A stretch of 52,132 nucleotides of DNA from Clostridia bacterium (GTDB lineage Bacteria > Bacillota > Clostridia > Christensenellales > Aristaeellaceae), in NCBI GenBank assembly GCA_017532155.1, contig JAFXJP010000050.1, positions 1 through 52,132 of the forward strand, written 5' to 3'. Below, piece by piece: positions 1-52,132 of this stretch (position 1 is the stretch's first letter; every line of letters starts with the position of its first letter). The position numbers were made by a program, and so were the translations under genes. The notes under the pieces were generated by a model, which worked only from the letters and a program-made list of their open reading frames with translations, searched no databases and was not told the origin of the DNA.

Positions 1-510
1 AATCACTTCGATCTTGGTAATACGATTGCCCTGATCGTCCACACAATTTTCATTGGTACAGGTGTGGAGCATTTCGCCCGTCGCCAGACAGGTCGCAGGC
101 GTCTTGACAATGCCCTCGTCCCAGACGTGGTTGGCCGGATCGATCTTAATCACTTCGATCTTGGTAATAGGATTGCCCTGATCGTCCACACAGTTTTCAT
201 TGGTACAGGTGTGGAGCATTTCGCCCGTCGCCAGACAGGTCGCAGGCGTCTTGACAACGCCCTCGTCCCAGACGTGGTTGGCCGCATCGATCTCAATCAC
301 TTCGATCTTGGTAATAGAATTACCCTCAGCATCCACGCAGCTCTCATTGATACAGGTGAAGAGCATCTCGCCCGTCGTCAGACAGGTCGCAGGCGTCTTG
401 ACAACGCCTTCGTTCCAAACGTGGTTGGCCGCATCGATCTCGATCGCTTCGGTCTTGGTCGTGCGCTTGCCCTCAGCATCCACGCAGGTTTCAACCGTAC
501 AGGTATAGAG
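1..510 (-). repeat. 147-bp near-identical tandem repeat
   Basis: Units begin at 1, 148 and 295, and a more diverged fourth begins at 442. The period is exactly 147 bp (49 codons). The first three copies differ by only a few bases, which indicates recent duplication. The array continues past the left edge. Confidence 0.9.
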
Positions 511-3500
511 CATTTCGCCCTCAGCCATACAGGTAGCCGCCTTGGCTTCAATGCCGGCGTCCCACTTGTGACCCAGCGCGTCAATCACTTCCTGCGCAAC
601 CAGCGTTTCTCCGCAAGTCGTGCAGTGGCTGCCTTCCGTCAGGCCGGTATTCACGCAGTCAGGAGCAACCGCCGCATCCGTTACCGGCGTATGGCCCTTC
701 TCCTCGACCAGCACGTCGCCGCAAACCGTACAGGTCTGCGCAGTGGTACAGGTAGCTTCGGCGCCCGGCGTATGGCCCAGCGCATCAACAACCTCCTGCG
801 CCTTCAGGATCGCATCGCAAACAGAGCAGTGCACGCCCTCCGTCAGGCCGGTGCTCACGCAGTCGGGCGCAACCGCCACATCCGTTACCGGCGTATGTCC
901 CTTCTCCTCGGCCAGCACTTCGCCGCAAACCGTACAGGTCTGCGCAGTGGTACAGGTGGCTTCGGCGCCCGGCGTATGGCCCAGCGCATCTACTACATTC
1001 TGCGCCACAATCGTTTCACCACAGACAGAGCAGTGCTTACCTTCGGTCAAACCAGTTTCGGTACAGGTAGGCACAACCGCCGCATCAATCACCTCAGTAT
1101 GACCCAGCGCAGTAACAACATCATCCGTATAAACGTCGCCGCAGGCAGAGCAGGTATAGGTCGTATAGCCGTCCGCCGTACAGGTAGGCGCAGTTACCTT
1201 GCCCTCATACTTATGGCCCAGCGCCGCTTGGAGCGTTTCATTACACACCGTACAGATCTGCGCAGTTGTGCAGGTGGCTTCGGCGCCCGGGGTATGGCCC
1301 AGCGCAGACGTTTCTTCCTGCGCAACCAGCACTTCTCCGCAAACGCCGCAATGCGAGCCGGCCGTCAAACCAGTCTTTGTACAGGTAGCCGCAACAGCTC
1401 CATCCGCCACAGCCGTATGATCGATCATGGGGATCACTTCCTGCTGCAACCTGATTGCACCGCAGGTATCGCAGTGTTCACCGGCCGTCAAACCGGTAGT
1501 CGTACAGGTAGGCGCAACATATGCATCCTCTACCCACTCATGGCCCAGCGCGTTGATGATATTCTCCGTCTTTGTCGCGCCGCAGGCAGAGCAGGTATAG
1601 GTCGTATAGCCGCCCGTCGTGCAGGTAGGCGCAGTTACAACGCCTTCACCATAAGCGTGTCCCAGCGCATCCACATACGAATCAACATATGTATCATCAC
1701 ACTTGGAGCAGACATGCGTAGTGTAGCCCTGCTCCGTACAGGTGGGCGCAGTCACAGTGCTTACATGGTTATGACCGGTCGCAGCTACACGCTCATCCTC
1801 GTACGTATCATTACAGGTGGAGCAGACATGCGTAGTATAGCCGTCCGTCGTACAGGTGGGCGCAGTTACAGTGCTTACATAGTTATGGCCGGACGCATCT
1901 ACATACGCATCCACGTACGTATCACCACACGTGGCGCAGACATGCGTAGTATAGCCCTTCTCCGTACAGGTGGGCGCAGTCACAGTGCTTTCATAGCTAT
2001 GGCCGAATGCATCTACATACGTATCCACATACGTATCATTACACTTGGGGCAGGTATGCGTGGTATAGCCCTTCTCCGTACAGGTGGGCGCGGTCACAGT
2101 GCTCTGGTACTCATGCTCCAGCGCAGGAATGACCTCGGAGGGCTTGTTGTTCAGCCAGATTTTGCAGACCGTACACTGCGTACCGCCGGTACAGCCTTCC
2201 TTGCCGCACTGGGCAGGAATCGCCTGAATAACAGTCCAGCTATGCTCCAGCGCAGTGATTTCCTGCGTTTCGAAGCTATCGCAGTTCTCGCAGTCGCGGC
2301 GCTTTTCGCCCGCTACTTCACAGGCAGCTTCCTTCGTGGTATACCACGCACCAAAGACGTGGGCCACGGGCGCAATTTCCTTCGTATCGGTCTGCTGACA
2401 GACAGCGCACTCCAGCTTGGCGACGCCGCCATCCGTACATACCGTTGCCTTATAGGTAACAACGCCATTTTCGTCCTTGACTTCCACAACGCCGACAGAT
2501 TCTTCCGTCAGCTCCCAGGTATGATTACCAGTCGCGGGAAGGGTCCGAACAAGTTCCTCATAGTCGCATACAGAGCACTTCTTGTATACTCTGCCATTCA
2601 CGCCGCAGTTGGCATCCTCAGTGATTTCTTCACCCAGCTTATGGCCGGTCGCCGCAATCACACGGGTATCATCCGCGCCGCAAACAGAGCACTTGAGCAC
2701 CGCCGTACCATTTTCAGTACAGCTGGTGGCCACGTACTGACCGTCTTCTTCCTTCACGCCGACAGAATCCGCCGTCAGCACCCAGGTATGTTCGCCGGTA
2801 GCAGGCAGGGTCCGAACAAGTTCCTCATAGTCGCATGCAGAGCACTTCTTGTATACTCTGCCGTTCACGCCGCAGTTGGCATCCTCAGTGATTTCTTCAC
2901 CCAGCTTATGGCCGGTCGCCGCAATCGTCTCGGTCTTTTCGATGCCGCAGGTGCCGCAGACAAACTTTTTAGATCCTTCCTTGGTACAGGTAGGCTCGGT
3001 GATGATGTTTCCTTCGCCCCAGGCATGCTCAGTAGCCGCGTTGGCAATGACCGTCTTGATGGAATGGTCTTTGGTTCCTTCATCACAGCGCTGACAGGTG
3101 TACACAACGTAGCTGTCCTCGGTGCAGTCAATCGGCTTCCAGCCGTCTTTTTCGCTGTAGGTCGCATTGGTGGGAGCAACTACATAATCATGGCCCAATG
3201 CAGGCAGTTCCGCATTCTCGGGAACAAATCCGCACACGCCACAAATGCTCGCATGGCCAGGCTCCGTACAGGTAGCAGCCTGATAACCATCTTCATCCCA
3301 CTGATGGCCGGGCGCCTGAATCACTTCAGTCTTGGTATGGGTCGCAGAATTCTCAGCGGTGCAGCCGGCATTCTGACAGGTATAAACAACCTGGCCGTCT
3401 TCCGTACAGGAAGTAGCCACCCACACGCCGTTCTCATCCTTTTCAGCGCCGGTAGCAACGCCCGCATCGTAGGTATGCTCCAGCATGTCAATGGATTCGG

Positions 3501-6500
3501 TGAGAATTTCGTCGCAGTATGCGCAATCCCACGTCTTTACGCCCTTAGCGTAGCAGGTGGGCTCGGTGGTAATCTGCCACTTTTCTTCCGTAATTCTGTC
3601 CCATTCATGGCCCAGCACAGGCAGAACGGTGCTGGAAGTTTCAGTACAGTGAATGCCATCGTGCCACTGGCACTTGTATTCCACCAGACCAGTCGCCACG
3701 CAGGTAGCATCCTGTCTGGAGGTTTCAATGCTCATGTTGTGCTCAACCTTAGCGGTCACATTCGCAACCGTCCAGGTATTGCAATCCGGGCAGTACATGC
3801 TGCCTTCGCCATAGCCCGTGGCATAGCAGGTCGCTTCCACAGTCTTGGCTACAGCATTGCGATGGGCAATTGCCTCAACCACATCCTGCTTGACGATGAC
3901 CGTGCCGCAGGTCTCGCAGTGGCTGCCTTCGGTCAAGCCGGTCTCAGTACAGGTAGGCGCCTTCGCCGCATCGGTAACGATATTGGCATGCGCATCAAGC
4001 GCCGCAACCATTGTATACCGCGTCTCAGTACAACCGTTATTCTGGCACTTATAGATCAGCGTACCGGACTGCGTGCAATCAGTCAGCGCATACTCGCCGT
4101 TTTCCATCAGCTTTACGCCGCTGGTCTCAGCGATCTGCATGTTATGATCAGGACGATCCGTCAGCACGGTCTCCCTGCTCTCTCCACAGGTCTCGTACCA
4201 CTTACACCGTTCAACCAACAGACCATCCGCACAGCAGGTAGCAGGCGTGCGGGAGTATTCAACAAAGTCATGCTTAACCGCATCGCTCAAATAGCCAGCT
4301 GTCCACACCTTACAGTCTTCACACTGCGTAGCGCCTTTCGCATAGCCAATCTGATAGCAGGTCGCCGTCTGGCCCTGTTCATATGTGATGATATGGACGT
4401 GGTTATTAGGATCAATCGGCAGCACCTTATCCGCCGGCACTTCTCCGCTGCCGCAGATAGAGCAGTACTCATATTCCGCCCAGCCTGCCTCAATACAGGT
4501 AGGCGTCTTACCAGGCACAGTCACCATGGAATGCGCAATGGGCACTACTTCCTGCTTCACCAGCACCTCGCCGCAGGCGGAGCAGTGCTTGCCCTCGGTC
4601 AGGCCGGTTTCGGTACAGGTGGGCGCCTTCGCCTCATCGATCACCTCGGTGTGGCCCAGTGCAGCTACTACGTTCTGCGCAACCAGCACCTCGCCGCAGA
4701 CGGAGCAGTGCTTGCCTTCCGTCAGACCGGTTTCGGTACAGGTGGGATCCTGCGCCGCATCGACCACTTCGTTGTGGCCCGTCGCAGGAATTTCCTTGTA
4801 AGTCGTATAATCGCACTTCGTGCAGTATTCGTACGCTTCATAACCGGCTTCCGTACAGGTAGCATCCTTGGCCTCTACCTGCACCAAAGTGTCCTTATGA
4901 TTCGTCGCCGGAATTACTACCTTAGTAGTGTAATCACAATCCTTACAGTACTCATACTCATTGTGACCATCTTCCGTACAGGTAGCCGCCTTGGCATCCA
5001 CCTTCAACAGATCATGCCCTTTCGCATTCTTGATCAGTTCGCCGCAAACCGTACAGGTCTGCGCGGTCGTACAAGTTGCCTCAGCGCCGGGCGTATGGCC
5101 AAGCGCAGCTACTACAGTCTGCGCCACAGTAACCGCGCCGCAAGCAGTACAGTGCTTACCTTCGGTCAAGCCTGTCGCGGTGCAGGTAGGCGCAACCGCC
5201 TCATCGATCACTTCGGTATGGCCCTTCGCAGCTACTACTTCCTGCTTCACCAGCACCTCGCCGCAGACAGAGCAGTGTTTGCCCTCGGTCAGGCCGGTTT
5301 CAGTACAGGTGGGCGCCTCCGCAGCATCGATCACTTCGGTATGGCCGAGTGCATCAATTTCAGTCTGCGCGACCGTAATTTCATCACAAACAGTACACTT
5401 TTTGCCCTCGGTCTTGCCCTTTTCAGTGCAGGTCGGAGCAACAGCAGCAATCGTTTCTTCCTTATGGCCCAGCGCAGGCGTTTCTTCCTGCGCCTTCAGC
5501 ACTTCATTACATACCGAGCAATGCTTACCCTCGGTCTTACCTTCCGTGGTGCAGGTAGCGTCTACCGCCGCATCGATCACTTCGGTATGGCCCAGCGCGT
5601 TTACTACAGTCTGCGCCACAATCGTTTCACCGCAGACAGAGCAGTGCTTGCCTTCGGTCAAGCCAGTTTCGGTGCAGGTAGGCGCCTTCGCCTCATCAAT
5701 TACTTCGGTATGACCCTTTGCGGCCACTACTTCCTGTGCCACCAGCACTTCATTACATACCGAGCAATGCTTGCCCTCGGTCTTACCTTCCGTGGTACAG
5801 GTAGCGTCTACCGCCGCGTCTACCACTTCGGTATGGCCCAGCGCAGCAATTTCTTCCTGCGCGACCGTAATTTCACCACAAACAGTACACTTTTTGCCCT
5901 CGGTCTTGCCCTTTTCAGTGCAGGTCGGAGCAACAGCAGCAATCGTTTCTTCCTTATGACCCAGCGCAGGCGTTTCTTCCTGCGCAACCAAAACAGTGTT
6001 ACAGGTAGAGCAATGCTTGCCTTCCGTCTTACCGGTCGCGGTACAGGTAGGCGCAACCGCAGCATCGGTCACTTCGGTATGGCCCAGCGCAGCTACTACA
6101 GTCTGCGCCACAGTAACCGCGCCGCAAGCAGTACAGTGCTTACCTTCGGTCAAGCCAGTTTCGGTGCAGGTAGGCGCAACCGCAGCATCGGTCACTTCGG
6201 TATGCCCCAGCGCAGCTACCTCATTCGCCGTATACGTATCGCCGCAAGCGGAGCAAGTATAGGTCGTATAGCCCTTCTCGGTACAGGTAGGCGCAGTTAC
6301 CACGCCATCATTGTAGCTATGGCCTTTTGCATCAGCCAGTTTCTCTCCACAAACCGTACAGGTCTGCGGAGCAGTACATGTCGCCTCAGCGCCAGGCGTA
6401 TGGCCCGTCGCAGGAGCCAGTTCCTTTCCACAAACTGTACAGGTCTGCGCGGTCGTACAAGTTGCCTCAGCGCCGGGCGTATGCGGCAGCAGCTCGCCTT

Positions 6501-7150
6501 CCGTGTAGCCACAACGCTCACACGTTGCAAGCACAGTACAGGTTGCCGCAGCCATATCATGGCCCAGCGCATCTACTACCTTCTGCGCCTCAATCGTTTC
6601 TCCACAGACAGAGCAGTGCTTACCTTCGGTCAAACCGGTCGCGGTACAGGTAGGCGCAACCGCAGCATCGGTCACTTCAGTGTGGCCAGTCGCAGCCTTA
6701 ATAACCTCGCCACAAACCGTACAGGTCTGCGCGGTCGTACAAGTCGCCGCATCGCCGGGCGTATGGCCGAGCGCAGCAATTTCTTCCTGCGCGACCAAAA
6801 TGGTGTTACAGGTAGAGCAATGCTTGCCCTCCGTCTTACCGGCAGCGGTACAGGTCGGAGCGACCGCTGCATCGGTTACTTCGGTGTGGCCCAGAGCAGG
6901 AATAACCTCCTGTGCCGTCAGCACCTCGCCACAAACAGTACACTTCTTGCCGTCCGTCAAGCCGGTTTCGGTACAGGTAGCCGCCTTGCCGGCAATCGTT
7001 TCTTCAGTATGGCCAAGCGCCGCAGTTTCATTATTGGTATAGGAACCACCACAAACTGTACAAGTATAAGTGGTATAGCCCTCAGCCGTACAAGTAGGTG
7101 CAGTTACCACACCTGCATCATACGAATGCTCCTGTGCAGACACCGGCTCG
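1..7150 (-). repeat. Long array of cysteine-containing protein repeats
   Basis: DNA and protein repeats within the giant gene. Most units are about 41 residues and centre on C-x10-C-x2-CG, with the linker GHTEV..AAVAPTC between units. At 1690-2110 the unit is nearer 39 residues and rich in Tyr/Thr/Val. At 1-510 it is 49 residues. From length and period there should be somewhere between 50 and 60 copies; I did not count them exactly. Each copy carries a CxxC pair that could bind zinc or form disulfides (inference). Confidence 0.85.
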
Positions 7151-10100
7151 CCACAAACGACACACGTTCCTGCATCCGCACAAGTGGTACCCTCCGGACG
7201 AACATGCTCAGAGCATACCCACTTGCCAGCAGTGTAAGTATAGGTAATAGCGGTTTCGCTGGTATGCTTACCAGTCTCCACATAAGTACCATCCGCATTC
7301 TTCAGCTTGGCAGAGGTCAGCAGGATTTCGGTATAGTCCGTGCCCTGCACCAGCTGATGAGTGACAGTCTGCGTGCCAGGTGTACCGACTGTTACTTTAC
7401 CTCCCTCTACACCGGTAATATTCGCACCACCAGCAGTTGTATATGCAGAACCTGCAGATACATCAACTGTACCGTTAACCTCAATAGCCGCATCCTCACT
7501 CATATCATGACTACCAGTTTTGCTGGGTGCATAAGCAACCATCTGATGCGTTCTATTGGCACTGTCAGAATAAACAAAGTTACCCCACTCGTCAGCGTCA
7601 TAGACATAGATATTGCAACCGCTGGCCAGGGTACACTGCGCACCTTCTTCAATGATAATTTTCGAACCAGGCAGCATGGCGATATCTTGCCCAAGTGTAA
7701 TCGTTTTACCGCTCTTGACCGTAACTGTAATATTGCTGTTAATCGGCAGTTCATAATTCTTGGAATTAATTGAACTCGTACCGATCTTCATATTAATACC
7801 AGAGACAGACAAATCACCATTGGCCTCAACCATCAGTCGGTCACTGCTGCCATCATAGCGCTTTGTTACATAACCACTCGACAAGTTGAACATGGCAGAA
7901 GATCCACCAATAAAGCCCACAGACGTGCCAAAAGCCGAACTGCTCATATAGATCGTCGTATATGAATATTCTGTTGCCCCCGAATAAATCGTCATCGGCA
8001 CTTCGATATTCTGCACATAATACTGAGACATCGGAAATACGCCGTTATCCATATCCGTACTCTGCGTACCGCCACGGAAGTCCGCAATCTGAAACATTTC
8101 ATATACGGCCGACCCGCTATTAGCAGTTACCGTACCATCACCAGTAATAAAGCCATATACATACAGTTTGCCGCCATCATTTACAGTAATGTTGCTGCCA
8201 TTGTTCATTCGTACAAAGCTGACATCACCAGTAGGCGCACCACCATCTTTCTTACCACCAGCAGCATACTTATGCTTCGCAGAAAGGCTCATTTCGCCAT
8301 TAATTGTCAGTTTTGCACCTTCAGCTAACGTCAATGTGCGATAAACAGTCGGTGTAGTATACGTGTCAGTAGAACAAGGTGTGGTTGTATACAGCGTATT
8401 CGCAGCATCAAACGGAATCAGCAATGTAACGCCACTGGGAATCGTGTAGTTGCCAGCAACCAGCGTACCGCTGTTCATCAGCACAATATACTTACTGGCA
8501 CTGCTGGTTGTCTTGGTAATTGCACCTGTCAGATTGTCAAACAGATACGACAAAGCGCTTACATTATAGTAAGTTGCAGTTGTACCAAGCCATCCATCCT
8601 TATACGACTGTGCAGCTCCTACACCACCAACCGCAAACCAAGGCGTGCCACCGTCTTTGGCAAACGCCGCCTGAACGGTCATGTCAGCCGCAGGAGTCAG
8701 CGTATAGGAAGTGTCGGTAGACAAAATAGAACCGTCCGCCGCATCGACCCAGCCAAGGAAGTTAGCGCCGCTGGCAGGAGTAGCAACCAAAGCCGCACCA
8801 GTCAAGGCAATTTCCTGCGTAGCACCCGCTTCAACTGCTGTGCCGCCAACAGTAACACTACCCAATGTAGAATCATAATTGAACGTTACATCCGATGCAG
8901 TGGCTGCTTCAACCAAGCTGATATTGCTAATTGTCAACGTAACCGTCAAGTTGCTAAAACCGCTATTAGAAGTAATAGCAAATACCGTCGACTCACCAGA
9001 ATTCAGCAATTTTGAATGCGTTCCCGTTGTAGCCGAACTTGCACCATCAATTGTGAAACTACTTGCATTGCTAACAGAATAGTCAAAAGAAAGAGTGACC
9101 GTCTTTTCAGTTTCATTCGTAATGGTAATAGTATTCGTCTTTTTACTGAGCATACCACCCTTCGCAGTAGCCGTCAGCGTACCACTGCTATTCTTAATAG
9201 TATTCTGAGTATCAGTAGCGCTCACCTGACCATCCAGCACAGTAACCGTCGTCGCAGGCACAGCAGAGTTATAGGATTCCATCATGGATTCCCACACGAA
9301 TACGAACTTGCTGAAGCTGCCATGCGCCAGCATGGTATCGAGGTCGGCATCTACGATATCGCCAGCTTCGCCCTTGGCGATGATATAGTTCTGCAGCGCA
9401 TCATAATCCGCCTGGATGATCGCAATGGCATCTTCGCTCTCATAGAACTTGCCCATGATGGCGTTGCCGTATTCATTTTCGGTCCAGCCGGTGGTATCGC
9501 CAAAGTGCTTGAGGAGGAAGGCGTCGATCTCGGCCTTGCAATCGTCGATGGCCGCCTGATGCACGATCTCCTGCAGCGCATCGATGGAGGCATAGCCCAC
9601 GACATGATAGGGCAGATCGGTCATTTCTTCGGGCTTGAGGCCCTTATTTTCGGGGGCGTCTTCCTTATAAAGGACGCGCAGGCGCTTATCCACCATGGAG
9701 GATACATTGCCCTCGATGGTGTAGGCATAGCCTTTGCCGCCGTCATAAACAATACCGATATGGGTGGCTACATCGGGATCATCAAAGGAGATGAAGATGA
9801 TATCGCCCTTCTGGGGGATATAGCTGCGGTCGCGATAAGCGCCCATGGCCTTGACATTTTCAATCCACATCCAGACAGAGCCATCGAAGCCGAGGTCATC
9901 GCGATCGATGCCGGCATAGCGCGCGCAGAACGCGATGAAGGGCGTGCACCACTCGTGATAATCCATGCCCTCGGCATGCGCATAGCGGCTGTAATACTGA
10001 TAGCCGCCGTTATAATAACGGAAATCCACCTTGCTGCTTTCATAGCCCAGCTGGGTGATGGCGATGGAAACGAGATCGTCAGACCAATCACCGGTCAGAT

Positions 10101-10992
10101 CGGCAGCATAAAGAACGGACTTGTCCCAATCGGACTGCTTTTCGCGCTCGTCCTTGGCCACGGCCACATGATGAGAGCCGAGATTGACAGACGCGCCGGC
10201 AGCATCCTCCACAGATACGGACACATAGGTAGCAAAGCCCCAATAGGGCGGGAGAATATCAAAGGTCTGCGTGCCTTCGCCCATGGTAAAGTCCTTGGTA
10301 GTGGACTTTTCGCCCGTGGTAATCTGCACGTGAACGGTATAAGGCGCAGTGCCGCCAGACGCAGTGACAGCAAAATAGATATTCTGCGCATCTTCGCCGC
10401 CAACACGGGCATAGGCGCTCATGCCGGACAAAGAAGCCTGCAGCGCGGGCGCGACAACAGGAGCCTCAGTCGGTTCAACAGGGGCTTCGGTGGGAACGAT
10501 GGGCGCTTCCGTGGGATCGGCGGGAGCTTCCGTAGGATCGGCAGGCGCTTCCGTAGGATCAGCGGGAGCTTCCGTAGGATCGGCAGGAGCTTCGGTGGGA
10601 ACGATGGGCGCTTCCGTGGGATCGGCGGGAGCTTCCGTAGGATCGACTACAGGAGCTTCCGTCGGATCAACGGGCACTTCCGTAGGATCAACGGGCGCTT
10701 CCGTAGGATCAACGGGCGCTTCCGTAGGATCGGCAGGCGCTTCCGTAGGATCGGCAGGAGCTTCCGTAGGATCGGCAGGAGCCTCCGTAGGATCGGCAGG
10801 AGCTTCCGTAGGATCGGTTACCGTCTCCGTTGCTGTAGGTTCTTCTACCACAATCACGCCTTCATCGGTATGCTCGTGGTCGTGGTCATGCTCTTCCGTG
10901 CCTTCCGCAAACACCGTTACGGGCGTCATAGGAAGCAGCATGGTACATACCAGCAGCATCGAGATAGCGCGTTTCCACATCGTACTCATCAT
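1..10992 (-). CDS. Giant secreted CHAP-domain protein with cysteine repeats (partial)
   Basis: One uninterrupted minus-strand frame of 3,664 codons that is still open at the left edge, so the C-terminus is missing. The start ATG at 10992 follows AGAAGGA by 5 nt; a second ATG follows directly. In order: signal peptide (about residues 1-30), a Pro/Thr/Glu/Ala linker of PTEAPAD-type heptads (about 55-180), a CHAP-type amidase/peptidase domain (about 300-450) with Cys349 in an EWC motif, His411 in THIGIV and Glu427/Asn429 in IEGN, an InlB-B-like module (about 705-785), a region of 'open' secreted-protein sequence, then from about residue 1280 onward roughly 39-49-residue repeats of the form PTCT-x-x-G-x-x-x-G-x-x-C-x-x-CG-E ending in GHT. 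CHAP domains cut peptidoglycan, so a cell-wall role is likely. The role of the repeats is unknown. It sits 57 nt downstream of the Wzy gene, as the apparent last gene of the exopolysaccharide operon. Confidence 0.93.
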   Translation of the reverse strand, partial: MMSTMWKRAISMLLVCTMLLPMTPVTVFAEGTEEHDHDHEHTDEGVIVVEEPTATETVTDPTEAPADPTEAPADPTEAPADPTEAPADPTEAPVDPTEAPVDPTEVPVDPTEAPVVDPTEAPADPTEAPIVPTEAPADPTEAPADPTEAPADPTEAPADPTEAPIVPTEAPVEPTEAPVVAPALQASLSGMSAYARVGGEDAQNIYFAVTASGGTAPYTVHVQITTGEKSTTKDFTMGEGTQTFDILPPYWGFATYVSVSVEDAAGASVNLGSHHVAVAKDEREKQSDWDKSVLYAADLTGDWSDDLVSIAITQLGYESSKVDFRYYNGGYQYYSRYAHAEGMDYHEWCTPFIAFCARYAGIDRDDLGFDGSVWMWIENVKAMGAYRDRSYIPQKGDIIFISFDDPDVATHIGIVYDGGKGYAYTIEGNVSSMVDKRLRVLYKEDAPENKGLKPEEMTDLPYHVVGYASIDALQEIVHQAAIDDCKAEIDAFLLKHFGDTTGWTENEYGNAIMGKFYESEDAIAIIQADYDALQNYIIAKGEAGDIVDADLDTMLAHGSFSKFVFVWESMMESYNSAVPATTVTVLDGQVSATDTQNTIKNSSGTLTATAKGGMLSKKTNTITITNETEKTVTLSFDYSVSNASSFTIDGASSATTGTHSKLLNSGESTVFAITSNSGFSNLTVTLTISNISLVEAATASDVTFNYDSTLGSVTVGGTAVEAGATQEIALTGAALVATPASGANFLGWVDAADGSILSTDTSYTLTPAADMTVQAAFAKDGGTPWFAVGGVGAAQSYKDGWLGTTATYYNVSALSYLFDNLTGAITKTTSSASKYIVLMNSGTLVAGNYTIPSGVTLLIPFDAANTLYTTTPCSTDTYTTPTVYRTLTLAEGAKLTINGEMSLSAKHKYAAGGKKDGGAPTGDVSFVRMNNGSNITVNDGGKLYVYGFITGDGTVTANSGSAVYEMFQIADFRGGTQSTDMDNGVFPMSQYYVQNIEVPMTIYSGATEYSYTTIYMSSSAFGTSVGFIGGSSAMFNLSSGYVTKRYDGSSDRLMVEANGDLSVSGINMKIGTSSINSKNYELPINSNITVTVKSGKTITLGQDIAMLPGSKIIIEEGAQCTLASGCNIYVYDADEWGNFVYSDSANRTHQMVAYAPSKTGSHDMSEDAAIEVNGTVDVSAGSAYTTAGGANITGVEGGKVTVGTPGTQTVTHQLVQGTDYTEILLTSAKLKNADGTYVETGKHTSETAITYTYTAGKWVCSEHVRPEGTTCADAGTCVVCGEPVSAQEHSYDAGVVTAPTCTAEGYTTYTCTVCGGSYTNNETAALGHTEETIAGKAATCTETGLTDGKKCTVCGEVLTAQEVIPALGHTEVTDAAVAPTCTAAGKTEGKHCSTCNTILVAQEEIAALGHTPGDAATCTTAQTCTVCGEVIKAATGHTEVTDAAVAPTCTATGLTEGKHCSVCGETIEAQKVVDALGHDMAAATCTVLATCERCGYTEGELLPHTPGAEATCTTAQTCTVCGKELAPATGHTPGAEATCTAPQTCTVCGEKLADAKGHSYNDGVVTAPTCTEKGYTTYTCSACGDTYTANEVAALGHTEVTDAAVAPTCTETGLTEGKHCTACGAVTVAQTVVAALGHTEVTDAAVAPTCTATGKTEGKHCSTCNTVLVAQEETPALGHKEETIAAVAPTCTEKGKTEGKKCTVCGEITVAQEEIAALGHTEVVDAAVDATCTTEGKTEGKHCSVCNEVLVAQEVVAAKGHTEVIDEAKAPTCTETGLTEGKHCSVCGETIVAQTVVNALGHTEVIDAAVDATCTTEGKTEGKHCSVCNEVLKAQEETPALGHKEETIAAVAPTCTEKGKTEGKKCTVCDEITVAQTEIDALGHTEVIDAAEAPTCTETGLTEGKHCSVCGEVLVKQEVVAAKGHTEVIDEAVAPTCTATGLTEGKHCTACGAVTVAQTVVAALGHTPGAEATCTTAQTCTVCGELIKNAKGHDLLKVDAKAATCTEDGHNEYEYCKDCDYTTKVVIPATNHKDTLVQVEAKDATCTEAGYEAYEYCTKCDYTTYKEIPATGHNEVVDAAQDPTCTETGLTEGKHCSVCGEVLVAQNVVAALGHTEVIDEAKAPTCTETGLTEGKHCSACGEVLVKQEVVPIAHSMVTVPGKTPTCIEAGWAEYEYCSICGSGEVPADKVLPIDPNNHVHIITYEQGQTATCYQIGYAKGATQCEDCKVWTAGYLSDAVKHDFVEYSRTPATCCADGLLVERCKWYETCGESRETVLTDRPDHNMQIAETSGVKLMENGEYALTDCTQSGTLIYKCQNNGCTETRYTMVAALDAHANIVTDAAKAPTCTETGLTEGSHCETCGTVIVKQDVVEAIAHRNAVAKTVEATCYATGYGEGSMYCPDCNTWTVANVTAKVEHNMSIETSRQDATCVATGLVEYKCQWHDGIHCTETSSTVLPVLGHEWDRITEEKWQITTEPTCYAKGVKTWDCAYCDEILTESIDMLEHTYDAGVATGAEKDENGVWVATSCTEDGQVVYTCQNAGCTAENSATHTKTEVIQAPGHQWDEDGYQAATCTEPGHASICGVCGFVPENAELPALGHDYVVAPTNATYSEKDGWKPIDCTEDSYVVYTCQRCDEGTKDHSIKTVIANAATEHAWGEGNIITEPTCTKEGSKKFVCGTCGIEKTETIAATGHKLGEEITEDANCGVNGRVYKKCSACDYEELVRTLPATGEHTWVLTADSVGVKEEDGQYVATSCTENGTAVLKCSVCGADDTRVIAATGHKLGEEITEDANCGVNGRVYKKCSVCDYEELVRTLPATGNHTWELTEESVGVVEVKDENGVVTYKATVCTDGGVAKLECAVCQQTDTKEIAPVAHVFGAWYTTKEAACEVAGEKRRDCENCDSFETQEITALEHSWTVIQAIPAQCGKEGCTGGTQCTVCKIWLNNKPSEVIPALEHEYQSTVTAPTCTEKGYTTHTCPKCNDTYVDTYVDAFGHSYESTVTAPTCTEKGYTTHVCATCGDTYVDAYVDASGHNYVSTVTAPTCTTDGYTTHVCSTCNDTYEDERVAATGHNHVSTVTAPTCTEQGYTTHVCSKCDDTYVDSYVDALGHAYGEGVVTAPTCTTGGYTTYTCSACGATKTENIINALGHEWVEDAYVAPTCTTTGLTAGEHCDTCGAIRLQQEVIPMIDHTAVADGAVAATCTKTGLTAGSHCGVCGEVLVAQEETSALGHTPGAEATCTTAQICTVCNETLQAALGHKYEGKVTAPTCTADGYTTYTCSACGDVYTDDVVTALGHTEVIDAAVVPTCTETGLTEGKHCSVCGETIVAQNVVDALGHTPGAEATCTTAQTCTVCGEVLAEEKGHTPVTDVAVAPDCVSTGLTEGVHCSVCDAILKAQEVVDALGHTPGAEATCTTAQTCTVCGDVLVEEKGHTPVTDAAVAPDCVNTGLTEGSHCTTCGETLVAQEVIDALGHKWDAGIEAKAATCMAEGEMLYTCTVETCVDAEGKRTTKTEAIEIDAANHVWNEGVVKTPATCLTTGEMLFTCINESCVDAEGNSITKIEVIEIDAANHVWDEGVVKTPATCLATGEMLHTCTNENCVDDQGNPITKIEVIKIDPANHVWDEGIVKTPATCLATGEMLHTCTNENCVDDQGNRITKIEVI
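10446..10824 (-). repeat. 21-bp tandem repeat encoding the PTEAPAD linker
   Basis: A run of 21-bp units, each encoding a seven-residue PTEAPAD-like heptad (variants end in VD or IV). It forms the extended, probably wall-spanning linker between the signal peptide and the CHAP domain of the giant protein. The unit count is likely to vary by slippage (inference). Confidence 0.85.
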
Positions 10993-11049
10993 GTTTGTCC
11001 TTCTTTCCGAATATTATATATAAAATTGATTGAACAATTTTTCAACTTT

Positions 11050-12327
11050 CTACCCGTTTAGAGATCGTTGTCGCTGCTTTTTATTGATAAACGGAAGCGC
11101 TAATACAAAATACATAATATAGGCTTCTTCTGCACGCATTGATACATTGTATATAATCATCAATAAACAAACAGGCGCTAAAATACGTACAAGCTGACAT
11201 ATATCCCGCTGTGCTTCTCCGTTTTTTTCACGCTTTCTGGTATAGACATAAACTCCTGCAAAAAACAGCATATACAAACCCAAACCAATGATGCCTGTCT
11301 CCAAAAACATAAAGGATAAAGAAAACCAATTATAGTGAAGGTGTCCGTACTGTTCAAAGAAAGCTGTATTCAAAAAACTAAATGCCGATGTATCACAATT
11401 TCCCAAGCCCAATCCCAGCAGCCGTTCCGGCCAGTTTTTTAAGAAGCGATCCCAAACAATCGGTATTGCTGTCAAGCGATTCATATCACCACGGCCTGTG
11501 TAGCCTGAAGATGAAGTTGCAACCTCTACTATGTTGCTGATATTCAGAAATCCCCTGAAGCGCGGGAAGATTGCCACCAGCAGCATTGCCCCTACATATA
11601 CGCCGACACTTGCAGCAATAACAATCCACAGCTTTTTTATTGATGTTCGCGTTATCAGCAACGCCATAGCAACAATCAACACAAACAAGATAAAGAAAAA
11701 TCTCAATTCTGCCAATGCAGCAATCATCAATGCCATTCCACACTTCATCAGGCACGTTTTCGTTGTTTCTTTTCCATTGATATAATTCAAAATGCTTCTT
11801 GCTAAAACGATACTGAAAAAAATGATCGTCTTGCTATTACAACCAACACTTGTTCCGAAAATCCCTCCCAAATAGTCCATTTTTTTGCCCAGTACAAAAA
11901 ACTGAAAAATCGAAACTGCAAAATTTACATAAAACAGCTTATCAAATATTTCCATTATTTCCGCCACATTCTGCTCTCGCAGGAACATACAGCATGCAAA
12001 GAAATAAATAAAGTAACGAAAATTATTTCGAAAACCCCATAAATAGTACAAAGGACTTTTACTATTTATAATAAATCCAAATAGTGTGAAAACCCAAAAT
12101 ACCATAACCAGCGTCAGTAGACTTGCCGTTTCTCTGTTTGGCATACGGAAATGGTTTATCACTATAGTAACAAGCAACCCCAACCACACAACATCTGCTG
12201 TATATTTAAACAATTCCGGGAAATTCAGCAAATCCAAAAGCAAACCGAAACTAAACACAATGGCAAGCATCAGCAAAACCATTGTTTCGTTTTGTCCTCT
12301 CTTTTTGATTCGCAAAGTGAACTGCAT
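11050..12327 (-). CDS. Wzy-like O-antigen/exopolysaccharide polymerase
   Basis: A 425-residue polytopic membrane protein with about ten to twelve hydrophobic segments and a large loop between residues about 250 and 330. The shape, length and the loop motif GLGLGNCDT resemble the Wzy/O-antigen ligase superfamily, which joins lipid-linked repeat units outside the membrane. Sequence in this family is poorly conserved, so the assignment rests on topology and operon position. The ATG follows AAAGGA by 8 nt, and that ribosome-binding site overlaps the stop codon of the upstream GT2 gene. The gene is clearly more AT-rich than the upstream operon genes, as polymerase genes of polysaccharide loci often are. 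Confidence 0.8.
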   Translation of the reverse strand: MQFTLRIKKRGQNETMVLLMLAIVFSFGLLLDLLNFPELFKYTADVVWLGLLVTIVINHFRMPNRETASLLTLVMVFWVFTLFGFIINSKSPLYYLWGFRNNFRYFIYFFACCMFLREQNVAEIMEIFDKLFYVNFAVSIFQFFVLGKKMDYLGGIFGTSVGCNSKTIIFFSIVLARSILNYINGKETTKTCLMKCGMALMIAALAELRFFFILFVLIVAMALLITRTSIKKLWIVIAASVGVYVGAMLLVAIFPRFRGFLNISNIVEVATSSSGYTGRGDMNRLTAIPIVWDRFLKNWPERLLGLGLGNCDTSAFSFLNTAFFEQYGHLHYNWFSLSFMFLETGIIGLGLYMLFFAGVYVYTRKREKNGEAQRDICQLVRILAPVCLLMIIYNVSMRAEEAYIMYFVLALPFINKKQRQRSLNG

Positions 12328-12331
12328 GTGT

Positions 12332-13375
12332 TTATCCTTTCAAATTTCTTAACCAGGCCAGCGCATAACATATGCATACGCTTTTTTTGCGCATTGCCCA
12401 GAATAAAACTTTTTTAGTGTACGCTTCACCAGAATAATCATACTCAGGCAATGCTTCCTGAAGCAGGGAATCCTGTACAACCTCCCGCATGAGCCTTTGC
12501 TTTTCCACAAATTTTTCCTTACAAGCTACAATTTGCTTAAGCACGCCCATCACTAACCCCAAATACATCGTCGTAATTTCTGGTGTTATCTCACAATCGT
12601 ATTTTTTGCTCTGCTCCATCATAGCAATTGCAAATTTTCGTGTTCTTTGATATCGATCCTTACAATAAGAGCGCGACAATGATTTGGGGTTCACGACGTA
12701 AAAGTAAAGCGCCTTTCGAATAAACGCAGCCTTTTCAACAAACTGGTACAACTCAAACATGGAATAGAAATCTTCGGAGATAATTTCCCTTTCCGATACA
12801 AATTTCCAGCCTACACGCTTGATAAGCTGCATAGAAATCAGAGAAAAGCACGCGCTCAACAATAAATTCCAGTTTTCGCCCGTTGCTGCATTATGACTAA
12901 CCAACCGGGGAATCAAATTTTCCTTGATCTCCGTGCCGCTGAAAACCTCCTTAGGCGGCAAGGGGATCCTTTCCCCGATGACTTTACCGTCATTTGTAAC
13001 ATCCGTATTCCCAAAGCTGACAATATCTGCCTTAGTATCTTCAATCACCCGCCAGCATTCTTCAATCGTTGTTGGCGCAACATAGTCATCGCTGTCAAAA
13101 AAGCAGATATACTCACCCGTGGCGTTCTCTATGCCAGTATTTCTCGCATATCCCAAACCACCGTTTTCTTTATGCACCACCTTGATCCGCTTGTCTTTTT
13201 GCGCCCAAGCATCGCACATAGAGGGGCAGGCGTCGGGAGAACCATCATCAACCAGGATAATCTCCAGCTTCCTGTAGGTCTGGTTCACAACGCTCTGCAC
13301 GCATCTGTCCAGATATGCTTCAACGTTGTATACCGGAATTACGACCGAGACAATTCCTTCGTTCACGTTGTTCAC
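12332..13375 (-). CDS. Family 2 glycosyltransferase
   Basis: A 347-residue GT2 (GT-A fold) enzyme that transfers a sugar from a nucleotide donor to the growing lipid-linked repeat unit. The N-terminal half carries SVVIPVYN (residues 10-17), DDGS (43-46) and the metal-binding DSDDY (94-98). The C-terminal half is variable and probably sets the acceptor. It starts with GTG at 13375, 10 nt after AGGAGG. It belongs to the AT-rich glycosyltransferase/polymerase block of the operon. The sugar cannot be predicted. Confidence 0.88.
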   Translation of the reverse strand: MNNVNEGIVSVVIPVYNVEAYLDRCVQSVVNQTYRKLEIILVDDGSPDACPSMCDAWAQKDKRIKVVHKENGGLGYARNTGIENATGEYICFFDSDDYVAPTTIEECWRVIEDTKADIVSFGNTDVTNDGKVIGERIPLPPKEVFSGTEIKENLIPRLVSHNAATGENWNLLLSACFSLISMQLIKRVGWKFVSEREIISEDFYSMFELYQFVEKAAFIRKALYFYVVNPKSLSRSYCKDRYQRTRKFAIAMMEQSKKYDCEITPEITTMYLGLVMGVLKQIVACKEKFVEKQRLMREVVQDSLLQEALPEYDYSGEAYTKKVLFWAMRKKSVCICYALAWLRNLKG

Positions 13376-13404
13376 CCGTCGCTCACCTCCTGAACGCTTG
13401 TTCT

Positions 13405-14490
13405 TTATATGGGGCAGTTTCTTATGTAGAATTCTTCTAACTTTTCCTTGGCGTACGCTATATCATATCGCGTGTTTGTTGTTGAAATTATTTTTCTTTC
13501 CTTCCCTTTTGCCGCAATTATCTGTTCAGCCCATTCTTCCTTCGTTCGCTCAAGACCAATGAATGTACATTGATCAGTAAAAACTACCTCGTCAGATACT
13601 TTATCTGAGAAAAAGCACGGTAATCCTGCATACTGGGCTTCTATACCAACAACAGGAACGCCTTCAAACAACGATGGTAAAACAAATGCATCCATTGCTT
13701 GATAAAGATTCTGCACATCGTTTCTGCTTCCTAGAAAATGCACTTGTTTGCTCAGGCCTAGCTCTTCAACCCTGTTCCTTGCTTCCTTTTCTTTCTCCCC
13801 TTTTCCTATAAGCAGCAAAATACTATCAGGCTCATGCTTTCTAATCTCAGAAAAAATATCGATCAAAAATACTTGATTCTTCGCATAAGAAAATCTTCCG
13901 ATATGCCCTATAACAAACTTTTCATCCAGCTGCATTTCTTTTCTTATTCTATTTCGTATATCAGCCGAATAAACAAAGCTTGAAGCCTCAATTGCATTGG
14001 GAACCACCTCAAAAGTTCTTCCTCGAAACAAGAATTCTCCAGCTTCTTGACCACAAGCCAAACGATAATTAGCAACACTCGGTATACAATATCTGAAACA
14101 CTGTTTCAGTATATATTTTATATCTTTATCAATAGCTGTGTTGTGACTGTGCGCAATCCTTACCGGTATTTTTGCTCTTTTCGCGGCAAACAAAGGAATA
14201 TAACTCATCGCATCAATATGAGAATGTACAATCCTATATTCGGGATGTTCTGCAAAAAAGCGCTTCATATATGCGAAATACGCAGGATAGTTTTGCGGAT
14301 AAAGGCGCGGTGCATAATAAACCCGGCCACCCATTGCGATGATTTCATCGTCATAGTCTGACTTTTCGGGTCTATGTGTCAGAAAATCAAACTGGATTTT
14401 CGTCCTGTCCATGTTACGATAATAATTCATCAGCATAGTTTCCAAACCAGCCCGATGCATATTATTAACGCACTGCAGCACCCGTATCAT
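13405..14490 (-). CDS. Family 4 glycosyltransferase (EpsF-like)
   Basis: A 361-residue GT-B glycosyltransferase. It has the N-terminal QCVNNMHRAGLETML motif typical of EpsF/capsular GT4 enzymes and the C-terminal E-x7-E nucleotide-sugar motif in LFEGVPVVGIEAQ. The ATG at 14490 is 7 nt after GGAGG and directly follows the upstream gene's TGA, so translation is probably coupled. It acts on the cytoplasmic face of the membrane in repeat-unit assembly. The gene is AT-rich compared with its upstream neighbour. Confidence 0.87.
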   Translation of the reverse strand: MIRVLQCVNNMHRAGLETMLMNYYRNMDRTKIQFDFLTHRPEKSDYDDEIIAMGGRVYYAPRLYPQNYPAYFAYMKRFFAEHPEYRIVHSHIDAMSYIPLFAAKRAKIPVRIAHSHNTAIDKDIKYILKQCFRYCIPSVANYRLACGQEAGEFLFRGRTFEVVPNAIEASSFVYSADIRNRIRKEMQLDEKFVIGHIGRFSYAKNQVFLIDIFSEIRKHEPDSILLLIGKGEKEKEARNRVEELGLSKQVHFLGSRNDVQNLYQAMDAFVLPSLFEGVPVVGIEAQYAGLPCFFSDKVSDEVVFTDQCTFIGLERTKEEWAEQIIAAKGKERKIISTTNTRYDIAYAKEKLEEFYIRNCPI

Positions 14491-15609
14491 TCATGATCCT
14501 CCGTAAGCTTTCAATGTTAATTTCGTTGATTCATCCCAGCCATACTGGCTGCAGATAAACGTCGCCGCGGTTTCTTTGTAACCCTGTACCGTTAAAAAAT
14601 CATCGCACAATGTTTGCAGGCAATTTCTGAGCGATTGTACATTACCTTTCAGGAAAGTGAGCCCATGATCGCGCACCACATCGGCATTTTCCGCAATGTC
14701 AGATACTACGCAGCAATTGCCGTAGCTCATTGCCTCCAGCAGGCTCAGCGGCATGCCCTCCAGGTCGGATGGCAAAACATACAGATAAGCGTTGCTGTAC
14801 AGCTCCTCCAGCGTCTGACCCTGTACAAAGCCGGTAAAGAGGATTTTTTCATTGCCCGCCGCCATCTTTTTCAGCGATTCAAAATAATCATCCGAGTCGC
14901 TTGCACCGCCGGCAATCACCAGTTTTTTATCCGTTTGGAGGCCCTGATAGGCCTCGATCAGATAATGAATGCCCTTTTCCGGCGTGATACGGCCCAGATA
15001 CAGAATGTAATCATCTTTATTCAGGCCATAATCCTGTCGGATTTTGTCTGCCGGTTTATTTTCTACCGGCGTCACACCATTGGGAATCAGGCGTGTTTCG
15101 CGGTTGTAGTGCGCCTTGAAGTATTCCTGCACGCCCCGGCTGAGCACGATGATCTCATCAGCATACTTTGCTGCGCACTTTTCACCCAGCAGGATGTATG
15201 TGCGCGCCAGGCGGCCCCATTTACTGCGCTGATGATCCAGCCCATGTACCGTGACAACGCACTTTTTGCCAAACAGCTTGGTCAAAAAGAGTGTTGCACA
15301 GGGCCCCTCCGTGTGGAAATGCACCACATCATAGCGGCCAAAGGCCGCGCATACGGAGGCAAAGGCCGAAGCCGTCATCGCAGCAATGCCCTTGATGTTG
15401 ATCGCCGGCACCGTTTTCAGCCTTACGCCTTGAAATTCCTTCCGCTTTTCGCCGTCAAACTCCCTGCCGCTGACATGATGTCCGCCGCGGTTATAACAGG
15501 TCACCTGATGGCCTTTTGCAGCCATGCGAACTGCCAGCTCCGCCACAACAATCTCCACGCCGCCCTCGCGGGAAGGCACGCGCTTGTGACCCAGCATCGC
15601 AATCCGCAT
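14491..15609 (-). CDS. Family 4 glycosyltransferase
   Basis: A 372-residue GT-B enzyme beginning MRIAMLGHKRVPSREGGVE, a start typical of capsule rhamnosyl-/glucosyl-transferase relatives. The C-terminal half has GRITPEKGI and the E-x7-E motif in DLEGMPLSLLEAMSYG. The RBS AAAGGAG lies 6-7 nt before the ATG. It is the first glycosyltransferase after the priming enzyme in operon order, so it plausibly adds the second sugar (inference from gene order only). Confidence 0.88.
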   Translation of the reverse strand: MRIAMLGHKRVPSREGGVEIVVAELAVRMAAKGHQVTCYNRGGHHVSGREFDGEKRKEFQGVRLKTVPAINIKGIAAMTASAFASVCAAFGRYDVVHFHTEGPCATLFLTKLFGKKCVVTVHGLDHQRSKWGRLARTYILLGEKCAAKYADEIIVLSRGVQEYFKAHYNRETRLIPNGVTPVENKPADKIRQDYGLNKDDYILYLGRITPEKGIHYLIEAYQGLQTDKKLVIAGGASDSDDYFESLKKMAAGNEKILFTGFVQGQTLEELYSNAYLYVLPSDLEGMPLSLLEAMSYGNCCVVSDIAENADVVRDHGLTFLKGNVQSLRNCLQTLCDDFLTVQGYKETAATFICSQYGWDESTKLTLKAYGGS

Positions 15610-15628
15610 GTTTTTTCTCCTTTTGGCT

Positions 15629-16339
15629 TTATTCGCCTTCCATATTCAGTACAGCCTTAAATGTGCTGAGAATAATTTTCCAGTCTGTCAGGAAACTGCG
15701 TTCCTCTATATATTTCAAGTCCAGCGCCACCCACTGTGCAAAGCTCAGGCTGTTGCGCATATGCTGAATTTGCCAATAGCAGGTCAAACCCGGCGTAATG
15801 CTCAGGCGCTGGCGCGCATAATCGTCGTATTGTTCGGTTTCACGAGGCAGCGGCGGCCGGGGGCCTACGATGCTCATGTCGCCTCTGAGAATATTGATCA
15901 GCTGCGGCAGCTCATCAATACTGGTTTTGCGGATAAAGCGGCCCACGCGCGTGATGCGCGGATCATTCTTGATCTTAAATACCGGGCCATCCATTTCGTT
16001 GAGGCTCATCAACTGCTCCAGCAGCTGATCAGCGTTGGGAACCATGGTGCGGAATTTGTAAAACTTGAATTTTTTACCATTTATTCCCACCCGTGTCTGC
16101 ACATAGATGGGGCTGGCGCCAGGGCTGTCGATGACGATAGCAATCGCCACTATCAGCAGCAGCGGGAACAGAACGATCAGGGCCACAATGGATAACACAA
16201 TATCCTGCAATCGCTTGAAAGGTAAATACCAATTCCTGCGCTGCAGTGCATCCTTGTGCTTTGTCATCGGTTCTTTTTGCATTTTCATTTCCGCTGTGCA
16301 TCGAGCGCAGGAATATTTTCTCTCCGTCGCCGCGTTCAT
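15629..16339 (-). CDS. Priming sugar transferase (polyprenyl-phosphate sugar-phosphotransferase)
   Basis: A WcaJ/CpsE-type catalytic domain that moves a sugar-1-phosphate from UDP-sugar to undecaprenyl phosphate, the first step of repeat-unit assembly. It has one hydrophobic anchor ([20 protein letters not shown]), then [24 protein letters not shown] and PGLTCYWQI. It is the short form without the large N-terminal multi-helix domain. I chose the ATG at 16339 because AAAGGA lies 9 nt upstream. An in-frame ATG at 16375 overlaps the LCP stop as ATGA but has no clear RBS, and would add 12 residues. A CxxC pair lies near the N-terminus. Confidence 0.88.
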
Positions 16340-16371
16340 GCCCAACTTTCCTTTCGCTTCAAATCGCGTAA

Positions 16372-17400
16372 TCATTCATAAATCGGCAGATAGAACAAAT
16401 TCAATACCATATCTGCCAGCGCAGCATCATCCACATGGTATTCCATGAAGACCCTGCCCAGCACGTTTTCGCCAGGCAGCTCATAGCTCATCAGCTTGCC
16501 GTTATCCGTCAGCATATCGCCAAACTGAATAAATTCTTCCACTGTATAATCGGTAAAATGGTAATCGCCCAGGCTTACCACCAGCTCAGCCACTGCTTTG
16601 GGATCCTGCAAATACGGCTGAGCCTGCTGCATCCAGGCCGTGGCATATTGCCGCTGGCGCTCCATGCGGTGGAGGTTACTGCTATCCTCCAGGCCGCGGC
16701 GTGTACGCACATATGTCAGCGCCCGATCCCCCTGAAGCTTGACCATCGATCCAAGCTTGAGGGTATCGTCGATTCCCGTGAAATCATCCTTCACTTCCAC
16801 CTCAACGCCGCCCGCCCAATCATTCATGATGGGCACAGCGTCCATGGTGACGGCAATGTAATGATCGATCTCCACGCCAAAGAGCAGATGGGAGACCGCA
16901 TCGACCACGTTCTGGCAGCTATCCTCCTGGCCGCGGCCATAGTTGAAAGCAAGCGCCAGCTGGCCATAGGTCGTGCCGGCCTTCTGACCGGTAAGACCCA
17001 GCACGGGAATATTGGTCATGGCGTCGCGGTTCAGGTGCAGTACGGATTTTTCGCCCGTATCCTGATCGCGGATAAACAGCGCCAGAAAGTCTGCCTGGCT
17101 GCTGTTATTGTAGGACTGGCTGCCCGTCATGGCGCCGAAGTCGTCAACGCCAATCACCAGCAGCGTGTCCAGATCCCTGCCGACATGCCATCTGCCGTTC
17201 ATGAACACCTGCGCGCCCTCGCGGGCCTTCGTATAGGCGGTCATGCGGCGTCCGGCATTTTCAATCGGCGCAGAGTGCCAGGCTTCGAAGCTGCGGGACA
17301 AAAGCGCGCCCAGAACCAGCACCGCAAAAACGCCGCAAAGCGCCAGACAAATCCGAAGCGGATTTGCCCTGCGGGATCTTCTGACCGTTCTTTTGCTCAT
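16372..17400 (-). CDS. LytR-CpsA-Psr (LCP) family protein
   Basis: A 342-residue type II membrane protein with a basic N-terminus, a transmembrane helix at about residues 16-37 and an extracellular LCP domain. LCP enzymes move lipid-linked polymers onto peptidoglycan. Visible signatures are LVIGVDD (81-87), the acidic SQADF (101-105), LNRDAM (123-128), YVRTRRG (230-236) and the downstream R-x2-RQ stretch near 245-250, the residues that bind pyrophosphate and magnesium in the family. Its presence implies that the polymer of this operon is attached to the cell wall rather than shed. Confidence 0.9.
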   Translation of the reverse strand: MSKRTVRRSRRANPLRICLALCGVFAVLVLGALLSRSFEAWHSAPIENAGRRMTAYTKAREGAQVFMNGRWHVGRDLDTLLVIGVDDFGAMTGSQSYNNSSQADFLALFIRDQDTGEKSVLHLNRDAMTNIPVLGLTGQKAGTTYGQLALAFNYGRGQEDSCQNVVDAVSHLLFGVEIDHYIAVTMDAVPIMNDWAGGVEVEVKDDFTGIDDTLKLGSMVKLQGDRALTYVRTRRGLEDSSNLHRMERQRQYATAWMQQAQPYLQDPKAVAELVVSLGDYHFTDYTVEEFIQFGDMLTDNGKLMSYELPGENVLGRVFMEYHVDDAALADMVLNLFYLPIYE

Positions 17401-17445
17401 ATACTCCTCAATCCTGGCGCTCTGCGCCTCATGATTGTTTATAAA

Positions 17446-18453
17446 TTAGTTGGCGGGGGAGGTAACGGCGGGCTCTTCTACAGCCATTTCCACCAGGAAC
17501 GCAACAGCGCCCAGGGTGTCCATCTTCAGCGCGATGTCGCCGCCAGCGAGCAGCTCGTAGTTATCGCTGCTCAGCACGGTCCAGTCAAAGGCGTTGGTGC
17601 TGTACAGAACAACCACAGTCTCGCCATCTTCAAAACCGGCAGCCAGTTCGAACTCCACATGCACGTCTTCAGCAGCCAGCTTCACGCCGTCTTCGCCGTA
17701 CAGGGAAACTTCAAACAGATCATGCACGATCATCTGGTCGTAGGTCAGGCCTTCGGGCAGAGCGGCATTGATTTCCTCTTCAATTTCCTTGGGGCCGTTT
17801 TCCACGATGTTGTTGAAGGCCCACTGCAGCGCTTCGTGGGTGACCACGTCGCTGGAGTAAGCGCTCAGAGCCAGAGGAGTGATAACCAGGTAGGTGGGCA
17901 TGACGGGAGTCTTTTCTTCCGCCTTAACCAGGGTCACGGTTTCCTTCAGCGCAGGAGCAGGCTTGCCCTTTACGCTGGGATTGAAGCCGGCAACTTCCTC
18001 CATGGTGACAGGGATGGCTTCCTCGGTGACAGAAATGTCAGTGAACATGCCTTCCACAAAGCTCACCAGCAGGGCAACAACGCCAGTGCCGGGCACTTCA
18101 AAAGAAACGGTATCTTCCGCAGCGGTAACAGCCAGAGCTTCCCAGGCAATACCGTCAGCGCTGAAGATCGCGTTGTTCGCAACGGCCTTCACGGTCACAG
18201 CAGTGGGCTTGTTGTCAGCCAGTTCCACCAGGAACATGTCAACAATCACGTCCGCATAGTTCTGCTGCGCAGCAAAGGCGGCGGCCAGAACGGAGCCTTC
18301 TTCGCGTTCGGCAACGTCCTTGAGCACAACGCCCTCAGCGGGAGCCACCACTTCGGGAGCGATGCCGTCCTGCAGAACGACCGGCTCAGCCATGGCGGGG
18401 ATGGACATAGCCAGCATCAGCATAGCCATGACCAGCGCGAGGAACTTTTTCAT
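17446..18453 (-). CDS. Secreted protein of unknown function
   Basis: A 335-residue acidic protein with a clear signal peptide (cleavage after AMA near residue 22) and no lipobox, later transmembrane helix or sortase motif. The mature part is rich in Val, Ala and Glu and looks like beta-sandwich sequence, with the two halves sharing TVSFEV- and VEFEL-type strands. I recognise no family. It lies between the LCP gene and the sortase-like gene, all in one orientation with short gaps, so it is probably co-expressed with the polysaccharide machinery. It could be a structural or scaffolding partner of the neighbouring sortase-like protein (speculative). Confidence 0.75.
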   Translation of the reverse strand: MKKFLALVMAMLMLAMSIPAMAEPVVLQDGIAPEVVAPAEGVVLKDVAEREEGSVLAAAFAAQQNYADVIVDMFLVELADNKPTAVTVKAVANNAIFSADGIAWEALAVTAAEDTVSFEVPGTGVVALLVSFVEGMFTDISVTEEAIPVTMEEVAGFNPSVKGKPAPALKETVTLVKAEEKTPVMPTYLVITPLALSAYSSDVVTHEALQWAFNNIVENGPKEIEEEINAALPEGLTYDQMIVHDLFEVSLYGEDGVKLAAEDVHVEFELAAGFEDGETVVVLYSTNAFDWTVLSSDNYELLAGGDIALKMDTLGAVAFLVEMAVEEPAVTSPAN

Positions 18454-18476
18454 TTTCGAGCACCTCTTCTTTCCTT

Positions 18477-19124
18477 TTATTTGGGTACTTTTATTACTTT
18501 AGCCATCACGAGATAGCGTTGCTCACTGTCGCCTCGATGGCTGGTCGACAGGATAAGCACCGTTTCTCCCGGTTCTGGCTTAAGTACGCTGTCAAGATGC
18601 ATTCCCAGCTTGCGGGTCTGATACACATTCTCAAAGAAGCTGACAAAGCGCTGTTCAGACCGGAAGTTGTAGTAATGCAGGATGTGGATGGAGGAGTACG
18701 GCACCGCCGCAAACACGGTGTATTCCTCCGTCCCTTCAGGTAAATGCAGATAGATCGTGCGGCAGGCATCAAAGCTGCCGGAGTAGATCTGCTGCAGATT
18801 GCGCAGCGGCGATTCCTCCTGACCGCTGCCGCCGTACACGACGGTCACGGGATCAGAAAAGTCGCTGGCATTGTAGGCCGCCTGGGTATAGAGCGTGCCC
18901 ACCGCGCTTTCCTTGCCATGTGCATCATGCGCGGCATAAAAACCATTGTCGTCAGGATGCTGCATGACGGGCAGCACCAGATTGGCGCCGGGAATTTCGA
19001 TGACCGCCGTCAGGTGATCATTTGTGATCCCCTGCTCCCGGCAGTAGGCGTCATACGCGCTTTCGGCCACAGCCGCATGCACAAAGCACAGCATCAGCGC
19101 GCACAGCAGCAGCATTTTTTTCAT
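18477..19124 (-). CDS. Sortase-B-like protein lacking the catalytic His and Cys
   Basis: A 215-residue protein with a signal peptide (about 1-20) and a class B sortase-type fold signature: VIEIPGANLVLPVMQ, Tyr/His-Asp then GKES, FSDPVTVVYG, and LILST near the C-terminus. In active sortases the sequence after VVYG starts with the catalytic His, and here it is Gly99. The Cys of LSTC is Ser195 (codon AGC). The Arg (Arg203) is kept. It therefore should not transpeptidate, and more likely binds a sorting-signal-like peptide or acts structurally. Its TGA/ATG junction overlaps the upstream phosphatase gene by 4 nt, so it belongs firmly to the operon. Confidence 0.82.
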   Translation of the reverse strand: MKKMLLLCALMLCFVHAAVAESAYDAYCREQGITNDHLTAVIEIPGANLVLPVMQHPDDNGFYAAHDAHGKESAVGTLYTQAAYNASDFSDPVTVVYGGSGQEESPLRNLQQIYSGSFDACRTIYLHLPEGTEEYTVFAAVPYSSIHILHYYNFRSEQRFVSFFENVYQTRKLGMHLDSVLKPEPGETVLILSTSHRGDSEQRYLVMAKVIKVPK

Positions 19125-19828
19125 CGCGTTCCCTCCAGCAGCATTCGCTCCATCCTTGTCAGGTGCTGCAGCGCATCCTTGCCCAGCTTTTTACTGATCG
19201 TCTGCAGCGCATCGCCCATATTGGGCTTGCGCGCCTGCATGTTGTGGCAATCCGAGCCCAGAAAATGGATCTGTCCGCGGCTGAGCATTTTCATCGCCTT
19301 GCTCCGGGTCTGCCAATGCAGGAAGAAGGAGGCGTTCACCTGCAGGCATACGCCGCTGTCCGCCAGTTCCTCCATCAATCCGCCCGGCTGATACTTCAAA
19401 AACCGCTCCACATGCGCCAGCACGGGCTGCAGATCGCAGTGCTTTTGCAGATACAGGATCTCGCCCAGCATTCTGTCATTCCAGCGGCAGAAAGGCATTT
19501 CTACCAGCAGCGCCCGGGTATCGCCAATGCACAGCTTTTCAACGTCCTCCATGCGGCTGATGCCCTCAAAATAGGCCACCTCCGCGCCCAGAAGCAATCG
19601 CTTGGGCCGCACGCCTTCATAGCGCGCATCGTTTTCCATCTGCGCATAGCAGCGCGCCCTGCGGCGCAAAAACCGCTCCGGATCCTCCCGATGCGGATAG
19701 AAATGCGGCGTCAGCGCGATGCGCGTTACGCCCATCGCCTTTTCGGCAGCGAGCATTTCCATGGTTTCATCCACATTCCTGCTCCCGTCGTCCATGGCGG
19801 GGAGAATATGTGTATGCAGGTCCAGCAT
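19121..19828 (-). CDS. CpsB/CapC-type PHP-domain tyrosine phosphatase
   Basis: A 235-residue PHP-fold, manganese-dependent protein-tyrosine phosphatase. The metal site starts with DLHTHILPAMDDGS (residues 3-16) and continues with TPHFYP, LGAEV, LAHVER and GSDCH. In capsule operons this enzyme removes phosphate from the partner BY-kinase, and the cycle controls polymer length and output. The gene lies 5 nt behind the kinase stop and overlaps the sortase-like gene, an arrangement that suggests stoichiometric expression. Confidence 0.9.
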   Translation of the reverse strand: MLDLHTHILPAMDDGSRNVDETMEMLAAEKAMGVTRIALTPHFYPHREDPERFLRRRARCYAQMENDARYEGVRPKRLLLGAEVAYFEGISRMEDVEKLCIGDTRALLVEMPFCRWNDRMLGEILYLQKHCDLQPVLAHVERFLKYQPGGLMEELADSGVCLQVNASFFLHWQTRSKAMKMLSRGQIHFLGSDCHNMQARKPNMGDALQTISKKLGKDALQHLTRMERMLLEGTR

Positions 19829-19833
19829 GCCCT

Positions 19834-20607
19834 TTACCTGCCTTCGCCGTAATAATGGTTCTGGTATTTGCCGTACTTACCGTACTTGCCGTACTTTTTG
19901 CCATAGCCCGCGCCCGAAGAATTGGCGCAGGTGAAGACAAAGCCCAGCAAATTGCCCTCCACAAAGTGGATCTGGCGGATCGCCTCGCTGAGGCTGTTAC
20001 GGTCGGCATGCTCATTTCGGACCACCAGGATCATGCCATCCACCAGCTTGGTGGCCACCAGCGCGTCGGTAACGGCGGTGATGGGCGGCAGGTCCATGAT
20101 GATGTAGTCATATCGCACGCTCAGCCAATCCATCAGCTGACGCATGCGGGTGGAGCCAAGCAATTCCGACGGGTTGGGCGGGATGTCGCCCGCTACCAGC
20201 ACATCGATATACACCGGCGCGCCGTTCATCTCGCTGATGGGGTACGTCTGGATAAAGGGCGCCTTTTTCTCCGCCAGAGCATTGGTCACGCCGGGACGCG
20301 GCTGCACATTGAGCTTCAGCTTGATAGAGGGCAGGCGCAGATCAGCCTCCAGCAGCAGCACGCGCCGGTTCATCTCCGCCATCGTGGCCGCCAGATTAAT
20401 TGCGCTGGTGCTCTTGCCCTCGCCGCGCAGCGAGCTGGTGACGCCAATGATGTGCGCGCGATCCTCTTCAATATCTGGCAGAGCAAAAAGGATATTCGTG
20501 CGCAACAGCTTATATGCCTCGCGAGAGGCAAAGCTCAGCCCTGCGCCAAACAGCTTGGAGGTATCCTCTTTGATAGCGGGCATGTTCTTTTTATCCTTGC
20601 GTGCCAT
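19834..20607 (-). CDS. CpsD/CapB-type bacterial tyrosine kinase
   Basis: A 257-residue cytoplasmic BY-kinase. It has Walker A SSLRGEGKST (58-67), a Walker A' region LLLEADLR (84-91; Glu in place of the first usual Asp), Walker B YIIMDLPP (168-175), and a C-terminal tyrosine cluster of seven Tyr between 235 and 253, spaced YGK-KYGK-YGK-YGK. It needs its membrane partner CpsC, encoded just upstream, for activity. The ATG at 20607 sits 9 nt after AAAGGAGG and overlaps the CpsC stop codon (TGATG). The tail is encoded by a short internal DNA repeat. Confidence 0.92.
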   Translation of the reverse strand: MARKDKKNMPAIKEDTSKLFGAGLSFASREAYKLLRTNILFALPDIEEDRAHIIGVTSSLRGEGKSTSAINLAATMAEMNRRVLLLEADLRLPSIKLKLNVQPRPGVTNALAEKKAPFIQTYPISEMNGAPVYIDVLVAGDIPPNPSELLGSTRMRQLMDWLSVRYDYIIMDLPPITAVTDALVATKLVDGMILVVRNEHADRNSLSEAIRQIHFVEGNLLGFVFTCANSSGAGYGKKYGKYGKYGKYQNHYYGEGR

Positions 20608-21488
20608 CACAAAAGACCTCCTTTGCTCTTTTTATTGCCCTTGCTGCGCGGATGACGCTCGGGCTTTTCCGGTTTTTCGGCAGGCTTTTTCTCCTGTCTG
20701 GCATGGGATTTTTTCCCCTGCTGTTTTTTCTCTTGCGGCGCACTTTCCGCATAATGGCTGTAATAGTAGTAATTGTCATGATGTCTTTCATTGAGCATAT
20801 CCGGCACCACAGACAAGAGCGGAATTTCGGGATAGGTTTCCAGCAGGTAATCCTCCGAACGAATCTGGTTATCGGTGATTTCGATGATCGCAATGATCAG
20901 GCAGCTGAGCATCGCGCCCATCATCATGCCCAGGATGGTATACTTGGGAATGCTGGGCGACACCTTTGCAGAGGGGACAACCGCGTAATCTACAATGCGC
21001 ACAGAGCTGCCATCCACCACGGCGTTGATCTTCTCCGGCAGCACGATGGCAATGGTATTGGCAATGCGCTCCGCCTCATAAGGATCATCCGTCTTGACGG
21101 TCACAGAGAAAATCTCCGTATCGTTGACCGATTCAGCGCTGATCATCTTGCACAGCTGTTCATAGCTATAGTCCAGCTGCCCCTGCGCAATCACGTCGTC
21201 CATCGTCATGCGCGTTTTGAGGATGACCAGATAGGTTTCCACCAGGCTCTTGGCGGCGGAAATATCAGAGGAGGAAATGCTGAAGCTCGTCACGCCTACG
21301 GAAAAATCGCTGTTGTTGACATACATCAGCACGCTGGATTCATACATGGGCGTCACAAAATAGCTGGCATAGGAAAACAGCAGCGCGCCGCACAGGATCA
21401 TACACAGGATGATGACCCACGCTCTGTGCAGCAGACCGTTGAGCACCTTTGTCAGGTCTATTTTGATATATTCGTTATCGTTGTTCAT
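20607..21488 (-). CDS. Wzz/CpsC chain-length regulator and kinase activator
   Basis: A 293-residue protein with two membrane helices (about residues 22-42 and 185-205) around an extracellular domain, the Wzz/YveK layout. It controls polymer length and recruits and activates the CpsD kinase. The cytoplasmic C-terminal tail is long and Lys/Glu/Pro-rich. I start it at ATG 21488. The in-frame GTG at 21503 overlaps the GAGGAG ribosome-binding site and so cannot be used. First gene of the exopolysaccharide operon, behind a promoter near 21.72-21.75 kb. Confidence 0.88.
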   Translation of the reverse strand: MNNDNEYIKIDLTKVLNGLLHRAWVIILCMILCGALLFSYASYFVTPMYESSVLMYVNNSDFSVGVTSFSISSSDISAAKSLVETYLVILKTRMTMDDVIAQGQLDYSYEQLCKMISAESVNDTEIFSVTVKTDDPYEAERIANTIAIVLPEKINAVVDGSSVRIVDYAVVPSAKVSPSIPKYTILGMMMGAMLSCLIIAIIEITDNQIRSEDYLLETYPEIPLLSVVPDMLNERHHDNYYYYSHYAESAPQEKKQQGKKSHARQEKKPAEKPEKPERHPRSKGNKKSKGGLL

Positions 21489-21716
21489 ACGGACCCGTTT
21501 CACTCCTCAAAATTCTTAATTTTTATGTACAATCTGCCGCAGCCTCCCGACGGCCCCTGTTTCGGCAGATAATGGCAACTGTTAGCATTTCCGTTTATGG
21601 TGATCATTTTACCTTTCACCTGCTTATATTGCGATTTCCTTGTCTCTTTTTGGGTACGCAACAAGCGGCTCGGCTTTTTTGCCGACACCGGACCATAAAG
21701 ACAGAAATATTCAGTT
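21489..21716 (-). promoter_or_regulatory. Structured 5' leader of the exopolysaccharide operon
   Basis: A roughly 230-nt untranslated leader with several possible helices: CTGCCG at the 5' side pairing with CGGCAG about 30 nt later (21536-21570 region), TTGCG with CGCAA, and CTTGT with ACAAG. It matches no riboswitch consensus I know. Long leaders in polysaccharide operons may carry antitermination elements, which would suit an operon of more than 20 kb (inference). Confidence 0.4.
21500..21607 (-). CDS. Possible 35-residue leader ORF before the capsule operon
   Basis: A short frame (ATG at 21607, preceded by AAAGGT) whose last codons GAG-GAG-TGA form the ribosome-binding site of the CpsC gene. 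It contains His, Cys and Gly-rich motifs (NSCHYLP, GGCGR). It could be a coupling or attenuation leader peptide, or simply open sequence in a structured leader. There is no homology evidence. Confidence 0.3.
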   Translation of the reverse strand: MITINGNANSCHYLPKQGPSGGCGRLYIKIKNFEE

Positions 21717-21722
21717 CAGCAT

Positions 21723-21751
21723 ATCTTATCATATATTTCAGTATTTGGCAA
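21723..21751 (-). promoter_or_regulatory. Promoter of the exopolysaccharide operon
   Basis: TTGCCA (21746-21751), 17-nt spacer, TAAGAT (21723-21728). The start should fall near 21716, giving a leader of about 230 nt before CpsC. This is the only good match between the tRNA-Leu terminator and the operon. Confidence 0.6.
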
Positions 21752-21849
21752 CTACGCAACCACAATATCCTGTATATTTTCCTGCATTTAGCCGGATTTT
21801 GACACAATATATATTACAGATTTATTAATTTTTCGGCTTACTTTGTAAC

Positions 21850-21885
21850 ACAAAAGACTCCGGACATCTGTGCCCGAAGTCTCTT
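21850..21885 (-). terminator. Possible second hairpin downstream of tRNA-Leu
   Basis: AGACTTCGGG and CCGGAGTCT arms around an 8-nt loop, followed by TTTTGTGTT on the minus strand. It may be a back-up terminator between the tRNA and the capsule promoter. Confidence 0.4.
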
Positions 21886-21979
21886 CTTTGTTTACCCTGT
21901 ATCTGTATAACTGCCAGCGCGCCGGCAATCCTCTGAAATCAGCAGGCGCCTTTTCATGCCGGTCTTGCTTCTGTTCAAA

Positions 21980-22011
21980 CAAAAAACCTCTGACTTTCGT
22001 CAGAGGTTTTT
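21980..22011 (-). terminator. Rho-independent terminator of tRNA-Leu
   Basis: Hairpin AAACCTCTGAC/GTCAGAGGTTT with a GAAA-type loop and a T-run on the minus strand directly after the CCA end. A-rich on the other side, so possibly bidirectional. Confidence 0.85.
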
Positions 22012-22014
22012 GTG

Positions 22015-22101
22015 TGGTGCGGGAAACAGGACTTGAACCTGCAAGCACGTACGTGCACATGAACCTGAATCATGCGCGTCTGCCAATTCCGCCATTCCCG
22101 C
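22015..22101 (-). tRNA. tRNA-Leu (anticodon CAG)
   Basis: 87 nt including an encoded CCA. The acceptor arm begins GCGGGAA and ends TTCCCGC. The anticodon stem CAUGA/UCAUG closes the seven-base loop UUCAGGU, reading CAG. The long variable arm (class II tRNA) and a T-arm with GGTTCAAGTCC are present. Confidence 0.95.
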
Positions 22102-22125
22102 ATGCAGCTTTCGCTTGCAGGGGAT

Positions 22126-22154
22126 ATATTATCATAAATAGAATCGTGTGTCAA
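22126..22154 (-). promoter_or_regulatory. Promoter of tRNA-Leu
   Basis: Perfect TTGACA (22149-22154), 17-nt spacer, TAATAT (22126-22131). The predicted start is about 18 nt before the tRNA 5' end. Confidence 0.75.
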
Positions 22155-22185
22155 GCACTTTTTTCAAAAATATTGTCTTTTTTGC

Positions 22186-22215
22186 AAAAAAGCAGCCCGG
22201 GTAGCAATCCCGGGC
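22186..22215 (-). terminator. Terminator of the sugar-uptake operon
   Basis: Perfect 7-bp arms GCCCGGG/CCCGGGC (22195-22201 and 22209-22215) with a T-run on the minus strand, just behind the DeoR stop codon. Confidence 0.9.
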
Positions 22216-22222
22216 CGCATTT

Positions 22223-22999
22223 TTATTCTTTTTCTTTGGGGTAGAGCAGCTCCACGCCCGCGCGCTCCAGCGCGCGCTCCCAGGCTGCGGAGGGTCTGCG
22301 ATCGGTAATCACGCAGTCCAGATCCTCCAGCGGACACAGCACGCGGCACATACGGCGCTCCAGCTTGCTGTGGTCGCACAGATACACGCGCTTGCGCGCC
22401 ACCTGCATCATGCAGCGCTTGGTATAGAGGTTTTCTTCGCTGCCATCCATCACGCCGCTGTCCAGCGACATGGCATAGGTGGAAAAGAACAGGATATCCG
22501 GCCGGAAGGTTTTCAGGCAATCGATCACCGCGCTGCCCATGAAACCGCTGAAGGTAGGCTTGAGCTGGCCGCCGGTGCAGTAGATTGTCGCGTCCGGCAT
22601 GGCGTCCTGACACAAAAGCGACGTCCGCGCGCCGTTGGTCACCACGCTGAGCATGCGCTTTTCACGCAGGAAGGGAATCATCTGCTCCACCGTGCTGCTG
22701 GGATCCAGCAGCAGAAAATCGCCGTCCTTCACAAGCGATGCAGCCAATTCACCGATCAGCTGTTTTTCGTAGCAGTTTTCCTTTTTGCGAATGGCGTGCG
22801 GCAGCGACTGATTGGGATGCTCCTGCAAAATCACCTTGCCGTAGCTGCGGTGAATCAGCCCGCGCTTTTCCAATTGAATCAGATCGCGGCGCAGCGTGCA
22901 GGGGCTGACAAAGCATTTCTTTGCCAGGTCGCCAATCTGCGCTACCTTATTGAGTTTCAGCTCGCCCATGATAATATCCAGGCGATCGTTGTTATCCAT
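22223..22999 (-). CDS. DeoR/GlpR-family transcriptional regulator
   Basis: A 258-residue repressor-type regulator. It has an N-terminal winged helix-turn-helix (about residues 1-58; recognition region SPCTLRRDLIQLEKRG) and a C-terminal DeoR sensor domain of the ribose-5-phosphate isomerase-like fold that binds a phosphorylated sugar (LLLDPSSTVEQM, VVTNGART, LCDHSKLERR). The RBS AGGAGA is 6-8 nt from the ATG. It is the last gene of the permease operon and probably controls it in response to an intermediate of the imported sugar. The normally basic/Ser motif at the sensor entrance is kept. Confidence 0.88.
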   Translation of the reverse strand: MDNNDRLDIIMGELKLNKVAQIGDLAKKCFVSPCTLRRDLIQLEKRGLIHRSYGKVILQEHPNQSLPHAIRKKENCYEKQLIGELAASLVKDGDFLLLDPSSTVEQMIPFLREKRMLSVVTNGARTSLLCQDAMPDATIYCTGGQLKPTFSGFMGSAVIDCLKTFRPDILFFSTYAMSLDSGVMDGSEENLYTKRCMMQVARKRVYLCDHSKLERRMCRVLCPLEDLDCVITDRRPSAAWERALERAGVELLYPKEKE

Positions 23000-23025
23000 G
23001 GTTCTCTCCTATTCAGCTTCCGGCG

Positions 23026-23910
23026 TTAGCCCTTGACCGAGCCCATCATAACGCCCTTCATGAAGTATTTCTGCACAAACGGATAGATGCACAGGATCGG
23101 CGCCGTGCTGACGATGATCAGCGCGTACTTCACCAGCGTATCCATATACAGCGCGTCGGAGGCGTCGCCGGCGTCGGCGCTGGCGGCATTCTGCACGGAG
23201 ATGAGCAGAATCTCGCGCAGGAACAGCTGCAGCGGATACTTTTCGCGATCCTGCAGATAGATCATGGCGTTAAACCAGCTGTTCCAGTGATCCACCGCGT
23301 AGTACAGGAACATCACCGCGATGGTCGCCTTGGCACAGGGAACGATGATGCGGAAGAGCACGGTAAATTCGCTGGCGCCGTCCAGTCGGGCCGATTCCTC
23401 CAGGCTGGCAGGGATCGCCTTAAAGGCCGTGCGCATAACGATCATATTCCAGGTGTTAACCAGTACCGGCAGGATCAGCGCCATGCGGCTGTTATACAGG
23501 CCCACGCCTTTTACCACCAGGAAGGTGGGGATCATGCCGCCGTTAAAGTACATGGTGAAAACCACCATGATGGTAAACAGCTTTTTGAACATCAGCTTGG
23601 GACGGGACAGCGTGTACGCGCCCAGCGCCGTGACAAACACATTGGCAATCGTGCCCACGCCCACATAGAACAGCGTGTTCAGATAGCCGATCGGCACGTT
23701 GGGATTGTCAAAGGCCGCCTTATAGCCCAGAAGGCTGAAGCCCAGCGGCTTCCACAAAAAGCCCTGGTACACAAACAGCTGCCGGGGATCGGAAAAAGAA
23801 CCGACCAGCACATACCACATCGGATAGAGGAAAATCAGCGACAGCACAAACAGGAATACGTAATTGAAAATGTCAAACGCCCTGCTGGCAAAGGATTTGC
23901 TCTCAATCAT
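23026..23910 (-). CDS. Carbohydrate ABC transporter permease (LplC type)
   Basis: A 294-residue inner-membrane permease with six predicted helices and the EAA coupling loop EESARLDGAS (171-180), the site that contacts the ATPase. It is of the CUT1/LplC-YtcP kind, which together with an LplB-type partner moves oligosaccharides. The RBS GGGGGAG is close to the ATG, and the gene is 15 nt behind the LplB-like gene. No ATPase gene is present in the window, as is common where one shared MsmX-like ATPase serves several importers. Confidence 0.9.
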   Translation of the reverse strand: MIESKSFASRAFDIFNYVFLFVLSLIFLYPMWYVLVGSFSDPRQLFVYQGFLWKPLGFSLLGYKAAFDNPNVPIGYLNTLFYVGVGTIANVFVTALGAYTLSRPKLMFKKLFTIMVVFTMYFNGGMIPTFLVVKGVGLYNSRMALILPVLVNTWNMIVMRTAFKAIPASLEESARLDGASEFTVLFRIIVPCAKATIAVMFLYYAVDHWNSWFNAMIYLQDREKYPLQLFLREILLISVQNAASADAGDASDALYMDTLVKYALIIVSTAPILCIYPFVQKYFMKGVMMGSVKG

Positions 23911-23925
23911 GCTTTCATCTCCCCC

Positions 23926-24870
23926 TTACCACAGACTTTCCTTGACAACGTGCTTGGAGAAGTAGTTCGCCGAGCACAGAACGATAATGTTCACGATCGA
24001 GTTGAACAGATCCACCGCCGCGCCGAAGCTGTAATCATTCTGCTTAAAGCCTCTGCGGTATACATAGGACGATACGATATCGGCCACTTCCATAACGCTG
24101 TCGTTGTACAGCAGGATGGTTTTCTGATGGCCCTCGCCCATGATGTGGCCGATGCGCATGATCAGCTGCACGGCAATGATGGGAATCAGCGCCGGCATCG
24201 TCACATGGATCACGCGGCGGAAGCGGCCCGCGCCGTCAATGGCAGCCGCCTCATGCAGGGCGGGATCCACGCCCGAAAGCGTGGACAGGTACAGAATACT
24301 GCTCCAGCCCATCTGCTTCCAGATACCGCTGCCCACGTAGATGAAGCGGTAATATTCATCTTCGCTCAAAAAGCTGATGCGCGGCGCGCCGAAGGCCTGG
24401 CCGATGGTATTGAACAGACCCATCGACGCAGAAAAGTCGCTGATCATACCGCACATAACAACCATCGAGATGAAGTGCGGCATGTAGCTGATGGTCTGCA
24501 CCGTACGCTGATAGGGACGGCACTTGATTTCATTGACCAGAATGGCAAAGATGATGGGAATCGGGAAACCGAAGATCAGCTGATAGAAGTTGATCACCAG
24601 CGTATTGCGGATGGTGCGCCAGGCATAAGGGCCTGTCAGGAAATCTACAAAATGCTCAAAGCCCACCCATTTGCTGCCCATGATGCCCTTAAGCGGCTTA
24701 TAATTCTGGAAAGCAATCGCAAGGCCGCCCATCGGCGCATACTTGAACACCAGATAGAACGCCAATACCGGCAGCCACATCAGATATACCTGATAGTTCT
24801 GCCGCATATCCTGCCGCAGCCGATACCAGATCGAGCGCTTGCGGTGGCCGGGAATTGATGTCTGTGCCAT
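23926..24870 (-). CDS. Carbohydrate ABC transporter permease (LplB type)
   Basis: A 314-residue permease. It opens with a basic segment and helix 1 (about 28-45), then APMGGLAIAFQNYKP, a motif typical of LplB/YteP permeases, and the EAA loop LHEAAAIDGAG (205-215). It pairs with the LplC-type permease downstream and with the solute-binding protein at 26-27.6 kb. The family imports pectin- or glycan-derived oligosaccharides in Bacillus. The exact substrate here is unknown. RBS GGAGG, 7-8 nt before the ATG. Confidence 0.9.
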   Translation of the reverse strand: MAQTSIPGHRKRSIWYRLRQDMRQNYQVYLMWLPVLAFYLVFKYAPMGGLAIAFQNYKPLKGIMGSKWVGFEHFVDFLTGPYAWRTIRNTLVINFYQLIFGFPIPIIFAILVNEIKCRPYQRTVQTISYMPHFISMVVMCGMISDFSASMGLFNTIGQAFGAPRISFLSEDEYYRFIYVGSGIWKQMGWSSILYLSTLSGVDPALHEAAAIDGAGRFRRVIHVTMPALIPIIAVQLIMRIGHIMGEGHQKTILLYNDSVMEVADIVSSYVYRRGFKQNDYSFGAAVDLFNSIVNIIVLCSANYFSKHVVKESLW

Positions 24871-24888
24871 GGTTGCACCTCCTTATCT

Positions 24889-25812
24889 TCAGCCCTTCAG
24901 CTGCGCGCGGAAGTATTCGCCCGTGCGGGAGAGCATCTTCACGCAGATATCCGCCAGCTCTTTGGGATACTTCGAAATGGCGTTGCCCGCCTCAAAGTTG
25001 AGGTCATCCTTGTAGCCCACCTCGCGCAGCGCCTGCAGGAAGGCCGCCCAGTCGACATAGCCGCCATAGGGCGCCACATGCATATCCAGGTGTCCGTCAT
25101 TGTCCTGCATATGCAGCGCGTGCAGGCGGTGGCCCAGGATGCGCACCGCGCGGTATACATTCTGGCGGGCCAGATAGCAGTGGCCTACGTCAAAGCAGAA
25201 GCCGAAGCACTCTTCGCCGGCGATGGCGTTGAGCTCGTCCACCCACTTTGCCGCCTCCTGGAAATCGGAGCAGGCCGCCGCATAGCGCACGCCCTCGACG
25301 CCGCGGTTGAACATATTCTCCAGCAGGCACATCACCTTATGCTGCTTCAGATAGGGAATCAGCGGAACATACACAGACTTGGCCAGCTCCCACTCATCCT
25401 CCACCGTTAAGCGCTCTGTGCTGACAAACGGATACGGCGGATGCACGATCATGTACTTGCTCTCCATGTATTCCGTCACAGCGACGGACTTTTTGAGCAC
25501 CTCGACCATGCGCGCATTGATATCCTCGCGGCCCACCACCCAGCTGGGGAAGGGCGCGTGCACCTGCGAAATGGCCACATCCCACTTTTTCGCCGCTTCC
25601 TTATAGGGACGCAGCAGCTCAAAGATATCCTCAAGCTCTCCATCCATGGGGCTGGGCAGATTATCAAAAACAGCCTTGCGGCTCATCACTTCCTTGCCCA
25701 TGCCGAACTGAATGCCTTCGATGCCGTTTTCATGCATCAGCTTGAACGCGCCGTCGACGCCGAAATTGTCAAACAGATTGGCCGGATGAATGGAAATGCG
25801 CATATACTTCAC
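24889..25812 (-). CDS. Sugar phosphate isomerase/epimerase (AP-endonuclease-2-like TIM barrel)
   Basis: A 307-residue TIM barrel of the xylose isomerase-like superfamily. Metal-ligand motifs are visible: MCLLENMFN (a glutamate near 140-170), FCFDVGHC, LHALHMQDND and NFEAGN. Such enzymes isomerise or epimerise keto-sugars or inositol intermediates. First gene of the four-gene operon isomerase-LplB-LplC-DeoR, so it probably acts on the imported sugar. I take GTG at 25812 after AAGGAAGG; ATG at 25803 is an alternative and would only remove three residues. Confidence 0.83.
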   Translation of the reverse strand: MKYMRISIHPANLFDNFGVDGAFKLMHENGIEGIQFGMGKEVMSRKAVFDNLPSPMDGELEDIFELLRPYKEAAKKWDVAISQVHAPFPSWVVGREDINARMVEVLKKSVAVTEYMESKYMIVHPPYPFVSTERLTVEDEWELAKSVYVPLIPYLKQHKVMCLLENMFNRGVEGVRYAAACSDFQEAAKWVDELNAIAGEECFGFCFDVGHCYLARQNVYRAVRILGHRLHALHMQDNDGHLDMHVAPYGGYVDWAAFLQALREVGYKDDLNFEAGNAISKYPKELADICVKMLSRTGEYFRAQLKG

Positions 25813-25898
25813 GATCCTTCCTTTGGTAGCAGAAACAAACCTGCTATATTCTATTGGGCGATTTTCACCGCAAAAACCACATGATTCGGGATGGTTCT

Positions 25899-25927
25899 AT
25901 TATAGTAAAAAGCCCTGTTTGCCGCAA
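25899..25927 (-). promoter_or_regulatory. Promoter of the isomerase-permease-DeoR operon
   Basis: TTGCGG (25922-25927), 17-nt spacer, perfect TATAAT (25899-25904). The roughly 80-nt leader before the isomerase gene has no obvious motif. Confidence 0.65.
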
Positions 25928-26023
25928 GCATTTCATGAAAATTGATGCAGCTTTTGCAAACTTTACACAAAAGAATGCTCACATCGTTCATATGCGGCAC
26001 GCTTTTTTCTGCCATTATTGATT

Positions 26024-26054
26024 AAAAAACCGGTCTGCAGTTTATGCAGACCGG
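26024..26054 (-). terminator. Terminator of the solute-binding protein gene
   Basis: Perfect 10-bp arms CCGGTCTGCA/TGCAGACCGG (26030-26039 and 26045-26054) and a T-run on the minus strand, 14 nt after the stop codon. Confidence 0.93.
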
Positions 26055-26067
26055 CCAGAAGATGATT

Positions 26068-27612
26068 TTATCTGCTCATGTAACGGTCATACGCCGTCTG
26101 GACAATATCCAGCGCCTCGCTCAGATCGAACTTCTCCAGCGTCTTGATATAGTTGTCCCATTCAGCGTCGATATCCGCTTCGCTCTTGATGAACTTGTAC
26201 ATCATCTCGTTCACGTGCGTATTGACATCTGTCATAATCTTGTCGCGGTCGGCCGCTTCCTCAGCAGTATACGAAACGCCCGCCGGGATGTACCAGTCGG
26301 TCTGGTAGTTATCCATGATGGTATAGCGCGTGCGCATCTCGCGAACCACTTCGTCCTTGATGACGTTGGGGTTGCAGGTGGCGTCGGCATACTTCATGCG
26401 CGGCCAGTAGTTCAGGCGGCACACGTTATGCATGACGGAGGTGGTGTTGTTGGGGTTGTTGAGCACCCAGTCATTGTGCTTGCGCTCGCCGTCTACCCAA
26501 TCCCAGGAAATGCCCTCGGGGCCCCAGCAGGAGAAGATCGCGCCGTCGGCGGTGTAGCAGTAATCCATGAACTGGCAAATGACAGGCAGCAGCTTTTCAT
26601 CCACAGCAGTGGTCACAACGCTGCCGATGCCGGCATTGAGGTCCACACCCAGATAATAGGTATGCACCGTCATGTCCTCATTCTGCAGCCAGTAGGGCGC
26701 CTTGTCAATCTCGATGCCGGCAGCCTGCGCATCGGCATAGGCATTACCGGTGGCAACCAGAATGCAGCCTACCTGGCCGGCAGCAAACATCTTGCGGGCC
26801 TGCGCAGCCTTGGTGGTGGCAAAGTCAATGCCGATGTAGCCCTTGGTGTACCAATCTCTGTAGAGCTTGAGCCATTCCTTATAGCGATCGGACACGGCAA
26901 AATGCGTCGCCTTGCCCTCTTCCGCAAAGAAGGTGTTGGTCAGATCATAGCCCCACAGCTGCGCACGAATGGCGTCGCTGGCCATCAGGGTGGGCATGAA
27001 GGGGATCACGCCGGGCTTGTTATCCAGGATGGCCTGGAAGTAAGCGCCGATTTCCTCATAGGTATCCAGATCAGCCGGATTCATGCCAAATTCACGGCAC
27101 CAGTCAGCGCGCACGAACACGCTCATGGCCGCGGGATTGGGCTCGTAGGAATACAGATAGAAGGCCAGGCACTTGCCGTCTTCCGTATAGAACTGCTTGC
27201 GCACGTCCGCGCTCTGATTGATCAGCGCATAGTACGCCGGCGCATATTCCTCCAGATAGGGGGTCAGATCGTGAATCGCGCCGTCTTCATAGGCCGCTTC
27301 CACGCCGCCCTTGTAATAATCGCCAAACTCGATCATGATGTCAGGCAGCTGGTTGCCGCTGAGCACCTTGGCAAAGCCTTCCTGCGTGGCGCCGTAGGTG
27401 GGATGATCAAACTCAATCTCCACGCCCGTTACGCGCATGAACTCCTGCCATACGGGGTTTTCGGCATAGTTCGTATACATCTGAGAGTTGCCCGCATCCA
27501 TCGGAATCCAAACCTTCAGCTTGGGCGCATCCGTCAGCGGGTACACGGTGTCTGCCATCGCGGGCAAAACAAACATGCACAGAACCATCAGCATCGCGAT
27601 CAGTCGTTTCAT
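26068..27612 (-). CDS. Extracellular solute-binding protein for carbohydrates
   Basis: A 514-residue secreted binding protein of the large LipO-like class that pairs with LplB/LplC permeases. Signal peptide about 1-21 with an AMA-DT cleavage site, then LKVWIPMDAGN, GNQLPDIMIEF and many aromatic residues expected in a sugar-binding cleft. Unusually for a Gram-positive binding protein there is no lipobox: Cys12 lies inside the hydrophobic core and the residue before it is Leu. It has its own promoter and terminator, so it can be made in excess over the permeases. RBS GAAGGAGG. Confidence 0.9.
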   Translation of the reverse strand: MKRLIAMLMVLCMFVLPAMADTVYPLTDAPKLKVWIPMDAGNSQMYTNYAENPVWQEFMRVTGVEIEFDHPTYGATQEGFAKVLSGNQLPDIMIEFGDYYKGGVEAAYEDGAIHDLTPYLEEYAPAYYALINQSADVRKQFYTEDGKCLAFYLYSYEPNPAAMSVFVRADWCREFGMNPADLDTYEEIGAYFQAILDNKPGVIPFMPTLMASDAIRAQLWGYDLTNTFFAEEGKATHFAVSDRYKEWLKLYRDWYTKGYIGIDFATTKAAQARKMFAAGQVGCILVATGNAYADAQAAGIEIDKAPYWLQNEDMTVHTYYLGVDLNAGIGSVVTTAVDEKLLPVICQFMDYCYTADGAIFSCWGPEGISWDWVDGERKHNDWVLNNPNNTTSVMHNVCRLNYWPRMKYADATCNPNVIKDEVVREMRTRYTIMDNYQTDWYIPAGVSYTAEEAADRDKIMTDVNTHVNEMMYKFIKSEADIDAEWDNYIKTLEKFDLSEALDIVQTAYDRYMSR

Positions 27613-27646
27613 AGAGAACCTCCTTCAAAATATTGTTTCATTTTTG

Positions 27647-27662
27647 ACCGGCTTTGGCCGGT
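27647..27662. promoter_or_regulatory. Inverted repeat in the solute-binding protein leader
   Basis: Perfect 6-bp arms ACCGGC/GCCGGT with a 4-nt centre, between the promoter and the ribosome-binding site of the solute-binding protein gene. It could be an operator, or an mRNA hairpin stabilising the abundant transcript. Confidence 0.5.
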
Positions 27663-27702
27663 ATATTCCTTCTATCCATTTTTTCACAATTATTCTGATT
27701 TC

Positions 27703-27731
27703 ATTATACTAAAAACGAGCCTGCTGTACAA
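27703..27731 (-). promoter_or_regulatory. Promoter of the solute-binding protein gene
   Basis: TTGTAC (27726-27731), 17-nt spacer, perfect TATAAT (27703-27708). The -35 element lies inside the terminator hairpin of the upstream gene. Confidence 0.65.
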
Positions 27732-27739
27732 GCAGGCTC
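27709..27739 (-). terminator. Terminator of the PQ-loop/esterase/phosphodiesterase operon
   Basis: GAGCCTGCT/AGCAGGCTC type arms (27717-27739) with TTTTTA following on the minus strand. Confidence 0.85.
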
Positions 27740-27820
27740 TGCACGATTGATACACTTTTTGAAATTAATACAGCAATTTTCCCTTGAAATGATCATATGC
27801 ATGATCATTTTATGCAGGAT

Positions 27821-28519
27821 TTATTCCTGCAGCGCCTTATGCAGCTTATCCGGGAAATTGACCGTCATGCCGTCCACCCGGCAATGAATCATCCGCTGCA
27901 TGAGCGCTTCATCCTTCACGCCCCAGGCGCGCACCGAATAGCCCATCGCCTTGAAATCCGCTACCATCGCAGGCGTAATAATCTCCGCCTTGGGGCAAAG
28001 CTGCTCCAGATGAATCTCCTGCGCCTTGCCCAGCAGATCCATTTCATCAGGCTTATACAGATACCCCAGCTTGTACGCAGGCGCAGCCTTGCGCATGCGG
28101 CGGAGGTTGTCAAAATGGAAGGAGGTAACGATCGTTTTGCCGCAAAGGCCAAAGCGATCCATCATCTGCGCCGCTTCCTCTTCAATGCCCGTGTCCTTGA
28201 GTTCAATGGCAAAGTGCAGCTTCCGCCAGCCAAACAACCGCAGGAAGGTTTCAAAATCAATGATTTTATCCTCACGGCCCGTCGCAGCATTTTTCACGGT
28301 AAACTGCTGCAATTCTGCAAAGGTGTAGTCGGCAATGGCGCCGCTTTCGCCCGTCACACGCATCAGATCGCCGTCATGAAAAAGCACCAGCACACCGTCG
28401 CGCGTTTTGCGCACATCCGTTTCAATGCCGTCTGCGCCCATATCAAGCCCCGCGTAAAAAGCGCTGAGCGTATTTTCGGGATAGTACTCACTGGCGCCAC
28501 GATGCGCATAGTTGATCAT
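27821..28519 (-). CDS. Glycerophosphodiester phosphodiesterase
   Basis: A 232-residue single-domain GDPD TIM barrel that releases glycerol-3-phosphate from deacylated phospholipids or teichoic acid fragments. It starts with the catalytic AHRGASEYYPENT (His6, Arg7, Glu13 region), then GADGIETDVRKT and FHD, and later FAIELK. It has no signal peptide, so it is cytoplasmic. It overlaps the upstream esterase gene by 4 nt (ATGA), and a strong terminator follows. It is of usual family length. Confidence 0.92.
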   Translation of the reverse strand: MINYAHRGASEYYPENTLSAFYAGLDMGADGIETDVRKTRDGVLVLFHDGDLMRVTGESGAIADYTFAELQQFTVKNAATGREDKIIDFETFLRLFGWRKLHFAIELKDTGIEEEAAQMMDRFGLCGKTIVTSFHFDNLRRMRKAAPAYKLGYLYKPDEMDLLGKAQEIHLEQLCPKAEIITPAMVADFKAMGYSVRAWGVKDEALMQRMIHCRVDGMTVNFPDKLHKALQE

Positions 28520-29262
28520 GCCTTTTCCTCCACGCTGCAGATAAAGTCATACACCATGCCGGCAAATTCGTTCACGCCTTCCTCGTTTTCGCGGCGCAGA
28601 TATTTGACGTGCTTGCCCGGGCGCACCACCAGATCATAGTTTTCGTAGCCGAAGTGCTTCATCGTGGAAAGGAGAAGCTCGGTCTGCTCCTTGCGGTTTT
28701 GCATGTCCTCCTCGGCCAGGGCAAAGCGCATAGGCGCATATTTTTCCTCCAGACCCACGTAATAAAGCGGCGCAGCCTCATCCACAATCACGCGGCGCTT
28801 GTCAAGCCCGCGCGCTTTCACCACGTTAAAGTGCGTGGTGGGCTGACCGGCGTCGTGATAAAAGCCTGCCACCTGCAAAGGGCTTATGCCGTGCGCCGCC
28901 AGCCACTTTTTGTCAAAGCAGAGCATCATGCTCAGATATCCGCCGGCAGAGGAGCCGCCCACGTAGATATCCTTTGCGCCGTATTCCTTGCCGTGCGCCA
29001 TCGCCCAGGCCACCACAGTTGCCGCATCCTCGATAAACTCGGGATACTGCGCCTCGGGGAACAGGCGATAATTGGCCGACAGAAAGCCGATGCCCAGATC
29101 GCACAGGGATTTGGCAATTTCGTCCTCGCGGGATTTATCGCCCGTTTCGATGCCGCCGCCGTGGAAGTATACAAACAGCGAAAAGCTGTCGCAATCCGGC
29201 AAATACAGATCCAGCCGCTGCAATTCACTTTCGCCGTAGGGAATACCGATCACCTGCTTCAT
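28516..29262 (-). CDS. Alpha/beta hydrolase (esterase)
   Basis: A 248-residue cytoplasmic hydrolase of the carbohydrate/aryl-esterase type. It has the oxyanion motif YFHGGG, the nucleophile elbow GGSSAGG and a C-terminal catalytic His in PGKHVKYL. In sugar-uptake clusters such enzymes often remove acetyl or feruloyl groups from imported oligosaccharides (inference from context). It is translationally coupled on both sides: it overlaps the PQ-loop gene upstream and the phosphodiesterase gene downstream by 4 nt each. Confidence 0.86.
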   Translation of the reverse strand: MKQVIGIPYGESELQRLDLYLPDCDSFSLFVYFHGGGIETGDKSREDEIAKSLCDLGIGFLSANYRLFPEAQYPEFIEDAATVVAWAMAHGKEYGAKDIYVGGSSAGGYLSMMLCFDKKWLAAHGISPLQVAGFYHDAGQPTTHFNVVKARGLDKRRVIVDEAAPLYYVGLEEKYAPMRFALAEEDMQNRKEQTELLLSTMKHFGYENYDLVVRPGKHVKYLRRENEEGVNEFAGMVYDFICSVEEKA

Positions 29263-29558
29263 TTGCTTTCACGCTCCTTATCCAGCCTGCGGTTGCGGAA
29301 ATACATCATCAGGTCCGCAAAAATCATCACAAAGTTGAGACAGTAGAAAAATACGATATACCACTTGGTGGAGAAATTCGCCATGAAATCAGGATTGATA
29401 AATTTGCTGGTGATACCGCAGGCATAGCCAAACAAGAGCAGGATCAGAAAGGCCAGGCTCTTGCCCTTGGCTGTGCGCGCACGGTAGGATTTGAGTACAT
29501 TCAGCGGCCAGGACAGGCCAAAGGAAATAATCATGACAGTTTCCAGAATTTCAGACAT
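29259..29558 (-). CDS. Small PQ-loop/SemiSWEET-like membrane protein
   Basis: A 99-residue protein with three predicted helices (about 5-20, 33-52 and 66-88) and the loop LSWPLNVLKSYRARTAKGKS, which resembles a PQ-loop repeat with the proline kept. SemiSWEETs of this size dimerise to carry sugars, but the PQ pair itself is PL here, so transport is not certain. First gene of the operon with the esterase and phosphodiesterase. RBS GGGAGGAG. Confidence 0.7.
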   Translation of the reverse strand: MSEILETVMIISFGLSWPLNVLKSYRARTAKGKSLAFLILLLFGYACGITSKFINPDFMANFSTKWYIVFFYCLNFVMIFADLMMYFRNRRLDKERESK

Positions 29559-29604
29559 CTTTTGTCTCCTCCCTTATTACAGCCCGGAAAATCCTCCATT
29601 TTTG

Positions 29605-29633
29605 ATTATAGCAAAACAACGTTTCCACCGCAA
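29605..29633 (-). promoter_or_regulatory. Promoter of the PQ-loop/esterase operon with cre-like spacer
   Basis: TTGCGG (29628-29633), 17-nt spacer, perfect TATAAT (29605-29610). The spacer holds TGGAAACGTTGTTTT, close to the catabolite-responsive (CcpA) consensus around its central AAACGTT, so carbon-source repression is plausible. Confidence 0.65.
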
Positions 29634-29640
29634 GAAAAAA

Positions 29641-29671
29641 AAGCGCTCCGATGAAGCATCAGAGCGCTTTT
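29641..29671 (-). terminator. Terminator of the secreted hydrolase gene
   Basis: AAGCGCTC/GAGCGCTT arms with an inner GATG/CATC helix, and a T-run (A-run on the plus strand) from 29632 to 29640. Confidence 0.9.
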
Positions 29672-29684
29672 TCTGATCTATTTC

Positions 29685-30560
29685 TTACTTGGCAAAAACG
29701 GTTGCGAAGAATTCGGCAGTCCTGCTGGCGATGGTGTTGATAATCTCCACCTTGTCGCTGTAGAAGCCGTAGGAGTGCTGGTCGCCGGTCACGACGCACA
29801 CCTGGGCCTTGAGAGCGTCCGCAACACCCTGGGAAACAGCAGGATTGACGGAGGGATCGTCCTCGCCATAGAAGACGATGGCGTCGCCTTCAAACTTGGC
29901 GGCAGCCAGCTCGGGAGAGTTTTCGGGCATCTTAGCCATGTCCTCAAACCATTCCTTGCTCAGCTCCTGCACCTGGCCAAACATGGTGGTGAACACCGCG
30001 TAGCCCTCGGCAATGGCCTTGTCCTGCAGGGGATCAAACACCTCGGCGCCGCCGAAGAAGCCCTTCAGGTCAGCCGTGGAGGCAGCGGGAGCCAGCAGCG
30101 CCATGCCGTCGAACTTCCAGGCTTCCTCCGCCGTCAGTTCCAGCGCAATGCGGCCGCCCATGCTGTAGCCGAAGATGCCGGTCTTTTCAGCGTCCACGGG
30201 ATAGTTGGCGATCACATGATTGAGGGCGGCGACAACGTCGGCCTTCATGTTGGTCAGGGTGTTCTTCTGGAAGGATTCGGTGCTGGTGCCGCAGCCGGGG
30301 AAGTCCACCGCCACGCAGGCGATGCCTTTATTCTGCAGCTGCTCAATAATGGTCGCAAAGCCGGTTTCGGCGCGGGTGCCGCCATGACCGTGCGCAAACA
30401 CGACAACGGGCGCCTTTTCGCCTTCCTTGATCTCGGGCATCACGATGGTGACGGGCACCTGCACGCCGCGGGATTCAACAGTGGTATCGATGGTTTCGGC
30501 CACGGCGGCGCAGGTCAGCGCCAGCGTCAGGCCAAGCAGCAAAACGAAGAGCTTTTTCAT
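29685..30560 (-). CDS. Secreted alpha/beta hydrolase
   Basis: A 291-residue protein with a signal peptide (cleavage near AVA, residue 21) and an alpha/beta hydrolase fold of the prolyl-oligopeptidase/acyl-esterase group. It has FAHGHGGTRAETG (oxyanion region), GYSMGG (nucleophile Ser), an Asp in FYGEDDPSV and a catalytic His in GDQHSYGF. It is monocistronic, with its own promoter and terminator. It probably acts outside the cell or at the wall on an ester substrate, which the sequence does not reveal. Confidence 0.87.
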   Translation of the reverse strand: MKKLFVLLLGLTLALTCAAVAETIDTTVESRGVQVPVTIVMPEIKEGEKAPVVVFAHGHGGTRAETGFATIIEQLQNKGIACVAVDFPGCGTSTESFQKNTLTNMKADVVAALNHVIANYPVDAEKTGIFGYSMGGRIALELTAEEAWKFDGMALLAPAASTADLKGFFGGAEVFDPLQDKAIAEGYAVFTTMFGQVQELSKEWFEDMAKMPENSPELAAAKFEGDAIVFYGEDDPSVNPAVSQGVADALKAQVCVVTGDQHSYGFYSDKVEIINTIASRTAEFFATVFAK

Positions 30561-30584
30561 TTTTGTTCATCCTTTCCTTTTTTT

Positions 30585-30600
30585 GAGAAAACGATTTCTC
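30585..30600. promoter_or_regulatory. Operator-like palindrome at the secreted hydrolase start site
   Basis: GAGAAAACGATTTCTC: 6-bp arms around a central CG, placed just past the predicted transcription start. LacI-family repressors favour operators with a central CG. Confidence 0.45.
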
Positions 30601-30610
30601 TACTTCAAAG

Positions 30611-30637
30611 ATTATACAAAAAACCCTTGTTTGTCAA
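30611..30637 (-). promoter_or_regulatory. Promoter of the secreted hydrolase gene
   Basis: Perfect TTGACA (30632-30637) and perfect TATAAT (30611-30616), separated by only 15 nt, shorter than usual. Confidence 0.55.
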
Positions 30638-30681
30638 TGCATTTTTCGCAAAAATGCACCCCTTGCAAAAAAGCACCCCAT

Positions 30682-30709
30682 AAAAAAAGCACCCCTTGCA
30701 GGGTGCTTC
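30682..30709 (-). terminator. Terminator of the isolated 5S rRNA gene
   Basis: AGCACCC/GGGTGCT arms with a 6-nt loop and a seven-T run on the minus strand. Two further partial GCACCCC copies follow at about 30655-30680. Confidence 0.85.
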
Positions 30710-30713
30710 TGGA

Positions 30714-30831
<118 letters not shown>

Positions 30832-30928
30832 ATCAACCTTTTATATATTCTGCATAATTTTCAATTCTCCTTCTTAAAAAACAGAAAAATTGAAAAAATT
30901 TTTTTCGACCTCTCATGCCAAGAAAAAA

Positions 30929-30954
30929 TTCCCCTTTTTTCTCAAAAAGGGGAA
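30929..30954 (-). terminator. Terminator of the small secreted protein gene
   Basis: TTCCCCTTTTT/AAAAAGGGGAA hairpin followed by a T-run on the minus strand, six bases from the stop codon. Confidence 0.9.
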
Positions 30955-30960
30955 TGCATA

Positions 30961-31611
30961 TCACAGCCCGCTAAGATCAAAGGGCGATGCCGTAACAGCC
31001 GGCTGTTCCAAATCGGCAAAGGCATCGGTCTTGCCGTAGACGATCATCACGTTCAAGCTCTCACTCGTCAGACACACGGCTGTATTGTTCGTACCCAGCT
31101 TGATGTAGCGATCTCCGGAGGAAAAGTTGAACCCAAAGCCAATGAAACCGCTCATCTGCTGCGCGGGTTCACATTCATTTTCGCCGTACACCATGATGAG
31201 CTTTTGTTCAAGGTCATCCAGCGCTCGATTTTTAAAATCGAAATCAACGACGTCGAGATACACAGTCACCGTCGCCAGGGCAGACTTGCCGTTTACGGTA
31301 TCAAAACAGAAATAAATCTTGTCTACATCGTAGCCCGCCACCTGAAAATCAAATCCGGGCGTTCGGTCTGCAATGATGTCCTTCACACCCGCCATATACT
31401 TTGAAGTATATTTGCCTTCTGCATCCAAATAATCGAGAATTCCTGAATAGTCATTAATAAACTTGAAGTCCTGGTCCTTCGCCCACTTTTTCACCGTTTC
31501 CACGCTGCTGCCCCACGGGATGCCCTGATAGGTGATCTCCGCCGTTTCATCCGCATACGCGCAGGAGGCGAGCATCAAAACAGCACACAAGAACGCCAGA
31601 ATTTTTTTCAT
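30961..31611 (-). CDS. Secreted protein of unknown function, possible lipoprotein
   Basis: A 216-residue protein with an N-terminal signal peptide. LASC at residues 14-17 fits a lipobox, but an AYA-DE site a few residues later also fits signal peptidase I, so anchoring is uncertain. The mature domain begins TYQGIPWGSSVETVKKW, resembling secreted 'GIPWGT' proteins that occur in gut Clostridia, then alternates beta strands. I recognise no catalytic motif. It is monocistronic, with a good promoter and its own terminator. Confidence 0.75.
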   Translation of the reverse strand: MKKILAFLCAVLMLASCAYADETAEITYQGIPWGSSVETVKKWAKDQDFKFINDYSGILDYLDAEGKYTSKYMAGVKDIIADRTPGFDFQVAGYDVDKIYFCFDTVNGKSALATVTVYLDVVDFDFKNRALDDLEQKLIMVYGENECEPAQQMSGFIGFGFNFSSGDRYIKLGTNNTAVCLTSESLNVMIVYGKTDAFADLEQPAVTASPFDLSGL

Positions 31612-31644
31612 GAGAAACGCTCCTTTGTGGTATTTTTAGCCTTT

Positions 31645-31673
31645 ATTTTACATGAAAAAAGCCGCCTTGTAAA
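31645..31673 (-). promoter_or_regulatory. Promoter of the small secreted protein gene
   Basis: TTTACA (31668-31673), 17-nt spacer, TAAAAT (31645-31650), about 30 nt before the ATG. Confidence 0.6.
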
Positions 31674-31678
31674 GTAAT

Positions 31679-31706
31679 CCCCCTCTTTCCAAACGGAAAA
31701 AGGGGG
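31679..31706 (-). terminator. Hairpin downstream of the acetyltransferase gene
   Basis: CCCCCTCTTTCC/GGAAAAAGGGGG arms with a 4-nt loop. It has only a weak T-run, so its strength as a terminator is uncertain. Confidence 0.55.
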
Positions 31707-31729
31707 AACAATTTTGCGCCTGTGCAGCG

Positions 31730-32383
31730 TTATCTCTTCGCGCCGAGTTTTTTCACAACCTCGGCCATTTTTTCGTCCAGCAGCTTGTAAAACAGCGCAA
31801 TGTGCCGCCCGTCCACCAGCGCGTGGTTGCAAAGCAGCGACACGGGCATTTTCACCCTGCCGTCATGATCAAAAAACTTACCCCAGGTGATGCGGGGATT
31901 GCTGTCCGCCGGCGAAGGCACGGGCTGAATCAGCGCCGTATGCGTCAGCCACGTCATCGTGGAAATAAACAGCAGGCCCTCTTCTTCCTCGGGCGTGCGG
32001 TCAATATCCCCGCTGATTTTCGCCTTTTCCTGCTCGGCACGCGCGTAGGGCAGAAAATCAAAATAATCGCAGTCCGCATTCAGATCGCAGTACACATACG
32101 TTTCGTCCTCGCGCGCCACGGTATGCGAAGTCATGCAAAAATCATACTCCACAATCTGGTCGCCGCGCTGGCGCTGCCGCATTTCGGGAATCATATTTGC
32201 CGCCTGCGACGCGCACCACAAAAAAGAGTGAAAAAAGTTGCAGCCCTTTTGCTTGGTCACGCGGCGAAAATCAGTAATATCCACCTCTGCCGTCACGCCG
32301 ACATAGGGATAGGCCAGCGACCGAAAATAATCAAAATGCGCCCTGCGCGCATAGGTATTCATATCAATCAAGGTCGTTTTCAT
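31730..32383 (-). CDS. Chloramphenicol acetyltransferase-like protein
   Basis: A 217-residue, typical-length member of the CAT family. The catalytic region is NHALVDGRHIALFY with His187 and Asp191, and the N-terminus has the family's YFRSLAYPYVGVTAEVDIT pattern. Many chromosomal members of this family in Clostridia do not confer chloramphenicol resistance and their acceptor is unknown, so I do not claim resistance. It has a strong promoter and is divergent from the histidine phosphatase gene. Confidence 0.87.
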   Translation of the reverse strand: MKTTLIDMNTYARRAHFDYFRSLAYPYVGVTAEVDITDFRRVTKQKGCNFFHSFLWCASQAANMIPEMRQRQRGDQIVEYDFCMTSHTVAREDETYVYCDLNADCDYFDFLPYARAEQEKAKISGDIDRTPEEEEGLLFISTMTWLTHTALIQPVPSPADSNPRITWGKFFDHDGRVKMPVSLLCNHALVDGRHIALFYKLLDEKMAEVVKKLGAKR

Positions 32384-32417
32384 GTTTTTCCGTCCCTTTC
32401 CAACATGAGTTTCTTCT

Positions 32418-32445
32418 ATTATATATGTTCTTTAGCGGCTGTCAA
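32418..32445 (-). promoter_or_regulatory. Promoter of the CAT-like gene
   Basis: Perfect TTGACA (32440-32445), 16-nt spacer, perfect TATAAT (32418-32423). Confidence 0.75.
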
Positions 32446-32517
32446 GAAAATTCCCTCTTGCCATGCACCGCCAAATGTTGTAATGTAATGATACCCACTT
32501 AAAGGAGCCGTGAAACC

Positions 32518-33159
32518 ATGACCACACTGCTGCTGATCCGCCATGGTGAAAGCCTGGCTAACCTCCATGAAATTTTTTGCGGACAAACCAATTATGATCT
32601 GAGCGAAACAGGCTATGCCCAGGCGCAGGGCACGGCGGAATATGTCGCATCGCATTACCGCGTTTCGCATGTATATGCCAGCGATTTAAGCCGCGCCTGC
32701 CACACGGGCGAGGCCGTCGGCAGGCAGGCGCATTGCCCCGTGACCGCCGAGCCGCGTCTGCGCGAAATCCACTGCGGCGACTGGGAGGAAGCGCCCTTTG
32801 GCGAAATGCTCACCCGCTGGCCGGACAGCTATCCCGTGTGGCTCAGGGACATCGGCCATGTGCAGTGCCCGGGCGGCGAAAGCGTGCCCGATGTGCTGAG
32901 CCGCGTGCTGCCCGCGCTGCTTGAAATTGTGCAGCGCCACCCGGATGAAACGGTTGCCATCGCCACGCACGGCACGGTGATCCGCGCGCTGATGTGCCAT
33001 CTGAGCGGTCGCGACCTTTCCGAAATGAAGGACATCCGCTGGGTGAATAATGCCTCGGTGACCGAGCTGATCTATGATAACGGCGCCTGGCGCTACGGGC
33101 GCGTCAATTGCGATGAGCACCTGGGCAATTTGAGCACCAGCCTGCCGGACACGGTGTAA
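32518..33159 (+). CDS. Histidine phosphatase (phosphoglycerate mutase-like)
   Basis: A 213-residue member of the histidine phosphatase superfamily. It opens TLLLIRHGES, with the phosphorylated His9 in the RHG motif, has the E-I-H-C-G-D-W acid region, and the second His in AIATHGTVIRAL. It probably dephosphorylates a small molecule such as alpha-ribazole phosphate or a sugar phosphate; nothing in the sequence settles which. AAAGGAG lies 10 nt before the ATG. It is 28 nt upstream of the exonuclease gene but differs from it strongly in base composition. Confidence 0.88.
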   Translation: MTTLLLIRHGESLANLHEIFCGQTNYDLSETGYAQAQGTAEYVASHYRVSHVYASDLSRACHTGEAVGRQAHCPVTAEPRLREIHCGDWEEAPFGEMLTRWPDSYPVWLRDIGHVQCPGGESVPDVLSRVLPALLEIVQRHPDETVAIATHGTVIRALMCHLSGRDLSEMKDIRWVNNASVTELIYDNGAWRYGRVNCDEHLGNLSTSLPDTV

Positions 33160-33187
33160 TACATTCTAAACAATAGGAGAAAGAAAT

Positions 33188-34852
33188 ATGTCTGATATCA
33201 AATTTCACATTGAACAATCGAGTCTTTGGGATAACTGTTCTACTTTCGGCGGTGAAACCTGCGATGCTATTATCAGCCATATTAAAGCTATTGTTGACAT
33301 GCCCGAAAAGGTAGAGCTTAAAGTCAGCAAAACCGTTTCATCTATCTATTTCTTTAGTACTTTAGTCTTTAGAATTCGCATCAATTCTAAAGCTCAGTAT
33401 CTTGAAACAGAAATTGAAAATGCACAAAAATACATCCCTGAAATCAAAGGAGCTTTTGCAAAAAAAGATTCTTTTTGCTTCCCCTTAACAACGGATTCTT
33501 CTTCCTTGCCCCATGCAGATGCGTTGCTTTGTGACTTATTTGATTACTGCTTCAAACTCGTGCGCGTCGAACCTTTTGGTTGCTGCAATGATCATGTAAA
33601 ATGCTCTGATGCAAAAAAATGCTTGCATGAAAAAGAATTATTCTATCAAGGATGCATGTATCGCAAGAATCTCGAAGCAGGCCGAATTTTCTATGGAAAA
33701 AACAGAAACATTGATACCAATAATGTTAATATGACAGACAGGCGATATGTAATTATCGACGTTGAAACCCCAAACTCCTCCAACAATCGAATCTCTGCAC
33801 TGGGTTTAGCCGTGGTAGAGCACGGACAAATTATCGATGAATTCTACACCCTCATTAACCCCGAAGCTTGTTTTTGTGATTTCAATATCAGACTAACTGG
33901 TATCACGCCTGACATGGTAAAGGATAAGCCAACATTTGCTCAGATTTGGCCAAAGATTTTCCCTTACTTAACCAGCGGCCTAATTGTTGCACACAATGCA
34001 AGTTTTGATGTGCGAGTTTTAGCAAAATGCATTCAGGCTTATCAATTAGATTTCTCTCCATATACAGAATACATCTGTACATGCGAAATGGCACGGCAAA
34101 TTATGCCTCAATCCGAAAATCACCGCTTGGATACTGTATGCAATTTACTAAATATCACGCTTGAAAATCATCATTGCGCTCTGAATGATGCACGAGCTTG
34201 TGCAAATATTCTAATCCATTTCTTGTCCATGGGTACTAACACCGAGGATTATGTTAAGTGTTTTGACAATCAAAACCTCTGCCAATACAAAACTACCGGA
34301 AAAGCTATTCACATAAGTGAAGAAAGTCAACAGTTGCTACAGTTGAAAGATCTTCTTCAGGATATTTCTGCTGATGGTATATTATCAAGCGAAGAGTTGC
34401 AAGCGCTTCAAGAATGGTTGGATGAAAACCAAATCATGCAAAATCATTATCCCTTTAATAAAATCTTTTCCACCATTCAAAACGTCATGCAAGATGGTAT
34501 TATGGATGCAGAAGAAAACACGCAACTGCTCCTCTTATTTAATAAGATCTTGGACCCTGTCAATCAGTCGTGCGACTGCGAATGTTTTGATATTTCTGGA
34601 AAAATCTTTTGCTTGACCGGTGATTTTGAAGCAGGTCCCAGGCAGGCTGTGGAAGCCTATTTTGTGCAAAATGGCGGTATCGCAGCTGGCAACGTTACTA
34701 AAAAGACGCAATATCTCATTGTGGGAAAAAACGGCAGCGAACACTGGAGTGCAGGAAACTACGGTGGAAAAATTAAGAAAGCTCTGCAATTACAAGAAAA
34801 AGGCTGCAGCATTAAGATTATCAAAGAAGAAAATATAACCATTTCTCTCTAA
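33188..34852 (+). CDS. DnaQ-like exonuclease fused to a BRCT domain
   Basis: A 554-residue, visibly AT-rich gene. In order: an unknown N-terminal domain (1-125); a cysteine cluster (Cys132, 133, 139, 145, 156) before a YRKNLEAGRIFYGK stretch, suggesting a metal site; a 3'-5' exonuclease domain (about 186-345) with Asp191/Glu193, Asp274 and His329/Asp334, so the DEDDh residues look complete; two short acidic helix repeats with ADGILSSEE and QDGIMDAEE (about 385-455); and a C-terminal BRCT domain (about 465-550, GKIFCLTGDF and GGIAAGNVTKKT). A DNA-repair or DNA-end-processing role is likely. RBS AGGAGA. Base and codon use differ from the neighbours, a sign of transfer. Confidence 0.85.
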   Translation: MSDIKFHIEQSSLWDNCSTFGGETCDAIISHIKAIVDMPEKVELKVSKTVSSIYFFSTLVFRIRINSKAQYLETEIENAQKYIPEIKGAFAKKDSFCFPLTTDSSSLPHADALLCDLFDYCFKLVRVEPFGCCNDHVKCSDAKKCLHEKELFYQGCMYRKNLEAGRIFYGKNRNIDTNNVNMTDRRYVIIDVETPNSSNNRISALGLAVVEHGQIIDEFYTLINPEACFCDFNIRLTGITPDMVKDKPTFAQIWPKIFPYLTSGLIVAHNASFDVRVLAKCIQAYQLDFSPYTEYICTCEMARQIMPQSENHRLDTVCNLLNITLENHHCALNDARACANILIHFLSMGTNTEDYVKCFDNQNLCQYKTTGKAIHISEESQQLLQLKDLLQDISADGILSSEELQALQEWLDENQIMQNHYPFNKIFSTIQNVMQDGIMDAEENTQLLLLFNKILDPVNQSCDCECFDISGKIFCLTGDFEAGPRQAVEAYFVQNGGIAAGNVTKKTQYLIVGKNGSEHWSAGNYGGKIKKALQLQEKGCSIKIIKEENITISL

Positions 34853-34866
34853 TCTCAAAATCCGCT

Positions 34867-34962
34867 CGTTTCGCCGCAGCGAAACGGCGCACCCCCGCGG
34901 GCGCAACCACACAACCGCGCGGCAGGCCGGACAGCAAAGCTGTCCGCATCCGCGAAGCGGAT
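34867..34962. repeat. Run of small perfect hairpins after the exonuclease gene
   Basis: CGTTTCGC/GCGAAACG (34867-34886), CGGACAGC/GCTGTCCG (34928-34946) and ATCCGC/GCGGAT (34948-34962), with GCGC and CCGCGG self-complementary stretches between. GC-rich, non-coding on both strands as far as I can see, and unlike the AT-rich gene before it. Confidence 0.75.
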
Positions 34963-34963
34963 A

Positions 34964-35023
34964 GAAAAAGAGGCCTGGAAAATGGAGAGCAAGCTTGCTT
35001 GCAATCCAGATTCCAGACCTCTT
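34964..35023 (-). terminator. Large hairpin, probable bidirectional terminator
   Basis: AAGAGGCCTGGAA (34968-34980) pairs with TTCCAGACCTCTT (35011-35023). The loop carries the palindrome GCAAGCTTGC. A T-run follows on the minus strand and a shorter one on the plus strand. It separates the convergent exonuclease and flavoprotein genes. Confidence 0.7.
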
Positions 35024-35079
35024 TTGCGTATGCCTGCCGCAACATTTACGGCAACAAAACGCAGGTTTTCGGGAGAGCT

Positions 35080-35113
35080 CGAGAGGGGCTTTTGCCTCAA
35101 AAGCCGCCTCTCG
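35080..35113. repeat. Long hairpin downstream of the flavoprotein gene
   Basis: CGAGAGG-GGCTTTTG pairs with CAAAAGCC-GCCTCTCG around a short loop. There is no T-run, so it may be an mRNA 3' stabilising structure rather than the terminator itself. Confidence 0.65.
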
Positions 35114-35130
35114 AACGTCCTCCCCCATCA

Positions 35131-36987
35131 TTACTTCACGTATTCAGCAGCCTCAGCACCGGCAATGCGACCGAAGACCACGAAATCGCACACAGCGTTG
35201 CCGCCCAGACGGTTGGCGCCGTGCACACCGCCGGTGACTTCGCCGGCAGCGTACAGGCCGGGGATGATTTCGCCTTCAGCGGTCAGCACCTGGGTTTCGG
35301 TGTTGATCTTCAGACCGCCCATGGTGTGATGGATGCCGGCGGTTACCTTGATGGCATAGTAGGGCGCGTTGTTCAGCGGATTGGTGAAGGAAACGCGGCC
35401 GAACTCGGGGTCATTCTTGGCAGCCACATAGCCGTTCCAGGCTTCCATGGTGGCAGCGAAGTTAGCAGCATCCATGCCGCAAACGGTCGCCAGCTCTTCG
35501 TAGGTAGCGCCTTCCTTGACAAAGCCCTTCTTGACGTAGCCGGCGATGGTGGCGGAAGCGTCCAGCATGGCCTTGTCAACGATCAGCCAGGAGTAGGAGC
35601 CGGTCTGAGCGATCTCAGCAGCGGAAACGACGTCGCGGGTGCCCACTTCGTCGATGAAGCGCTTGCCCTCGGCATTCACGAGGATGGCGCCGTCGCCGCG
35701 CAGGCCTTCGGTGATCAGAGCGGCAGTGTCAAACTGCACGGTGGGATGGATCTGAATCTGGTTCATGTCCACGGTGGCGGCGCCGATGGCCTCAGCCATG
35801 GCAATGCCCTGGCCCTGCAGGCCGGCAGCGTTGGTGGTCATGAAGCCGTCCAGCTCGGGCGCAAGCTCGGCAACCATCTCGAGGTTCGCGCCGAAGCCGC
35901 CGGTAGCCAGAATGACAGCGTCCGCGGTGACGGTCACGGTTTCACCGTTCTTGCCTTCGGCCACGATGCCGGCGGCAGCGCCGTCCTTGGTGATGATGGA
36001 GTAAGCGGTGGTCTCAAAGAGGATCTGGATGTTCTCTTCCTCGTTGCAGGCCTTTTCCATCAGGGGGATCATGTAGGAGCCCACGTTGGTCTTCTTGTCG
36101 TTGACCTTGGGCCAGTGGATGCGGTTGACGGACGCGCCGCCGAAAGCGCCGGTGTTGTTCAGCTCGATGCCGTAGCCAGCCAGCCATTCCACGCCGGCAG
36201 CGGAGTTTTCAGCCATGACCTTCACCAGGTCGGCGTCGTTCACGCCCTTGCCGCCCACGATGGTATCCAGCTGCATCAGCTCAACGGAATCGAAATAGCC
36301 AACGGGATTCTGCTGATAGGCAGCCCACTGCGCCTTCACGGCAGCAATCAGAGCAGCCACGGTGGCGTCGTCAGCATACGCTTCGGCAGCAGCCAGGCCC
36401 TTTTCAACGCCGGCAGCCTGGCCGAACTCGGCCTTATCCTGATACTGGGTGTCGCCGGCGTTCATGCCGCCGGTGGCACGCACGGAGTTACCGCCCACGA
36501 TGGGCTGGCTTTCCACGATGATAACAGACTTGCCCTCGGCAGCCGCAGTCAGCGCGGCGGTCATGCCGGCGCCGCCCGCGCCGACAACAACGATGTCAGC
36601 ATGATAGGTGGCGTCCTCGGCAGCCGCAGAAACGGCCTTGGAGAAGTCTTCCACGTTCAGGCCGGCAGCCTTGATAGCATCGGCAGCGGCAGCCAGAACA
36701 GCGTTAGAAGTAACGGTCGCGCTGGTCATCGCGTCCACATTGATGGTGTTGTTATCCACCATCGCGGCAGACAGCTTTTCCATCGCAACGCCGCCGATAG
36801 CGGGAGTTTCGTCCGCGCCCTCAGCGGTCACAGCGGTGATCACGCCGTTATCCACGGTCACAGTCACCTTTACATCGCCGCCAAAGCCCTTGGCAGTGGC
36901 TTCGCCGGTCACGGCGTCGGCCATGGCGGGCACGACGGACAGCATCATGCACAGCACAGTCAGCAGTGCAACAATACGCTTGGTCAT
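35131..36987 (-). CDS. Secreted FMN/FAD-dependent reductase (flavocytochrome c/fumarate reductase-like)
   Basis: A 618-residue exported flavoprotein. Signal peptide 1-23 (AMA-D). An FMN-binding domain follows (about 25-115) with the flavinylation motif D-x-x-T-S-A-T (85-91), where ApbE would attach FMN to Thr91. Then comes an FAD-binding fumarate/urocanate reductase-like domain with VVGAGGAG (134-141), VGGNSVRATGGMN, the HPT and LRGDGAI catalytic region and the C-terminal GLYAAGEVTGGVHG. It should pass electrons to an external organic acceptor; the acceptor is unknown. It is divergent from a NusG-II protein. The export signal has no lipobox. Typical RBS AAGGAGG. Confidence 0.92.
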   Translation of the reverse strand: MTKRIVALLTVLCMMLSVVPAMADAVTGEATAKGFGGDVKVTVTVDNGVITAVTAEGADETPAIGGVAMEKLSAAMVDNNTINVDAMTSATVTSNAVLAAAADAIKAAGLNVEDFSKAVSAAAEDATYHADIVVVGAGGAGMTAALTAAAEGKSVIIVESQPIVGGNSVRATGGMNAGDTQYQDKAEFGQAAGVEKGLAAAEAYADDATVAALIAAVKAQWAAYQQNPVGYFDSVELMQLDTIVGGKGVNDADLVKVMAENSAAGVEWLAGYGIELNNTGAFGGASVNRIHWPKVNDKKTNVGSYMIPLMEKACNEEENIQILFETTAYSIITKDGAAAGIVAEGKNGETVTVTADAVILATGGFGANLEMVAELAPELDGFMTTNAAGLQGQGIAMAEAIGAATVDMNQIQIHPTVQFDTAALITEGLRGDGAILVNAEGKRFIDEVGTRDVVSAAEIAQTGSYSWLIVDKAMLDASATIAGYVKKGFVKEGATYEELATVCGMDAANFAATMEAWNGYVAAKNDPEFGRVSFTNPLNNAPYYAIKVTAGIHHTMGGLKINTETQVLTAEGEIIPGLYAAGEVTGGVHGANRLGGNAVCDFVVFGRIAGAEAAEYVK

Positions 36988-37040
36988 TTCGAGTTTCCTC
37001 CTTAAATTTTACAGTGCTGCCACAATTTAACAGCTTTCAT

Positions 37041-37069
37041 ATCATACTATACATACCCGATAAATACAA
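37041..37069 (-). promoter_or_regulatory. Promoter of the flavin reductase gene
   Basis: TTGTAT (37064-37069), 17-nt spacer, TATGAT (37041-37046). Confidence 0.6.
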
Positions 37070-37102
37070 GAGCAAAACAATCTTTTTTTATCGATTTAAT
37101 GC

Positions 37103-37131
37103 TTGACAATTTTATCCATTGCCAGTATGAT
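37103..37131 (+). promoter_or_regulatory. Promoter of the NusG-II protein gene
   Basis: Perfect TTGACA (37103-37108), 17-nt spacer, TATGAT (37126-37131). Its position rules out translation starts before about 37138. Confidence 0.75.
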
Positions 37132-37171
37132 GATAAACGGATTATTATGTGAAGGAGCCTGTCTGCTGACC

Positions 37172-37726
37172 ATGAAAAAACTTTTGCGAAACCGCAATTT
37201 TATCTTGGTGCTGGCGCTTGTGATTGTTGCCCTGATTGTACTGCTCGCCGCCAGCCTGATTGATTTTTCTCCCAAGGATCTGCCCAGCACCGTGGAAACC
37301 TTGCCCACCGCCACGCCAGTTTCTCAGGAAACGGCCGCGCCCGAAGCAACCGCCGCCCCGGCTGAGGGCGAAAGCGCAGCCGCTCCCACAGGCGCGGAAG
37401 TATTCACCGCCCCGGGCTATGTGTACATTTCCGCCAGCGGTGAAGGTCGTTGGTTTGCACTGCCCGAAAGCGAGCCCGGCACGATCACCGTCAAGGATGG
37501 GGAGAAGGTCAACGTCATCCGCCTGACCAGCAACGGCGTAATGATGGAATCCTCCACCTGCGATAACCAGGACTGTGTCAATCAGGGCGAAGTAACGCTT
37601 GAAAACCTGAGCGACCGCGTGCTGTACAATATGATTCTGTGCCTGCCCCACTCGGTATCGATCGAGCTTTACTCGCAGCAGGAAATGATCATGATGTACG
37701 ATGCGCAGATGGCCACGCAGCAGTAA
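37172..37726 (+). CDS. Membrane-anchored NusG domain II protein
   Basis: A 184-residue protein with an N-terminal membrane anchor (about residues 9-28), a Pro/Thr/Ala/Glu linker and a NusG-II domain. The domain shows GVMMESSTCDNQDC and later ILCLPHSV, the three cysteines kept in this family. The NusG-II family is often found beside flavin-based electron transfer proteins, and here it is divergent from an FMN/FAD reductase gene. I start at ATG 37172 rather than any earlier in-frame codon because the promoter covers 37103-37131. GAAGGAG lies 14 nt upstream, a rather long spacing. Confidence 0.83.
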   Translation: MKKLLRNRNFILVLALVIVALIVLLAASLIDFSPKDLPSTVETLPTATPVSQETAAPEATAAPAEGESAAAPTGAEVFTAPGYVYISASGEGRWFALPESEPGTITVKDGEKVNVIRLTSNGVMMESSTCDNQDCVNQGEVTLENLSDRVLYNMILCLPHSVSIELYSQQEMIMMYDAQMATQQ

Positions 37727-37739
37727 GCGCAATCAAAGA

Positions 37740-37764
37740 CCCCGCCCGAAGGCGGGGTTTTTCT
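37740..37764 (+). terminator. Terminator of the NusG-II protein gene
   Basis: CCCCGCC/GGCGGGG (37740-37757) with a CGAA loop, followed by TTTTTCTTTTT. Confidence 0.93.
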
Positions 37765-37791
37765 TTTTGCAAACTAACTCAGCGGGATGCA

Positions 37792-37951
37792 ATGAAGGGG
37801 TGCAGCCCCTTCATTTTTCATCCGCAGGGGTGGCTTGCCACCTCGAGGAGCAGTTGAAATACTGCTTCCTATATCATTTTCCGGCCGTGAGGCACAGCCG
37901 AACAGGAAAATGATGTCCGAAAGAAAGTCCGCTTCAGCAGACTTTCTTTCG
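37792..37951. repeat. Train of five consecutive hairpins between convergent genes
   Basis: ATGAAGGGG/CCCCTTCAT (37792-37814), GGTGGC/GCCACC (37829-37842), AGGAGCAGT/ACTGCTTCCT (37846-37870), ATCATTTTCC/GGAAAATGAT (37873-37914, with a CGGC/GCCG inner helix) and CGAAAGAAAGTC/GACTTTCTTTCG (37918-37951). They almost fill the space. The last one may also help end the minus-strand dehydrogenase transcript. Confidence 0.75.
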
Positions 37952-37957
37952 ATATTT

Positions 37958-38983
37958 TTAGCAGTACAGCTCCATGGGATAGGTTAGATAACCGATTTCA
38001 TCCAGCTGATCGGCCGTCACATAACCGGCAGGCGCAGCCAGCAGGCTGGGCAGACGGTTGACAACGGTCGCGCAGGTGTGCTCAACGGTCGCGGGCTTCA
38101 CAACATGGAATTCGGTGTTGGGCTCGCCGGTGATCCACCAGTCGCACATATCGCCGTCTTCGGGGCCGTATACCTTGCCGATGGTCTCTTCTTCCACGGT
38201 GATGCCCTGCAGGGTTTCGATGGTCACGACAGCGGACATACCGATGCAGTTGCCGGCCTTGATGGTCTTGCCCAGAGTGGCGGAGTAGATGTCCTTATCG
38301 ATGATGCAGGGAACGTGCTTCTGATCGATGGACTTGATGGTCAGGCCCAGCTTGTTGCAGATAGCTTCGGCAGCGTTCCAGGCATAGGAAGGCTCAAACT
38401 CGGCGGGATGGGCGATCTGCTGCTCAAATTCCTCGGCGGTCAGATCGCAGCCGTGCGCCTTGGCCAGCGCCAGGCCGTATTCATCCACGTTGTAGCTGTA
38501 AGCGCCCTTGATCTTGGTGATCTTGTGGCAGCCGCCGGCTACCAGCGCGACCATATTGATCCAGAAAATATCCTGCATGCCGGAGCCGGTGATGGTGCAG
38601 CCCGTTTCCTTGGCCAGCGCGTCCAGACGGTTGATCTGCGCAGCGGCGGTGGTCCAGGGGAAGATAGCTTCTTCGCAGGTGGTGATCACGTTGATGCCGC
38701 GCTCAACGCACTTTTCAACATGAGAGTAAATATCGTTGATGAAGCTGAACAGGGTGACGATGGCCACGTCGGCGTCGCACTCATCCAGCACCTTATCGGC
38801 GTCGTTGGAGATGATCACGCCGGTCTTTACGCCCAGCTCGGCGAAATCGCCCACGTCCTGGCCGACAACGGCGGGATCCACGTCGATCGCGCCCACGATC
38901 TGCGCGCCCTTTTCATACAGGTAACGAAGGATATACTTGCTCATCTTACCGCAGCCATACTGCACAACCTTGATCTTGTCCAT
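37958..38983 (-). CDS. 2,4-diaminopentanoate dehydrogenase-like oxidoreductase
   Basis: A 341-residue NAD(P)-dependent enzyme with a Rossmann start ([12 protein letters not shown], then [11 protein letters not shown]) of the dihydrodipicolinate reductase N-terminal type. The conserved stretches [34 protein letters not shown] and [15 protein letters not shown] resemble 2,4-diaminopentanoate dehydrogenases of the clostridial ornithine oxidation route. The partner genes of that route are not in the window, so the in vivo substrate is open. I start at ATG 38983, 8 nt behind AAGGAGG; upstream in-frame codons lie between it and the promoter. Confidence 0.78.
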
Positions 38984-39016
38984 GGGAAAAACCTCCTTAA
39001 GAAGTGATTTGCCATT

Positions 39017-39045
39017 ATTATACAGCAACACCACGACCGGGTCAA
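39017..39045 (-). promoter_or_regulatory. Promoter of the dehydrogenase gene
   Basis: TTGACC (39040-39045), 17-nt spacer, perfect TATAAT (39017-39022), about 35 nt before the ATG. Confidence 0.75.
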
Positions 39046-39090
39046 TATATTCTATATTATTTTATCGATATTATTTATACAGATTTTGTC

Positions 39091-39117
39091 GAATAAAAAA
39101 CGCCCCGAAGGGCGTTT
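39091..39117 (-). terminator. Terminator of the deacetylase gene
   Basis: AAACGCCC/GGGCGTTT with a TTCG-type loop and a T-run on the minus strand, ending one base from the stop codon. Confidence 0.9.
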
Positions 39118-39118
39118 A

Positions 39119-39823
39119 TCACAGCAGCACTTCCTTGTTGGTGCCGTAGAAAATATCCTCTTTTCCGCTGATCAGCTTGAAGAAAGCCTCCAGCTTCGCC
39201 CAGTTTTCGCTGTCGTAGTCCATTTCGTAGGAATGACCCCAGATGTAGAAAATCTGCGGCGTATCCGCCTTGAGCGAAAGGAATTTTTCGCCCAGCGCCA
39301 TCATTTCATCAAAATCCAGGTGATACGCCGTGGGATTGAAGCGGTAAAGATTGCTTTGCGGCGCAAAATCCGCATTGCAGGTGATGGTGCGGCTGTATTT
39401 TACGCCCGTCTTGCGGCGCAGCACATCCGCCACGCGGTCGTCGTTGTTCACGCCGCCGCAGGGATAAGCCATGCCGATCACCTCGTACCCGGCCAGCTCG
39501 GACAGATTCTTGCGATCCTCCTCCACCTGGCGGATGATCTCCTCCTCCGGAAGCGTGGTCAGGTTCGGGTGCGTGAGCGTATGAACGGCGATTTCATGGC
39601 CCGCGTAGATCTCGCGCACGTCGGAGGGATGCACCTTATAGTGCGCAATGCGCTGGCCCTGACGGATCAGCATGCGGTTTTGCCCCAGCAATTCAGAATT
39701 AAGATTGAACGTGCACTTGAGATGATATTTGTTCAGCAGCTCGATGAGCCGAATGTCCTGCGTAACGCCGTCGTCATAGCTGAAGGTAACGGCCTTTTTC
39801 TTTAGCTGATCTTTCCATTGCAT
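39119..39823 (-). CDS. Polysaccharide deacetylase family protein
   Basis: A 234-residue NodB-fold hydrolase without a signal peptide, removing acetyl groups from sugar amines or esters. The catalytic Asp and metal Asp are in TFSYDDG (residues 13-19). The zinc histidines are in HTLTHP (His81 and His85). MAYPCGG and YIWGHSYE mark the remaining family motifs. Lack of export suggests an intracellular substrate such as imported oligosaccharides. I start at ATG 39823, 6 nt after AGGGGTG. It is divergent from the GH4 gene. Confidence 0.87.
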   Translation of the reverse strand: MQWKDQLKKKAVTFSYDDGVTQDIRLIELLNKYHLKCTFNLNSELLGQNRMLIRQGQRIAHYKVHPSDVREIYAGHEIAVHTLTHPNLTTLPEEEIIRQVEEDRKNLSELAGYEVIGMAYPCGGVNNDDRVADVLRRKTGVKYSRTITCNADFAPQSNLYRFNPTAYHLDFDEMMALGEKFLSLKADTPQIFYIWGHSYEMDYDSENWAKLEAFFKLISGKEDIFYGTNKEVLL

Positions 39824-39869
39824 CGTATTCACCCCTGTTTTTTTAATTACGCGGCCTGCGGCTTTTTTT

Positions 39870-39898
39870 ATTTTACCCGTTTCTTTTCCATCCCGCAA
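39870..39898 (-). promoter_or_regulatory. Promoter of the deacetylase gene
   Basis: TTGCGG (39893-39898), 17-nt spacer, TAAAAT (39870-39875). Confidence 0.55.
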
Positions 39899-39966
39899 CC
39901 GTTTTTGCAGGAAATTATCCCCCAGGCGCAGAATAATTGTACAAAATACTTATGCGGAGGAACGCT

Positions 39967-41358
39967 ATGATTCAGTTTAATCATAATCAGGCGAAGGATT
40001 TGCAGATTGCCTATATCGGCGGCGGCAGCCGCGGCTGGGCCTGGGGTTTTATGATGGATCTGAGCATGGACGCGCAGCTCAACGGCTGCGTGCGCCTGTA
40101 TGATATTGATCGCGCGGCGGCCGAGCGCAACGAAATCATCGGCAATAAGATCAGCGCGCACCCGGATGCGCTCTCCCGCTGGCAGTACACGGTTGCCGAT
40201 TCTCTCAAGGATGCGCTGACGGGCGCGGATTTTGTGGTCATTTCCATCCTGCCCGGCACCTTTGACGAGATGGAATCCGACGTACATCTGCCCGAGCGCG
40301 TTTCCGTCTATCAGCCCGTGGGCGATACCGTAGGCCCGGGCGGCTTCATGCGCGCCATGCGCACCATCCCGATGTTTGTTACAATCGCTGAGGCCATCCG
40401 CGATTATGCGCCTAACGCCTGGGTGATCAATTACACCAACCCCATGACGCTGTGCATCCGCACGCTGTACGAGGTGTTCCCGGATATCAAGGCCTTTGGC
40501 TGCTGCCACGAGGTGTTCGGCACGCAGAAGCTCCTGTGCTCCATGCTGGAGAAGGAGGGTATTCCCGGCGTGACCCGACAGGAGATTTACACCACCGTCA
40601 CGGGCATCAACCATTTCACCTGGCTCACGCGCGCCAGCTATCGGAATATGGATCTGATGCCCATCTACGAAAAATACGCCGATCTCTACGCCGACGGCTA
40701 TGAGGACGGCGGCGACCGCAACTGGATGAACAATTCCTTCGCCTGCGCGCAGATGGTCAAGTTCGACCTCTTCCGCCGCTTTGGCGCAATTGCCGCCGCC
40801 GGCGACCGTCACCTGGCGGAGTTTATGCCGCCCTGGTACACGCGCGATCCTGAAACCGTGAAAAGCTACAAATTCGGCCTCACGCCCGTTTCCTGGCGCA
40901 AAGACGACCTGAAGCGCCGCCTGCAGCGCAGCGATGACCTGATTTCGGGCAAGGAAGAACTCACCCTCAAGCCCTCCGGCGAGGAAGGGCATCTTTTGCT
41001 CAAGGCCATCCTGGGCCTGGGCGACCTGGTGAGCAACGTGAACATTCCCAACCGCGGACAGATTCCCAACCTGCCGCTGGGCGCGGTGGTAGAAACCAAC
41101 GCCCTCTTTGGCCGCGACCGCATCGAGCCCGTGTATGCCGGCCCCGTGCCGGGCAACATTTTGCCGCTGATCGCGCGCCACGTCTATAATCAGGAAAACA
41201 CGCTGCGCGCAGCGCTTACCTGCGACCGCAAGCTTGGCTTCACCACCTTCATGAACGATCCGCAGATGGGCCACGTCACCCTCGCGGACGGACAAAAGCT
41301 CTTTGACGACATGCTGGAAAATCAGCGCAAATATTTGCCGGAAAAGTGGTTTAAATAA
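39967..41358 (+). CDS. Family 4 glycoside hydrolase (alpha-galacturonidase LplD-like)
   Basis: A 463-residue GH4 enzyme. These use NAD and manganese to break glycosidic bonds by oxidation-elimination. The N-terminal nucleotide fold has IAYIGGGSRGWAWG. Then come VRLYDID, DFVVISILPGTFDEM, PVGDTVGPGG, VINYTNPMT, the metal-site FGCCHEVFG (Cys and His) and TGINHFTW. The layout resembles LplD-type alpha-galacturonidases more than maltose-6-phosphate hydrolases. The ATG at 39967 follows GGAGG by 7 nt; the longer frame start at 39937 lacks an RBS. It is the likely intracellular end step for pectin-type oligosaccharides. Confidence 0.88.
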   Translation: MIQFNHNQAKDLQIAYIGGGSRGWAWGFMMDLSMDAQLNGCVRLYDIDRAAAERNEIIGNKISAHPDALSRWQYTVADSLKDALTGADFVVISILPGTFDEMESDVHLPERVSVYQPVGDTVGPGGFMRAMRTIPMFVTIAEAIRDYAPNAWVINYTNPMTLCIRTLYEVFPDIKAFGCCHEVFGTQKLLCSMLEKEGIPGVTRQEIYTTVTGINHFTWLTRASYRNMDLMPIYEKYADLYADGYEDGGDRNWMNNSFACAQMVKFDLFRRFGAIAAAGDRHLAEFMPPWYTRDPETVKSYKFGLTPVSWRKDDLKRRLQRSDDLISGKEELTLKPSGEEGHLLLKAILGLGDLVSNVNIPNRGQIPNLPLGAVVETNALFGRDRIEPVYAGPVPGNILPLIARHVYNQENTLRAALTCDRKLGFTTFMNDPQMGHVTLADGQKLFDDMLENQRKYLPEKWFK

Positions 41359-41420
41359 GCATGAATTCCCCCTGCACGCACGTTATATCAGTAGAAGAAA
41401 CTACCAAAAAGGGTGATTTT

Positions 41421-42251
41421 ATGAAACGGCTTCTACCCGCGCTGCTGTCCCTGCTTCTGCTGATCTCCTCCGCGCAGGCGTCCATCCTGCCCGCCGAGGG
41501 CGTCCAGCAAGGCTTTTTATCCTTCACCGGCATGGAGGGCCGCCGCGCCGTGGTGCTGTGCGAATCGCTCAGCGTGTGCGATGCGCGCGAGGGCAAAAAG
41601 ATTGCCACGCTGCAATTTGGCGATCATTTCATCGTGACCGAAAGCTGGGACGGCTGGGCCACCTGCTACGCCTCGGACGGCTCTATCTCCGGCTGGGTGC
41701 GCTCGGATTACATCATGATTGACCCCGCTTATTATGTGACGGACGATGACACGCCCGTGTACGCCTGGGGCAACACGCTCGCCCCGCGCGTGGCGCTGCT
41801 TGATCCCGGCGAAACGCTGCCGATCCTCCTCGACCGCGAGGATTGGGTGGTGGTCAGCCTGCGCGGCGCGGCGGGCTGGATCAAAAAAACGCCCAAGGAT
41901 ACCGTCAGCAATACGTATTTCCGTCCCGAAATGCTGCAAAACATCACCCACGCGGCGCTCACATGGAATAATCAGTATATCGAATTGACCGATCCGTACA
42001 AACTCAGCGAGCTTTCGCAGCTGCTCACCAGCGTGGAGGATCGCGGCGGCCCGATCGCCGGCTGCCCCTTCGGCACGACGCTGCGCGTGACAAGCGGCGG
42101 GCAAAGCTACGAATTGAGCCTGGCCGTTGACTCCTGCTGCATCTACCGCATCGACAACCGCGATTATTCATACGCGCGCAACCGCTTCACCAGCGAGGGC
42201 GCGCCGGATAACGACGTGCTCTTCGGCCTGTTCGGCGTTTCGGTGTGGTAA
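41421..42251 (+). CDS. Secreted SH3-domain protein
   Basis: A 276-residue exported protein. Signal peptide about 1-20 (SSAQA). The first SH3b-like domain (about 30-100) has ESLSVCDAREGKKIATLQFGD and WDGWATCYASDGSISGWVRSDY in short stretches. A second is at about 105-155 (LDPGETLPILLD, AAGWIKK). The C-terminal third has two Cys in SCCIYRI. Such domains usually bind peptidoglycan or secreted partners. I start at ATG 41421 after AAAGGGTGA. A strong terminator follows. I see no catalytic module. Confidence 0.8.
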   Translation: MKRLLPALLSLLLLISSAQASILPAEGVQQGFLSFTGMEGRRAVVLCESLSVCDAREGKKIATLQFGDHFIVTESWDGWATCYASDGSISGWVRSDYIMIDPAYYVTDDDTPVYAWGNTLAPRVALLDPGETLPILLDREDWVVVSLRGAAGWIKKTPKDTVSNTYFRPEMLQNITHAALTWNNQYIELTDPYKLSELSQLLTSVEDRGGPIAGCPFGTTLRVTSGGQSYELSLAVDSCCIYRIDNRDYSYARNRFTSEGAPDNDVLFGLFGVSVW

Positions 42252-42265
42252 AATAGCTTCATAAC

Positions 42266-42294
42266 AAAAAAGGCGTGAAATTCACGCCTTTTTC
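42266..42294 (+). terminator. Terminator of the SH3-protein gene
   Basis: AGGCGTG/CACGCCT with flanking A- and T-runs. Its sequence is the same as the terminator at 44016-44045. Confidence 0.9.
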
Positions 42295-42295
42295 T

Positions 42296-42324
42296 TTGCA
42301 CGTTTTTCCGTTTCATTCCGTCTA
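42296..42324 (+). promoter_or_regulatory. Possible ECF-type promoter of the sigma/anti-sigma pair
   Basis: TTGCAC, about 17 nt, then CGTCTA, with a CGTC core typical of ECF -10 elements. Weak evidence only, but self-control is common for ECF sigma genes. Confidence 0.3.
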
Positions 42325-42348
42325 TACAAATGAAGGGAGGCGAAACGC

Positions 42349-42843
42349 ATGAACCGCGATCAGTGGCTGGAAGAGGCATTGGCGCAGTGGGAGGTACCCC
42401 TGCTGCGTACGTGTTATCTGATGCTGCGTGACGCCGCACTGGCAGAGGACGCCGTGCAGGAAACCTTCATCAAGGCCTGATGCGCGTATGATACCCGCCG
42501 TGACGAAAGCAGCGACAAAACCTTTCTCATGCGCATTGCCGTCAATACCTGCCGCGATCTGATGCGTAGCAAATGGCTGCGGCACATCGACCGCCGTGTG
42601 TCTCTCTCAGATCTCCCCGAGCCCGCCGCGCCCTTCACCCCGCCGGATGATGCGGTGATGCGTGCCGTCCTTTCGCTGCCATCCGCGCTGCGGCAGGCCG
42701 TCACGCTGCGCTATTACCAGGGCTTTTCGGTGCAGGAGATTGCCGATATGATGCGCGCCTCCCGTCGCACAATCCACTACCGGCTGCAAAAAGCCGAGCG
42801 CCTGCTCAAAAATTGCCTGGAGGAATGGTACCATGACACTTGA
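42349..42843 (+). pseudogene. ECF sigma factor gene interrupted by an in-frame TGA
   Basis: Start ATG 42349, 8 nt behind GGGAGG. The frame reads a sigma-70 region 2 (DQWLEEALAQW, then AEDAVQETFIKA) up to TGA at 42478-42480, then continues as normal sigma sequence (DTRRDESSDKTFLMRIAVN, a region 4 with LRQAVTLRYYQGFSVQEIADMM) to the real stop at 42841. The TGA falls where the family nearly always has Trp after ETF(I/L)KA, so one base (TGG to TGA) explains it. TGA is a normal stop elsewhere in this window. The only internal ATG, at 42529, has no ribosome-binding site. The gene overlaps its anti-sigma gene by 11 nt. A read error or a real nonsense mutation is possible. Confidence 0.85.
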
Positions 42844-44011
42844 AAAAACATTGCAACAGCATATCGATCACCGCCTGGCCGGGCTTGCTGCCTCGCCTGC
42901 CCGCCGCGCGCGCATCCGTGAAGCGACAAAAACACAAGCGCGCCCGCCTAGAAAAGTTTCCGCTGCGCTTGTTTTCGCCCTGACGCTTGCCCTGCTCACC
43001 GCCGCACTGGCCATCGGCGAATCGTTCAATCTCTTCCACTTCTTCGGCACGAATGACCGCCGTTATCAGGAATTGGCCGCTTCTTCCGTGCCCGCTGCCG
43101 CCGCGCCGCTTGAAATAAGCGACGAACACCTAGGTACAGTGACCGCCGCCATCGACAGCGTGTATTTCGACGGCCTGACGCTAAATCTGGCGTTCAGCAT
43201 CGAAAATCATCTAATCTTCGAAAAATACACCCCCAGCGAAGAAGAAATAACGCAAATGACAAAGACCTACGCGCTCAAACTGCCCGTCAGCGAAAACCAG
43301 CCGGGCGCAGAGATCGTCGCCGCCTACAACGAGGCCATCCGCTACGGCCACCCCTTCAGCATGCGCAGCTGGGAGATCACAAGCGACGAAAGCTCCTATC
43401 TGCACGCAGGCGGCAGCCTGACCGCCTATCGCACAGACGCCTTCTACTCCCCTGCAGGCAAATACTGCGAGCTGCGCGAGTTCCGCGCTCCGCTGCCCGG
43501 CAACGCCGCAAGAAGCGATACGCTAGATATCCGCATTCCGCTGGCAAAAGAAGAGAAAATCTACCATTTTGACGGAAAATACCTCTATTTTTCCTGGAAA
43601 AGAACGCCGATTGGCGAATTGACCGCCTCCGCCGACAAAACGCCGGACAGCCTGCGCCGCATGGCGGGCGAGGGCGAAATAAACGGCGCATGCGTCACAG
43701 CGGACATGCAATTATCGCCCATGGGCGCGCTGCTTACGCTCAAAAGCGACACGCCGTTTAATCAGTTTGTCCCTGAACCCGCGCAGCCTGACGGCCCTGA
43801 GCGCTGGCTGGTGATAACCGCCTATGATGAAAACGGCCAGCGTATGGAAATGCTGCATTATCTGCAACCCGACGACAGCACGGAAATCACTCTGCAGCTG
43901 GCGGGCACAGGCGTGCTGCCCGAAAGCCTGACGGTATATCTTTACATCGCCTCGCAGCCCACCTATCCGCCGGAGGCAACAGCCGTTGGTATCCCGCTGC
44001 ACATTCAATAA
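42833..44011 (+). CDS. Anti-sigma factor (DUF4179-like membrane protein)
   Basis: A 392-residue protein. The N-terminal cytoplasmic segment (1-45) should hold the ECF sigma factor. A single helix follows at about residues 47-62. The extracellular C-terminal domain (from about 90) has the DISDEHLGTVTAAIDSVYFDGLTLNLAF-like pattern in short pieces, as in DUF4179 anti-sigma proteins of Firmicutes. It is intact, although its partner sigma gene is interrupted. Translation is coupled through an 11-nt overlap with the sigma gene. A strong terminator follows. Confidence 0.82.
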   Translation: MTLEKTLQQHIDHRLAGLAASPARRARIREATKTQARPPRKVSAALVFALTLALLTAALAIGESFNLFHFFGTNDRRYQELAASSVPAAAAPLEISDEHLGTVTAAIDSVYFDGLTLNLAFSIENHLIFEKYTPSEEEITQMTKTYALKLPVSENQPGAEIVAAYNEAIRYGHPFSMRSWEITSDESSYLHAGGSLTAYRTDAFYSPAGKYCELREFRAPLPGNAARSDTLDIRIPLAKEEKIYHFDGKYLYFSWKRTPIGELTASADKTPDSLRRMAGEGEINGACVTADMQLSPMGALLTLKSDTPFNQFVPEPAQPDGPERWLVITAYDENGQRMEMLHYLQPDDSTEITLQLAGTGVLPESLTVYLYIASQPTYPPEATAVGIPLHIQ

Positions 44012-44015
44012 CAGC

Positions 44016-44045
44016 AAAAAAAGGCGTGAAATTCACGCCTTTTTT
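44016..44045 (+). terminator. Terminator of the sigma/anti-sigma operon
   Basis: AGGCGTG (44022-44028)/CACGCCT (44034-44040) with A- and T-runs. Identical hairpin to 42266-42294. Confidence 0.9.
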
Positions 44046-44071
44046 CTATGAATAACGCCGGTTACGACCGG

Positions 44072-44153
44072 CTACACCTCATCCGAGGCGCTACGCGCCC
44101 CACCTTCCCCTTGAGGGGAAGGTGGCGAATGAAATGAGCCGAATGAGGTGTAG
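44072..44153. repeat. Palindromic intergenic element with terminal inverted repeats
   Basis: Outer inverted repeat CTACACCTCAT / ATGAGGTGTAG (44072-44082 and 44143-44153). Inside it are GGCGC/GCGCC and a perfect 11-bp hairpin CCACCTTCCCC/GGGGAAGGTGG (44100-44125). No coding capacity. This resembles REP- or MITE-like elements with CCTTCCCC hairpins that I recall as common in gut Clostridia. Confidence 0.75.
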
Positions 44154-44169
44154 CGCTTCACAAAGCGCG

Positions 44170-44802
44170 TTACCTCTCCCCATTCCACTCGGCATAGAAT
44201 TCGCGCAAAAATTCCTCCATGTACGCATGCCGCTTCTCGGCTATCTCCCGCGCGGCGGCGGTGTTCATCATGTCCTTTAAGAGCAGCAGCTTTTCATAAA
44301 AATGGTTGATCGTGTGCCCTTCATTTTTCGCATAGGCCGCAGCATCCATATTTTCCACCGGCGGCTCGGCAGGATCATACATTTTGCGCCCCCGGCTGCC
44401 GCCAAAGGCGAAGGTGCGCGCGATGCCAATCGCGCCGATGGCGTCCAGCCGGTCGGCGTCTTGCACGCACTGCCCCTCCAGCGTATCGGGCGCAACAGTG
44501 TTCGTGCCTTTAAACGAAATCTGCGCAATGATCTGGCAAATCTTTTCAATCTTCTCCGCTTCCATGCCCTGCGACTGCAAAAACGCGCGGGCATTCCCCT
44601 GATTCAGATGCGTTTCAGGCGATAATTTGCGGTCGTCCACATCATGCAGCAGCGCCGCCAGCTGCACGGTTTCCATATCCGCGCCCTCTTTTTCCGCAAT
44701 GCGCTCAGCCAATTTCAGCACGCGCAGGGTGTGAAAAGCATCATGCCCGCTGAAATCGTGCGCAAAAACCGCCTCAATATAGCGCTTGGCCGCCTCGATC
44801 AT
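44170..44802 (-). CDS. HD-domain phosphohydrolase
   Basis: A 210-residue soluble HD-superfamily enzyme. The metal site is His20/His24 in [10 protein letters not shown], His53-Asp54 in LLHDVDD and a later Asp in [15 protein letters not shown]. It resembles YedJ-type HD hydrolases that act on nucleotides or small phosphates. It overlaps the upstream HAD gene by 4 nt, so the two phosphohydrolases form one unit. Substrate unknown. Confidence 0.88.
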
Positions 44803-45467
44803 AGTGCTTCCTCCGTCAGTTTCGCCAGCGATTCGCCCTCCGCCACATAGCGGTCGGCGATTTTTCGCATCGTTTCCTGGCCGAAATTGAAGCGCTCGTA
44901 CACCGCCGCCGTCTTCATACCGATCTTTTTCACCGTCTCAATTGCCGTGAGCGAATCCTCAAACACCCAGATATCCTCCGCCTTTTCGCCCAGATACTTT
45001 TGCGCCAGCAGATAAACATCCGGCTGATCCTTGGCCTTGCCAATATCGAAGCAGGAAAACAGCGCGCCAAAGTATTTTTCCAGGCCGCAGTGCTGCAGTG
45101 CAATCCGGATAAACCGCATTTCCGTGCCCGAAGCGATGCACATTTTGGTGCCCTGCGCATAAAGATGCTCCAGCAGCTCCCGCGCGCCGGGCTTCAATTC
45201 CACGCGGTTGCGATAAAAATCGTCCACGATTACATCGACCATATCAAACAGCTGCTTGCCGCTGTCGCCAATATGATATTTTTCATGCACCAAATCCATG
45301 GCCATGTCCAGCGTCATCGTGCGCATGGTTTTTTCATCCGCTGCCGATGGCCTGAATACCTCGCCATTCAAAAAGCGCTCGCCCAGCTCCCGCCAGAAAA
45401 CATCCCACAGTACCAGCGAATCCACCAGCGTGCCGTCCATATCAAAAATGGCCGCCTTGATCTGCAC
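44799..45467 (-). CDS. HAD-family hydrolase (beta-phosphoglucomutase-like)
   Basis: A 222-residue HAD phosphatase/phosphomutase. Motif [12 protein letters not shown] carries the two catalytic Asp (9 and 11), motif II is CIASGTEM, and motifs III/IV are near KAKDQPDVY and [11 protein letters not shown]. The helical cap between motifs I and II is that of subfamily I, as in beta-phosphoglucomutase and sugar phosphatases. I start at GTG 45467, 8 nt behind AAAGGAG; the earlier GTG at 45476 overlaps that site. Confidence 0.88.
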
Positions 45468-45488
45468 AAGAATCACTCCTTTGCGCTT

Positions 45489-45517
45489 ATTATAGCATTT
45501 CCCCCTCCCCCACGCAA
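45489..45517 (-). promoter_or_regulatory. Promoter of the HAD/HD pair
   Basis: TTGCGT (45512-45517), 17-nt spacer, perfect TATAAT (45489-45494). Confidence 0.65.
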
Positions 45518-45520
45518 CGA

Positions 45521-45544
45521 AAAAGGCGCTTCCTGCGAAGCGCC
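45521..45544 (-). terminator. Terminator of the XRE-TPR regulator gene
   Basis: GGCGCTT/AAGCGCC arms (45525-45544) followed by TTTTTCG on the minus strand. Confidence 0.88.
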
Positions 45545-45549
45545 CTTCT

Positions 45550-46605
45550 TTATTTGCTCATTTTCTTTTGCAGCCGTGCAATCTCGCGCAGCGTTTCCTG
45601 CACGGGCGCTTCGTCGGTATAGCCCCATTCAGATTTCAGGCAATCCAGCAGCCGCTCCTGTGATTTCACGGCGTTTTCCAGGTCCCCGCGAATCTCATGA
45701 ATGATCGCCATGCTCTGCAGCGCATCGGTATAGCGCGGCTTGTGGTGCGCTTCCTCCTGTGCCCAGTCTGCTTCATACAGGGCAAGCGCCTTGTCATAGC
45801 GGCAGGTGAGCGCATAATACTGCGCCGCCTCAAAGAGCATGCTGGGATTTTCCGGCAGCTTTTGCACGGCTTCGTCCATGATCTGATCCGCTGCCGGCAG
45901 GCCCTTTTCGATCAGGGCAATGTGCGCGCGGTACGTCGGCAGCACCACGGGATTGCAAGCGGGCAGCTTTTCCAGGATCTGCATATAATGCCGCGCCTCC
46001 TGCGTGCGGCGGTCGGCCAGCAGGTTGTCGATCAGATAATAATAGGGCATGGGCGTGGGCGGTGTGACGGTATCCGCCGCGATCACTTCCTTGTAAAAAT
46101 CGATGGCGGCGCTGTGCTGCGCGCAGTTCCAGTCCCACACCACGTGGCCCTCGGCCTTTTGTAGCAGCCACTGGCAGTCCTTCTTCTCGGGCGCAAGCAT
46201 GATGGCCTCGCGGGCATAGCGGCTGACGCGGCGGGAATCCGCCTCCATGCGATGGTGGTACAATTGCGCCAGCAGGCTCAGGCACTTTGCGCGCTCCTTG
46301 CCCTCGGCCAGCTGATTTTTGAGCACGTCCTCAAACTCGCGGAAGATATCCGGCGGCAGCTCTTCCTCCACCTCCATGCGCTTTTCGATGCGCTGCAGGC
46401 GGTCCTCCTGCGTTAAATCAAACAGTTCGTCAATCGTAACGCCAAATTCGCGGCTGAGCAGCGGCAAAAGCGTGATGTCCGGCATCGCCGTGTCCGTCTC
46501 CCACTTGGAGACCGACTGCGCGCTGAGACTTAGTCTTTCGCCCAGCTGCTCCTGCGTAAGGCCCGCCTTGCGGCGCAAAAATTTGATTTTGTTGCCAATT
46601 TCCAT
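45550..46605 (-). CDS. XRE-family regulator with TPR-like helical repeats
   Basis: A 351-residue protein with an N-terminal helix-turn-helix (about 1-62: KIKFLRRKAGLTQEQLGERL and SAQSVSKWETDTAMPDI). A long alpha-helical tail of TPR-like repeats (about 75-345) follows, with alternating Ala/Leu/Tyr packing positions as in peptide- or protein-responsive regulators. I start at ATG 46605, 9 nt from AGGAG; the longer frame would add a Cys-rich unlikely leader. It is alone in its transcription unit. Targets are unknown; the nearby glycosidase genes are candidates. Confidence 0.85.
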   Translation of the reverse strand: MEIGNKIKFLRRKAGLTQEQLGERLSLSAQSVSKWETDTAMPDITLLPLLSREFGVTIDELFDLTQEDRLQRIEKRMEVEEELPPDIFREFEDVLKNQLAEGKERAKCLSLLAQLYHHRMEADSRRVSRYAREAIMLAPEKKDCQWLLQKAEGHVVWDWNCAQHSAAIDFYKEVIAADTVTPPTPMPYYYLIDNLLADRRTQEARHYMQILEKLPACNPVVLPTYRAHIALIEKGLPAADQIMDEAVQKLPENPSMLFEAAQYYALTCRYDKALALYEADWAQEEAHHKPRYTDALQSMAIIHEIRGDLENAVKSQERLLDCLKSEWGYTDEAPVQETLREIARLQKKMSK

Positions 46606-46637
46606 ACGTTTATTCTCCTGCAAAGTATTTACCGCGG

Positions 46638-46670
46638 CTTGCAGATATATCGTAGCACATCGGCTGCAAG
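46638..46670. promoter_or_regulatory. Inverted repeat flanking the -10 region of the XRE gene
   Basis: CTTGCAG (46638-46644) and CTGCAAG (46664-46670), perfect 7-bp arms, spanning the -10 element. It may be an autoregulatory operator. Confidence 0.45.
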
Positions 46671-46677
46671 CAATCAA
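46649..46677 (-). promoter_or_regulatory. Promoter of the XRE regulator gene
   Basis: TTGATT (46672-46677), 17-nt spacer, TACGAT (46649-46654). Confidence 0.5.
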
Positions 46678-46698
46678 CAACGCATCTTTCCGCCGCCC

Positions 46699-46713
46699 TC
46701 AACCGGTGGTTGA
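46699..46713. promoter_or_regulatory. Inverted repeat upstream of the XRE gene
   Basis: TCAACC-GGT-GGTTGA, a perfect palindromic site between the GH28-like terminator and the XRE promoter. Confidence 0.4.
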
Positions 46714-46741
46714 AAAAAAGCGCCTGCCGCAGCAAGCGCCT
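46714..46741 (-). terminator. Terminator of the GH39/GH28 operon
   Basis: AGGCGC and GCGCTT arms (one G-U pair) enclosing TGC/GCA, followed by seven T on the minus strand. Confidence 0.75.
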
Positions 46742-46747
46742 GATTGC

Positions 46748-47806
46748 TTATTCCGTCCGCCCGTCGAGCAGACATTCCGTCCCCTCGCCGCAGGTGATGT
46801 TTTCCATCGAGAGATTGCCAATCTCCCCAGCCAGGGCGACGGCATACTCACCCTCGCCGTAAATGTTGCGCAGGGTGATATTGTAGGTTTCCTCCTTCGT
46901 GGAGTGACGGTCGCCGTACATGTGCTTGTCGCCCACGCGCACGGCATATATGCCGTGATCCAGGTGCGGCGACTGGCGGCATTCGTCCGTTACGCCGTCA
47001 ATTTCAATGTCGTGCAGCTTGATTTCGCCCTGATTGAGCAGCCGCACCAGCGAGCAAAAGGACGCGCCGCGCACATTGCGGATTTTTACATGGCTGATGG
47101 CGCTGTCCATGCCCTCCACGCGGAAGGCTTGCTCTGTGCGTCCGTTCAGCGCGGTCAGCGCCACGGTGTCATCCTCGGTAAAGCCGGTGATATTTTCAAT
47201 CACAATATGGCTGCAGCCCTGGCGCAGGTCGATGCCGTCGGCATTTTTGACCAGCACTTCCTTATATTTTTCACGCTTGAGGCCGTGATAAATCTGCCCG
47301 TTTTCGTCCACCGCCGCGTCATTGGCGCAAAAATCAAGGTTGCGCAGCTCACCGTTCACGCAATAGATGAAATTGAGCGCCCACCAGCGCTGGTTGCGGC
47401 AGTGGATGCCCTCCACGCGGAAGCCGTTCACATTGGTGAAGAGGATCAGATTGTTTTTGTGCAGCGGAGCCTTGCGCTCGGCAAGCGGTACTTTTTCGTG
47501 CAGGCCGTTGGGCTCGCCGCCGTCCAGGATGGCGCGGCCGCGGCCGAGGATGGCAATATCGTAATCCGTGCCGGCGGTGGTGTTGCCCTCCGGCGTTTCG
47601 TGATGCGCATTGACAAAAATGTTGGTGTACGTGCCGTCCTTCAGGCGAAGATGGCAGTCGCTGAGGATCAGCGTGAAATGGCTGGGCAGTCGCACCGCCG
47701 TGTCGATCTCCCAATCGCCCGTCACCGTCGCCGTGCGCTCGCCGCTCAGAACGGCGTCATCCACCAATTTTTGAATATGCGCGGAGCCGCCTGCAGTAAA
47801 GATCAT
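46748..47806 (-). CDS. GH28-related parallel beta-helix protein
   Basis: A 352-residue protein whose strands repeat in the regular pattern of a right-handed parallel beta-helix. It has the polygalacturonase-type stretches KNADGIDLR (Asp190) and FTEDDTVAL (Asp212-Asp213), the acidic residues that cut pectin in GH28. The GHG motif that normally follows is not visible. So it may be a divergent pectin hydrolase, a lyase-like relative or a binding protein. No signal peptide. It lies 18 nt behind the GH39-like gene and ends at a terminator. RBS GGAGG. Confidence 0.78.
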   Translation of the reverse strand: MIFTAGGSAHIQKLVDDAVLSGERTATVTGDWEIDTAVRLPSHFTLILSDCHLRLKDGTYTNIFVNAHHETPEGNTTAGTDYDIAILGRGRAILDGGEPNGLHEKVPLAERKAPLHKNNLILFTNVNGFRVEGIHCRNQRWWALNFIYCVNGELRNLDFCANDAAVDENGQIYHGLKREKYKEVLVKNADGIDLRQGCSHIVIENITGFTEDDTVALTALNGRTEQAFRVEGMDSAISHVKIRNVRGASFCSLVRLLNQGEIKLHDIEIDGVTDECRQSPHLDHGIYAVRVGDKHMYGDRHSTKEETYNITLRNIYGEGEYAVALAGEIGNLSMENITCGEGTECLLDGRTE

Positions 47807-47824
47807 AATTGCATCCTCCGTTTA

Positions 47825-49174
47825 TTACCACTCGATCAGCAGCACGGTGTCGTTTGCGATCTTCTCTGCGTCAAAGGCCATGGACAAAAGATGCTTACCG
47901 TCGATCTTGTGGATCTGCGCGTTGCCGATATCCACGCCCTCCAGCTGCAATTCCTGCGTTTTGCCCGAGCGATTGACCACATACAGCGCGTTTTTTTCGC
48001 CGTTTGTAGCCGAGATGGCATAGAATTCGCCCTCTGCGCCTTCGATTACCACTTCCACCTGCGTTCCCAGCGCGTACAGCTTGCCGAACGCCGCAAATGC
48101 ATAATAGGTAGAAACAGGCTCATAGGTAAGCGGCGCGAAGAGGCCGCCGTAGGTGGAAGCCTGCAGGCGCGAGTCGTAATAGCACATCATATACGTGCCA
48201 CCGTCCTGCATCGCCGCCATCATGCCCGCCGCAGCCGTCGAGGCATAGGACGAGCCGTGCAGCGCGGCCTCGTGCGCGTTGTTCCACTCATTGAGATGCG
48301 TTTCGAGGCCGGCATAGCCATACTCCGCCAGCGTTTTTTGCAGATAGGCGTCCATCACCAGCGTTTTGTCCACATCGGAATAGCTGTGCCAGGAGAAAAA
48401 GTCGATGGGCGACTCATGCGCGCGGATGTACTTCAGGAAGTCGAGCATGAACTCCACACGGTAAACGTCCTTCTCGTAGCGGTTGTCTTTCTCGCGCTGC
48501 GGCACGGAAACGCCGTACTTGTCCGGATGATAATACACGCCGTAAAAGCCGCAGCTGCCGTAGCCACCCACCTTGATTCTGTCGCCAAAGCAATTTTTCA
48601 GATGCTTGGCCGTCACATCGTACATTTCATAAAACTGCTCCGCCGTGCCCGTCCACATCTGGTTCTGGTCAGGCGTCGGGCCGTTTTCCGGTTCGTTCCA
48701 GATCTCCCAATACTTGATGCCGTAATGGAAGCCGTCCGCCCAGCCCTCGTTATAGTGACGGATGATATGCTCGCACACGCGCGCCCACTTGTGAAAATCC
48801 TTGGGCGGATCGATGCGCAGGGCCTTGATATGCGCCTGGTTTTCAATCGTCACGCCCAGGCGGAAAATAGGCTTCACGTGATATTGGTACATGCCGGCGA
48901 TCAGCGCATCGGTGAAAGCAAAATCGTAGCTGGCCGGGTCATTCTCATCCGCATCAAAATCGCGGAAGATGTTGGGAATATCCACAAAGCGGTTGGCGCC
49001 AAACGCGCCGCCTACGTCATGCAGGCGTGAATAGGGAACAGCCGCATTCTGCAGATGCTTAATATGTGAAAAATCAAACTTCAAAAAGCCTCCGCCATAC
49101 GGAGGCTGACCCATGGCATGCATGGGCTTGATGGGCTTTATCTGCTTATCGGAGTTTACACGGATGGTAATCAT
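47825..49174 (-). CDS. GH39-like glycosidase
   Basis: A 449-residue clan GH-A TIM-barrel glycosidase, closest in pattern to GH39 (beta-xylosidase and related activities). The acid/base Glu161 is in YWEIWNEPEN, and the likely nucleophile Glu296 is in THLNEWN. A small beta domain closes the C-terminus. It has no signal peptide, so it works on imported oligosaccharides. First gene of the operon with the GH28-like gene. RBS GGGAGG just before the ATG. Confidence 0.85.
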   Translation of the reverse strand: MITIRVNSDKQIKPIKPMHAMGQPPYGGGFLKFDFSHIKHLQNAAVPYSRLHDVGGAFGANRFVDIPNIFRDFDADENDPASYDFAFTDALIAGMYQYHVKPIFRLGVTIENQAHIKALRIDPPKDFHKWARVCEHIIRHYNEGWADGFHYGIKYWEIWNEPENGPTPDQNQMWTGTAEQFYEMYDVTAKHLKNCFGDRIKVGGYGSCGFYGVYYHPDKYGVSVPQREKDNRYEKDVYRVEFMLDFLKYIRAHESPIDFFSWHSYSDVDKTLVMDAYLQKTLAEYGYAGLETHLNEWNNAHEAALHGSSYASTAAAGMMAAMQDGGTYMMCYYDSRLQASTYGGLFAPLTYEPVSTYYAFAAFGKLYALGTQVEVVIEGAEGEFYAISATNGEKNALYVVNRSGKTQELQLEGVDIGNAQIHKIDGKHLLSMAFDAEKIANDTVLLIEW

Positions 49175-49209
49175 AGTGATCCTCCCTGTATTGTTTTTTT
49201 GTTAAAGCA

Positions 49210-49239
49210 AATATAGCACAGTTTATTGTCCACGGTCAA
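49210..49239 (-). promoter_or_regulatory. Promoter of the GH39/GH28 operon
   Basis: TTGACC (49234-49239), 18-nt spacer, TATATT (49210-49215). Confidence 0.6.
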
Positions 49240-49260
49240 TACAAAAGCAGAAAAGGGCAC

Positions 49261-49281
49261 TGGATGTCAGAAAAACATCCA
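49261..49281 (-). terminator. Hairpin downstream of the GH13 gene
   Basis: TGGATGT/ACATCCA with a 7-nt loop. The T-rich stretch comes only after a short gap, so the terminator call is moderate. Confidence 0.55.
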
Positions 49282-49296
49282 TGCAAACACAGCTGT

Positions 49297-50613
49297 TTAC
49301 ATATACACTGCATATTCATACGGATCCAATCGCAGTTTTCCATTTTCCTGCTGATTTTGCCTGTTTGTCAGTATGCATTTTTTATCCTTGGGGATTGTCA
49401 CATCAACTTCCGCCGCTGTGTTTTTCGCATTGCCGATAAACCAGATTTCCTCATCGCCGAAAACACGTTTAAAGGAAATCACCGCATCCGGCTTCGACGT
49501 TTCCAACCAGACGGTTTTTCCTGCATACAGCAGATGGCTCTCCGCCTTGATGCTGTTTAAAAATTTGATAACTTGCTGCCGTCTTTTTGACGCATCGCTG
49601 TTCTTATCATTTCTATCGGTAATGCTGTATTCTCCGGGGAAGAACCGATTGGCGAACATGCTGATATTTGCTTCACATGCCAGCTCATTGCCCGCATAAA
49701 CCATCGGGATTCCGTCTATCAGATAGTTGATCACCTCAATCTGCTCCATGCCGTCATGACCGCATATTGTTTCCGTTCTTCCTTCCCAATCTGTAACGGT
49801 ATCGTGATTATCAATATCTCTCAAAAGCTTAGCGCCTCTTGGCAGATCAAGCGCTTCATATCCCTCTCTTATAACCGACGCAGCAGCATCGCCGCAAAAT
49901 ACATTTCGCACGTCTCTGTGCCAGTCAAAGCAATAGCACGCATCAAACGCCGTTTTCATATAATGATATTTCTTTCCTTCGTTGATGAGCACGGCGTCCG
50001 GCTTTATGCGCGTAATTCTCTTTTTCGCTTCATTCCAGAAGTCAATAGGAATCGCATCTCCCACATCGCATCGAAAGCCATCCGCGTCAACAACGCTGAT
50101 GTAATAAACCATATTGCAGTACAAATACTCTCGTAACCCCTCGTTGTCAAAATCTAATTGGGGAAAATTCCACCGGGTGCACAAAAAACTGCCGTCCTGA
50201 TTTTGCATGACAAATTCCGGATGGCGCTGAATGATCTGCGCATTATTGCCAATATGCGCATAGACCAAATCAAGCAAAACCCGCATGCCTGCTTCATGCG
50301 CTTTGTTTACAAGCGCCTTTAAATCATTTATCGTTCCGTATTCTTCATCAATGGAAAAATAATCATTCATGCGGTACGGGTTTTTCGGGTTATTCGTTTT
50401 TGACGCTAGCTGTCTGGGGCTTCGGTTCTCAAGGTCATCATCCTCTTCAAATATGGGACAAAGATAAAGAATATTAAACCCCACCTCTCTCAGAAAGGGG
50501 ATTTCTTCTGTAATCGCCTGGATGGTACCCTCTTTTGAAAAGGTGCGGGGATTAATCTGGTAAATGGCGCTTTTGTTCAGCCAATCCGGAGATATAATTG
50601 CAGTCTGTTTCAT
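49297..50613 (-). CDS. GH13 alpha-amylase-family glycosidase
   Basis: A 438-residue cytoplasmic GH13 enzyme. The four conserved regions are readable: DLVYAH (115-120), GFRCDVGDA (nucleophile Asp183), VLINEG (acid/base Glu212) and DIDNHD (His270-Asp271). A beta-sandwich domain follows at the C-terminus. It is likely an alpha-glucosidase or related enzyme for maltodextrin-type substrates, though the specificity is not clear from sequence. I start at ATG 50613 after AGGAGG; a longer frame begins upstream of the promoter. The gene is AT-richer than the glycosidase operon beside it and is divergent from an AraC regulator. Confidence 0.9.
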   Translation of the reverse strand: MKQTAIISPDWLNKSAIYQINPRTFSKEGTIQAITEEIPFLREVGFNILYLCPIFEEDDDLENRSPRQLASKTNNPKNPYRMNDYFSIDEEYGTINDLKALVNKAHEAGMRVLLDLVYAHIGNNAQIIQRHPEFVMQNQDGSFLCTRWNFPQLDFDNEGLREYLYCNMVYYISVVDADGFRCDVGDAIPIDFWNEAKKRITRIKPDAVLINEGKKYHYMKTAFDACYCFDWHRDVRNVFCGDAAASVIREGYEALDLPRGAKLLRDIDNHDTVTDWEGRTETICGHDGMEQIEVINYLIDGIPMVYAGNELACEANISMFANRFFPGEYSITDRNDKNSDASKRRQQVIKFLNSIKAESHLLYAGKTVWLETSKPDAVISFKRVFGDEEIWFIGNAKNTAAEVDVTIPKDKKCILTNRQNQQENGKLRLDPYEYAVYM

Positions 50614-50634
50614 AAACACCCTCCTTTTTTTCAT

Positions 50635-50663
50635 ATTATACAACACTCGCTGTCCTTGATAAA
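50635..50663 (-). promoter_or_regulatory. Promoter of the GH13 gene
   Basis: Perfect TATAAT (50635-50640) with a poor -35 (TTTATC, 50658-50663). Such a weak -35 fits activation by the divergent AraC-family protein. Confidence 0.55.
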
Positions 50664-50699
50664 CGCAATATTCACGATACAATTTCCATTTTTCGCTGT

Positions 50700-50727
50700 T
50701 TGAAGGAATTTCTTTCTGTGATATAAT
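50700..50727 (+). promoter_or_regulatory. Promoter of the AraC regulator gene
   Basis: TTGAAG (50700-50705), 16-nt spacer, perfect TATAAT (50722-50727). Confidence 0.55.
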
Positions 50728-50750
50728 GAAACAGGAAGGAGATGGATCTT

Positions 50751-51506
50751 ATGTTTCATAGCGATCATCTGGTCATAGAAATCATTGATGTTTTGCATTT
50801 GCATCGAAAAAAAAGCGAATACCATACGCCTAACAGACCATTCCATATCCTGTCAAAACGGTTCAGCGGACGTGCCAAAATGATCTTTCAAGGCACCACA
50901 TGCGAAATTACACCTGAAGAGCTGCTATACATTCCCGCAAACAAAGAATATCTCAGACAAAGCTGCGGCGACGAAGAAATGATAGCGATTCATTTTCATA
51001 TTTTGAATAAAAACATATTTTCACCCGTTTGCATGAAAATTGATACTCACAAATGCGACACAGTTTTCAAAGCAATATACGACGCCTGGGTAAGCAAAGA
51101 AACGGGCTATAAATATAAATGCACTTCTTTTTTATATGATTATCTCAGTACCATTATCGTGCCAGATCATCCTTCCCAGAATTATTCAAGAATCGCAAAA
51201 TCCATACAGTATATGGAGAATAACCTTGAAAAGAAGATTTACATAAAAGATCTCGCAAAAATGTGCAATTTATGCGAAAGCCAATACAGAAAGCTTTTTC
51301 AGCTTGAATTGGGCATTTCTCCGATAAAATACTTAAACAAACTGCGAATCAATTCAGCTTTGATCAAGATCGGCGCCAATAACGATTCCATGATGCAAAT
51401 AGCTGAAATGTGCGGTTTTGCAGAGCAAAAATACTTCAATAAAGTATTCAAAGATGAAACGGGAAAATCTCCCTCGCAATACAGAAAAGAGATCCTTAAC
51501 ATATAA
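50751..51506 (+). CDS. AraC-family transcriptional regulator
   Basis: A 251-residue regulator. The N-terminal cupin-like sensor domain (about 1-110) contains FHILSKRFSGRAKM and an AIHFHIL strand. Two C-terminal helix-turn-helix units (about 150-248) have IYIKDLAKMCNLCESQYRKL and MMQIAEMCGFAEQKYFNKVF. It probably activates the divergent GH13 gene when the sugar is present. The ATG at 50751 follows AAGGAG by 9 nt; the earlier ATG at 50742 abuts the RBS. AT-rich like its partner. Confidence 0.88.
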   Translation: MFHSDHLVIEIIDVLHLHRKKSEYHTPNRPFHILSKRFSGRAKMIFQGTTCEITPEELLYIPANKEYLRQSCGDEEMIAIHFHILNKNIFSPVCMKIDTHKCDTVFKAIYDAWVSKETGYKYKCTSFLYDYLSTIIVPDHPSQNYSRIAKSIQYMENNLEKKIYIKDLAKMCNLCESQYRKLFQLELGISPIKYLNKLRINSALIKIGANNDSMMQIAEMCGFAEQKYFNKVFKDETGKSPSQYRKEILNI

Positions 51507-51540
51507 AGCCAGCTGCTGCCTCTATTTTCAACTAAAAAGA

Positions 51541-51566
51541 CACTTGCAATTGCAAGTGCCTTTTTT
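51541..51566 (+). terminator. Terminator of the AraC regulator gene
   Basis: Perfect palindrome CACTTGCAATTGCAAGTG (51541-51558) followed by CCTTTTTT. Confidence 0.9.
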
Positions 51567-51846
51567 GAATAAGGTCACAATTTCAAGCCCAATCGGTCGA
51601 GGCAAAGGCATAATGGGAACGTGCTCCTGCAAGACGTCATGACAAGTTAAAAAAAGGATTCAAAATCATCACCAATTGGCAATCATTTCAAATCTCTGTT
51701 TGGGTTCATAGTACAAAAATGCAACTCTAAAAAATAAAGATTTGCGAAGTAAATCAACCTAACTTCTTCACTTTTACCTCTTACCTATTGCTTAAAATTC
51801 CGTACACGCCAAATTAGTGAAAAGGGAAGAGTGAAAAGGGAAAAGA
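51567..51846. other. Intergenic stretch without a recognised gene
   Basis: AT-rich. I see no convincing ORF with a ribosome-binding site on either strand. Near its right end, ACTTCTTCACTTTTACC and GTGAAAAGGGAAGAGTG form loose inverted repeats, and a partial copy of the terminator arm (AAAATTCCGTACACG) occurs at about 51796. No function is claimed. Confidence 0.6.
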
Positions 51847-51880
51847 AAAAATTCCGCACACTTGCGTGTACGGAATTTTT
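51847..51880 (-). terminator. Terminator after tRNA-Asn
   Basis: AAAATTCCG/CGGAATTTT outer arms and ACAC/GTGT inner arms, followed by a T-run on the minus strand, just past the CCA end. It probably ends the rRNA operon transcript. Confidence 0.9.
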
Positions 51881-51955
51881 TGGCTCCCCAGGTAGGGCTC
51901 GAACCTACAACAACTCGGTTAACAGCCGAGTGCTCTGCCATTGAGCTACTGAGGA
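51881..51955 (-). tRNA. tRNA-Asn (anticodon GTT)
   Basis: 75 nt with an encoded CCA. The acceptor UCCUCAG pairs with CUGGGGA, the anticodon loop in CGGCUGUUAACCG reads GUU, and the T-arm GUAGG-UUCGAGC-CCUAC is standard. It is preceded by a 5S rRNA gene on the same strand. Confidence 0.96.
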
Positions 51956-51995
51956 ATATCGGAAAGCGGAGTCTATGCTCCGCTATCCTTATGGA

Positions 51996-52113
51996 ATCCG
52001 GCGGCGACCTACTTTCCCGGGCCGTGTCCAGCCAAGTATCATCGGCGCTGAAGAGCTTAACTTCTGTGTTCGGGATGGGAACAGGTGGGACCTCTTCGCC
52101 ATTACCACCGGAA
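51996..52113 (-). rRNA. rrf: 5S ribosomal RNA
   Basis: About 118 nt, same structure as the copy at 30.7 kb with one base change. It lies 40 nt upstream of tRNA-Asn on the minus strand, which is the usual tail of an rRNA operon. The 23S gene would be beyond the right edge. Confidence 0.95.
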
Positions 52114-52132
52114 ATCTTATCTTGTCAAGGTG

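Follow-up and report, generated by a model that had tools for sequence, protein, structure and literature searches.

A giant cysteine-repeat surface protein with a CHAP domain closes a capsule/exopolysaccharide gene cluster in a Clostridia bacterium

Our analysis of a 52,132-nucleotide stretch of DNA from a gut Clostridia bacterium (hereafter the window) supports the conclusion that the open frame at its left edge, which we refer to as the giant, encodes a secreted surface protein of very large size and belongs to a capsule/exopolysaccharide (EPS) locus. It is the last gene of a 12-gene Wzz/CpsD/CpsB/LCP/glycosyltransferase cluster lying entirely on the minus strand (Table 1); an earlier reading made from the letters alone (the sequence-only reading) had given the giant at least 3,664 residues and put it at the end of a capsule operon, and both its length, in a single frame that continues past the contig edge, and its place behind the polysaccharide genes were confirmed. 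As the window is the entire contig C32 of its genome (G000), and this contig stops at window base 1, inside the giant, the assembly holds no left flank and the C-terminus of the protein, where an LPXTG-type sortase signal or another anchor would lie, is absent. Among the open-access papers searched (on Cys-repeat giants, capsule-locus CHAP proteins, Lgt paralogues, NAGPA and inactive sortases), none was found to describe this locus, those cited below aside. We tentatively favour a reading of the giant as a coat-spanning stalk of the EPS locus, which would be held in the wall by its C-terminus and display an exchangeable wall-active head.

The cluster contains the components by which Wzx/Wzy-type clusters are recognised, namely Wzz/CpsC, CpsD, CpsB, a priming transferase, LCP and glycosyltransferases. 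A polysaccharide polymerase had been placed within 57 nt of the giant; the spacing and the common strand are as described, but the protein matched nothing in NCBIfam up to 0.001 and nothing in Pfam above cut-off, and we call it Wzy-like because of its eight hydrophobic segments (simple scan) and its place in the operon. No Wzx flippase was identified among the scanned operon genes or ten further ORFs of the window, which ends inside the giant; in one relative (L025), a flippase gene is located directly 3' of the giant.

Table 1. Features of the giant gene and its cluster in the window, listed from the contig edge.
Feature	Position	Strand	Basis or remark
Gene of the giant surface protein (3,664 aa or more from ATG), without 3' end	1..10992	-	single open frame off contig edge
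Cys repeats, residues 1254-3664 (~2,410 residues), 57 H-C-C-C modules	1..7233	-	pattern count
Conserved region (beta region), residues 559-1253	7234..9318	-	42-68% identity to relatives; beta-rich by eye
InlB-type B-repeat, residues 710-780	8653..8865	-	PF18998 E 1.7e-5, above cut-off; one copy, inside beta region
CHAP domain, residues 344-429; C349, H411, E427, N429 present	9706..9963	-	PF05257 E 3.5e-9 (isolated piece)
Ig-like region, residues about 186-290	10123..10437	-	label by eye; same-genus CHAP proteins align across it
DPTEAPA-type heptad linker, residues about 57-180	10453..10824	-	sequence positions
Signal peptide, residues 1-29	10906..10992	-	single hydrophobic segment 9-31; cleavage site placed by eye
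57-nt gap, Wzy-like gene to giant	10993..11049	-	GGAAAGAAGGA-type ribosome site by eye; AT-rich; TATATAAT
Wzy-like integral membrane protein	11050..12327	-	38-49% identity to counterparts in G011, L025, L026, L030
GT2 glycosyltransferase	12332..13375	-	PF00535
GT4-type glycosyltransferase	13405..14490	-	NCBIfam glycosyltransferase models, all under their cut-offs
GT4 glycosyltransferase	14491..15609	-	PF00534/PF13439
Polyprenyl glycosylphosphotransferase	15629..16375	-	PF02397
LCP-family glycopolymer transferase	16372..17400	-	PF03816 E 1.7e-19
Secreted protein, no Pfam/NCBIfam match	17446..18453	-	N-terminal hydrophobic segment
Sortase-B-like protein without catalytic His and Cys	18477..19124	-	PF04203 under cut-off; PDB sortase B alignments
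CpsB/CapC phosphatase	19121..19828	-	PF19567
CpsD-type ATPase/kinase	19834..20610	-	AAA_31/ParA; position
Wzz/CpsC chain-length protein, first gene of cluster	20607..21503	-	PF02706

From its N-terminus the giant comprises a signal peptide, proline heptads, an Ig-like region, the CHAP domain, a conserved region of 695 residues (the beta region) and the Cys repeats. The heptads had been proposed to join CHAP to the repeats; they lie instead between the signal peptide and CHAP, and we rejected the linker role, the interval from CHAP to the repeats being occupied by the conserved region. The CHAP domain itself was confirmed when this piece was scanned in isolation (PF05257, 37.5 bits against a curated cut-off of 26), and went unreported in a scan of the whole protein. 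Residues H411, E427 and N429 align with LysK and an endolysin in PDB matches of low significance (E 0.068 and 0.13), while C349 was placed by sequence and the Pfam range, and we take these four residues to fill the catalytic roles (Cys, His, acidic/Asn). Based on the profile score and the catalytic-type residues, the domain is a CHAP domain by sequence, with a putative hydrolase activity. CHAP is also present in further secreted proteins of the same genus, and therefore its fusion to the giant may be a chance shuffle. The beta region had no sequence relative in the PDB at 0.1, and the InlB repeat was the sole Pfam recurrence within it (four of eight members); ahead of it, BLAST found no segment common to the window and L025 giants.

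The claimed ~2,400 residues of CxxC repeats were found over residues about 1254-3664, with 52 CxxC pairs. A module pattern in which a single His is followed by three Cys (H x4-34 C x3-14 C x2-4 C), scored over residues 1251-3664, matched 57 times, with 51 of the matches ending in CxxC and 171 of the 183 Cys covered; 200 shuffles of the repeat region averaged 3.87 modules and never exceeded 9. The repeats thus have C3H regularity (His plus three Cys per unit), for which metal binding is putative; three Cys per module is an odd number, making disulphides within the unit unsuited. We infer that the repeats form a chain of small metal-stabilised modules, whose length would suffice to cross the coat. 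The repeat matched no Pfam or NCBIfam family above cut-off, and Kazal-type inhibitors, the best match of a repeat profile against the PDB (E 0.049), were judged a chance hit. Cys-repeat giants are known in gut Clostridia, and GH...C...CxxC units also occur in the relatives of the giant; compared with the gut clostridial giants the units are alike, and the window protein differs in its fusion to CHAP and its place at a capsule locus.

Of the ten relatives in which at least one upstream gene could be read, six (L025, L026, L027, L030, G011 and G232) have polysaccharide genes upstream of the giant on the same strand, and the co-location therefore withstands the objection, raised in the sequence-only reading, that the giant might never travel with capsule genes in related genomes; none were recognised in L028, L029, G394 and G667:C37. 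An orthologue of the Wzy-like protein is encoded upstream in four of the ten (directly upstream in L025 and L026, past a transposase-like remnant in L030 and two genes upstream in G011), a count that leans toward linkage because three of these four were fetched using the giant as query. Among 59 other genomes, G011 was the only one with a long strong beta-region match (5e-117), and it alone also had the Wzy-like family (at 1e-20), encoded on the contig that carries its giant; three of six further beta-giant genomes hold this Wzy family, one copy each, beside the giant. The link is weak when the Wzy-like family is taken as the starting point: of the five genomes retrieved in this way, a beta giant was found in one (G011), with no beta match at 1e-20 in G111, whose contig ends 0.85 kb past its Wzy-like gene, and none at 1e-60 in the more distant G496, G628 and G478. 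The Wzy family was found in none of the 45 genomes of the order with a beta match at 1e-20. Identity between the window and L025 is 60% for the beta region and 38% for the Wzy-like protein, while between the window and G011 it is 43% and 49%, respectively; based on this discordance the giant seems to have been exchanged at a fixed place.

An alternative is that the cluster end is a recombination hot spot for surface proteins, and that the giant has no working tie to the coat. This would fit the four beta-family giants without recognised upstream polysaccharide genes, the four genomes with the Wzy family and no giant at the thresholds above, the discordant histories of the two genes, and a candidate own-promoter site in L030 (an 11-of-12 promoter-like site with an extended -10, about 85 nt ahead of its giant). 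Given the L030 site, and the AT-rich gap of the window with its TATATAAT, the giant may have a promoter of its own; against this, no promoter-like site was seen in the gaps before the giants of L025 and L026, nor a terminator-like site between the Wzy-like gene and the giant in the window. Against a mere passenger, four of the ten relatives (three of them giant-fetched) encode an orthologue from this Wzy family, which is otherwise rare, either immediately upstream or within two genes, and we regard this alternative as unlikely, if the least unlikely of those considered here.

A BLAST comparison with the window CHAP (1e-5) detected no CHAP in the readable part of any of the 11 relatives with a complete 5' end, a count that very divergent copies, or a CHAP beyond the contig end in cut-off relatives, would escape. 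CHAP therefore seems unnecessary for crossing the wall, and this bears on the earlier proposal of a wall-piercing adhesin, whose CHAP opens the peptidoglycan for the protein's own passage. While an N-terminal CHAP would exit the cell first, and repeats of the InlB type are a frequent feature of surface adhesins, similarly built giants exist without a detectable CHAP; the proposed opening of the wall was not supported, and we consider this explanation very unlikely.

Several relatives have a TelC-like domain, a NAGPA phosphodiester glycosidase and choline-binding-type repeats, either as parts of the giant itself or encoded beside it; a dockerin is likewise fused or adjacent. All three are fused to the beta/Cys giant in L025, which is complete and has the choline-binding-type repeats at its C-terminus, and in L026 as far as its contig reaches; in L027, L030 and G232 the TelC-like/NAGPA protein and the giant are encoded near each other. 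The TelC-like label is based on architecture and a D/D/R pattern, and we dropped a firmer TelC identity for the pre-NAGPA domain, as a profile search of PDB chains gave no TelC match. Neither NAGPA nor the TelC-like domain is present in the available 3,664 residues of the window giant, whose overlap with the pre-NAGPA part is Cys repeat. A search of the window's own genome with the C-terminal half of the L025 protein gave Cys-repeat matches on contigs C32 and C36; a single NAGPA-like match, in a separate 333-residue frame, lay on C19. In some lineages the giant lies beside a divergent membrane protein of the Lgt family that has Cys at the positions of the N and E signature residues of Lgt.

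CHAP is related to NlpC/P60-type peptidases, and LCP enzymes make sugar phosphodiester-type bonds. The lipocone paper of 2025 (PMC12419801) describes large Bacillota proteins with a prok-TelC and NAGPA core and cell-wall-binding hairpins, some with an NlpC/P60-type peptidase, and reads the TelC/NAGPA architecture as a conflict system. The fused TelC-like, NAGPA and choline-binding-type parts of the L025 giant resemble these proteins, whereas the window giant differs in having CHAP and Cys repeats and no TelC-like or NAGPA domain in its 3,664 residues; neither the Wzy-locus linkage nor the beta/Cys giant is described in the available text of that paper. NAGPA hydrolyses sugar phosphodiesters (PMC12419801), and a further paper mentions it fused to other surface phosphoesterases (PMC11188070). 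In PEP-CTERM/EpsH sorting (PMC1569441), the presence of surface proteins follows that of EPS genes, a likeness to the window giant; the descriptions of this sorting come from bacteria that have an outer membrane, and no C-terminal signal is visible in the window giant, whose C-terminus lies outside the assembly.

A precedent for a hydrolase at such a locus is EpaU of Enterococcus faecalis, an autolysin whose gene belongs to the polysaccharide cluster of enterococci and which binds the polysaccharide of that cluster (PMC13343894). EpaU is a peptidoglycan hydrolase and the window giant a putative one, each encoded inside a wall-polysaccharide cluster; EpaU, however, binds the polysaccharide through a wall-binding domain of its own, while the window protein is a giant with Cys repeats. 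EpaU lends weight to a self-remodelling role, in which CHAP would act on the producer's wall so that new coat attaches or is shed, and the repeats would keep the enzyme in the coat. The LCP enzyme and sugar transferase of the same cluster, and the cleavage by NAGPA of the bond type that LCP enzymes make, point the same way. Nevertheless, CHAP went undetected in the readable part of all 11 relatives with a complete 5' end, and work on the cell's own wall needs no stalk of ~2,410 residues; we hold this role to be unlikely, and place it after the recombination hot spot in probability.

Within the genome, an edge ORF on C36 (157 aa of repeats, then a stop) was dropped as the tail of the giant because it fits the edge ORF of C31 (best matches 82-85% over 211-309 bases) better than C32 (70-74% over 80-110 bases; a few shorter matches have higher identity), and the giant on C27 is a separate gene. 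A viral or plasmid origin was also rejected: two peptide patterns retrieved 55 stretches from viral contigs, with no relative of the giant by tblastn, no phage record matched a 164-aa repeat piece, and one plasmid record matched weakly (29% over 27% of the query).

Returning to the coat-spanning stalk, we tentatively propose that the giant is made together with the coat, and that the C-terminus absent from the assembly anchors it in the wall, as the C-terminal choline-binding-type repeats of L025 would. If so, the N-terminal CHAP would sit at the outer tip, where it could cut peptidoglycan, either that of neighbouring cells or that of shed wall. The enzymatic head would be exchangeable, being CHAP here and a TelC-like and NAGPA pair, fused or adjacent, in relatives, and the whole would constitute a coat-spanning display device for wall-active domains. 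A more specific version, a coat-coupled contact weapon in which an exchangeable metal-clad stalk, placed after one Wzy type and in some cases beside an Lgt-like protein, presents wall-active heads to neighbours, we judge improbable, and more so than self-remodelling.

With these results, one group of unexplained Cys-repeat giants in gut bacteria gains a defined gene neighbourhood and a tie to enzymes acting on peptidoglycan and sugar phosphodiesters. A locus context is also added for the class of proteins that a 2025 paper proposed to be a conflict system (PMC12419801). What was "function unknown" becomes testable, namely whether the stalk crosses the coat, whether it binds zinc, and what the substrate of its head may be.

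The window is contig C32 of its own genome (82.5% complete, 2.02 Mb) in full, and the giant's minus-strand frame starts at 10992 and exits the contig at base 1, giving a protein of at least 3,664 residues whose C-terminus falls outside the assembly. Its domain order is given in the table; Wzy, TelC-like, beta-rich and Ig are inferred labels. The sequence-only reading had set the heptads between CHAP and the repeats, which was the wrong side, as they precede CHAP. In weak PDB matches H411, E427 and N429 of this CHAP align with LysK-type CHAP chains. The long antisense frame is taken as a by-product of repeat codons.

Features of the giant (residues), the window, its genome (G000, contigs C) and fetched loci of relatives (L)
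Feature	Position	Remarks
Signal peptide		first element of giant
DPTEAPA-type heptads	residues about 57-180	between signal peptide and Ig-like region
Ig-like-looking region		between heptads and CHAP
CHAP	residues 344-429	PF05257, E 3.5e-9, piece scanned alone
Stretch, no fold assigned		between CHAP and conserved region
Conserved (beta) region	residues 559-1253	beta-rich by eye; contains InlB B-repeat (PF18998)
Cys repeats	residues 1254-3664	last part of readable giant
Antisense frame	window 1-7773 (+)	2,590 residues, open across entire repeat region
Promoter-like site	window 11357-11329	10 of 12, within Wzy-like gene
Sortase-B-like protein	window 18477-19124 (-)	catalytic His to Gly, catalytic Cys to Ser; adjoins CpsB
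Sortase-B-like protein, G011	L118:8899-9678 (-)	catalytic His to Ser, catalytic Cys to Gly
tRNA-Leu (CAG)	window 22015-22101 (-)	just upstream of cluster, DeoR-type regulator on other side
Further Cys-repeat proteins	G000 C31:1-2060 (-); C36:1-476 (+); C27:6000-10308; C56:37255-37830	
Divergent Lgt-family genes	L081:4570-5256; L074:11109-11810; L027:8611-9354; L073:10044-10754; L098:6385-7152	adjoin giant, upstream in four, downstream in L098
Radical SAM/SPASM-type genes	L025:6036-7130; L026:6166-7242; L030:4597-5673	within EPS clusters; Pfam on L026 copy, others by similar sequence ends
Polysaccharide clusters of G011, apparently two	L118:1-2445; L081	L118 annotated by eye

The Cys-repeat units are mostly of 27, 39, 41 or 49 residues with one His and three Cys each, a few pieces of our split holding other numbers. 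A search of residues 1251-3664 for H x4-34 C x3-14 C x2-4 C gives 57 modules, 51 of them with a CxxC end, against a mean of 3.87 and a maximum of 9 in 200 shuffles; together they take up 171 of the 183 Cys of that stretch. In 13 aligned double units, five from the window and eight from four relatives, neither the GH nor any of the three Cys varies; some of the 13 overlap, and those from the relatives were chosen by GH spacing. This Cys/His composition would fit a bound metal better than within-unit disulphides. Above cut-off the repeat matched neither a Pfam nor an NCBIfam family, and a profile search of the PDB gave no convincing match. Among the further Cys-repeat proteins of the genome, the C31 and C36 frames may belong to a single gene, as its two ends; C36 was rejected as the giant's missing tail.

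Twelve same-strand genes, overlapping or at most 57 nt apart, run from 21503 down to the giant: Wzz/CpsC, CpsD, CpsB, a sortase-B-like protein, a secreted unknown, LCP, a sugar transferase, two GT4-type and one GT2 glycosyltransferase, the Wzy-like membrane protein and the giant. No terminator-like site was found at the Wzy-like gene/giant junction, the 57-nt gap is AT-rich, with TATATAAT, and the closest same-strand promoter-like site lies within the Wzy-like gene; promoter-like sites in the region overall (20 versus 16.1 expected, sd 3.9) hardly exceed chance. In the relatives, the gaps of L025 and L026 hold no promoter-like site, and L030 has one (11 of 12 plus a TG extension) about 85 nt before the giant, in a scan giving 5 sites versus 2.5 expected. 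The giant is likely co-transcribed with the cluster. The sortase-B-like proteins of the window and of G011, a different genus of the same family, are 59% identical; with substitutions at the catalytic positions, this protein is probably a conserved, inactive sortase fold.

Six peptides from the CHAP-to-beta part, scanned against 84,980 species genomes, gave seven relatives, in MAGs labelled Oscillospiraceae, Ruminococcus, Clostridia (three), Bacillota and Bacteroidaceae. Profile and protein searches, own genome excluded, found a long strong match in one of 59 relative genomes (G011; at 1e-3, 12 of the 59 match, mostly in the CHAP part), matches in 45 of 395 order genomes at 1e-20 (G394 and G232 on top) and in two of 390 class genomes at 1e-60 (G610, G667); with each rank sampled to at most 400 genomes and many of the assemblies in fragments, absences carry little weight. 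Neighbour genes were annotated at 13 beta-region loci, window counted. Among the ten relatives with a visible upstream gene (L031, G610 and G667:C39 show none), same-strand polysaccharide genes lie upstream in six (L025, L026, L027, L030, G011, G232) and none were recognised in four (L028, L029, G394, G667:C37). Four of the ten have a Wzy-like orthologue upstream: in L025 and L026 it adjoins the giant, in L030 a transposase-like remnant (below cut-off) lies between the two, and in G011 it is two genes distant. Of the six genomes that L025 to L030 come from, those of L025, L026 and L030 hold one copy of the family each and the other three none. Each of the apparently two G011 clusters ends with a secreted protein and a giant with long EPT-type repeats, the second exiting its contig.

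Starting instead from the Wzy-like protein (own genome excluded), we found it in one of 59 relative genomes (G011) and one of 395 order genomes (G111) at 1e-20, and in three of 390 class genomes (G496, G628, G478) at 1e-40; only G011 of these five has the giant. G111 (48% identity) has no beta-region match at 1e-20, and 0.85 kb past the gene its contig stops inside a secreted protein with a match (25%, E 1e-25) to the post-Wzy protein of G011. The class genomes have no beta-region match at 1e-60; G496 (33%) carries LicD and a 1,930-residue NAGPA plus choline-binding protein at the corresponding place, and G628 and G478 (29-30%) neither. No member of the Wzy-like family was found in the 45 order genomes that have a beta-region match. 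Given these counts, the pairing is too recurrent in giant-first searches for a single-genome accident, yet obligatory in neither direction.

An identity comparison across five loci set the beta region (window-L025 60%, window-G011 43%) against the Wzy-like protein (38% and 49%) and GT2 (35% and 50%), GT4a showing little contrast (58%, 60% and, with L030, 64%). The giant, or its beta part, seems to have moved between lineages apart from Wzy/GT2 with its position kept. That it is simply a passenger at a hot spot we consider rather unlikely. BLAST at 1e-5 with the window CHAP region gave no match in 11 relatives whose 5' end is complete, as far as their sequence can be read; seven of them run beyond their contig end. 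Matches to the module, at 28-41%, occur in other proteins of the genus and of the wider group, so that in the window protein a local CHAP module seems to front a travelling beta/Cys stalk.

Other relatives carry other parts. The complete L025 giant (3,254 aa) has the beta region, Cys repeats, a 250-residue domain and NAGPA (E 3.7e-41), then a weak Ig-like match and C-terminal choline-binding-type repeats, both below Pfam cut-offs; the latter are 51% identical to L030 repeats that pass. In L030 there are two proteins, a 999-residue giant with dockerin and an NAGPA/choline-binding-repeat protein of at least 1,535 residues, and L027 and G232 have the order NAGPA protein, small membrane protein, giant. 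D180, D186 and R239 are invariant in five sequences of the 250-residue domain, which agrees with the Asp, Asp+6 and C-terminal Arg that PMC12419801 gives for TelC; a PDB profile search with this domain did not find TelC. The same paper reads as conflict systems a set of large Bacillota proteins that combine TelC, NAGPA and cell-wall-binding hairpins and in some cases carry an NlpC/P60 peptidase, and we infer that the TelC-like/NAGPA relatives are of that kind. Of the divergent Lgt-family membrane proteins, four were scanned and have PF01790 above cut-off (L073 is assigned by BLAST alone); all five keep C...GCC.G, with Cys at the N and E signature positions of a solved Lgt.

To the observed gene, its domains, its cluster and the recurrence at the locus we add a proposed mechanism: the giant would be secreted together with the coat, its Cys repeats would form a metal-stabilised stalk, the missing C-terminus would attach it to the wall and CHAP would sit at the outer tip. 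The wall-piercing model of the sequence-only reading, with CHAP opening local peptidoglycan for the protein's passage, now appears very improbable. Remodelling of the cell's own wall, as for EpaU, is also unlikely; were the C-terminus anchored, as through the L025 repeats, CHAP would lie at the far end of a stalk of more than 2,400 residues, which suits own-wall action less. With such anchoring, a CHAP placed there would be better suited to neighbours or shed wall.
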